In this document: positions 1 through 35,987 of the stretch, in pieces | Position numbering within the stretch: the stretch's first letter is position 1 | Layout of the letters: every line of letters starts with the position of its first letter | Source: a virus | Reading direction: 5' to 3' (one strand) | Length of the DNA stretch: 35,987 nt | Virus record (IMG/VR): IMGVR_UViG_3300043436_000801 | Coordinates: 1-35,987 of that record | The notes under the pieces: generated by a model | Database searches by the model: none | What the model was told of the DNA's origin: nothing | The model's input: the letters and a program-made list of their open reading frames with translations, nothing else | Made by a program: the position numbers and the translations under genes

Positions 1-1
1 A

Positions 2-361
2 TTTTTAGCAGCTGGTTGGGATGTGCACATAAACTTCAGTCCTGTAATTGTAACAGAAGGATGGGAACAAGAGTATGCAGCACTATTTCAGCTAATAGAT
101 AAGAATGTTATTCTCAAACACAGAGTAAAAGCAGAAGTAATCTTTCTTACCCACAATGCTGATAAGCATAAGTATAATCTGGATCATGGTATACTAGGTG
201 AAGAACTATTGTGGAGACCTGATATACAAGAGGATAAGGTATCACAGTATGGGGGTACGAACATCAGATATAAGCATAATCTAAAGGATGACTATATCAG
301 AGCTTTCAAATCCCTGCATCAATTGATAATACCTTGGAATACAATCAGATACATTTTTTAA
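2..361 (+). CDS. Radical-SAM protein resembling spore photoproduct lyase, C-terminal part (5' partial)
   Basis: The reading frame is already open at the left edge, so this is the 3' part of a gene that starts outside the window; the GTG at 23 is an internal valine. The visible part begins FLAAGWDVHINFSPVIV, which resembles the 'AGY-V-NFSPVI' strand of spore photoproduct lyase-like radical-SAM proteins. It ends with a Gly-Gly-Thr-Asn-Ile-Arg-Tyr segment and an aromatic tail like the 'GKYVY...QYF' end of that family. The iron-sulfur CxxxCxxC motif would lie upstream and cannot be checked. Such enzymes repair thymine lesions by radical chemistry; that activity is inferred from family likeness only. 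The next gene starts three bases after the stop. Confidence 0.55.
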   Translation, partial: FLAAGWDVHINFSPVIVTEGWEQEYAALFQLIDKNVILKHRVKAEVIFLTHNADKHKYNLDHGILGEELLWRPDIQEDKVSQYGGTNIRYKHNLKDDYIRAFKSLHQLIIPWNTIRYIF

Positions 362-363
362 TT

Positions 364-621
364 ATGAAAGATTTAGAATCATTAAAAAGAATGAGTACCG
401 ACTATTCAGTGAACCGATATATTAATACCAATGTATCACCCAAAGAAAAAGCTTCGGAAATAATTAAAGATTATACTGAACTTCTTTCTGGTGTTGAAGC
501 ATCTAAGGAATTAATAATCAGTTGCTCTGTCAGAGTAGCTGATGAGTTAATTTATGTCACAGGTTCAAAATATTGGTACTCAGTAAAAAATCACATACAA
601 AATTTTAAACAAAATGCCTAA
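364..621 (+). CDS. Small hypothetical protein (85 aa)
   Basis: I do not recognise this protein. I chose the ATG at 364 because it lies just after the upstream stop in an A/T-rich leader; an in-frame ATG at 334 would overlap the upstream gene by 28 bases. The product is mixed-charge and mostly helical in appearance, with an aromatic SKYWYSV stretch near the end. Its last 8 bases overlap the start of the next gene, so the two are probably translated together. Confidence 0.6.
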   Translation: MKDLESLKRMSTDYSVNRYINTNVSPKEKASEIIKDYTELLSGVEASKELIISCSVRVADELIYVTGSKYWYSVKNHIQNFKQNA

Positions 622-1078
622 ATGTAAAGGTCCTTGCTATAACCTATTCTTGGATGATATGAGAATTCCCCAAGAAGTTTTTGAATACACACAAGATCAT
701 AGATATAGTGAACGTAGTTGGATATCAGTCCGTAACTACGAAGAGTTTGTAAAAGTTGTTTCCGAAAAATATATAGAAGGACAACTACCGCAACTCATAT
801 CATTTGATCATGATCTTGCTGATCAGCATTATCGAGAAATCGGTAACTCTGATTATGACAGCTATCTTGAAAAAACCGGATATCATTGTGCTAAATGGTT
901 TACAGACTTCTGTATAGATACAGAAAGTCCGTTACCAGAATGTTTAGTTCACTCCATGAACCCGGTCGGTAAAAAAAATATAGAAAGCTTGTTAAAAAGT
1001 TTTAAATGCGAATATTGTGATGGAGAAGGTTATCACAAAATGAGCTGTGTCAAAAGTAAAAATCCCGATTTATATTAG
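614..1078 (+). CDS. Cyclic-phosphate-processing receiver-domain protein
   Basis: A receiver-like fold of the family called cyclic-phosphate processing REC (cREC). Visible motifs are NLFLDDMRIP near residue 10 (acidic pair on strand 1), ISFDHDLAD near residue 63, GYHCAKWFTDFC near residue 88, and HSMNPVGKKNIE near residue 113. The HD-type and HSMNPVGK motifs are typical of the family, which is proposed to act on cyclic phosphate ends of RNA or nucleotides. The last 25 residues hold CEYCDGEGYHKMSC, which could bind a metal. This makes a role in RNA end processing or in countering host nucleotide signalling possible, but that is inference. It overlaps its upstream neighbour by 8 bases. Confidence 0.7.
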   Translation: MPKCKGPCYNLFLDDMRIPQEVFEYTQDHRYSERSWISVRNYEEFVKVVSEKYIEGQLPQLISFDHDLADQHYREIGNSDYDSYLEKTGYHCAKWFTDFCIDTESPLPECLVHSMNPVGKKNIESLLKSFKCEYCDGEGYHKMSCVKSKNPDLY

Positions 1079-1082
1079 CGAA

Positions 1083-1487
1083 ATGAAAACTAACACTTCA
1101 TCTCCTATTACAAACGGTATTTTAATGATGGCAGTTGCTGCTGGATTTGCATTTATCGGTGGACTAATTACAGACTGGTTGTTTTATATCGGTCTAGTAT
1201 TAGGTGTTTTATTTGTTGTTCTGTGGGCTCTTAGTTACGAGTTTAACTTGTTCATGGAAGCTAAGATCAAACTATTTACTTACATTAAGTTTGACTTCAA
1301 AAATGATCCTAAACACTACGTTGGATTAGTGTTTATATGGTCTGTTGTTTTATTTTGGTTATTTAAAGATCTCTCTGACCAAAGAGAAATAGGTGCTGAT
1401 GTTTTCTTAGGTTTATTCAGCGTCTATTTAGTATCTTGTGTCATGATCCTTTGGGGATACTATAAAGAATATGACAAACTACCCTAA
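1083..1487 (+). CDS. Membrane protein with four predicted transmembrane segments
   Basis: I do not recognise the family. The ATG at 1083 lies five bases past the preceding stop and is preferred over the ATG at 1047, which lies inside the upstream gene. About four hydrophobic segments are visible: one near residues 11-28, one near 30-50, one around 80-95 and one around 107-125. They are separated by a charged loop rich in Lys and Phe. There is no signal-peptide cleavage pattern. It probably sits in the host inner membrane; function unknown. Confidence 0.6.
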   Translation: MKTNTSSPITNGILMMAVAAGFAFIGGLITDWLFYIGLVLGVLFVVLWALSYEFNLFMEAKIKLFTYIKFDFKNDPKHYVGLVFIWSVVLFWLFKDLSDQREIGADVFLGLFSVYLVSCVMILWGYYKEYDKLP

Positions 1488-1500
1488 ACTTATATTTTTA

Positions 1501-1519
1501 TACTGGGATGAACCCAGTA
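1501..1519 (+). other. Perfect hairpin abutting the tRNA 5' end
   Basis: TACTGGG and CCCAGTA form a 7-bp stem around a 5-base loop (ATGAA). The right arm ends exactly one base before the mature 5' end of the tRNA. It lacks a T tract, so it is not an ordinary terminator. It may be a processing or folding element of the tRNA precursor. Confidence 0.6.
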
Positions 1520-1594
1520 TTCCTGTTAGCTTAACTGGTAAAGCTCCCGATTTAAACGGGAAGGATGTAGGTTCGACTCCTACACAGGAAACCA
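1520..1594 (+). tRNA. tRNA with UUA anticodon (predicted ochre suppressor)
   Basis: All arms can be drawn. The acceptor stem TTCCTGT/ACAGGAA is 7 bp and perfect, the D stem is GCTT/AAGC with GG in its loop, the T stem GTAGG/CCTAC is perfect with loop TTCGACT, the discriminator is A, and CCA is encoded. The anticodon hairpin CCCG/CGGG holds the 7-base loop ATTTAAA. With the usual T33, the anticodon is TTA at 1552-1554, which reads UAA and by wobble possibly UAG. Two oddities: base 32 is A, and the T before CCCG must either pair in the stem or serve as base 26, so the tRNA is one base short. If the loop were shifted by one base the anticodon would be UAA (Leu), but then the stem does not pair and the long Leu variable arm is missing. 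Confidence 0.85.
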
Positions 1595-1603
1595 AACAAT
1601 CTT

Positions 1604-1930
1604 ATGACTGAACACGAAAAAGAAAAGATCCAAATACTGAATTTACTTGTATGGTTACAAGTTTCAGTATTTAGTGCGGACGAGTGTGCTACCATTAAAT
1701 GGTTTAATAGAAATCAAACTAAGATGATGTTAAACAGATTGGTAGATACTATCAATAAAGAGCATGGTTTAGTCATAAAAGAACTGTGGGATGTAGAAGG
1801 TGCTAATATGGACGATGCTATGAGAGAAGTAGTAAAGTTCAGTGAGACTGTATCTAGAATACCTTACTACAGATTACCTGATCTTACACAGATCATAGAG
1901 CAGTACATTGAATCAGAGGGTAAGCTTTAG
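1604..1930 (+). CDS. Hypothetical protein (108 aa), possible paralogue of the 4276-4749 protein
   Basis: Function unknown. It starts ten bases after the tRNA CCA end, so tRNA and mRNA are probably co-transcribed. The protein looks helical. Residues about 18-38 contain VSVFSADE followed by a Trp and basic/Asn residues, which resembles the LSVYSADE...W segment of the product at 4276-4749. Its stop codon overlaps the end of the convergent minus-strand gene by four bases, with no terminator between them. Confidence 0.6.
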   Translation: MTEHEKEKIQILNLLVWLQVSVFSADECATIKWFNRNQTKMMLNRLVDTINKEHGLVIKELWDVEGANMDDAMREVVKFSETVSRIPYYRLPDLTQIIEQYIESEGKL

Positions 1931-2154
1931 TTCTTATCTACTTTAGCTTTAATGTACAAGTGTCTTTTCTCTTGTTCTGCTGCCATAATCGCCATTATAC
2001 CACGAAGTTCTTCGTAGGTAATTTGAACTATTAGTTCCTCTTCATCATCGATTACCTGAAATACTTCAGCATCAATGTATACTTCAGGAACCTCAAGTTC
2101 ATCATCCTTTACAAAAGGACGTTTGTATAACCCAGCTTTTATGTAGGTAGGCAT
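1927..2154 (-). CDS. Small acidic hypothetical protein (75 aa)
   Basis: I do not recognise the family. The sequence is rich in Asp and Glu in its middle (VIDDEEELIVQ) and ends in a basic KAKVDKN tail. Its ATG overlaps the stop of the phosphoesterase gene as TAATG, the arrangement expected for translational coupling, so it is probably the second gene of a two-gene minus-strand operon. It may act with the phosphoesterase, but that is inference from position only. Confidence 0.6.
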   Translation of the reverse strand: MPTYIKAGLYKRPFVKDDELEVPEVYIDAEVFQVIDDEEELIVQITYEELRGIMAIMAAEQEKRHLYIKAKVDKN

Positions 2155-3158
2155 TAGCGTATCTCCCCATTGTCTATTGTAAGATTCTGAACACTAAAGT
2201 TACCATCTTTTTTCATAGTCACAACAGCAAATCCGTGTACCCATTCATTATACGGCATATAATCAGGAGATAGCTCACACAGACATCCTGTAGAGAATCC
2301 ACCATGATAATGACCATCCATGTTTTTGTCTAGGTAAGTGCTGGATCTGTGGTAATGACCGCAGATTGTATTGACTTTTGATTTACCGTAGATATACTTA
2401 GCAGGGTATACACCTCCAGCACCTTTGTATTCATGACCGTGAATGATGTTTAGATTACCGGCTTTAATTACTGTGTATTTATCTATCAAGATTACATGAT
2501 GCTTAGCAAACTCTAGTAAGATATCTAATCTAAACTCTTCACAGTTAAGGATTTCTGGAGCTTTTACTTGTAGATATCTTTCTAGTCTCATCTCATGGTT
2601 ACCAATCTTGTAGTATATCTGAGCTTTAGGGAATGCTAGTCTAAGTTCTTTTAGGAACCACTTACCTAATTCTAGTTCTTTGAGGAATGTAGGTTTGCTT
2701 GGATTTTTAGAGAAGTCAGACAGTTGGTAGAAATCTAGTATGTCTCCATTAAGAATAACACAATCTACTTGTTGCTCTATACCATATTTAATAGCGGTTC
2801 TAAGTGCTGCAGCATTATGGTAAGGGAAGTGGATATCAGACAGAATGAGAATCTTTTTGGTAGCAGTACCTAGAATATACGGTTCCCGAATTTCTTCAAA
2901 TGATTCGGGGATATCCTCAAAGGGACTATAGTTGTAAGTAATTTCTCTAAGTAATTCTTTAGATTTTATTTTTTTTCTATTGCTTTCTCCTTTAGTCCCT
3001 GTATAGTATCTGAGTCTGTCTCTTGCATGCTCAACATCAGTAAATTCTAATGGGTTTTCGCTGTATATCTTTTTGGCTAATGTGAGAATTGGAGTTTTAG
3101 GGAATCTTTTTAATGCTGCTTTGCATATCTCCCCTACTTGTTTTGGTTTTCCAGCCAT
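2154..3158 (-). CDS. Calcineurin-like metallophosphoesterase
   Basis: The five metal-binding motifs of the calcineurin-like phosphoesterase fold are present in order: SDIH (residues 107-110), NGD (137-139), GNHE (186-189), IIHGH (238-242) and GHYH (267-270). The family hydrolyses phosphomonoesters or phosphodiesters using two metal ions; some phage members act on nucleotides, cyclic nucleotides or DNA. The first 100 residues are a basic helical region with a possible helix-turn-helix, so nucleic-acid binding is possible. Similar phosphatases are known in crAss-like phages. The gene runs against its neighbours, divergent from the gene at 3206 with only 47 bases between. Confidence 0.85.
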   Translation of the reverse strand: MAGKPKQVGEICKAALKRFPKTPILTLAKKIYSENPLEFTDVEHARDRLRYYTGTKGESNRKKIKSKELLREITYNYSPFEDIPESFEEIREPYILGTATKKILILSDIHFPYHNAAALRTAIKYGIEQQVDCVILNGDILDFYQLSDFSKNPSKPTFLKELELGKWFLKELRLAFPKAQIYYKIGNHEMRLERYLQVKAPEILNCEEFRLDILLEFAKHHVILIDKYTVIKAGNLNIIHGHEYKGAGGVYPAKYIYGKSKVNTICGHYHRSSTYLDKNMDGHYHGGFSTGCLCELSPDYMPYNEWVHGFAVVTMKKDGNFSVQNLTIDNGEIR

Positions 3159-3205
3159 CCGTAAGTGTTTATTATCTAAAATAGTATAAATAAGTCAATA
3201 AAACA

Positions 3206-3655
3206 ATGAGAAAAGTGGATGTAAACCTTGATAGAGAGACTATTAAACTGAAAATCAAACAGTTAATGAAAGAGTATGTTGCAGATAATAATCCGTTGTT
3301 AATTGACTTTTTGGTTAATACCATAATGAGTCAATCTAATGGCGTAAAGAATTTGCTATTAGCAGAAGCTAATCAGCTAGATAGAGATTATTATCCTGTT
3401 GGTACTGTAGTACAGATTGAATTTAAAAGAATCGGCGAGTACTATAGCTCGTTAAAAAAAGATCAGATGCTAGAAAACCCTGATAGTTTTGGTTTAAAGG
3501 GTGACTGGATTCAAGGTCTTATTGTAGATGTATATCCTTTCAGCACTAATTATCACTACACAGTGATGTACAAGGGTGTTGATTATAACAAAGCAATTGT
3601 AGAACAGTTAGTTGAGCTTTCAGCTGACGATGTAAAAATTTATGAATATGAGTGA
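3206..3655 (+). CDS. Hypothetical protein (149 aa)
   Basis: No family recognised. The N-terminal third is helical and charged. From about residue 65 there is a beta-rich part (YYPVGTVVQIEFKRIGEYY, then a stretch ending in YPFSTNYHYTVMYKGVDY) that looks like a small barrel and could bind nucleic acid or protein. It is the first gene after the divergent gap and overlaps the next gene by about 8-14 bases. Confidence 0.55.
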   Translation: MRKVDVNLDRETIKLKIKQLMKEYVADNNPLLIDFLVNTIMSQSNGVKNLLLAEANQLDRDYYPVGTVVQIEFKRIGEYYSSLKKDQMLENPDSFGLKGDWIQGLIVDVYPFSTNYHYTVMYKGVDYNKAIVEQLVELSADDVKIYEYE

Positions 3656-3887
3656 GAGAATTCAAGATCAACGTCCAGTTTACATGGGCACATTTAGCAA
3701 GTATGCTAAAAGTTTTGAGAGTCGCATAGCGCTTCTAGAAAATGATATGGAAGATTTAGCTAAGAAAACTAGAATATCTTCTAGAAGAATTGATGACATT
3801 TCTAAGATGACGAGGATATTTTTTGGTACTATGATTAGTATAACTATTGTAGAGTTAGCTATAATAATGCTGAAAATCTTTGCATAA
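3642..3887 (+). CDS. Small protein with coiled coil and C-terminal membrane anchor
   Basis: The start is either the ATG at 3642 or the one at 3648 (MSERIQ); both overlap the upstream gene. Residues 24-55 have heptad-like charged and hydrophobic spacing, suggesting a short coiled coil. Residues about 58-80 form one hydrophobic segment (FFGTMISITIVELAIIMLKIFA) that reaches the C-terminus, so this looks like a tail-anchored inner-membrane protein. Function unknown. Confidence 0.55.
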   Translation: MNMSERIQDQRPVYMGTFSKYAKSFESRIALLENDMEDLAKKTRISSRRIDDISKMTRIFFGTMISITIVELAIIMLKIFA

Positions 3888-3897
3888 TTGATTGATG

Positions 3898-3930
3898 TTT
3901 AGGTACTTTTGATTATAAAGTCTACCTTTG
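3898..3930 (+). promoter_or_regulatory. Possible Bacteroides-type promoter
   Basis: TACCTTTG (3923-3930) matches the Bacteroides -7 pattern TAnnTTTG exactly. TTTA at 3898-3901 is one base off the -33 TTTG, with 21 bp between. It lies just upstream of the gene at 3942, giving a very short leader. Confidence 0.45.
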
Positions 3931-3941
3931 ATAGGTAAACT

Positions 3942-4241
3942 ATGTACTATCAGCTGCCAAACGGAAAAGTGGTGCAGATGTCTGTAGAAGAGTATCTTAA
4001 TTTAACTAAAAGAGACATCCAATACTTGCTAAGCATCAATGCGGGGGATTACATTTCAAACCCCTGGAGCGGCTCTGTCATCTCTAGTATGAAAAAACAA
4101 TCAGAAGATTCTGAAGATGAAGAGGATCCTGATGTCGTAACGTTTGAAAATGCAGAGGAAATAGAAACATTCTTTGAAGAGTATTTCCCTGAGGATTTTG
4201 ATGATCCTGATCCTAGAATCGACTTAGACTTTAATGTCTAA
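3942..4241 (+). CDS. Acidic hypothetical protein (99 aa), crAss-like phage type
   Basis: The N-terminal 30 residues (MYYQLPNGKVVQMSVEEYL...) have a form I associate with small conserved crAss-like phage proteins of unknown function. The second half is strongly acidic, with long runs of Glu and Asp (SEDSEDEEDPDV and PEDFDDPDPRIDLD). The acidic tail could mimic DNA or dock on a basic partner; that is inference. It appears to have its own promoter just upstream. Confidence 0.6.
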   Translation: MYYQLPNGKVVQMSVEEYLNLTKRDIQYLLSINAGDYISNPWSGSVISSMKKQSEDSEDEEDPDVVTFENAEEIETFFEEYFPEDFDDPDPRIDLDFNV

Positions 4242-4275
4242 TCTGTCTTTGTAAACAATTGTAAATTTATTTAAT

Positions 4276-4749
4276 ATGAAGAAGCAATCCCGTGTTCAAC
4301 CTACGGAGTATTCCGGCAGGTTGAGTGATTATCAACTGTATGGTAGCCCTAACCAACGGTTTGTTGACTATGAGAGGGATGAGTTCAATGCTTATCAGAA
4401 TTTTCTGTATAAGCGAGCTCTATTTGGTTTATCTGTATATTCAGCTGATGAGCTGAGTATAATGCACTGGGACAAGAAAAAACGTATCCAGAAAGTGCAT
4501 CTGAGAACTCAGAACGTTCTTAATCTATGGAAACAGGAGATTATTAACTCTACTGTAAACAAGATCTTTAGTACTCTATTTCACCACAGTTCTTTTGCGA
4601 AAGACATGGTAGAGAAATTTGGTAATGACACAGATCCTAATTACATTAGCAAGGTTAATTTTAAAGATTTAGGTATTGATAAGCGGCAGATTGTCACTAA
4701 ATTAATACAAGAGAAAATCTTACCTGTTAACTTTTACGAACTTTCCTGA
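4276..4749 (+). CDS. Hypothetical basic helical protein (157 aa)
   Basis: No family recognised. The middle part has LSVYSADE, then a Trp and a basic run (KKKRIQK), resembling the product at 1604-1930 and suggesting a shared domain. The C-terminal 50 residues are helical with alternating charge. The gene follows its neighbour by 34 bases and precedes the next by two, so it belongs to the same plus-strand operon. Confidence 0.55.
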   Translation: MKKQSRVQPTEYSGRLSDYQLYGSPNQRFVDYERDEFNAYQNFLYKRALFGLSVYSADELSIMHWDKKKRIQKVHLRTQNVLNLWKQEIINSTVNKIFSTLFHHSSFAKDMVEKFGNDTDPNYISKVNFKDLGIDKRQIVTKLIQEKILPVNFYELS

Positions 4750-4751
4750 TT

Positions 4752-5063
4752 ATGAGTAAGTACCACAATTTAGACAATGAGGAAGTAATATTTCTGTACC
4801 TATCAAACCGCAAGTTTGTAGAGCAGTATGATATTATTTTTGAGCAGGGCGGTGTTGAGTCTGTAATGGACTTATCTGACAGTGCCTATGTAGTAGGGTT
4901 TAAACAAATGTCTGAACAAGATCTTATGGATCTTATGGAAGACCCTCATTACAAGTATTGTGTAAGTGTGGACAAAAAATTAGAACCTATTGTAGAGCTC
5001 ATCCGGGAAACACTCCCGGAGCTCTACACTAAGGTTGAGAAATCGTTTACAAACAAAACGTAA
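4752..5063 (+). CDS. Hypothetical protein (103 aa)
   Basis: No family recognised. It is acidic, with Tyr-rich and Asp-rich helices (SEQDLMDLMEDPHYKYC). Its last 25 codons contain a strong RNA hairpin (4992-5027). Its stop overlaps the next start as TAATG, so the downstream gene is probably coupled to it. Confidence 0.55.
   Translation: MSKYHNLDNEEVIFLYLSNRKFVEQYDIIFEQGGVESVMDLSDSAYVVGFKQMSEQDLMDLMEDPHYKYCVSVDKKLEPIVELIRETLPELYTKVEKSFTNKT
4992..5027 (+). other. Strong intragenic hairpin before the next gene
   Basis: GTAGAGCT (4992-4999) pairs with AGCTCTAC (5020-5027), and CCGGG (5003-5007) pairs with CCCGG (5015-5019), leaving a three-base bulge and a seven-base loop. That gives 13 GC-rich pairs 35 bases ahead of the next start codon. 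There is no T tract, so it is more likely an mRNA structure than a terminator. Confidence 0.55.
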
Positions 5064-5266
5064 TGAAATACCAATTTAATGTCAATGGGGTAGTATCATT
5101 AGTGCTAGTACCCGAGAATGAACTAGAAAAGAACTTGTTAAAGTCTTTGAGCGTTCAACCCAATGAGTTTAAAGAAGTATCAAAGAGCTCGTCAGTAGGA
5201 GCTCAGTACTCAGATGGAACTATTATAATTTCAGGTTCGCATGCAAGCAAAACTGAAGAAGTGTAG
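5063..5266 (+). CDS. Small hypothetical protein (67 aa)
   Basis: No family recognised. It begins with a beta-like MKYQFNVNGVVSLVLVPEN segment and a Leu-Glu helix, then a Ser-rich stretch. Start and upstream stop overlap as TAATG. It overlaps the following HNH-type gene by 26 bases. Confidence 0.5.
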   Translation: MKYQFNVNGVVSLVLVPENELEKNLLKSLSVQPNEFKEVSKSSSVGAQYSDGTIIISGSHASKTEEV

Positions 5267-5666
5267 TGGTTGTGATCAGTTAAAGCATATCTGGAAGAGA
5301 CACGAGAAGCAGTTGTACTGCAAGGATTGTTGGGCACAACATCCTGATAAGGGTAGCAAACCCTTGCAAGCTAAGAAACCTATGAGTAAAAAGTCATCTA
5401 AGCAACAAAAGCTAGATGCTTTATATTCAGTACTTAGGGAAGCTTATCTTAAGAAGAATCCATTTTGTAAAGCTCGTTTGTCTGGATGTCAGATTAATGC
5501 TACTGATGTGCACCACAAAGCTGGTAGGGGTAGGTTTATGTTAGATGAAACTACCTTTCTAGCTGTATGTAGAATTTGTCACAATCAAATTGAAGAGAAC
5601 CCTGTAATGGCGAAAGCTATGGGGTTCTCTGAATCTAGAGAAGAAGCACATGGAAACAAAGAATAG
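5241..5666 (+). CDS. HNH-type nuclease-like protein with zinc ribbon
   Basis: Two zinc-binding units are visible. At the N-terminus CSGC (residues 8-11) and CKDC (27-30) form a zinc-ribbon pair. At the C-terminus there is an HNH-like core: a Cys pair around residues 77 and 84, the motif DVHHKAGRGR (95-104), and CRICHNQIEENP ending near residue 127. HNH enzymes cut DNA with one metal ion and the first His of the core. The arrangement also recalls phage NinG-like proteins. It overlaps the helicase gene by 17 bases, so the two probably work in the same recombination or repair step. Confidence 0.7.
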   Translation: MQAKLKKCSGCDQLKHIWKRHEKQLYCKDCWAQHPDKGSKPLQAKKPMSKKSSKQQKLDALYSVLREAYLKKNPFCKARLSGCQINATDVHHKAGRGRFMLDETTFLAVCRICHNQIEENPVMAKAMGFSESREEAHGNKE

Positions 5667-6729
5667 ACAAGATGTTCAAGCAGAGGCTATTGAGTCTTTA
5701 CTTAAGAGTAACAGATCTGGTGTAGCTGTATCAATGGGTGTAGGTAAGACTCTAATAGGTCTGAAACATCTTGATGCGATGGCACCGGTAAAAGCTTTAG
5801 TTGTAGCACCTAAAAAGTCTATCTTCCAATCTTGGAAAGATGAGATGACTAAACATGGTCTAGAGTATTTAGAACCTTATATCAAGTTTAGTACTTACAT
5901 TTCTCTACCAAAGCAAGATCTAGACTATGACGTGGTATATCTTGACGAGTGTCATAATCTATTACCTAGTCACGAACCGTGGTTGTCACAGTTTAAAGGT
6001 AAGATTATAGGTCTTACAGGTACTCCTCCAAAGTTTGAGACTTCAATCAAGGGTAAACTTGTAAAGAAGTTCTGTCCTATTAACTATGAGTATTTTGTAG
6101 ATGATGCTGTATCTGATGGTATTCTGAATGACTATAAAATAGTCGTTCACATGCTGAAGTTAGGTACTGTCAAAAACATGATGGCGGGTGGTAAAACTAA
6201 AAAGTGGCCAACTAGTGAGATAGAGTCATATAGTTATTGGTGTGATAGAATAGATAAGTCTGTATATCCACAGGAGACTATGATGCTTCGTATACAACGG
6301 ATGAAAGCTATGATGGCGTATCCTAGTAAAGAAGTATATGCTAAAAGACTGTTTGATAGTATTGGTGATAAGTGTATTCTTTTCGCTAATACCCAAGATC
6401 AAGCAGATAAACTTTGCAGACATAGTTACCATAGTGAGAATCCGGATTCTGAGGATAACTTATTGAAATTCAAAGCAGGTATAATTAATAAACTGTCAGC
6501 TGTATTACAGCTTAACGAGGGTGTAAACATCCCGGAACTACGACAGGGTATTATCATGCACGCTTATGGAAATGAGAGAAAGAGTTCTCAGAGAATCGGT
6601 AGATTACTACGACTAAATCCTAATGAGACTGCAGTTGTCCACATACTTTGTTATGAGGGAACTGTAGATGAAACATGGACAAAGTCCGCTCTATCTGTAT
6701 TTGACCAAACTAAAATAATTTACAAGTAA
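5650..6729 (+). CDS. SF2 DNA helicase (SNF2/DEAD-like)
   Basis: Superfamily 2 helicase motifs appear in order: Q at the DVQAEAI start, Walker A SMGVGKT (28-34), motif Ia VVAPKK (51-56), Walker B variant DECH (99-102), motif III LTGTP (122-126), a second RecA-like lobe with CILFANTQDQADKL, and motif VI QRIGRLLR near residue 317. At 359 residues it is a minimal two-lobe helicase without large accessory domains. It uses ATP to move on or remodel DNA. SNF2-like helicases are a known part of the crAss-like replication set. It directly follows the HNH-type gene. Confidence 0.85.
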   Translation: METKNRQDVQAEAIESLLKSNRSGVAVSMGVGKTLIGLKHLDAMAPVKALVVAPKKSIFQSWKDEMTKHGLEYLEPYIKFSTYISLPKQDLDYDVVYLDECHNLLPSHEPWLSQFKGKIIGLTGTPPKFETSIKGKLVKKFCPINYEYFVDDAVSDGILNDYKIVVHMLKLGTVKNMMAGGKTKKWPTSEIESYSYWCDRIDKSVYPQETMMLRIQRMKAMMAYPSKEVYAKRLFDSIGDKCILFANTQDQADKLCRHSYHSENPDSEDNLLKFKAGIINKLSAVLQLNEGVNIPELRQGIIMHAYGNERKSSQRIGRLLRLNPNETAVVHILCYEGTVDETWTKSALSVFDQTKIIYK

Positions 6730-6730
6730 A

Positions 6731-6761
6731 TTTGGTAGTTTAGATAAACTTCCTATATTTG
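6731..6761 (+). promoter_or_regulatory. Bacteroides-type promoter
   Basis: TTTG (6731-6734) and TATATTTG (6754-6761) are separated by 19 bp, an exact match to the Bacteroides primary sigma pattern TTTG-N19-21-TAnnTTTG. It lies in the gap after the helicase stop and should drive the gene at 6779. Confidence 0.7.
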
Positions 6762-6778
6762 CTCAATAAACATTAACT

Positions 6779-7156
6779 ATGTCGTCTTTTATATCAACTT
6801 TTATCACAGTCGGAGTATGTCTCGCTATTTATGCGTATATCAGAAATAAGTATACAACTCAAATAGCACAACTTCAAGGACAGATTGCAGACCTAAACTT
6901 GGAAATTCTTAATTTTAAGTCCAAGGTAAGAAATCTGGATGACAGACTCTTTGTAAGTCAGAAAGAAGTATCTAGTTACAAAACTAAGCTAGACACTATG
7001 GTAGACATCAACAAAGAACTTGCTGCTACTAAGACAGCTGCTAAACCAATTCCAGCTTCTGCTGAAACAACATCTACAGAACCAAAGAAAAGAGGTAGAA
7101 AGCCAGGTTATAAAAAACCTTTCTACAAAAAGAAGTCTGGTGGGAAGCCATCATGA
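6779..7156 (+). CDS. Membrane-anchored coiled-coil protein with basic AT-hook-like tail
   Basis: Three parts are visible. Residues 4-22 are one hydrophobic segment, an N-terminal membrane anchor. Residues about 28-85 form a coiled coil with regular Leu/Ile spacing. After a Pro/Ala/Thr linker, the last 25 residues are very basic (KKRGRKPGYKKPFYKKK) and include RGRKPG, close to the AT-hook core RGRP. The likely layout is a membrane anchor, a stalk, and a cytoplasmic DNA- or RNA-binding tail. It could tether phage DNA to the membrane; no homologue is recognised. It has its own promoter and is followed by a terminator, so it is a single-gene transcript. Confidence 0.65.
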   Translation: MSSFISTFITVGVCLAIYAYIRNKYTTQIAQLQGQIADLNLEILNFKSKVRNLDDRLFVSQKEVSSYKTKLDTMVDINKELAATKTAAKPIPASAETTSTEPKKRGRKPGYKKPFYKKKSGGKPS

Positions 7157-7185
7157 TTAGGTGAATAAATAAATTAATGATTGCG

Positions 7186-7212
7186 AAAAAGGAGGGTAAA
7201 ACCTCCTTTTTT
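7186..7212 (+). terminator. Rho-independent terminator
   Basis: AAAAAGGAGG (7186-7195) pairs with CCTCCTTTTT (7202-7211) across a six-base loop, giving a 10-bp stem running into a T tract. The A/T symmetry means it could also work on the opposite strand. Confidence 0.85.
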
Positions 7213-7226
7213 GTTTATATTATAGT

Positions 7227-7622
7227 ATGGCTTCTGTCATACTAACGATATTATTTATTATCTTAGGTTCTTACTTTAAAGGTAGAATGGACAAGGTTAT
7301 GTTCAGAGACAATAACTCTGGATGGAAACAGAAATGGGAATTAAGTAACACTGGCAAATTAATCAGATATAATGGAAAAGATTGGTACTACTTTGGATTT
7401 TATCCTAGCTTTAAAGAGAGTTTTCCTTACAGTAGTACTCTTCTTGTTTGTTTTACTGATAATTGGCATAAGTATCAGTTTCTATTTCTTCGGTGTATTT
7501 ACCTGGCTATTTGTATTCAAATGGTTGGGTTGGTTACAGCTATCTTGTTAGCTTTTACAGTGTTTCCTTTACTCTATGGTATAGGATTCTACTTCGGTTT
7601 TGAGAGATACAGAAAAATCTAG
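7227..7622 (+). CDS. Membrane protein with two or three transmembrane segments (131 aa)
   Basis: No family recognised. There is a hydrophobic N-terminal segment (residues 3-17), a soluble Trp/Tyr-rich middle, and hydrophobic stretches around 86-100 and 101-125. It ends in a TAG that is in the same frame as the next gene, whose ATG follows after one codon. Ordinary termination is assumed, but amber readthrough would join the two. Confidence 0.55.
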   Translation: MASVILTILFIILGSYFKGRMDKVMFRDNNSGWKQKWELSNTGKLIRYNGKDWYYFGFYPSFKESFPYSSTLLVCFTDNWHKYQFLFLRCIYLAICIQMVGLVTAILLAFTVFPLLYGIGFYFGFERYRKI

Positions 7623-7625
7623 TTT

Positions 7626-8003
7626 ATGAAACAACTGCCTATTAGCATTCTCTTTGAAATGAGAGACGGGGAACTTGTCCCCAAATCGGAGCTAGGTAAA
7701 CATTCGCTAGCTAATTATTTAAAAAATGTAGAGGAAGGTGCACTTATACAAGTCACCTACGAAGAGCAAAGTACAGATGGTACTTATGCACAGATAAGTA
7801 AACTTCAAGCTTGTACCCGGGAGCTATCAAAGCACCTAGGTTATACTCATGAAGAGGTTAAAGACATAGTAAAGCACAAGGCTAACTTATATACTCCTGA
7901 AGGAGAACTTAAGTCGTTTGCTCAGTGCTCGAAGGAGGAGTTGAGTTTGGCGATTCAGTCTGCTCTTGATCTTGGGGAGCAGGTGGATTTTCCTCTTCTA
8001 TAA
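7626..8003 (+). CDS. Conserved phage protein resembling NinB-type recombination protein
   Basis: The C-terminal two-thirds has the pattern of NinB-like phage proteins: a helix with ISKLQACTRELSKHLGYTHEEVKDIVK, then a short loop and KSFAQCSKEELSLAIQSALDLGE. Those proteins bind single-stranded DNA and help recombination. At 125 residues it is close to lambda NinB in size. The assignment is by pattern only. Its last 95 bases are also read on the opposite strand by the gene ending at 7909. Confidence 0.5.
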   Translation: MKQLPISILFEMRDGELVPKSELGKHSLANYLKNVEEGALIQVTYEEQSTDGTYAQISKLQACTRELSKHLGYTHEEVKDIVKHKANLYTPEGELKSFAQCSKEELSLAIQSALDLGEQVDFPLL

Positions 8004-8334
8004 CTGCTTCTTTTTCAATATCATACTTGACAATTTTTGTCAACTTTTGATCACGAGCTTCGTTTTCAAGACCTACAACTAAACCCATAAGTGTTTCAAA
8101 GTGAAACTCATCTTCGGTTTTATCTTGACAGTTTGGATCCATTGCTCTACTAGTAAAAGTTTTAGCATCTACGTCTCCAGGAATTTTATAATAATTAGTC
8201 ATAAAATGATTGAGGCGTGCATAGAACAAACCACTGATTTCGACTTTAATCATAGCTTCTTTAGGTATGATTTCTATCTCGTGAACAGTTTGTTTTTCTT
8301 TGTTTTCTACGTTGTTTGATACTTCTTCAGACAT
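7909..8334 (-). CDS. Antisense-oriented hypothetical protein (141 aa)
   Basis: A lone minus-strand gene between plus-strand genes. Residues about 20-105 look like a folded domain (VHEIEIIPKEAMIKVEISGLFYARLNHF and onward, shown here in part). The last 30 residues are a disordered Pro/Gln/Ser/Thr tail, and this is exactly the stretch that overlaps the NinB-like gene by 95 bases on the other strand. A good Bacteroides-type promoter lies just upstream, inside the start of ung, which supports it as a real gene. Function unknown. Confidence 0.65.
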   Translation of the reverse strand: MSEEVSNNVENKEKQTVHEIEIIPKEAMIKVEISGLFYARLNHFMTNYYKIPGDVDAKTFTSRAMDPNCQDKTEDEFHFETLMGLVVGLENEARDQKLTKIVKYDIEKEAVIEEENPPAPQDQEQTESPNSTPPSSTEQTT

Positions 8335-8352
8335 AACTAAAAATTATTTAAA

Positions 8353-8384
8353 CAAAAATATGATAAGCTCAGTAAACTTACAAG
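8353..8384 (-). promoter_or_regulatory. Bacteroides-type promoter for the minus-strand gene
   Basis: On the minus strand CTTG (8384-8381) and TATTTTTG (8360-8353) are spaced by 20 bp. The -7 box matches TAnnTTTG exactly and the -33 box is one base off TTTG. It overlaps the first codons of ung, so transcription in the two directions could interfere. Confidence 0.6.
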
Positions 8385-9073
8385 ATGTAAAAGATAAACT
8401 TTATCTAGACTTAAAAGATACAGGTTGGGACGATAAGCTTAAAAGCTTTTTACAGGGTACAGAAATGGATAAAATTCTTGAGATTCTTCTAAAAGAAGCT
8501 CTAGATGGTAAGAGATTTACTCCACCAGTAAAATATATTTTCCGAGCCCTAAAATCATGTCATTTTAATAAGACTCGTGTTGTTATTATAGGACAGGATC
8601 CTTACCCACAAATGGATGTTGCGGATGGTTTAGCTTTCTCTTGTAGTAGACAAGATAGAACTGAAGTATCTCTACAGTTTATAAAGCAGTGTATTCAAGA
8701 TACTGTTCCTAAAGAAGATCAAGATCCTAATCAGTCAAATGACTTGTCTAGGTGGGCAGATCAAGGTGTGCTACTTCTCAACACAGCGTTTACAACTTCT
8801 ATAGGTAAACCTGGTACTCACCAGATACTATGGAGAAATATGGTAGTCAATATCTTAGATGCTCTAGTGTGGAATAGTGACCCAATCGTTTATGTTTTTT
8901 TGGGTAAAAAAGCACAAGAATTTTCTGATTTGATACCCGATGTGAACTACAAAATTATAACTTCGCACCCCGCTAGCGCATCGTATACCGGTACTCAGTG
9001 GGATTGTGCAGACATGTTTAATAAGATCAATTCTTATTTACAAAAACAATCTAAATCTAAAATCATATGGTAA
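8360..9073 (+). CDS. ung: Uracil-DNA glycosylase, family 1
   Basis: Removes uracil from DNA. The water-activating motif GQDPYP (residues 78-83, catalytic Asp80), the DGLAFS strand (89-94), the LLLNTAFTT uracil-binding strand (138-146) and the DNA-intercalation motif HPASAS (203-208) are all visible. Cellular enzymes have GQDPYH and HPSPLS, so both signature motifs are altered in the way seen in some viral members. I chose the ATG at 8360 because the ATG at 8300 would run into the divergent gene; this gives 237 residues, near the family norm. With the NTP-pyrophosphatase-like genes downstream, it suggests the phage keeps uracil out of its DNA. Confidence 0.92.
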   Translation: MISSVNLQDVKDKLYLDLKDTGWDDKLKSFLQGTEMDKILEILLKEALDGKRFTPPVKYIFRALKSCHFNKTRVVIIGQDPYPQMDVADGLAFSCSRQDRTEVSLQFIKQCIQDTVPKEDQDPNQSNDLSRWADQGVLLLNTAFTTSIGKPGTHQILWRNMVVNILDALVWNSDPIVYVFLGKKAQEFSDLIPDVNYKIITSHPASASYTGTQWDCADMFNKINSYLQKQSKSKIIW

Positions 9074-9411
9074 GAGTAGAATCCTCATTTACCTTAGAAC
9101 AGCTCATGCAGTTTTCTAAGGATAATTACGAAGCATTTGGTACAAAGAGTCGTTTGCGAAAGCATGCATACTACCGACAGATAGCAGCTTATATTGCTCT
9201 AGAAGGTGGTTATAAGATAGGAGAGATAGCAAAAGCATTATCAGTATCCCATCCCACTATAATCTGGTCTAGAGAACAGGCTACAGGTCATCTTACAAGT
9301 AGAGATGAGACGTTTTATCCGTACTATGTAGAGTTTGTAAACAAGTTTAACAATCACCTGAACAATGAACTTCCTGCCGCAGTTAATGAAGGACAGCGAG
9401 TTGACGCCTAA
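9067..9411 (+). CDS. DnaA domain IV-like helix-turn-helix protein
   Basis: Residues about 30-80 resemble the DNA-binding domain IV of DnaA: a basic helix (SRLRKHAYYRQIAAYIALE), then GGYKIGEIAKALSVSHPTI, matching the DnaA pattern 'R-R-IA-YL-...-EIG-FG-RDHTTV'. There is no ATPase domain, so this is a stand-alone DNA-binding unit of 114 residues. It overlaps ung by seven bases and lies just upstream of the helicase genes. Origin recognition or regulation of the replication operon is a reasonable inference. Confidence 0.55.
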   Translation: MVRVESSFTLEQLMQFSKDNYEAFGTKSRLRKHAYYRQIAAYIALEGGYKIGEIAKALSVSHPTIIWSREQATGHLTSRDETFYPYYVEFVNKFNNHLNNELPAAVNEGQRVDA

Positions 9412-9937
9412 TCAACTGTACCTTCTTTATTGTCTTTTTGTAGATGAGAAACCGTTGTACATAAATATGTACACTGAATTGCGTGGTCTACAAGTTGCTG
9501 GTTATGTTTCTACAGACGGTAGAATAACCAACAAGGGGGTAGAGGTTGCGGAAAAGATACCTGTCGCTAAAAAGACAGCTAAGAAACCTTCTTTGGTTAT
9601 TACCGAAGACTGTATAACCCAATATCTTGATTTATTTCCTAAGGGTAAACTACCTAGTGGTAAACTAGCTAGATCTGACAGAAAGAATATTAAGACTAAC
9701 CTCGATTGGTTCTTCAAGACCTACGAGTATAGTTGGGATGTGGTTATACGCGCTACAGCATTGTATGTAGATGAGTATGAGAAAAAGAACTACTTGTACA
9801 TGAAGACTTCTCAGTATTTCATTAGCAAGATGAATCCGGATAGAACTCGTGACTCAGAACTTGCTAATTATTGCTCATCAGTTGTCAACAACGACTATGA
9901 GTCTGATGATAATTTCTTCTCGGAAAAAGTGGTTTAA
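9365..9937 (+). CDS. Replication-associated protein, probable winged-helix and helicase-loader-like
   Basis: Residues 1-65 look like a winged helix (ELTPNQLYLLYCLFVDEKPL...GYVSTDGRITNKG). Residues 90-165 form a helical domain with the pattern of phage proteins placed next to DnaB helicases (VVIRATALYVDEYEKKNYLY, then TSQYFISK). It probably loads or anchors the helicase; this is inferred from position and pattern. The ATG at 9365 overlaps the upstream gene by 47 bases; the ATG at 9386 is an alternative. Confidence 0.55.
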   Translation: MNFLPQLMKDSELTPNQLYLLYCLFVDEKPLYINMYTELRGLQVAGYVSTDGRITNKGVEVAEKIPVAKKTAKKPSLVITEDCITQYLDLFPKGKLPSGKLARSDRKNIKTNLDWFFKTYEYSWDVVIRATALYVDEYEKKNYLYMKTSQYFISKMNPDRTRDSELANYCSSVVNNDYESDDNFFSEKVV

Positions 9938-9953
9938 TTTAGTAAATTGCACA

Positions 9954-9973
9954 GACACAAAAGTCTTTGTGTC
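9954..9973 (+). repeat. Perfect inverted repeat upstream of the helicase gene
   Basis: GACACAAA and TTTGTGTC form an 8-bp stem around AGTC, ending 15 bases before the helicase ATG at 9989. It could be an operator or an mRNA hairpin that controls helicase translation. No T tract follows. Confidence 0.5.
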
Positions 9974-9988
9974 GTTATCACAATAAAC

Positions 9989-10975
9989 ATGGAAACACAG
10001 GTACTCTGGAAAAGTCAGAAAGAATCTTTCGTCCAATCACTCGAATACATGAGAGGTAGAATGGATGGAAAGATTAAAAGTATTAAAACCCCGTGGTCCA
10101 AGTTTAATGATGCAACTACAGATGGTATAGAATGGAACTCACTTACAGTTATAGGTGGTCGTCCAGGTGCAGGTAAAACTCTAATTAAAGATCAGATAGT
10201 TAGAGAAGCATTTTTACAGAATCCTGACGAAGACTTTAGGGTACTAGAGTTTCAGTTTGAGATGCTTGGTAGAACAAGCGCTATCAGAGAGTACTCGAGT
10301 GTTTTAGGTAAGTCCTATAAATACTTGTGTAGTGCAGACGGTAAGCTTTCAGAAGAAGATCTTACCAAATGTTATGAGTACGCCAAGAAGAGAGTTGTCT
10401 TTCCTATTGACATTGTGGAAGACCCTTTGACGGTAAATGAGTTTAAGGAACAAATTAGTATGTACATGAGAAACAATCTCGTTCAAACAGACGATGATAT
10501 GTACTACAGAAAAACTATTGTAACCTTAGATCACTCGTTGCTGCTTAAAAAGGCACCCTTTGAGAAAGATAAGTACGACACTCTGTACAATCTTGGTGAA
10601 GCGGTTACAGAACTTAAGAGGAAATATCCCATAGCGTTTATTATCCTCAGTCAATTGAATCGTAACATAGACAATCCTGAACGTAGTGAGGATGGTAAGT
10701 ACGGTAATTACATTCTAGAGTCTGACATCTTTGGTTCAGATGCGTTGCTACAACACGCTGACACATTGATAGGACTCAACAGACCAGGGAAACAGAAGAT
10801 TAGATTCTATGGTCCGGATAGATATGTAATAGAAAATGACAGAGTTCTAGTTATGCACTTTCTTAAGTGTAGAAACGGTGATAACCGTATGAGTTTTTTC
10901 AGAGCAGAGTTTGAAAAGATGCGGGTAGCAGAAATGGAAACTCCCGCACAGCAAGAAAGAAGAATTAATAAGTAA
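9989..10975 (+). CDS. DnaB-type replicative DNA helicase
   Basis: RecA-fold hexameric helicase that unwinds DNA at the fork. Walker A is GGRPGAGKT (residues 56-64), followed by LEFQFEM with the catalytic Glu region near 87-92, Walker B VTLDHS (178-183), the QLNR motif near residue 222, and a C-terminal FLKCRNG segment typical of DnaB H4/Arg-finger regions. At 328 residues it lacks the DnaB N-terminal domain, as in other short phage forms. The ATG at 9989 was chosen over 9947 because the earlier start would run through the inverted repeat and add an atypical Cys/His tail. Confidence 0.85.
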   Translation: METQVLWKSQKESFVQSLEYMRGRMDGKIKSIKTPWSKFNDATTDGIEWNSLTVIGGRPGAGKTLIKDQIVREAFLQNPDEDFRVLEFQFEMLGRTSAIREYSSVLGKSYKYLCSADGKLSEEDLTKCYEYAKKRVVFPIDIVEDPLTVNEFKEQISMYMRNNLVQTDDDMYYRKTIVTLDHSLLLKKAPFEKDKYDTLYNLGEAVTELKRKYPIAFIILSQLNRNIDNPERSEDGKYGNYILESDIFGSDALLQHADTLIGLNRPGKQKIRFYGPDRYVIENDRVLVMHFLKCRNGDNRMSFFRAEFEKMRVAEMETPAQQERRINK

Positions 10976-10980
10976 AAATT

Positions 10981-11496
10981 ATGATTAAAACCCAAGAGAA
11001 AACAACAAAAGACAGAGTATTGGAGCTAAGAGAAAAACATCAAGAAGTATTTGAAGAAATAGGTAAACCTCATGCTTATTTCTACCCTAAAATTGCATAC
11101 CGTCCCGTAGATAAAGACGAGTTGTATGTAAGTTTTTTTCCTAGCGAATTAAACAAAGGTGACGATATCTACACAGAGTTTATTAGTAGAGACTATACCC
11201 CAGAGGATAGCAACAGAACCCTATGGGTACTGCGGTACAATCCACACTGGAAAGAAGAGTACGAACCTACCCAGGTTAATGACTTATCTACTGCTAGATA
11301 TCTAGTACCTGTAAGTGAGCTAAGTAAAGTAAATCTTCCTAAGAAGGAACAAGAGGCAGATCCTTTTAAGTCACTAGCTGATTTTGTAGATGATTGTCCT
11401 TTTAGTCAAATGACAGTTAGAGACTTTGCTACTATTATGACCGGTAAACCTGTAAGTTACAAAACGTGGTTAAATAAACTAATTACAGAAAAATGA
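10981..11496 (+). CDS. Hypothetical replication-operon protein (171 aa)
   Basis: No family recognised. A charged N-terminal helix is followed by a beta-rich middle (YVSFFPSELNKGDDIYTEFI, then TLWVLRYNPHW) and a helical C-terminus with MTVRDFATIMTGKPVS. It lies between the helicase and the Sak4-like ATPase, five bases after the former and overlapping the latter by four (ATGA), so it is probably part of the replication machinery. Confidence 0.6.
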   Translation: MIKTQEKTTKDRVLELREKHQEVFEEIGKPHAYFYPKIAYRPVDKDELYVSFFPSELNKGDDIYTEFISRDYTPEDSNRTLWVLRYNPHWKEEYEPTQVNDLSTARYLVPVSELSKVNLPKKEQEADPFKSLADFVDDCPFSQMTVRDFATIMTGKPVSYKTWLNKLITEK

Positions 11497-12239
11497 GCGA
11501 AATAGTTCTGCCTACTAAAAAAGTTGCTGCTGAAAGCAAAAGTCCTAAGAACCTTATCATCTTTAGTAAACCTAAAGTCGGTAAGACCACTTTGTTGTCT
11601 CAACTAGAGAACTGCCTTATTCTAGATTTAGAAGACGGTACTGACTATGTTGATGCAATGAAGATTAAAGCAAAGTCTATTGATGATATCCGTGCTATTG
11701 GTAAAGCTATCAAAGAAGCGGGTAATCCTTATCAGTACATTGCCGTAGACACAATCACTGCACTAGAAGAGTTGTGTATACCATACGCAGAAGATTTGTA
11801 TTCTAAATCTTCTATGGGTAAAAACTGGTTCACAGAAGGTAAACCTAAGTATGGTACTATCCTCAACATGCCTAATGGTGCAGGTTATCCCTGGTTAAGG
11901 GAAGCTTTTACGAAAGTCGTAGATTACATTAAAGCGTGGGCACCAAGAGTTATTCTTGTAGGTCACGTTAAAGATGTGGTACTTGACAAAAATGGTTCAG
12001 AGTTCAACTCTCTGGATTTAGATTTAACAGGTAAATTAAAAAGAATTACTAGTTCTCAGTCTGATGCTATTGGATATTTGTATCGTAAAGGAAACAAAAA
12101 TGTCCTTAGTTTTAAGACCACGGACGAAGTATGCTGTGGTGCAAGACCCGAACATTTAAGAAATCAAGAAATTGTGTTGTCAGAAATAGCTGAGGACAAC
12201 GCAGTAAAAGTCAATTGGAATAACATTTATATAGATTAA
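11493..12239 (+). CDS. Sak4-like RecA-fold ATPase (phage nucleotide-binding protein)
   Basis: Short RecA-like ATPase of the type annotated as phage nucleotide-binding protein or Sak4, which works with SSB in single-strand annealing. Walker A is SKPKVGKTT (residues 25-33), ILDLEDGTDY (43-52) gives the acidic strand 2, Walker B is YIAVDTIT (82-89), and VILVGHVKD is the sensor strand. Length (248) is normal for the family. Its ATGA overlap with the upstream gene and the SSB-like gene four bases downstream fit the usual Sak4-SSB pairing. Confidence 0.8.
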   Translation: MSEIVLPTKKVAAESKSPKNLIIFSKPKVGKTTLLSQLENCLILDLEDGTDYVDAMKIKAKSIDDIRAIGKAIKEAGNPYQYIAVDTITALEELCIPYAEDLYSKSSMGKNWFTEGKPKYGTILNMPNGAGYPWLREAFTKVVDYIKAWAPRVILVGHVKDVVLDKNGSEFNSLDLDLTGKLKRITSSQSDAIGYLYRKGNKNVLSFKTTDEVCCGARPEHLRNQEIVLSEIAEDNAVKVNWNNIYID

Positions 12240-12243
12240 AATT

Positions 12244-12945
12244 ATGATTAGCACAAAAGTTTCATCATCATCATCCGGTATTAACAAGATTATCCAACCC
12301 GGTAATGTAAAGTCTAAAATTAACGCTGTAACACTAGAGACAGTTCCTTACAAAGAAGGTGCATACCATGTATGTCTTCACCTGGAAACAGAACCTATTA
12401 CTGACGAAAGCTTTGAAGGTTTGCTTGTAGATAAAGACGATCCAAATGGAAGAAGATATGAAGGTCAAGTAGCTCGTATTAAAACAAGCGAGTGGGCGTA
12501 TTCAGATGGTACAACTAAGAGCGGTATAAAAGTTAGTCGTGATACCGAGATTGTACGGGTTATCGAGAACATTTGTAAACAAACAGGTAGCTCTAAGTGG
12601 CTAGAAGATCACGACAATGTGTTTAATACTATCGAAGAGTTTGTTATTGCTTTCAACAACGACAAACCTTTTAAAGATAAATACATGAACTTCTGTATTG
12701 GTGCAAGAGAGTATGTAAATAAAGCTGGTTACAACAGTTATGACATGCATCTCATTCGTCCAGAAAGAGGACAGTTGTCTTTCCAAAGTGTTGATGCTGA
12801 ATCTGTTAAGGTTCCAACATTTGACGGAGACAAGCACATTAAAAAAGCTAAGTCTGAATCTGTAAGTTCTTTTAAGAGTAGTAGTGACTCTGACTTTGAT
12901 GTTCCTACTACTTCAAAAGTATCTGCTGATTTTAATTTAGATTAG
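12244..12945 (+). CDS. Probable single-stranded DNA-binding protein
   Basis: A Ser-rich N-terminus is followed by a beta-rich OB-like region (residues 25-120) with aromatic and basic residues, then a flexible Ser/Lys linker and a short acidic tip ending DFNLD. The acidic tail after a disordered linker is the usual SSB design for docking partner proteins. It directly follows the Sak4-like gene, the known place of SSBs in phage genomes. No SSB signature was matched directly, so the call is by architecture and position. A terminator follows. Confidence 0.6.
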   Translation: MISTKVSSSSSGINKIIQPGNVKSKINAVTLETVPYKEGAYHVCLHLETEPITDESFEGLLVDKDDPNGRRYEGQVARIKTSEWAYSDGTTKSGIKVSRDTEIVRVIENICKQTGSSKWLEDHDNVFNTIEEFVIAFNNDKPFKDKYMNFCIGAREYVNKAGYNSYDMHLIRPERGQLSFQSVDAESVKVPTFDGDKHIKKAKSESVSSFKSSSDSDFDVPTTSKVSADFNLD

Positions 12946-12960
12946 TTAAAGGGTTAACTA
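12943..12960 (+). repeat. Inverted repeat at the SSB-like stop codon
   Basis: TAGTTAA and TTAACTA form a perfect 7-bp stem around AGGG, beginning at the TAG stop itself and ending two bases before the terminator stem. The two hairpins in tandem could form a 3'-end stability element. Confidence 0.5.
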
Positions 12961-12962
12961 TT

Positions 12963-12988
12963 AAAGGGGGGAGTAACATCCCCCTTTT
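12963..12988 (+). terminator. Rho-independent terminator after the helicase-to-SSB operon
   Basis: AAAGGGGG (12963-12970) pairs with CCCCCTTT (12980-12987) around a nine-base loop, followed by T-rich sequence. It ends the transcript of the genes from the helicase to the SSB-like protein, just upstream of the primase. Confidence 0.8.
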
Positions 12989-13001
12989 ATATTTTTATGC
13001 T

Positions 13002-14000
13002 ATGATAAGTACTAAACATATTGTTACCAGCATTGCTGAGGTACCTTCATCATGGGTATTTGAAACTTATTGTAACCTAACCGAAAGATTATTAGGTCAA
13101 GATGTAAAGATAAAGTCTCTGTTTAATCCCAGGGACAGTGTACCTTCTATGGTTATTTTCTGTAGAGAGGATAGATACTTCTTTAAAGATTTTTCTACTG
13201 ACAAAGGCGGTGATTCTACTGCGTTTGTTTCTTTTTTCTTTAACCTACCAAAGGGACAAGCTATCAACAAAATACTAGAGGATTATAGAGAGTATCTTAA
13301 ATCTTCTGGCGGAAGAAGTCCTGTTGTAGTAAAACAGAAAGCTAGCTACAAACTAGAAAGTTATGACACTAGAGGATGGACTAGAGGTGATGCAGATTAC
13401 TGGACAGCATACAAGATTGATTCCGACATTCTGGAACAATATCATGTAAAACCATTGAGCTCATTTACTTTTAGTAGAAACGACGAGGGTGTCTATGATT
13501 TTTTTGTAACCCAGAAAGCATATGTTTATGGTTACTTCAGAGAGGATGGTAGTCTTTACAAGATTTACCAACCGTATAACAAGGACAAGAAGTTTATGAA
13601 ACTAGCTACCTATATCCAAGGTATGGATCAGCTAAAGTTTGATAAAGAACATCTTGTTATTACCAGTTCTCTTAAGGATGGTATGTGTCTTAAAAAACTA
13701 GGTTATCCTGTAGAGTTTATAGCACCGGACTCTGAGGGCTCGGTGATTAGAGAAGAAGTTATTACTTATCTAAAAAGTAAATACAAAGTAATTACATGTA
13801 TGTTTGACAATGACACTGCAGGCATAAAAGCTATGGAACGGTATCATGAATTATATGGATTACCTAGTATACTTTTGCCAATGGAAAAAGATCTTTCTGA
13901 CTCTGTAAAGAAACATGGTCAAAAAGCAGTAAAACAAGTACTAACTCCTTTACTTAATGCATATGAACAAAGAACAGAAAAAAGCGATGGAACGATTTGA
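13002..14000 (+). CDS. DnaG-type DNA primase with Toprim domain
   Basis: Makes RNA primers for replication. Residues 38-78 match the shape of the CHC2 zinc finger (SLFNPRDSVPSMVI, then DFSTDKGGDSTAFV) but the zinc-binding Cys and His are gone. The Toprim domain has LVITSSLKDG (218-227), where the catalytic Glu of the usual EG motif is replaced by a Ser-Leu-Lys form seen in some phage primases, then FDNDTAG (268-274) and KDLSD (296-300), which supply the metal-binding Asp residues. At 332 residues it is a short primase with no helicase part; helicase is encoded separately. It follows a terminator, so it needs its own promoter; none was clear. Confidence 0.8.
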   Translation: MISTKHIVTSIAEVPSSWVFETYCNLTERLLGQDVKIKSLFNPRDSVPSMVIFCREDRYFFKDFSTDKGGDSTAFVSFFFNLPKGQAINKILEDYREYLKSSGGRSPVVVKQKASYKLESYDTRGWTRGDADYWTAYKIDSDILEQYHVKPLSSFTFSRNDEGVYDFFVTQKAYVYGYFREDGSLYKIYQPYNKDKKFMKLATYIQGMDQLKFDKEHLVITSSLKDGMCLKKLGYPVEFIAPDSEGSVIREEVITYLKSKYKVITCMFDNDTAGIKAMERYHELYGLPSILLPMEKDLSDSVKKHGQKAVKQVLTPLLNAYEQRTEKSDGTI

Positions 14001-14109
14001 ATCATGGATGGACGGACTTCACTTACAGACGCTTACTGATGAGTTAAAAAATGACATCATTGAAGCGGTAAGAGATCTAATTGAAGAAATGCAAGAACTA
14101 AATGACTAA
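13963..14109 (+). CDS. Small overlapping protein (48 aa)
   Basis: A 48-codon frame from ATG to TAA that overlaps the primase end by 38 bases and the resolvase start by 8. It encodes a charged helical peptide (MNKEQKKAMERFESWMDGL...AVRDLIEEMQELND). It fills the otherwise empty 100-base gap between primase and resolvase, which supports it as a real gene in such a packed genome. Function unknown. Confidence 0.55.
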   Translation: MNKEQKKAMERFESWMDGLHLQTLTDELKNDIIEAVRDLIEEMQELND

Positions 14110-14626
14110 AGGTTATATAGGTATCGACATTGGAAAGAAAGGTGCTATAGTTTACCAGCATCCTGATGGGAAAATTGAAGCTTATGCTATTCCCATGATT
14201 AAAGATGAGGTTGACTATGCTTTTATGTATGACATTATACAGCACATGAATGCTAGACATTATGAGCTCTATGACTGTCATCCACATATAATTTTTGAGA
14301 AGCTTGGAGTTATCTTCGGTAGCTCTAAAACAACTGCATTCTCTATGGGTCACCAGTCTGGTGCTGTAGAAATGATGGCTATTGCTCTTCGTATTCCTTA
14401 CACAAAGATTCCTGCTAAACAATGGCAGAAAGAAATGTTTACAGGAGTAGAAGAGATTACTATTACCAGAAAGTCTACTAGAGATACTAAAGCAATGGCA
14501 TTGGTAGCTGCTAAAAGATTATTTCCAGGTCAGGATTTTACACTTACAGAGAGAGCTACCAAAGCACACGATGGTATGGTAGACGCTTTATTGATGTCGG
14601 AATATGGAAAAAGAAAAGGTCTCTGA
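14102..14626 (+). CDS. RuvC-like Holliday junction resolvase
   Basis: RNase H-fold nuclease. The catalytic acidic residues are visible: Asp9 in GYIGIDIGKKGA, Glu66 in HIIFEKLG, and Asp157/Asp161 in KAHDGMVDALLMSEYG. The central part (SMGHQSGAVEMMAIALRIPYT) matches the RuvC helix that follows the second motif. Length of 174 is typical. It cuts four-way DNA junctions during recombination or before packaging. It overlaps the small gene upstream by eight bases. Confidence 0.8.
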   Translation: MTKGYIGIDIGKKGAIVYQHPDGKIEAYAIPMIKDEVDYAFMYDIIQHMNARHYELYDCHPHIIFEKLGVIFGSSKTTAFSMGHQSGAVEMMAIALRIPYTKIPAKQWQKEMFTGVEEITITRKSTRDTKAMALVAAKRLFPGQDFTLTERATKAHDGMVDALLMSEYGKRKGL

Positions 14627-15215
14627 GAAAGCTGTACTAGATTATGATGGATATAAAACTGTAAGGGCTATGTTGCTATCTGAAACTAAAGCAGATAGAG
14701 ATATAGGTCTTGGTATACTAGAGAATATAGATGAGAGGAAATGTCTTCCTTTTATTTTATTCATGGCAATAGAGTTTAGTCAAATGGACGAGCACATACC
14801 TAGAACAATCATGTGGTCTATGTATGGTAGATTAAAGTCGCTAAACGCTATTAACAAAATCATTGATGTAAAAACTAAATATTTATCTAATCCTTTTGGG
14901 TATAACACCCCTGACGCAATTATAAAACTTGTAGATGAACGTTCATTAAATAAGTATACTGATCACTCTACCAGACAATATCTGGATAGAATTGTAGAAA
15001 GAATGACTATTACTCAGGTTGTAGATGCGATTCTAATACAAGATGACCCTGAAAGATTCTATCCTTTAGAGAAAGACATTCAGGAGTTCGTGATAAATAA
15101 ACTTGTTAAGAATTGGAGAATCCACGATTATAAATTGCAAATCCCGGGGTTTACTATGAAGTTTAATATCCAAGAAGCAATAGAAATAAGAAGACATGAG
15201 CTTAACAAGAAATGA
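14604..15215 (+). CDS. HEAT-like helical protein of the MoxR/VWA cassette
   Basis: No known family recognised. Residues 15-55 read YKTVRAMLLSETKADRDIG followed by LGILENIDERK, which resembles a stretch in the C-terminal half of the protein at 17560-18684 (LLSSHDPGNIELGLTLMANC). Both look like pairs of antiparallel helices, as in HEAT or ARM repeats. It overlaps the resolvase by 23 bases and the VWA gene by 20. Lying directly before the VWA/AAA pair, it may be an adaptor or substrate-binding part of that system (inference). Confidence 0.55.
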   Translation: MEKEKVSEKAVLDYDGYKTVRAMLLSETKADRDIGLGILENIDERKCLPFILFMAIEFSQMDEHIPRTIMWSMYGRLKSLNAINKIIDVKTKYLSNPFGYNTPDAIIKLVDERSLNKYTDHSTRQYLDRIVERMTITQVVDAILIQDDPERFYPLEKDIQEFVINKLVKNWRIHDYKLQIPGFTMKFNIQEAIEIRRHELNKK

Positions 15216-16374
15216 AAGTCTTTCTAAAGTATGTAAAGAACTTATGTTGAAAGAGCCCTACTACGGGCTTTTTCTAGTTATGACTGAGAAACAATGGACT
15301 GATAAGATTGAGACAGCTGGTGTTGCTAAACACAACATCAACTACAAACTTCTTATTAATCCGGAGTTTTGGGATAGTCTTAGTCTAAACCACAGAATCG
15401 GTTTGACTAAACACGAGATGCTGCATCTAGCATTCTTCCATCCACTGATGAAAGATAGCTTTGATGATCACCAACTCTTCAATATTGCTGCAGATCTAGA
15501 GATTAATCAGTATATAGAGGATGAGTTTCTACCGGATGGCGGTCTAAAACTAGACTCTTTTCCTGACATAGTTTTTCCTGAGAGAGCAGGTACTAGAGCT
15601 TATTATGATATTCTAAAGAAGAATCAGAATAATCCTACTCTGCAGAATCTTAAAAGTGCTATGGGTCAAGGGTTACCTCAATCCGAGGATGGACTTAACA
15701 ACCCTAATCACGACTGGAAAGAGTTTGAAGATATGGGTGAAGCTGAGAAACGTCTGATGAAAACTCAAATGGAGTATCAGATGAAAGAGCTAGCTCATGA
15801 GGTAACTAAATCTAGGGGTATAGTTCCTGGAGAGATTAGAGAACTGATTGATAACTTTACTGCTTTTGAACAACCAAAGTTTGACTGGCGTGGTTACATC
15901 AGAAGATTTGTAGGTAGGTCTGTAAAGGTTTATACCAAGAAACTAAGAAGGAAGTTTAATAAGAGATTTGAGGATAATCCCGGTCTTAAGATTAAGCAGA
16001 AGAAACATATCTTAGTTGCTGTAGATACATCAGGTTCTGTAAGCACAGATGAACTTAAGGAGTTTTTCTCAGAGGTTCATCATATGCATAAGACAGGTTC
16101 TGATATTACCGTAGTGCAGTGTGATACTGCTATTAGTGACATCCGTCCTTATAAACAGAGTAACAAGATTGAGTTACACGGTAGAGGCGGTACTTCCTTT
16201 GATCCCGTTGTAGAGTATTATGACGCTAATCAGAAGAAGTATACATGTCTTATTTATTTCACAGATGGAGAAGCGCCTGCTCCCGCTAAACCAAAGGGGC
16301 ACATCTTGTGGGTACTAAGTTCCCGTTCAGAGATTAATAATAAATTACCAGGTCAAATTATCAAATTAAACTAA
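15196..16374 (+). CDS. Putative metallopeptidase with VWA-like domain (DUF2201 type)
   Basis: Two domains. The N-terminal domain has HEMLH (residues 73-77) with His82 and NIAADLEIN (96-104), the zinc-binding pattern of the DUF2201 N-terminal zincin-like domain. The C-terminal domain (about 270-392) is VWA-like with all three MIDAS pieces: DTSGS (277-281), RGGTSFDPV (330-338) and TDGEAP (356-361). Between them is a very basic stretch. Such proteins pair with MoxR ATPases, which is the next gene here, two bases away. The pair probably remodels or inserts cofactors into a target protein; the target is unknown. The gene start carries a terminator-like hairpin. Confidence 0.8.
   Translation: MSLTRNESLSKVCKELMLKEPYYGLFLVMTEKQWTDKIETAGVAKHNINYKLLINPEFWDSLSLNHRIGLTKHEMLHLAFFHPLMKDSFDDHQLFNIAADLEINQYIEDEFLPDGGLKLDSFPDIVFPERAGTRAYYDILKKNQNNPTLQNLKSAMGQGLPQSEDGLNNPNHDWKEFEDMGEAEKRLMKTQMEYQMKELAHEVTKSRGIVPGEIRELIDNFTAFEQPKFDWRGYIRRFVGRSVKVYTKKLRRKFNKRFEDNPGLKIKQKKHILVAVDTSGSVSTDELKEFFSEVHHMHKTGSDITVVQCDTAISDIRPYKQSNKIELHGRGGTSFDPVVEYYDANQKKYTCLIYFTDGEAPAPAKPKGHILWVLSSRSEINNKLPGQIIKLN
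15250..15273 (+). other. Terminator-like hairpin inside the VWA gene start
   Basis: AAAGAGCCC (15250-15258) pairs with GGGCTTTTT (15265-15273) over a six-base loop, nine pairs including one G-T, with the right arm ending in five T. It lies 55 bases into the coding region, so premature termination (attenuation) is possible. Confidence 0.55.
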
Positions 16375-16375
16375 G

Positions 16376-17557
16376 ATGGCAAACATTAAGCAAGTAGTAT
16401 TGAACACTACAGAATTGAAAGACTTTGTAAAACACATTGTAGGAAACAACCGTTATCTCCAAGAGAACGGTAAGAATCCTGTTGCTATAAATATCGAAGG
16501 TGAAGCGGGTCTAGGTAAGACCAGTGCTATTTTGCAAGTTGCAGATGAGTTGAATCTCCAGTGTATTAAGCTGAATTTGAGTCAGTTAGAGGAGATAGGT
16601 GACCTTGTAGGTTTTCCAATGAAAGAGCATGAGATGGTAAAAGGTGACCTTGTTAAATGGGTTACCGAGTCTACTATGCCTATGTATATAACTGGTGGTT
16701 ACAAACCTACCGGTGAGAAGAGAATGACACATGCTGCTCCTGAATGGGTTCAAGGTAAAGGTCAAGGTGGTATCCTTATTCTGGATGACTGGACTCGTGC
16801 TGACCTCAGATTCGTTCAAGCGGTGATGGAGATTATTGACAGACAAGAGTACATCTCATGGAAATTACCAAAAGACTGGCACGTTATCTTGACTTCTAAT
16901 CCTGATAATGGTGAGTATTTGGTTAACTCTATTGACACAGCTCAGAGAACTCGTTTTATCACAGCACATCTGAAGTTTGACATTGATTGTTGGGCAAAGT
17001 GGGCAGAACAGAATAGCGTTGACTCTCGTTGTATCAACTTCCTGTTGATGCATCCTGAGTTGGTTAAGGGTGATATTAATCCTCGTAGTATTACTACATT
17101 CTTTAACTCTATCAGTTCCATCAAAGTGTTCGAGGAGCAGTTACCACTTATTCAGATGATTGGTGAGGGTAGTGTAGGTACTGAGTTTAGTACTCTGTTT
17201 ACCACCTTTATCAATAACAAGCTGGATGCTATGGTATCTCCTAAGGAAATCCTTACCGGTGGTGACTGGGATGCTATTGAGAGTAAACTTAAGGCTTCCA
17301 TGTATGACGGTTCTCATTACAGAGCTGACATTGCTAGTCTGATGGCAACTCGTATTAGTAACTATAGTGTAGTATATGCAGAATCAAATCCTGTCACTGA
17401 TAAAATCATGGACAGAATTAAAGAGATCATCAAAGCTGAGGAACTCTTTGCTCTTGACTTACACTATTTCATGATCAAGAACATTATCTCTGGTAACAAA
17501 ACAAAGTTCCAGAAGATGTTACTTGACAAAGACATTGTTAAACTCGCAGTAAAATAA
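16376..17557 (+). CDS. MoxR-type AAA+ ATPase
   Basis: Walker A is GEAGLGKT (residues 42-49), Walker B is LILDD (134-138), sensor 1 is TSN (173-175), and the Arg-finger region is QRTRF (190-194), all spaced as in MoxR-family AAA+ proteins. After residue 210 there is a long helical lid and a C-terminal region. MoxR proteins act as chaperones with a VWA partner, which is the gene immediately upstream. Length 393 is slightly longer than most. The gene is followed after two bases by the next cassette member. Confidence 0.85.
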   Translation: MANIKQVVLNTTELKDFVKHIVGNNRYLQENGKNPVAINIEGEAGLGKTSAILQVADELNLQCIKLNLSQLEEIGDLVGFPMKEHEMVKGDLVKWVTESTMPMYITGGYKPTGEKRMTHAAPEWVQGKGQGGILILDDWTRADLRFVQAVMEIIDRQEYISWKLPKDWHVILTSNPDNGEYLVNSIDTAQRTRFITAHLKFDIDCWAKWAEQNSVDSRCINFLLMHPELVKGDINPRSITTFFNSISSIKVFEEQLPLIQMIGEGSVGTEFSTLFTTFINNKLDAMVSPKEILTGGDWDAIESKLKASMYDGSHYRADIASLMATRISNYSVVYAESNPVTDKIMDRIKEIIKAEELFALDLHYFMIKNIISGNKTKFQKMLLDKDIVKLAVK

Positions 17558-17559
17558 TT

Positions 17560-18684
17560 ATGGAAATAGAATTTAAAAAATACATGCACTGTGACTTTCT
17601 TCAAAATGAAGCGGTGCTTAATACCCCAGAAAAGGATTCTTGGGCGTATGTATATTTTGGTAAAATGGATGAGCGTTCAATACAGCACAAAATCTTTAGC
17701 GATGTTGGTATAAAGATGACTAGCTCTGAAATTGAACCATCTACTCTTGGTAAAATATTCTTTACTAAGTCTGCAAATGTTCCTAGATATAAAGTCCGGG
17801 AAGTAAAAGATAAGTACAACTTAGCTGTTGTTAGAGATTCTAGCAAAGCTGATACTATTGTTATTTCTAAAAATGAAATACAAGAGAATGTTCAGCATAG
17901 CTGGGGTGCATATCTATACCACAGAAATACTGTAAAAGAAGTATTGGAGGCGCTATATGCGTCTCCAGCTTTTGTTTCTAATGGTAGACTTAGATACAAT
18001 GCTTATCATAGTGAAATGCTTAATAACAAAGAGTTGGTAAAAAATGCTCTTGATAAACTAAATGATCTTCCTGCAGATGTAGAGTATATCTCTTTTACTT
18101 ATGGATGTCGTGATAAGTTTGATGTTGTAGCAAATACATTAAGTCATAGTGTTGAGCATAAAGCTAATGTCAAAATTATAGAACCATCGGTTTATGATGG
18201 TATGCTACAGTATAAGGGCAAGAATGTTATTACAGATTCTGCTTTACAGTCTATTCTAGGTTCTTCAGAAATGGAACATGAGAACTATGTTTTCATTGAC
18301 CAGTTGCTGAGTAGTCATGATCCCGGTAATATTGAACTAGGTCTTACTCTAATGGCTAATTGTAATTTTGAAGAGAGTCAACATTATTTGCTAATATTGC
18401 TTGGTGATCATTACAACAAACACAGACATGTAAAGTATTGTCATAGTGTAGCATTTAAGAGTCTGATTGATTTTATGGACTTTAATAGATACTCTAGTGT
18501 AACTATAGATCGTATACTTGAGAAAGCTGATTCTATAGGTAAACTAACAAATGACATTATCAAACTTGTAGAGGCTAGAGTTACTGAGGACATTCAACGT
18601 TCTATTAGAAATTACAGGTGGGTTAAGATAACAGGAATCAAAATAGAGAAACCGCAGAATGATACAAACGAAGGAAGGGATTAA
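17560..18684 (+). CDS. Hypothetical protein of the MoxR/VWA cassette, HEAT-like C-terminus
   Basis: No family recognised. Residues 1-230 are alpha/beta with many Tyr and Lys. Residues 245-345 are helical and contain the stretch LLSSHDPGNIELGLTLMANC, similar to the 14604-15215 protein. The two similar proteins flank the VWA and MoxR genes. That layout suggests that they bind the same partner or the ATPase ring. It overlaps the following nuclease gene by 26 bases. Confidence 0.55.
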   Translation: MEIEFKKYMHCDFLQNEAVLNTPEKDSWAYVYFGKMDERSIQHKIFSDVGIKMTSSEIEPSTLGKIFFTKSANVPRYKVREVKDKYNLAVVRDSSKADTIVISKNEIQENVQHSWGAYLYHRNTVKEVLEALYASPAFVSNGRLRYNAYHSEMLNNKELVKNALDKLNDLPADVEYISFTYGCRDKFDVVANTLSHSVEHKANVKIIEPSVYDGMLQYKGKNVITDSALQSILGSSEMEHENYVFIDQLLSSHDPGNIELGLTLMANCNFEESQHYLLILLGDHYNKHRHVKYCHSVAFKSLIDFMDFNRYSSVTIDRILEKADSIGKLTNDIIKLVEARVTEDIQRSIRNYRWVKITGIKIEKPQNDTNEGRD

Positions 18685-19666
18685 TGTTCTTGCTTTGGAA
18701 GAGGAGTTCTATTCAAAACCATTTAACTTCAGTTATAGTGGTATGAATAGGCTCCTCTATTCTCCAAAGCTTTTTTATTCGCATTATGTACTACAGCAAA
18801 GGGAAGAGAAGCTAGACAGCTATCTTATTGAGGGTAAAGTAATTCACTGTCTATTATTAGATGGTGATAACTTTGACAAACAATTTGTAGTGTCACCGTT
18901 ATCTTTGCCCAGTGACAACCCTAAACTTGTTGTAGATAGAGTATTTAAATACGCTCAAGAGACTAACTCTCTGGACCAAGATCTGAGATCGTTTGAGTCA
19001 CCGATCTTAGACATACTAAAAGAGATTAATCTCCACCAGTCTCTCAAGACTGATGAGCAGAGGGTTGACAAGATGGTTACAGATCAGACTGTAAGCTACT
19101 TTGACTTTCTAAAGCAGAAAGGCAGTAAAGATGTTATAGACACAGAGATGTACAATCGGTGTCTAGAATCAGTCCAGATTCTGAGACAGAATCAGGAAGT
19201 TGTTGAAGTACTTGATTTATATAGGAACTCTGGTGGCACTGTTTATAGTGAGCACCCGATTCAAATCAATCTACCTGGTTATCCATTTGGATTAAAGGGG
19301 ATAATTGACAACCTAGTTGTTAATGAAAATGATAAGACTATAGTAATCAATGACTTAAAGACAACAGGTAAAACAGTTGCAGAGTTTGCTGAGACTGTTG
19401 AGTACTACAATTACTGGCTTCAAGCAGCTATTTACAGGAAATTAGTATTAGGGGCATTTGCTGTAGATGCTACTTGGAAAGTAAAGTTCAACTTTATTGT
19501 CATTGACAAGTACAAACAAACGTATGTATTTCCAGTGTCTGATGAAACAATGAACAAATGGTACCTGACTGGTCTCAGCAATGCTCTTGCAAAAGCAAAG
19601 TATCATTATGAGAAGAGAGAGTTCTCTTTACCATATGATATGGTTGTAACTAAAGTCGTACTGTAA
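18659..19666 (+). CDS. RecB-like PD-(D/E)XK exonuclease
   Basis: A nuclease of the PD-(D/E)XK family as found in phage RecB/exonuclease VIII-type proteins. Visible are the helical motif EGKVIHCLL (58-66), Asp217 in GIIDNLVV, the core NDLKTT (231-236) with Asp232 and Lys234, and the QxxxY motif YWLQAAIYR (252-260). It digests DNA ends, probably to make single strands for annealing by the Sak4/SSB pair. The start lies inside the previous gene. The first 120 bases carry a long palindrome with a T tract. Confidence 0.8.
   Translation: MIQTKEGINVLALEEEFYSKPFNFSYSGMNRLLYSPKLFYSHYVLQQREEKLDSYLIEGKVIHCLLLDGDNFDKQFVVSPLSLPSDNPKLVVDRVFKYAQETNSLDQDLRSFESPILDILKEINLHQSLKTDEQRVDKMVTDQTVSYFDFLKQKGSKDVIDTEMYNRCLESVQILRQNQEVVEVLDLYRNSGGTVYSEHPIQINLPGYPFGLKGIIDNLVVNENDKTIVINDLKTTGKTVAEFAETVEYYNYWLQAAIYRKLVLGAFAVDATWKVKFNFIVIDKYKQTYVFPVSDETMNKWYLTGLSNALAKAKYHYEKREFSLPYDMVVTKVVL
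18692..18776 (+). other. Long interrupted palindrome with T tract inside the nuclease gene
   Basis: Three stem blocks pair perfectly: GCTTTGG (18692-18698) with CCAAAGC (18764-18770), AGAGGAG (18700-18706) with CTCCTCT (18752-18758), and CTATTC (18709-18714) with GAATAG (18745-18750). That gives 20 pairs around a 30-base loop that can fold further, followed by six T (18771-18776). It lies within the first codons of the nuclease. It could end or pause transcription, or be a protein-binding site. Confidence 0.6.
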
Positions 19667-19676
19667 AAACAATTGT

Positions 19677-20249
19677 ATGATCAAATCCCTGTACGAAGGA
19701 TATTTTCAGAAGTCAGGTGTTTTCTTGTTTCCTATTCTAGGTATCTCTAAAGGTAGCAGTGTTACCCCGGTAGGTATTTATACATCTCTTAAGGGACATT
19801 ATTCTCATAAAGATTATAAATTAATTACCACATACTATCTAAGAGATGATCCGCAGTTTAGAGTTTTCGAGAAAGCTAAACTTCTAGGAAATAAATACTT
19901 TCATAATTACTTGGAGACAAGTAAGAATGTTGGTGTTTACATTTTTGATTTATCCGAATACAAAGAAGATTGGGATCGCTTTCTACAAGGCAAGTACTCT
20001 AAACTATCTAAAGACTTGAAAATCATAATATTAAGTCATTATGCGAAAAGTAAAAAGAACTATGTATATGTAGACAGTTATCTTAATCCGGAAATGTATT
20101 TTGATATGTATTCTAAGATTTTGGAATGCAGTCCTAAACTATTACAAAAGGTAGGTGAGCTATGCGACAAACCTAACCTGAGGAAAGAAACTTTAGAAAT
20201 AAAGTTAAAGGACTTGGAGAAAGACAGTTTACCTTTAAATTCGCAGTAA
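19677..20249 (+). CDS. Hypothetical protein (190 aa)
   Basis: No family recognised. The N-terminal half looks alpha/beta with VGIYTSLKGHYSHKDYKL and a hydrophobic strand VGVYIFDLSEYKEDW. The C-terminal half is helical and basic, ending in a Leu/Lys-rich coiled-coil-like stretch. It sits between the nuclease and another unknown gene in the replication operon. Function not assignable. Confidence 0.6.
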   Translation: MIKSLYEGYFQKSGVFLFPILGISKGSSVTPVGIYTSLKGHYSHKDYKLITTYYLRDDPQFRVFEKAKLLGNKYFHNYLETSKNVGVYIFDLSEYKEDWDRFLQGKYSKLSKDLKIIILSHYAKSKKNYVYVDSYLNPEMYFDMYSKILECSPKLLQKVGELCDKPNLRKETLEIKLKDLEKDSLPLNSQ

Positions 20250-20260
20250 AATAAATAACA

Positions 20261-20635
20261 ATGGTTGTTGAAACTAAATCAATGATGGTCGTTAAGTCCG
20301 AGTGGAACAATAGACCTACGTTTAAAATGATCCCAGTTGGAACTAAATGTCCATATGTAGAGTGTATTTATGATCCTGAATCTAAGGTATTGGCTATTAT
20401 CGGTCAAACCAGAAAGAACGTGTTTCATATGATGCCGAAGTTGGATGACAATGGTGATGTTGTACTTAGAAAAGTAAAAACTGACGGTGCTAAACCTTAC
20501 AAAGAGGAGCGCAGAACTGTTGAAACTTTTCAGGAGTATTACATTTCTGATCCTTCCCAAATTTCGGAATTTATAGAAATGTTTGCGATTAACCCAAAAG
20601 TTACTGAAGAGTACCTATCAGATACTCAGCAGTAA
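20261..20635 (+). CDS. Hypothetical protein (124 aa)
   Basis: No family recognised. The first half is beta-rich (CPYVECIYDPESKVLAIIGQ, then KNVFHMMPKLDDNGDVV), the second half holds a basic region and an acidic helical tail. The gene is the last before a strong terminator and directly precedes DNA polymerase, so a role in replication is possible. Confidence 0.6.
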   Translation: MVVETKSMMVVKSEWNNRPTFKMIPVGTKCPYVECIYDPESKVLAIIGQTRKNVFHMMPKLDDNGDVVLRKVKTDGAKPYKEERRTVETFQEYYISDPSQISEFIEMFAINPKVTEEYLSDTQQ

Positions 20636-20657
20636 TAACTTTAAACAATCCGCATAG

Positions 20658-20677
20658 AGGGGGCGAAAGCCCCTTTT
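20658..20677 (+). terminator. Rho-independent terminator before DNA polymerase
   Basis: GGGGC (20660-20664) pairs with GCCCC (20669-20673) around a GAAA tetraloop, extended at the base to about seven pairs and followed by TTTT. CCCCTT (20670-20675) can instead pair with AAGGGG (20692-20697) further down, which would break the terminator. Confidence 0.8.
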
Positions 20678-20721
20678 ATGTTTAACTAATTAAGGGGGGA
20701 CAGCTTAACTGAACAAAGCGT

Positions 20722-22713
20722 ATGAATCATTGGGTAATGGACTATGAGACCCTTATCAACATGTTTGGTGCGGTGTTTCAACACTACAAGACGGAAGAAA
20801 CAAAAACGTTTGTAGTACATAGACTTAGAAACGATATCGTAGAACTGGTAAAGTTTCTAAATCAAAACAAGGAGAACAAAGAGTGGCACATTAGCTACAA
20901 CGGTTTAAACTTTGACGCTCAGATTACAGAGTTTATTCTTGATAATCAAGAAGAGCTGGTAATGGGAGATGCTATGTTTATAGCTCACAAGATTTACAAT
21001 TTTGCTCAAAGCGTAATAGAAAGAACAAGTAGCAACGAGTTTCCTCCGTATGCTCCTCATCAATTATCTATTCATCAAGTCGACGTATTTAGATTAAATC
21101 ACTGGGATAACCCAGCTAAAAGATCTAGTCTAAAATGGATTCAGTATAGCATGGACTGGTTTAATATCCAGGAGATGCCTATACACCATAGCACCTATAT
21201 ACATACTCAAGCTCAGATTAAAGAAGTTATGGAGTATTGCGTCAATGACGTAAGATCCTGTAAAAAGATTATGGATCTGAGTAAGAGTCAAATTAATCTA
21301 AGAGGTTCTCTTTCTAAAGAATACAGCGTTAATCTATACAGTGCATCGGAACCGAAAATCGCTAAGGAACTATTTCTAATGTTCTTGAGCGAAAAGACCG
21401 GTATAAAGAAATCAGAGCTTAAAGCACTAAGAACATCCAGAGATAGAATTGTAGTTAAAGATATTATACTCCCGTATATAAAGTTTGAAAGAAAAGAATT
21501 TCAGGATATCCTGACTAACTTCAAAGAGCTTATAATCGATCCTAACAATACTAAGAGCGGATTTAAGTATTCTATGAACCACAAAGGTGTACGTACAGAT
21601 TTTGGTTTAGGTGGCGTACATGGTGCTAGATCTAGCGGTGTATATGAAGCAAAGGATGGTATGATAATAATGACGTCTGACGTTACTAGTTTCTATCCTA
21701 ATCTTGCTATCCGCAATGGTTGGTCACCTGCACATTTACCTCAAGGTGAATTCTGTGAACAGTATGAGTGGTTCTTTGATGAGAGAGTAAAAATTCCCAA
21801 AAAAGATCCTAAAAATTATGTCTATAAAATCATTCTCAATAGTACGTATGGTCTTAGCAATGACGAGAATAGTTTCCTGTATGATCCTGAGTTTACTATG
21901 CGTATTACTATTAATGGTCAACTTAGTCTTACCATGTTATACGAGATGCTCAGCACGGGTATCCCGGGATCTATCCCGCTTATGCAAAATACTGACGGTT
22001 TGGAGATGATGATACCATCTAGCATGAAAGAGAAATATTTAGAAATATGTAAGCAATGGGAAGAGATAACCAAACTAAACTTAGAGCACGGAGAATATTC
22101 TAAATTAATTCTAGCAGACGTAAATAACTACATTGCAGTAAATAAAGAGAAAGAAGTAAGTAAAGAAGATTTTGAGTCATTACAAACAGAGTTTCCGCAC
22201 TATATCTATAGAACCGAAGGAGATAAATATTATTACTCTAGTACAAAATGTAAAGGCAGGTTTGAGTTTTCCGACCTAGCTTTACACAAGAATAAGAGCT
22301 TCTTGATTATACCTAAAGCTGTATATAACTACTTTGTATTCAATGTGTTACCTGAAATGTATCTTAGCAAAAATCGCAATATATTTGACTACTGCGCCGG
22401 TGCAAAAGCTAAAGGAGAGTGGGAGTTTGTAGAAGAGTGTTTTGTTAAGGGTAACATAGAAATGAGAAAACTGCAGAGTATTGTTAGATACTACATATCT
22501 GGAGATGGTTGTAAGATTATGAAGAAGAATAAAATAGATGGTAGAAACTTTCAGTTAGAAGCAGGTGTTTGGAGACAAACTATTTACAACATTATTGATG
22601 ACAAACTCTGGAAAGACAGAGGAGTCAATGAAGATTACTACTTGCAGAATATTTACAAGATGATCGAATCCGTAGAAAAGAAAAAGCAAACCAGTCAACT
22701 AACAATGTTTTGA
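20722..22713 (+). CDS. Family B DNA polymerase with 3'-5' exonuclease
   Basis: Replicative polymerase. Exonuclease motifs: Exo I DYET (residues 7-10), Exo II NGLNFD (60-65), Exo III YCVND (172-176). Polymerase motifs: A, DVTSFYP (320-326); B, KIILNSTYG (369-377); C, QNTDG (422-426), where the first Asp of the usual DTD is Asn but the second is kept. At 663 residues it is short for family B. The extreme C-terminus is QLTMF (659-663), matching the bacterial sliding-clamp-binding pattern. An upstream in-frame TGA fixes the start region. No phage clamp is visible in this window. Confidence 0.88.
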   Translation: MNHWVMDYETLINMFGAVFQHYKTEETKTFVVHRLRNDIVELVKFLNQNKENKEWHISYNGLNFDAQITEFILDNQEELVMGDAMFIAHKIYNFAQSVIERTSSNEFPPYAPHQLSIHQVDVFRLNHWDNPAKRSSLKWIQYSMDWFNIQEMPIHHSTYIHTQAQIKEVMEYCVNDVRSCKKIMDLSKSQINLRGSLSKEYSVNLYSASEPKIAKELFLMFLSEKTGIKKSELKALRTSRDRIVVKDIILPYIKFERKEFQDILTNFKELIIDPNNTKSGFKYSMNHKGVRTDFGLGGVHGARSSGVYEAKDGMIIMTSDVTSFYPNLAIRNGWSPAHLPQGEFCEQYEWFFDERVKIPKKDPKNYVYKIILNSTYGLSNDENSFLYDPEFTMRITINGQLSLTMLYEMLSTGIPGSIPLMQNTDGLEMMIPSSMKEKYLEICKQWEEITKLNLEHGEYSKLILADVNNYIAVNKEKEVSKEDFESLQTEFPHYIYRTEGDKYYYSSTKCKGRFEFSDLALHKNKSFLIIPKAVYNYFVFNVLPEMYLSKNRNIFDYCAGAKAKGEWEFVEECFVKGNIEMRKLQSIVRYYISGDGCKIMKKNKIDGRNFQLEAGVWRQTIYNIIDDKLWKDRGVNEDYYLQNIYKMIESVEKKKQTSQLTMF

Positions 22714-22714
22714 T

Positions 22715-23131
22715 ATGACTAGAAAACAATTTGTAGAAGATGTTGTACAGAGACGTGTACAACTTATCCAGAATGTTCTTCAACGTAAAAATGAAGAGTA
22801 TGCTGGTAAGGATGATGTGTTCAAAGCTTTTACAGAGGCATTACCATTAAGCTTCCATGATACCAAACAAGCGGTAGCATGGGAGTTTATGGTGAAGCAT
22901 CTGCAGTCTATAAAACTTATTATAGAAGAAAGAGCTAAGACAGGTAAGATCCCTGATGAGAAATTACTAGAAGAAAAAATTGGAGATGCTATTAACTACC
23001 TTATCCTGATAGAGGGTATGTTTAAGGAAGACATGCTTCCTGCTAAAGTAGAGCAAGCTAGAATAAAATACAGTTACATTGATATAACGAACCCTAATTC
23101 AGATACATGGAATCACAATTTAACAAAGTAA
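22715..23131 (+). CDS. All-alpha nucleotide-modification-type protein (DUF1599/NMAD1-like)
   Basis: Helical protein with RKNEEYAGKDDVFKAF (residues 24-39) and a Lys/Glu-rich C-terminal helix EEKIGDAINYLILIEGMF. This pattern recalls the nucleotide-modification-associated family DUF1599 and more distantly MazG-like NTP pyrophosphatases with their EE...D pattern. It probably acts on nucleotides next to the polymerase, but the substrate is not known. It starts two bases after the polymerase and overlaps the next gene by 25 bases. Confidence 0.55.
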   Translation: MTRKQFVEDVVQRRVQLIQNVLQRKNEEYAGKDDVFKAFTEALPLSFHDTKQAVAWEFMVKHLQSIKLIIEERAKTGKIPDEKLLEEKIGDAINYLILIEGMFKEDMLPAKVEQARIKYSYIDITNPNSDTWNHNLTK

Positions 23132-23490
23132 AAGAATGGTGCGAGGCTACTGATATTACAGTAGCTGAACAACCAACAAATATTTCTCAAGATAGATACA
23201 GACTCAGATTCAATCTGATGGCTGAAGAGAATGTAGAATATCTGGAAGCTTGTACTGCTGGTGACACTGTAGAAATAGCAGATGCCCTAGGGGATATGTT
23301 GTATATCCTCCTAGGTACTGCATTAGAGCATGGCATGCAAGACTATTTAAAGAAAATCTTTGCTGAGATTCACAGTAGTAATATGTCTAAAATGGGTGAG
23401 GATGGTAAACCAATTCGTAGAGAAGATGGTAAAATTCTGAAAGGACCCAACTACTTTAGACCAAATATAAAACAAATCATGGAACCATGA
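23107..23490 (+). CDS. MazG/PRA-PH-like all-alpha NTP pyrophosphatase
   Basis: Metal-binding pattern of the all-alpha NTP pyrophosphatase superfamily: AEENVEYLE (residues 39-47) followed by EIADALGDMLY (56-66), the E-E...E-D arrangement that holds two metal ions. The C-terminal part (SNMSKMGEDGKPIRREDGKI, then KGPNYFRP) is typical of phage phosphoribosyl-ATP-pyrophosphohydrolase-like proteins. It likely hydrolyses a (d)NTP to the monophosphate. Together with ung it would limit unwanted nucleotides in DNA. Confidence 0.75.
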   Translation: MESQFNKVKEWCEATDITVAEQPTNISQDRYRLRFNLMAEENVEYLEACTAGDTVEIADALGDMLYILLGTALEHGMQDYLKKIFAEIHSSNMSKMGEDGKPIRREDGKILKGPNYFRPNIKQIMEP

Positions 23491-23777
23491 AAAAAGGTAG
23501 TATTCAAATCCACGATTCTAAAAGAAGGATCTTGGTACTAAATGATGAGACCGGTGAAAAGGAAAGAAAAACTGTAACCGGTTATATTGTAAAGTCAGTT
23601 GGCAAAAACGGAGAGGTTCTTCAGTGTTCTGAAACGTTCAATGATCACAAAGCTGTTAAGACTCATATTGTGGCAATGAACAAACTTTGGAACAACGGAG
23701 AAATAGAAACCACTCCTTCAGATTATACTAAAGAACAAAAATTTACACATTATGGACTCGCCCTCCCTGGAATTTAA
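23487..23777 (+). CDS. Small hypothetical protein, weakly DUF1508-like (96 aa)
   Basis: The start overlaps the upstream stop as ATGA. The middle (GYIVKSVGKNGEVLQCSETF, then HKAVKTHIVAMNKLW) loosely resembles the DUF1508/YegP repeat, in which NG-V--SE-F is followed by a helix. The match is weak. It overlaps the next gene by 26 bases. Function unknown. Confidence 0.5.
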   Translation: MKKGSIQIHDSKRRILVLNDETGEKERKTVTGYIVKSVGKNGEVLQCSETFNDHKAVKTHIVAMNKLWNNGEIETTPSDYTKEQKFTHYGLALPGI

Positions 23778-24063
23778 AAGAAGAAGCTTTGGTGAAAAGC
23801 TTGTAGGAGTTACTGAAACTCCGTCGAAGAACGAAAAAGTAGACAAGATCAAATACATGCTGGCAGAAACAGCAGATCTGTTGAAAGAACACGTAATGGA
23901 AATAAGAAAAACCACAGGTCTTACGACTATGGGTGCTGACTTATTCTCTGCCACTCTTAATCAAATCATTATGACGCAACTGATGTCAGAAAAATTCCTA
24001 ACATTTATTGAGGAAGACACACAGTTTAATGTCTTCAATGATCAACAGTCTACAGATATTTAA
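23752..24063 (+). CDS. Small helical hypothetical protein (103 aa)
   Basis: Last plus-strand gene before the convergent point. Two or three amphipathic helices are visible: DKIKYMLAETADLLKEHV, then TTMGADLFSATLNQIIMTQL and MSEKFLTFIEED. The helical-hairpin look suggests a small oligomer. No family recognised. A bidirectional terminator begins six bases after the stop. Confidence 0.55.
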   Translation: MDSPSLEFKRRSFGEKLVGVTETPSKNEKVDKIKYMLAETADLLKEHVMEIRKTTGLTTMGADLFSATLNQIIMTQLMSEKFLTFIEEDTQFNVFNDQQSTDI

Positions 24064-24068
24064 AAAAT

Positions 24069-24090
24069 CCCCGGGGAAACCCGGGGTATT
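24069..24090. terminator. Symmetric bidirectional terminator
   Basis: CCCCGGG (24069-24075) pairs with CCCGGGG (24080-24086) around GAAA. It is flanked by AAAAAA on the left and TATTTTT on the right, so a T tract follows the stem in both directions. It separates the plus-strand replication transcript from the converging minus-strand giant-gene transcript. Confidence 0.88.
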
Positions 24091-24091
24091 T

Positions 24092-24232
24092 TTATCCTTG
24101 TCCTCTATAAGGTTTCTTATAGTTCTTACTAGACTTTAGACCGCTTGTTTTAGTCTTAGCGATTACACCTGGTCTTTTCTTTTTACCACCTTTGGGTGCA
24201 AAGGCGTTTTTTGCGGTTACTGTTTTAGCCAT
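24092..24232 (-). CDS. Small very basic protein (46 aa)
   Basis: A 46-codon frame whose ATG overlaps the stop of the giant gene upstream as TAATG, so it is the last gene of the minus-strand operon. About one third of its residues are Lys or Arg (FAPKGGKKKRPGVIAKTKTS, then a second KNYKK patch). Such tiny basic proteins bind nucleic acid or neutralise packaged DNA. It may be a virion or RNA polymerase accessory protein, by position. The stop is just outside the terminator hairpin. Confidence 0.7.
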   Translation of the reverse strand: MAKTVTAKNAFAPKGGKKKRPGVIAKTKTSGLKSSKNYKKPYRGQG

Positions 24233-27200
24233 TATCTATTTCGTTTATCAAGGGTTTCGATTGATTGTATAGGTTCTATTGTAGTACCTGTTAATGATAG
24301 GAGTTTTCCGAAATGGTTCCAGAATTTATATCTTCCTTCTTCTTGCCATTCGTATGGACCTGAGGTTCTTTTATATACATCTCCACTAGCCATACCTACA
24401 AAACTATCTATAAGTTCTTCCCATCTTCCAAATGTTGCTGATAAAGCTGCAGAGTTCATAAGTGCAATATCCTTGTAGTCCTTAAGACCCATACCAGGTA
24501 AGGGTACCCAAGAATCGTTTTCTGCTTCTATCTGTAGGGACAGGTTCAACAAGTGGTTTGACAACCATCCGTTGAGTCTAAAGTCTCTACCTGGGTTATC
24601 TGTAACAAATGGTAACGGTAGTGCATCACTCTTTTCTCTGAGCTTAGCAAATCTATCCTCATCGTCATCATCATAACCAAACAGTAATCCCAAAATAACT
24701 GTATTGAATAGAAGCAAAAGACCACCCTCCATCATTACTTTAGATGCAGCTTCTCTTTCTGTATCCGAAAGATTATAGAAGTTCATCTTATACGTAGTAA
24801 AGAATCTCTTCGCCGCTCTTAAAAACTCTACATAGTAACCCATACTTACGCTATCTGTATAACCATCGTATCTAGGTACAATCATACTATGCTCAGGGCT
24901 CCATCTGTACTTAAATCTTTCCATGAAGAGTTCCATGAAGTACTTCTTCAAGTGCATGATCATTCTGTACAGAAGATATCTAGACGCTAGTGGTTGGTTA
25001 AATGAGTCATAAGCACCGTTTGCTTTATTTACAACACCGTGTAGTCTCTTTACAAATGCTACATAGTTCTTGCCACCAGGAGCATAGCTTTCATCAACAC
25101 CAGCTTTTAGTTTTAGTCTACCGTCTACTACTTCCCAAGCTTCACTGTATTTGATTTTACCTTTAGTGCCAGTCTTAGGATCAGTATAATCTAGCATCTT
25201 CTTGTTGAGCATAGCTCCAAAGATTGCTAAGTTTGATTGCAACTGTGTCCATTCACGGACGCTTGTAGCAAACTTGAAACTAATCACATCTCTTGCTGCA
25301 GACTTAGATATACCTTTTCCTTCTCTAATGCCTTCAGCTAATCTACCTTGTGTGGGATCCATCATCTCCACAAGCATATAGTTAAGAGACTTGTTTCCAA
25401 ACTTATAAACCTCCATAGTAATCTCAGAGGTTACTTTAGCTGACCATGCATTACCTATTGCAAAGTCTTTAGTATTAAAGTTATCACCTGCAGCAGATTG
25501 AATCAACGCTTGCCATTGTGCACCCATAGAGTTTTTAAGTGCAGACGGTATATTAAATGCAAAGAATGTTGTAGACGATATAGATAACAGAGCATCTGCA
25601 AACTTCTGTACACCAGGAGTATTACCAAAGAAACCATCTAAGCTTTTACCCTCAAACTCTCTTTCTATAAATCCTCGTATAGCAATTTCTCTAAAGTTAG
25701 AACCTTTACTACCAAATGGTACAGTAAGCGATGCAGCTACCCTATTTACAAATCTTTGCTTTTTTACTTTATTTACTGCAGACTCCTTCAGTTCATTAGG
25801 CGGCGTCTGTATCAAAGAATGAAGAACCTTAGCCATAGGTAACATGTCAATCAGAGTCTTTTGTTTTATAAGTGACTGCTGATATCTAGATATACTTGTA
25901 AGCATATCCATTGTAACCATACTAGGATCTAACTCATACATACCAGTAACAGGAACTTTTACATAAGCATCGTCAAAAAGATCAGCTTTTATGTAGTTTT
26001 CTCTGTCTGTAGGATTAAAACCCATTTCAAAGTCATCCGCGCTTTTTCCAAAAAACTGTCCGAGGTTTCTCCAAAATCTTGAAATAGGATTCTGATTCAG
26101 ATTCTCTTGAGTACTTCTATTAGATACAACCTCGTACTGACTAGCGCGATATCTTTCATACTCAAGGTCTAGTCTGCTATCATACGGAACAGTTTCTTGA
26201 ATACTCAAGTGCTGTTTCAATAAACCCATCAACAGATTATACTTATCTGGTGAGTTTTTCCGCATGTCAAAGAACTGCATGTTAATGAACTTGCTATCCT
26301 GTACATCCATACGTGGTAACCAGTCACCGTGCATATCTATAGTAGCATTCTCAATACCGATACCTTGCTTAATACAGTCTAGCATAGTTAAAGCTTTTGT
26401 TTTAAGCTTTACTATGTTTCCTTCATCATCAACAAACTCATCTTTTACAATCTTAGTCCAGTATTCCAAAGAGGGAACACCCTGGATTGTACGAATCTCA
26501 TCTCCGGTAATCGGATCATATAGAGTTGTTGTTTCATAGTAGCTAGGATCTTTCGGAGCTACTCTTGACCATACGCGAGATGGTGTATACTTTACGAATA
26601 TCTTACCACCTTTTCCGGGATACTCTCTTTTAAAGTGATTCTTTTCTAACCAGTCTGAGAAAGTTATAATTACATCATCACCCTTAGAATCTTTATAAAC
26701 TATTGCCGGATTGATAGAAAGTATCTTAGCTAGTATAGTCTCATTAAAGAATAGTTTATAGTCAGATAGGTTAACACCCTCAGCAGGTATACCCTCAGAC
26801 TCAAGATAATCTTTTAGACTAGGATTAGCTTCAAAGAACATGTTCAACATGTCTATATAATCCTGTGTAGGAACTCTTTCCTGCAGGTCCATCAACTTTC
26901 TGAGCACGTTTCTTTTCTTAGATTCGTTCTCATTAAGTTTAACAGCTTCCAGTTTAATCTGAGCTGACTCAGAAGAATCTGGATAGCGCTTGTTATCTCT
27001 TATAAACTTCTCTCTTAATTTTTCTACATACGGAGATGTCAACGTATCTGTTGCCCACTCCATAAATGACAACATACTATCAATCTCTTCCTGTGTTTTG
27101 TCTTTATATACTTCTGTGTCTCCTGCTATATATTTTTTATAATCAGGAAGATTTGAAAGATAATTAGAATATACATCTGCAGGCATTGCTTTAGACACCG

Positions 27201-30200
27201 ATGAGGGAACATTGTCTCTCATGTCCATTAGCTTTTTCTCCAGTTCTATAACTCTATTTACAACGTGATCAGGCATTGTTAATGCTTCCGGTTCACCATT
27301 GTCATCTTTATATGGAGCTATAAGTCTGGTAATTTCAGCAAAGATGTCTGATACTTCCTTCTGATTAGGATCTTCTTCAGCAAGTCTTTGGAGTTCTAAG
27401 AACAACTTAGCTCTCTCTTCATAAAACTTCTTAGATAGTTTCTGTACAGTGTTTAGTGCTAACCACTTTTCCTGTTCTATTTCTATCTGATCTGGTGTAA
27501 GACCTTTAGCTTTAAGACTATTTGTATAGTTGATATAGGCATTTTCAAATACTCCTTTCAGAGGTACCCAGTCGTAAAACTTCTTTGTGTAGTTTTTATA
27601 TTCCTGAAGTCTTTCAGCAACTTTGTAATCCATAGACTCTGGGTCTTTTGGAGTACCGTCTTCGTAGAAGAGATCAGACAACTGTTTGTATTCTCTCCAA
27701 GCAAGCTTAGCGTCCTCTGTGTTTTTAATTACATCATCCGGACTTTGGATACCGGACTTAAGAGATCTCAGTTTACTTAAAACTCTGTCTCTTCTTTTCT
27801 CAGCTTCTCTACCAATTTCATCGGTAAAGAACTTAGACTTTTCATAAAAAGTAGATGTATATTTTCTATGCATGTAAGCTTTTTCAAAATTCTCTAAAGC
27901 TTCCATTGCTAGAACAAGTTCTATGTTGTTCTCATCTGTATTATTCTGGTCTACTTTTTTACGAGCGGCTTCTACTGCTTTCTTAAGAGTTCTATACTCA
28001 CCCTTGTAATCTTTGAAAGGAGTTATATATTTCCAAACCGTCTTAGTAGGAACACCTGCGTCATCTCTTTCTACCACATCCAGATAAAGCATGTCTTTAC
28101 CCATATTCATTCTACTATACGCAGAGGTATATCCCGCTTTATTTACTAGCGGTTCAATGTCATTGATAAAACCGTAGTAAGCATCATGCATTATTGCATT
28201 CATTTCTACAAAACGGTTACGTACATATCCAGAGAAACCCATAATAACAGGGTCCTGTGCATGTGCAAATCCTTCTAGGAATACATTCAGAGAGTGCGCA
28301 TCACCTAATTCACCCATCAGGTAGCTTTTGATCTTTTCATCATCAAGTTTTACCGCATCATACTCCTCTTCGTAAAGTTTAATAACTTCAGGACTAGCGC
28401 CTTTATCTCTAAGTTTCTGAATCACCATTTCATAGTGATCGTCGATATTCTTTTTCATGGGTGTAAGCTGCTCAATAAGCATTGCTGATACACCCTTAGT
28501 ATAAATTCTCTTACTCTTAGCAGTTGCTCTGTCTAAAGTCTCTTTGATATCATTCAGTATTCTGAATATCTCGTGACTAGGTTTAACATTTGCTTCTCTA
28601 AGTTCATTCTTAGCTGTTTCTATAAAATTTATCCACTCTTTGGTTACACGGTTTGTGTAAAACGCAGACAACAACGCTTTTTGTTGTTCCTGTGGAGTAG
28701 ATGAGTCATTTTCAATTACAGCAACTATAGCATTAAAATTCTGTAGAACTCTTTCAGCAGCACCCTCCAATCTAAGAATACTATTCAGCAGCGCAATAGC
28801 GTGCAGATTTAAGAATTCTTCTTGTTGTTCTGGGGTTTCTCCTGGTATAATACCGTTATTTTGGTAGTCTCTAAGGTTTCCGATTATCTCAGCAATGTCA
28901 GATCTACCCATCAAGTCTTTTGTTACTGTGGATATATCTTTATAATTAATACCGGAGATAAGATTCTTTTGTTTCTTAGCCATTGCGTAGAGAGCAGTAC
29001 CAATAAGTCTGGTTCTCTTCTGATCTATACTTGCTATTTGTTTTACGAGATCCTTGCTAAAGTCTCTGGTAAAAGAAACAACATCTTTTTGGGTTATGAC
29101 CTCAGTGTTGATTTTAAACTTGTTGTTTACAAGCATCTCCGCTAGCTGGTCTAGTGTAGTATTAACATCTAGATTTTCAACCTTTATTCTTTCACCGGGA
29201 AATAATCCTTTTCTAAAAAGTTGTTTTATAGCATACAGGAAATCCTTGATAAACTTAGTAAAGACGTTACTTTCTTGCAGATTGTTGTTTATGTTATCTG
29301 CTTTCTTACCCAAAGAAGTAACCATAGCTTCCTCCATAAACTCTGGACTCCCAAACGTAAGTTCCTTATGAGTCATCTTTACTCTTTCTATAATAGCTTC
29401 GCCCTCAGGAGTTAATGTAAGCTGATTATATAAGGATTTAAATAACTCAGGATTTGTTTGAGCAATGGCTCTGATTATACCGTGAGCAAACTCGTGGAAA
29501 ACAACTTCTGTGTTAGCTCTTTCTGCTACTATGTACGCTTTACCATTAAAGAAAAATCCAGGTTCGCCGTTATAAGACTTACCTGCACTGCTCAACATTG
29601 CTAGTGCATCCGTCATAGCTATAACGTTAGCATCAACACCAACAGATATTTTTAATCTGTCAACTAGTTTACTTACAATTTCATTACCTCTAGCTAGTCT
29701 TTGAGAACTGTCATCAAGTAAATCAGAGTACTTCTCAAAGAAGTCACTCATTGTTTCTACTGGCATATCTCTAAAGAACATAGGGTCTGTCCCTCCCTCA
29801 TAAGGAACAATTTCTCCGTCTACTATTCTGTAGTTACCTTCTCTTTGATTCTTTTCAAATGCTTCTCTATCTTTTCTAGCTTGCTGAATTCTTTTAAGCT
29901 GTTCTTCTTCTCTCTTGGTAATATTGTTTATTTTAGATATCTGCGCTGAACTAGGTCTAGCATAAACACCAATCTTATTATCGTAGTACGAGCTAGTATA
30001 GAACACAGTACCGATAGTGGGATCACCATTATTGATATCCTTATTAAGTCTATCAGCTAAACCTTTAGCTACACCTCTTAGATTACCTGCTGCTGCACTA
30101 ATCTTTTTACCGGGACTAGCCACAACTTGTATAAACATTTCTCCATAAGGACCAGGACCATCGTATCTAAAATACGATTTGCCTGCTACTCTTTTTGTTA

Positions 30201-30240
30201 TAGCATTGTGTATTCCTACTACGCAAGTACTGTCGCTCAT
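24232..30240 (-). CDS. Giant virion-associated protein with zincin metalloprotease motif (about 2000 aa)
   Basis: Probably one of the large proteins that crAss-like phages package and eject with DNA; the call rests on size, position and the neighbouring RNA polymerase protein. Residues 246-256 contain VVFHEFAHGII, a zinc HExxH site (HEFAH at 249-253, nt 29482-29496), with a Glu-Glu pair about 50 residues later (EEAMV) as a candidate third ligand. The middle is long, charged and coiled-coil-like. A hydrophobic segment (GGLLLLFNTVILGLLFGY), followed by Asp/Glu, lies about 160 residues before the end. The ATG at 30240 is preferred; a GTG at 30258 is possible. Confidence 0.75.
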   Translation of the reverse strand: MSDSTCVVGIHNAITKRVAGKSYFRYDGPGPYGEMFIQVVASPGKKISAAAGNLRGVAKGLADRLNKDINNGDPTIGTVFYTSSYYDNKIGVYARPSSAQISKINNITKREEEQLKRIQQARKDREAFEKNQREGNYRIVDGEIVPYEGGTDPMFFRDMPVETMSDFFEKYSDLLDDSSQRLARGNEIVSKLVDRLKISVGVDANVIAMTDALAMLSSAGKSYNGEPGFFFNGKAYIVAERANTEVVFHEFAHGIIRAIAQTNPELFKSLYNQLTLTPEGEAIIERVKMTHKELTFGSPEFMEEAMVTSLGKKADNINNNLQESNVFTKFIKDFLYAIKQLFRKGLFPGERIKVENLDVNTTLDQLAEMLVNNKFKINTEVITQKDVVSFTRDFSKDLVKQIASIDQKRTRLIGTALYAMAKKQKNLISGINYKDISTVTKDLMGRSDIAEIIGNLRDYQNNGIIPGETPEQQEEFLNLHAIALLNSILRLEGAAERVLQNFNAIVAVIENDSSTPQEQQKALLSAFYTNRVTKEWINFIETAKNELREANVKPSHEIFRILNDIKETLDRATAKSKRIYTKGVSAMLIEQLTPMKKNIDDHYEMVIQKLRDKGASPEVIKLYEEEYDAVKLDDEKIKSYLMGELGDAHSLNVFLEGFAHAQDPVIMGFSGYVRNRFVEMNAIMHDAYYGFINDIEPLVNKAGYTSAYSRMNMGKDMLYLDVVERDDAGVPTKTVWKYITPFKDYKGEYRTLKKAVEAARKKVDQNNTDENNIELVLAMEALENFEKAYMHRKYTSTFYEKSKFFTDEIGREAEKRRDRVLSKLRSLKSGIQSPDDVIKNTEDAKLAWREYKQLSDLFYEDGTPKDPESMDYKVAERLQEYKNYTKKFYDWVPLKGVFENAYINYTNSLKAKGLTPDQIEIEQEKWLALNTVQKLSKKFYEERAKLFLELQRLAEEDPNQKEVSDIFAEITRLIAPYKDDNGEPEALTMPDHVVNRVIELEKKLMDMRDNVPSSVSKAMPADVYSNYLSNLPDYKKYIAGDTEVYKDKTQEEIDSMLSFMEWATDTLTSPYVEKLREKFIRDNKRYPDSSESAQIKLEAVKLNENESKKRNVLRKLMDLQERVPTQDYIDMLNMFFEANPSLKDYLESEGIPAEGVNLSDYKLFFNETILAKILSINPAIVYKDSKGDDVIITFSDWLEKNHFKREYPGKGGKIFVKYTPSRVWSRVAPKDPSYYETTTLYDPITGDEIRTIQGVPSLEYWTKIVKDEFVDDEGNIVKLKTKALTMLDCIKQGIGIENATIDMHGDWLPRMDVQDSKFINMQFFDMRKNSPDKYNLLMGLLKQHLSIQETVPYDSRLDLEYERYRASQYEVVSNRSTQENLNQNPISRFWRNLGQFFGKSADDFEMGFNPTDRENYIKADLFDDAYVKVPVTGMYELDPSMVTMDMLTSISRYQQSLIKQKTLIDMLPMAKVLHSLIQTPPNELKESAVNKVKKQRFVNRVAASLTVPFGSKGSNFREIAIRGFIEREFEGKSLDGFFGNTPGVQKFADALLSISSTTFFAFNIPSALKNSMGAQWQALIQSAAGDNFNTKDFAIGNAWSAKVTSEITMEVYKFGNKSLNYMLVEMMDPTQGRLAEGIREGKGISKSAARDVISFKFATSVREWTQLQSNLAIFGAMLNKKMLDYTDPKTGTKGKIKYSEAWEVVDGRLKLKAGVDESYAPGGKNYVAFVKRLHGVVNKANGAYDSFNQPLASRYLLYRMIMHLKKYFMELFMERFKYRWSPEHSMIVPRYDGYTDSVSMGYYVEFLRAAKRFFTTYKMNFYNLSDTEREAASKVMMEGGLLLLFNTVILGLLFGYDDDDEDRFAKLREKSDALPLPFVTDNPGRDFRLNGWLSNHLLNLSLQIEAENDSWVPLPGMGLKDYKDIALMNSAALSATFGRWEELIDSFVGMASGDVYKRTSGPYEWQEEGRYKFWNHFGKLLSLTGTTIEPIQSIETLDKRNR
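26383..26416 (-). other. Intragenic hairpin in the giant gene
   Basis: CATAG (26383-26387) pairs with CTATG (26412-26416), and TAAAGCTT (26389-26396) pairs with AAGCTTTA (26404-26411), with one bulged T and a seven-base loop. The role is unknown; it may be chance. Confidence 0.4.
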
Positions 30241-30251
30241 ATCTAATTTTT

Positions 30252-32321
30252 TTAGCACCTAAAATCATCAGTAGTGATCTCAGGATCGTTTTTGAATTCT
30301 GAATCTAATGAAACCATATTTACAGTCTCTGCTGTATCAGACCGCACTGGGTAGAAAGATACAACATACTGAGTATCACTCCAACCCGTTAAGTCTAATC
30401 CACCATAACCTTTAGCTTTAAGGAATCTAAAAAACTCTTTTTGAATCTCTAATCCCTCGGGACTATTGTCTAGGATATCAAATGTCTTTCCTGTATTTTC
30501 TGTAAACTTTTTTGTTTCGTCTCTGTATAGATCACGATTGGAAAATGCTTTCAGAAAACCAGCTGTATCTAATGATACTTTTCTTACAACCGACCCGTAG
30601 TCCTGAGCTTCTTTTTCATCTAGAGTAAAGTAATTAAACTCTCTATTGTCTAGTGACCCTGTATAACCCTGGTATACGGTTAAAGTATCATCTTCTTCCG
30701 TAAAAGGAATGTTATCTTCAGAAGTCGCAAACTTGTCTCTAGAAAATGTAAAGTATCTAAAACCTTTATTTGTAAATTTATACTTGTCTTTAACGAAAGG
30801 TTGAAAGAATATAAGATCATTAAGATCTTTTCCTCTACCCATATTAATTTTAGCTTCGAATATCTGTTTCCAATCTTTCCAGTAGTTGTCAAATATCTCC
30901 GGATAACTTCCTTCATTAGTTCTTAAAAAGAAATCGATTATGTACTTCTTAGGTACTTCTAATCCACTTTCGGGATCTATTTCTTTTTCTGTAGGGTGTT
31001 CTATATATCCGGTAATTGTTACACTTTCACCGGCAGCAGTATGATCTCTACCTATAAAAGCTTTCTGCAAAGTCCATGATGGAAACATGTCTTTTACATT
31101 TTTATACCAAGCTTGATCTTCTAAAAAAGGTTGAACTTCTTTAAAAAACTTGTCCTGCTGTTTAGAAGCTGTTAAACTCAAACCCCTGTCTCGTATCCAC
31201 TCGTAAAAAGCTTTACTGTTTTTTTCTTTTCTAAAAGTTTCTAAGGTAATTACACCATCTATATCATGCAAATTTTCATTTATTGCCCTTAATAGTATTC
31301 CGTATTTTCTAACTACCTGAGATCCTGAGAGTTTAAAGTCTACAAAAGGATTTTCAAAAAGTTTTGTGAGTATAGTTTTTACAAAAGGATCTGCATTTAT
31401 AGTTTTTTCGTAGTCTTTTTTCTCAAATACTTCGTTCTTGTTGTTTCTTACAACCCCATCTGGATCTCTACGATACTCCCTAATCCATTTACTATAGTCT
31501 TGCTTATAGACGTCATCAACAATATCTAAAACAAGTGACTTTAGATTTTCTTCGGTAAGCTCTCTAATAGGTTTAACACCATATACATTTTCCTTTATCC
31601 AGTTGATTATCTTATTAATTATGCTAATAAAAACATTTTTGTCATATACGTCTTTAAATCCCAGGGATTCAAAATATGCTTTACTGATATCAGTGTTGAT
31701 CTGTTTTTCTCCGATGTAATCGTTATCTATACCGTACTCTAGCATATCTGCTATAAAATGAATTATAGCTTGCTTGTGTGCAAATGGTTTAAACTTATTT
31801 AAACCTTCACCGTAATCATAGAACGGTAAATCTTCTAAAGAAACATCATCACTTGCATATTTACTTTTCTTATACTTATCGTATATCTCCTGATACTTTG
31901 GCCACTTATTAATGTTTTTCCATAGTTCTATAGATAGCTTGCTTTTCTTTCCCAGGAAAGAATATATAATGTAAGCAGACTGAAGTGTCAGATCTCTCTG
32001 AGTTATATTAGAAGAAAGTGCTAAATACTTTTGCAGCATATCAAAAGCAGACACAGCGTCTGTCTTAATCATCTCATCAGCATTTTCTTCAATCTCTATA
32101 TTCAGACCTTTTATAAACGTAAACAGTTTAGATTTGAGTTTATCATCAAAGTCTTCGGGTTTGTAAGATGGAAAAAATTCTGGTTTACTATCCATGATTT
32201 CACTTAAAGAACGGAGTCTACCGTTCTCCATATAATCACGGGTAGTTTCAAAAAGACCTATTTTGTCAACAAGCTTTTTCCACTCAGGTGTATCTGTAAC
32301 ATCATCAGATATACAACTCAT
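30252..32321 (-). CDS. Large virion-associated protein with candidate nucleotidyltransferase and ADP-ribosyltransferase-like domains
   Basis: No full-length family is recognised. Residues 331-465 fit a nucleotidyltransferase fold: LSGSQVVRKYG (Gly333-Ser334), HDIDGVI with Asp353 and Asp355, and YIIDFF with a third Asp463. Residues 547-660 look like an ADP-ribosyltransferase fold as in phage polyvalent proteins: LTVYQGYTG, FTLDEKEAQDYG, then GYGGLDL and TQYVVSFYP. The N-terminal 300 residues are helical. The start overlaps the upstream stop as TAATG, linking it to the RNA-polymerase-like gene. Both domain calls are pattern-based. Confidence 0.65.
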   Translation of the reverse strand: MSCISDDVTDTPEWKKLVDKIGLFETTRDYMENGRLRSLSEIMDSKPEFFPSYKPEDFDDKLKSKLFTFIKGLNIEIEENADEMIKTDAVSAFDMLQKYLALSSNITQRDLTLQSAYIIYSFLGKKSKLSIELWKNINKWPKYQEIYDKYKKSKYASDDVSLEDLPFYDYGEGLNKFKPFAHKQAIIHFIADMLEYGIDNDYIGEKQINTDISKAYFESLGFKDVYDKNVFISIINKIINWIKENVYGVKPIRELTEENLKSLVLDIVDDVYKQDYSKWIREYRRDPDGVVRNNKNEVFEKKDYEKTINADPFVKTILTKLFENPFVDFKLSGSQVVRKYGILLRAINENLHDIDGVITLETFRKEKNSKAFYEWIRDRGLSLTASKQQDKFFKEVQPFLEDQAWYKNVKDMFPSWTLQKAFIGRDHTAAGESVTITGYIEHPTEKEIDPESGLEVPKKYIIDFFLRTNEGSYPEIFDNYWKDWKQIFEAKINMGRGKDLNDLIFFQPFVKDKYKFTNKGFRYFTFSRDKFATSEDNIPFTEEDDTLTVYQGYTGSLDNREFNYFTLDEKEAQDYGSVVRKVSLDTAGFLKAFSNRDLYRDETKKFTENTGKTFDILDNSPEGLEIQKEFFRFLKAKGYGGLDLTGWSDTQYVVSFYPVRSDTAETVNMVSLDSEFKNDPEITTDDFRC

Positions 32322-35300
32322 TATCCTAATGTATTAATTAAACAGTTTTTAATAACTTCCTGAACTTCAGCATTCGTAACTTGCTCGTTTCCAACTATTT
32401 CCGATCTAAGTTCCTTAGCTTCTTTTACAGCAGCGCCGATATTAATCAGGTATGGGTTAACATATCCAAAAATATCATATATCCTCTTACTTAAATATAC
32501 GTATGTTTTAGGAGCGGGCGAGTTAAAACTAGAAACTCCTTCAGTAGTTTTCTGTACACCTCCTGTATAAGGACTAATCATATTTCCTACAATAGGAGAC
32601 TCCGTCTTTCCGTAACCTAAGAACGGCAACCCTACACCATTTACATCAAAAACAACTTCTACATTAGGATCTTCAGCAAGACTCTTTAATTGCTGTAGCT
32701 GTTTTTCTATAAGATCTATATTCTTACTGTAAGTAGCATCGGTAATAAAGTCCTCATTTGACAAAGCATATCTTTCTTTGCTTTTACTGGTTATACCGAA
32801 GACATTTTTAGCTTCAATTTCACCTGATTCTACTAGGTCTAATAACACAGACGGCGCGTAGAAACTATAGCTCTCTGATTTACTAGGTTTATCAGAAGGT
32901 CTGGTATCATTGACCACAAACACTTTAGTCTTACCGGCTTTTTTAGCTTGTGCAATCTGTTGTTTAACTGCAGCTATAAACTCAGCTTTTTTCATACTAC
33001 GTATATTATAGACTTGTAAATCTGATCTATATGTAGTAGGTGTTATAAACGATCTAGAACCAGGGTCAAATGTGTAGAAGCTACCGTACACTTTCATAAT
33101 AGGTCTTATAGATGTATCTACTTCTATAACCTGAGCATTCTCATCTTCAACTGTAACTTTGTACATACCGTTGAACATAGAGACATACTGATCCATAAAA
33201 GTATCCATCAACTTTTCAGACCTTTGTATCTGGTCATGGTACCACTGCAATGACTTATCTTGCATTGCCGCATAAGTATTAGTAGGTACTATTCTACCAA
33301 GACTCAGTTGTCCTTTTCCATCTACGCCGCTCTGTAAGAAAGCAAACAGAGGGAATCTTTGGAATAAGTTACTGATAATCATATTGTCTACATCGTTATC
33401 TACCTTTTTAATATTAGGGTTAGATAACTTTTGTATCTGCTCGTGGTAGATATTGATTGTATCTGAATCAAGCATCAATTCTTCTAGGCGAAGATTAATA
33501 ACTCCTGCAGTTCTTCTAGAATACAATGATGACAATACAGTAAATACGCTACTTAATTCAGGATGTTTAGCTGAGATAAACTCAATCTGTTTAGCAAAAC
33601 CATTGAGATCCTTAAACATAAAGTCTACATTGCCTGACTGAATCATTGCCATGTCTCTAAGAAACTCTTCATAAATCATGAAAGGTTTATTTAGATTCTC
33701 ATCAAGAATAGTAGATAACTCGTATCTAGACTTATGATCCTCTGAATTTATATACGCCTCAAAAGGAATCATAGAACGTAGAGTCTCTCTGTTATATACA
33801 AACTTCACATACTTGTGGAAGTTTATTAGATCGTCTACACTATCATTAAAATACTGACCGGATACGGGCGCAACACCAGGAACTCCTTTTGTCTCAGTTA
33901 CTTCTGCATACTTTCTATTATCATAATCAGACCTGACAGTTTTCAAATCCACATGCAGAACTCCGTCTTTTACAAATACTCCACCTCTTGACAGGGACAG
34001 TGCTCTTTCTACTGGGAACGACGCTACTGAACCACTAACGTTCAAACCTTTGAACATCTTCAAAGGATCAAATCCTTTTAGTAACGCTAGACTATATTGT
34101 TGGTAGATATAGTTTGTAAAGTCATCAATGAATCTATTAGCTAACGCAGCATAGTCTTTAAACTTACCACCGTAATCCTCTTGAATATCATCTGGCAACG
34201 TTGAAAAAGATGATCTAAGTTTTTTATATAGTTTCTGATCTGTTCTAATTGGGAAAAGACTTTCAAAAACAGCATCAAAATCAATAAACTTAATAAAGCT
34301 TCCAATAGGTGAGTTGTTTATAATATCATTTACTACTGAAGCATTTAGTCTCTTTTCTTTGTTTAGGACCTTTATGTTTTCAAGCTTAGACTTTATTTCA
34401 AACATGCTAGGGAGCTTCTTTGTATCAAAGTTCAACCCTTGCTGGATTTCGGTAATAGCTTTAGACATCTCCTCGATTTCTATAAAGTGCAAGAAGACCT
34501 GTAGCTGCTCTAGATCGTTAGGTTTATCTAACTGTTTTTCTAGATTTTCTTGACTAAAGTTTTCTGTACCATTCAAAAGCTCTGAAACTAACGTATCGTA
34601 TATAGTTTTCTTTAGGAACTTGTTTGAGAATTGCTCAGCTTTAAATGCATCCGGATCAATATCCTGTTCTCTTAAATGGTTATTTAATGCAGGACTATTA
34701 GATAGGATTTCTCTTCTAGCTTGTACTCTAAACATATTAGTACCAGCTGCTTCTACACCAAGAGATTTAGCAAAAGCACTCTTAATGTTTCTTTGCTTCT
34801 CTACATACTCCTTAATAATAGGTTGTGATAAGAAATACACAGCTTGCTTAGGTGGAACACCTGCTTGGAACATAAACAGAAGTATCGGCACTATTTCCTG
34901 ATTACCCTGGATATCAAATATCCATGAGTCTTTAGCTACGTCTACAGTACCGTTTATAACTTGAGATATTAACTTAGAAATTCTGTGTACGCCATCAGCA
35001 CCATACAAACCTGACAAGGATATCTCATCCCGCATAGTTTTGTTAAAATCTATACCACCTCTGAATGTCTGTATAATAGAATAACCAGAATCAGGCTTAT
35101 CTTTCTTAGCACCTAGAGTTACAACTTTTTCCATATAAGCACCTACTCTGCTGAGTACTGTGTTATATGTATTAGTAACTGCAGCTATACCCAAGCTTCG
35201 CATACCGATATTGTTAGAACCTAACTTGTATCGGTTAAATCCTAACTCGAATATCTTAGTAGCGGTTATTCTCTTCTTGCCTTTACTGTCATAGAAAGTT

Positions 35301-35987
35301 TCACCGTTACCATTCTTATATCTGTCATACTTAGAATACTTGCTTAGGTTTTCTGAGTAAGGTTTAAGTACAGATGTGCTGTTTGGTGTAATGAAGTCTA
35401 CAAAGTTTTCCTCCATAGACGCAATATCTACAATAGCAAACATCAAATCATTCTCTACTGCTTTAGATGATGCAGATGCAATATCTTCAATTACAGTATC
35501 GATCTCAGCGAACGTTGGATTGATTTCCTCATTAAAGATTTTCTGTACTTGAGCAGAAAGATTTCTAGACTTGTTATAAAGATTACTTAGAATAAACTTA
35601 ATATCATGTAACTCTTCGTGCAAAAACTCTAAATTATCTGCGGTTACGTTAGCAAAGTCTCCCCAAATCTGATCCTTAAGATCCTCTTTTTTAGCTTTAT
35701 ATTCTAAGATTACTTTGTATAGATCCTCTTGTTTCGTATCTAAATCAAAAGCTTTAACCTTTTCAAATAGAGTATCTAAGTGCTCGTAAAGATCTTTTAG
35801 GAGTTGTTTATTGCCTTCTAGTCTTTTTACAGCACTAGGATCATGAGTCAAAAGTTTTACGCTCTTACCTATTACTTTTAGGTTAGGGAACATCAAAGAC
35901 AGTTTATCAATGTCAAAGTCTGATCCTGACTTAGCTACAATATCTGCAGGAAGGATAATCATATTACCAGCATTCTCTGGTAAGAAT
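32321..35987 (-). CDS. Virion RNA polymerase-like giant protein, C-terminal part (5' partial)
   Basis: The frame stays open to the right edge, so the ATG at 35962 is probably internal and the gene starts outside. The first visible residues (LPENAGNMIILPADIVAK, then SGSDFDIDKLSL) contain DFDID at nt 35906-35920. This fits the three-Asp metal-binding motif (DxDxD) of the double-psi beta-barrel in the large crAss-like phage RNA polymerase. More than 1200 residues follow, mostly helical, ending in an alpha/beta region with VEVVFDVNGVGLPFLGYGK. The enzyme would be ejected with the genome to transcribe early genes. Identification rests on one motif plus context. Confidence 0.7.
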   Translation of the reverse strand, partial: FLPENAGNMIILPADIVAKSGSDFDIDKLSLMFPNLKVIGKSVKLLTHDPSAVKRLEGNKQLLKDLYEHLDTLFEKVKAFDLDTKQEDLYKVILEYKAKKEDLKDQIWGDFANVTADNLEFLHEELHDIKFILSNLYNKSRNLSAQVQKIFNEEINPTFAEIDTVIEDIASASSKAVENDLMFAIVDIASMEENFVDFITPNSTSVLKPYSENLSKYSKYDRYKNGNGETFYDSKGKKRITATKIFELGFNRYKLGSNNIGMRSLGIAAVTNTYNTVLSRVGAYMEKVVTLGAKKDKPDSGYSIIQTFRGGIDFNKTMRDEISLSGLYGADGVHRISKLISQVINGTVDVAKDSWIFDIQGNQEIVPILLFMFQAGVPPKQAVYFLSQPIIKEYVEKQRNIKSAFAKSLGVEAAGTNMFRVQARREILSNSPALNNHLREQDIDPDAFKAEQFSNKFLKKTIYDTLVSELLNGTENFSQENLEKQLDKPNDLEQLQVFLHFIEIEEMSKAITEIQQGLNFDTKKLPSMFEIKSKLENIKVLNKEKRLNASVVNDIINNSPIGSFIKFIDFDAVFESLFPIRTDQKLYKKLRSSFSTLPDDIQEDYGGKFKDYAALANRFIDDFTNYIYQQYSLALLKGFDPLKMFKGLNVSGSVASFPVERALSLSRGGVFVKDGVLHVDLKTVRSDYDNRKYAEVTETKGVPGVAPVSGQYFNDSVDDLINFHKYVKFVYNRETLRSMIPFEAYINSEDHKSRYELSTILDENLNKPFMIYEEFLRDMAMIQSGNVDFMFKDLNGFAKQIEFISAKHPELSSVFTVLSSLYSRRTAGVINLRLEELMLDSDTINIYHEQIQKLSNPNIKKVDNDVDNMIISNLFQRFPLFAFLQSGVDGKGQLSLGRIVPTNTYAAMQDKSLQWYHDQIQRSEKLMDTFMDQYVSMFNGMYKVTVEDENAQVIEVDTSIRPIMKVYGSFYTFDPGSRSFITPTTYRSDLQVYNIRSMKKAEFIAAVKQQIAQAKKAGKTKVFVVNDTRPSDKPSKSESYSFYAPSVLLDLVESGEIEAKNVFGITSKSKERYALSNEDFITDATYSKNIDLIEKQLQQLKSLAEDPNVEVVFDVNGVGLPFLGYGKTESPIVGNMISPYTGGVQKTTEGVSSFNSPAPKTYVYLSKRIYDIFGYVNPYLINIGAAVKEAKELRSEIVGNEQVTNAEVQEVIKNCLINTLG

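Follow-up and report, generated by a model that had tools for sequence, protein, structure and literature searches.

Among the closest described relatives of the gene set analysed here are those in group 2.2 jumbo phages, where a MoxR AAA+ ATPase gene lies next to one for a metallopeptidase-vWA protein and the two are proposed to act as chaperone and co-chaperone (Iyer et al. 2021, PMC7824862). The jumbo-phage pair is proposed to serve virion assembly, for which a precedent in an archaeal virus is cited (PMC7824862). Genes 24 and 25 of phage N4 are core genes of the N4-like phages (Schitoviridae) and are middle, not late, transcripts, and structural genes are found near their counterparts in phage RPP1 (PMC4193335). 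NorQD consists of a ring with a VWA plug, and the MIDAS is likely used in target binding (PMC13036017, PMC9976466). The MoxR-vWA ternary conflict systems, mainly of multicellular bacteria, have a third component, which is VMAP, iSTAND, FtsH, or a beta-propeller (Kaur et al. 2020, PMC7159879).

The window, that is, the whole 35,987-nucleotide stretch analysed (IMG/VR record IMGVR_UViG_3300043436_000801), contains at 14604–18684 four open reading frames that encode P1, a zincin-VWA protein, MoxR, and P4 (Table 1). As the first-pass annotation had described, the four genes overlap or are almost contiguous and lie between a resolvase and a nuclease, both identified by PHROG matches. P1 overlaps the upstream resolvase frame by 23 nt and the VWA frame by 20 nt, gaps of 1 nt and 2 nt separate VWA from MoxR and MoxR from P4, and P4 overlaps the downstream nuclease frame by 26 nt. 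The surroundings comprise a primase, DnaB and other helicases, a Sak4-like recombinase, PolA, and a PDDEXK nuclease. Here and in many related loci, the genes around the four-gene set serve replication and recombination; they are not structural genes. The resolvase is probably not part of the machine.

Table 1. Features of the four-gene locus and its immediate neighbours, in window coordinates.
Feature	Position	Strand	Basis or remark
Holliday junction resolvase, neighbour	14102..14626	+	PHROG 1770, E 1.1e-20; retained in only 6/55 loci
P1, helical protein of 203 aa, free-standing relative of the P4 C-terminal domain	14604..15215	+	ORF; profile homology to P4 family
P1 segment common to P4, ARM/HEAT-like helix pair, ~residues 12-65	14637..14798	+	hhalign; P1-family profile
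Zincin-VWA co-chaperone (putative), DUF2201_N + DUF2201	15196..16374	+	Pfam PF13203 + PF09967 above gathering score
MoxR-type AAA+ ATPase	16376..17557	+	PHROG 1297 ATPase, E 2.8e-36; tblastn to annotated MoxR-like phage ATPases
MoxR Walker A, GEAGLGKT	16499..16522	+	Sequence motif
MoxR Walker B, LILDD	16775..16789	+	Asp at position of catalytic Glu in other MoxR proteins
P4, BRCT-like + ARM/HEAT-like protein	17560..18684	+	AlphaFold model, pLDDT 87; 88/88 loci
P4 BRCT-like domain, residues 59-236	17734..18267	+	VIA-align, profile, Foldseek
P4 ARM/HEAT-like helical domain, residues 238-350, homologous to P1	18271..18609	+	VIA-align Z up to 6.8; hhalign to P1
PD-(D/E)XK exonuclease VIII-like nuclease, neighbour	18659..19666	+	PHROG 412, E 2.2e-23; Pfam PF12705; retained in 42/55 loci

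The VWA protein combines both Pfam domains of the DUF2201 zincin-VWA type (PF13203, PF09967) with HExxH and a MIDAS. Among its unique relatives, HExxHxxxxH is present in 48/48 and DTSGS in 47/48, and throughout, the gene is adjacent or close to MoxR. A PHROG label of 'HNH endonuclease' for this protein was dropped in favour of the Pfam assignment to DUF2201. In MoxR, the Walker A P-loop, the sensor 1 Asn, and a downstream Arg are conserved across the clade. Walker B reads DD in all clade members but DE in every other relative examined, phage or bacterial. Judged by sequence, the clade ATPase appears to be a MoxR-like AAA+ protein, but a variant without the catalytic Glu of Walker B. The MoxR gene of two relatives, L028 and L033, is interrupted at the Walker A site, at codon 46/47.

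The similarity of P1 to P4 is restricted to the C-terminal domain of P4. The two families match in profile-profile comparison with an E of 5.4e-9 (hhalign), and short P1-like proteins of other phages match the P4 family with an E of 1.1e-9, compared with 0.045 for the best of 28 unrelated neighbour families and 0.08 for the best of 30 column shuffles. The homology rests on family profiles because the shared segment gives no confident signal in the two window sequences alone, for which direct BLASTP returns an E of 0.055 at 15% identity, too weak to decide. The kinship of the flanking proteins, which the first-pass annotation had asserted and proposed to check by profile search, is thus significant. 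Its description of both as helical holds for P1 and the shared helix pair but not for the N-terminal ~235 residues of P4, for which an alpha/beta fold, BRCT-like, is predicted. The P4 C-terminal half, to which P1 corresponds, looks ARM/HEAT-like in the model, with VIA-align matches to ARM/HEAT proteins (Z up to 6.8) over ~75 residues, too short for a repeat array. The designed proteins 4rv1 (E 1.1e-5) and 4hxt match the P1-family profile; 6xwx was set aside as a match of the shared segment for its weak profile score (E 0.043). Some small proteins encoded elsewhere in genomes of this kind carry the helix-pair motif too.

The BRCT fold is familiar chiefly from DNA repair in eukaryotes and is typical of DNA transactions. 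When the whole P4 model was searched with Foldseek and VIA, the match list was filled by the helical domain, and the N-terminal part was therefore predicted alone. For this model, nearly all of the 50 VIA-align matches listed fall to BRCT domains (Z up to 5.9, 75–81 residues). The BRCT domain of PARP1 is matched by sequence profile (E 0.0022) and by Foldseek (probability 0.77–0.80, best E 0.035). In several P4 members, Pfam BRCT (PF00533) is found below the gathering score (best E 0.0029). Some 110 residues are inserted between strands 3 and 4. The most likely identity of the N-terminal half of P4 on these predictions is a BRCT domain enlarged by a long insertion, a reading that is new here, as is the ARM/HEAT-like assignment of the C-terminal half. 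The conserved Ser/Thr that follows strand 1 in phosphopeptide-binding BRCT domains is not kept (Ser/Thr in 32% of 114 sequences), and conservation falls instead on a basic PRxKLK patch. A different, unrelated alpha/beta fold, which would make the BRCT reading wrong and is compatible with any of the functional readings, is improbable. The Z of at most 5.9, the Foldseek E above 0.03, and the Pfam score below cut-off would fit such a fold, but three partly independent signals fall on the same residues: the PARP1 BRCT profile, the sub-threshold Pfam BRCT in several members, and the BRCT-dominated VIA-align list.

Linkage was assessed in 88 related phage loci with sufficient flanking sequence, counted where VWA lies beside MoxR. 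MoxR served as bait because searches of the collections with the P4 alignment failed, P4 having no conserved stretch. P4 lies beside the MoxR/VWA pair in all 88 loci and is an obligatory partner of the DD-type MoxR clade. It persists under changed gene order, as P4-VWA-MoxR (12 loci) and MoxR-P4-VWA (1), and where the primase, nuclease, or resolvase is missing (retained in 42/55, 42/55, and 6/55 loci, respectively). In 12 long records (86–124 kb), P4 is found solely next to MoxR. Tandem P4 copies occur in 12/88 loci, and the distant relatives L095 and L096 have two copies each. A further relative, L097 (MoxR 42% identical), was considered as a clade member without P4, which was ruled out when P4 was recovered with TGA read as Trp. 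P1-like proteins are present in 52/88 loci, making P1 an optional component.

Outside the clade, the MoxR/VWA pair occurs without P4 in other phages and in Clostridium. No convincing P4 relative was found near the MoxR-VWA genes of N4-like, AR9, S-TIM, jumbo, and Thermus phages or of Clostridium, the best of 344 ORFs giving an hhalign E of 0.0014 for a short match to the helix pair, encoded on the opposite strand. A tblastn search of isolate phages with P4 gave no match, and the carriers of the four-gene machine are a group of uncultured phages. The first-pass annotation had taken the four genes as a complete machine with its own adaptors, to be checked by their co-occurrence. Extra components do accompany the pair, P4 invariably within the clade, but since P1 is optional, the minimal unit is smaller than all four genes.

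Mean pairwise identity is 63% for MoxR and 55% for VWA, as opposed to 21% for P4 and 28% for P1. Conserved ring parts with divergent P4 and P1 are the pattern expected of target-binding parts. The dN/dS values of 0.2–0.4 (P1 ~0.2) indicate purifying selection.

There is about an even chance that these genes encode a remodelling machine of the MoxR-VWA type whose lineage-specific third component is a BRCT-ARM adaptor and which acts on phage replication/recombination complexes. MoxR would form a ring, and the zincin-VWA protein would be its co-chaperone, touching the target through the MIDAS metal site by analogy with NorQD. P4 would be an adaptor or client of the machine, whose probable target is DNA replication/recombination complexes. 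As a dedicated adaptor, it would recognise a partner, protein or DNA, in these complexes through its BRCT-like domain and dock to the ATPase complex through its ARM/HEAT-like domain. P1 would be a free copy of the docking domain, an optional second adaptor or a competitor. Powered by ATP hydrolysis, the machine would take apart or reposition the complex thus recruited, and the zincin may cut it. Against an adaptor stand the moderate BRCT structural matches, the Pfam score, the lack of conservation of the phosphopeptide Ser/Thr, and a search for fusions of P4 or P1 with MoxR or VWA that found none. The replication setting may also be mere synteny, since other clade members have other neighbours. 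A bolder form of the proposal, possible but doubtful, is a distinct MoxR-VWA branch with an altered Walker B residue, in which an obligatory BRCT-ARM subunit steers the machine to phage DNA or to the apparatus of replication/recombination. Guided by BRCT, this AAA+ machine would remodel the replisome or DNA ends, and P1, as a free ARM subunit, would adjust the choice of target.

A BRCT-like domain, BRCT domains being typical of DNA transactions, argues against a virion assembly or maturation machine that remodels and trims structural proteins with P4 and P1 as assembly adaptors. This rather unlikely reading has been put forward in print for the same two domains, with an archaeal virus as precedent (PMC7824862), and the intact zincin motif fits processing. 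The genes nevertheless sit among replication and recombination genes, and N4 genes 24/25 are middle genes, yet with structural genes near them in RPP1 (PMC4193335). Alternatively, P4, perhaps with P1, may be the client that MoxR-VWA matures or loads onto DNA or into another complex. Such an arrangement, unlikely overall, would account for the obligate linkage and conserved ring by a single dedicated client, of which tandem P4 copies could be alternatives. Several MoxR systems have dedicated clients. P4, however, evolves far faster than the ring, which fits an adaptor with variable targets at least as well, and a free copy of its C-terminal domain makes more sense as a docking part. Counter-defence or host takeover, in which the BRCT-ARM protein marks host factors for disassembly or cleavage, would explain the quick divergence and variable copy number of P4 and P1 but is very unlikely, as PADLOC leaves P1, VWA, and P4 unmatched and links MoxR only weakly to the BrxF P-loop (best E 0.0025), selection is purifying, and the universality of P4 in the clade suggests a core, not an accessory, function.

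MoxR-VWA pairs are spread over many phage groups, and a pair always accompanied by a BRCT-like protein offers a concrete handle on the target. With the P4-linked lineage, the virion-assembly proposal can be tested directly against a role in DNA transactions. The literature searched yielded nothing relevant on BRCT with MoxR or crAss-like phages and no paper on phage BRCT domains outside DNA ligases, which appear little described.

The first-pass annotation had regarded the system as apparently undescribed. The MoxR and metallopeptidase-VWA pair is already known in phages (PMC7824862); the P4/P1 partners and the Walker B Asp clade are added here. Group 2.2 jumbo phages have the same MoxR and metallopeptidase-vWA fusion pair as the window (PF13203/PF09967; PMC7824862), but the window clade differs in the Walker B Asp, the BRCT-ARM P4, and the stand-alone P1. 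In the large-phage loci examined, no P4 relative was found close to the pair, and the window genes sit in a replication block rather than among virion genes. N4-like genes 24/25 are likewise an ATPase and vWFA/DUF2201 pair, which in phage phCDa adjoins a helicase and DNA polymerase. Their ATPase is distant from the window MoxR (~24–30% over roughly half its length), P4 is absent, and Walker B is DE in phCDa. NorQ/NorD and other MoxR-VWA pairs such as RavA/ViaA also join a ring ATPase to a target-contacting, MIDAS-bearing VWA partner, but NorQD as described has no zincin fusion, BRCT, or ARM partner, and its client is metal insertion. No VMAP, iSTAND, FtsH, or beta-propeller match was found in P1 or P4 by Pfam/NCBIfam. 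The ternary conflict systems share with this locus a MoxR-vWA pair and a defining third component, which here, unlike in those systems, appears to be a BRCT-ARM protein in phages.

The four genes proposed by the first-pass annotation as a cassette, namely P1 (upstream flanking protein), the zincin-VWA protein, the MoxR ATPase and P4 (downstream flanking protein), are all real open reading frames (ORFs) and tightly packed within the 35,987-base virus record (table below). The cassette is bordered by a Holliday junction resolvase (PHROG) and a PD-(D/E)XK nuclease, and farther out on both sides lie a DnaB-like helicase, a second helicase, a Sak4-like recombinase, a Toprim primase and a PolA-type polymerase, which place it in a replication/recombination block. 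Elsewhere in the window, three huge ORFs (2008, 689 and at least 1221 aa) have no PHROG match, and the last carries SGSDFDIDK, which recalls the DxDxD motif known from the crAss-like RNA polymerase. A tRNA with anticodon UUA (ARAGORN; Rfam tRNA, 57.9 bits) is possibly a UAA (ochre) suppressor; despite this candidate, TAA is the commonest stop among the 37 main ORFs (23).

Coordinates of the cassette genes and of other features in the window and in other records
Feature	Record	Coordinates	Strand
P1	window	14604-15215	+
Zincin-VWA	window	15196-16374	+
MoxR	window	16376-17557	+
P4	window	17560-18684	+
tRNA (UUA)	window	1520-1594	+
Three huge ORFs	window	24232-35987	-
P4 (TGA as Trp)	L097	2647-3666	
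113-aa ORF	L007	4060-4401	
113-aa ORF	L018	3525-3866	
113-aa ORF	L026	3009-3350	
Unrelated protein with core motif	L191	835-1242	
Unrelated protein with core motif	L192	994-1401	
Unrelated protein with core motif	L193	953-1399	

The VWA protein matches DUF2201_N and DUF2201 (Pfam, both over cut-off), and its unique relatives retain HExxHxxxxH (48/48) and the MIDAS start DTSGS (47/48). An "HNH endonuclease" label for this protein was rejected, as its actual domains are metallopeptidase and VWA; the label is widespread for DUF2201 zincin-VWA proteins in PHROGs (PHROG 1314) and deposited phage records. MoxR shows the Walker A and sensor 1 motifs and a conserved Arg. Its Walker B reads LDD in all members of the clade and DE in all other phage or bacterial relatives examined, a difference that marks a MoxR sub-lineage. 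Inserts split MoxR and VWA genes in loci L028, L032, L033 and L157; in the first three, the inserts include group I introns (Rfam RF00028) as well as genes for GIY-YIG/NUMOD1 homing endonucleases. The breaks fall in or adjoin active-site codons: in MoxR at codon 46/47, within Walker A (42-49), and near codons 136-144 (Walker B, 134-138); in VWA at codon 75/76, within HExxH (73-77), and at codon 101.

Using MoxR as bait for viral contigs, 140 loci were found, and the 88 with adequate flanks and a VWA gene were counted. P4 is present in 88/88 of this set, which was chosen by MoxR similarity and includes near-duplicates, whereas P1-like proteins occur in 52/88, so that the anticipated four-gene co-occurrence stands for P4 but only in part for P1. 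The orders are P1-VWA-MoxR-P4 (36 loci, and 12 more with tandem P4), VWA-MoxR-P4 (20, plus 3 with split MoxR), P4-VWA-MoxR (12), P4-VWA-P1(-P1)-MoxR (4) and MoxR-P4-VWA (1). P4 also outlasts the neighborhood: with 4 kb on each side (n = 55), it is found in 55 loci, versus 42 for primase, 42 for nuclease and 6 for resolvase. It is confined to the MoxR vicinity in 12 records of 86-124 kb, and two copies of P4 lie on each of two metagenome-assembled genome contigs whose MoxR is 51% identical. L097 (MoxR 42% identical), a seeming exception, encodes a 339-aa P4 right after MoxR once TGA is read as Trp. On this contig, which was binned as Christensenella, full-length frames for P4 and the following gene exist only under that reading, which suggests a recoded gut phage. 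Many loci also have, immediately before the P1-like gene, an ORF that is 113 aa long throughout, possibly a further cassette member.

Outside the clade, recognizable P4 is absent beside the pair in N4-like, AR9, cyanophage, jumbo, Thermus and Staphylococcus phage loci and on Clostridium or Campylobacterota chromosomes. Chromosomal MoxR and DUF2201 VWA pairs occur in many Clostridium species (L098-L130, Clostridium and others); near several of these, an opposite-strand ORF of 108-130 aa weakly matches the helix pair.

The claimed kinship of the flanking proteins is marginal between the two window sequences (E 0.055) and clear between families (E 5.4e-9). Short P1-like proteins found independently match both the P4 family (E 1.1e-9) and P1 (E 1.4e-6), while in the same program 28 unrelated families of these loci gave a best E of 0.045 and 30 column shuffles 0.08. 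Matches so far beyond the controls indicate that P1 is the P4 C-terminal domain in stand-alone form. The common core is roughly LxxMLxSxDxxNxxLAxxIMxN, which by itself is not diagnostic of the cassette because some otherwise unrelated small proteins (135-148 aa) elsewhere in such genomes bear the LxxMLxSxDxxN helix-pair motif.

In the P4 structure model (pLDDT 87), the C-terminal domain is similar to ARM/HEAT proteins (Z up to 6.8 over about 75 residues), and the P1 profile matches designed ARM/HEAT-type proteins. The N-terminal part is BRCT-like, each line of evidence being moderate and the case resting on their agreement. The top PDB match of its profile (42 sequences) is the PARP1 BRCT (E 0.0022-0.0024); Pfam BRCT appears below threshold in four A6 members and two further proteins; Foldseek gives PARP1 BRCT (probability 0.77-0.80) and, best by E-value, Sir4 H-BRCT (0.035); and VIA-align matches of the N-terminal model are almost all BRCT domains (Dbf4, Sir4, PARP1, MCPH1, BRCA1, Rad4, REV1, XRCC1, RFC1 and TopBP1; Z 4.1-5.9). 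Since the matched model range is 59-236, the predicted domain would be interrupted by an insertion of about 110 residues. The phosphopeptide-binding BRCT Ser/Thr is not conserved in P4 sequences; a basic patch, PRxKLK, is conserved at the start of helix 1. Among the BFVD matches of P4 is one from a CrAss-like virus.

Pairwise identity averages 63% for MoxR, 55% for VWA, 28% for P1 and 21% for P4, with dN/dS of 0.04, 0.05-0.11, about 0.2 and 0.25-0.42, respectively. All four proteins are under constraint, with P1 and P4 changing much faster than MoxR and VWA, as would be expected of target-facing parts. In NorQD (PMC13036017, PMC9976466), the VWA protein is held in the ring pore, and the likely binding partner of the MIDAS is the target, not the ring. 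By analogy, the MoxR ring would hold the VWA protein in its pore with the MIDAS toward the target, P4 would add target recognition through BRCT and docking through its ARM domain, and P1 would be an optional second docking subunit. Because the cassette lies in a replication block and P4 carries a BRCT-like domain, we favor replication or recombination complexes as the putative remodeling target. The main rival is a role in virion assembly, put forward for the pair in jumbo phages by Iyer et al. (PMC7824862). Genes 24 and 25 of N4 are core genes on middle transcripts (PMC4193335), which weighs somewhat against an exclusively late role but is still compatible with one.

MoxR-VWA machines are already known, as is the phage pair with a metallopeptidase domain (PMC7824862). 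The literature searched yielded no description of the P4 family or its BRCT-like domain, of its obligate link to the LDD-type MoxR clade, or of P1 as its free C-terminal domain. Ternary MoxR-vWA systems have third components of other kinds (PMC7159879), which differ from P4.
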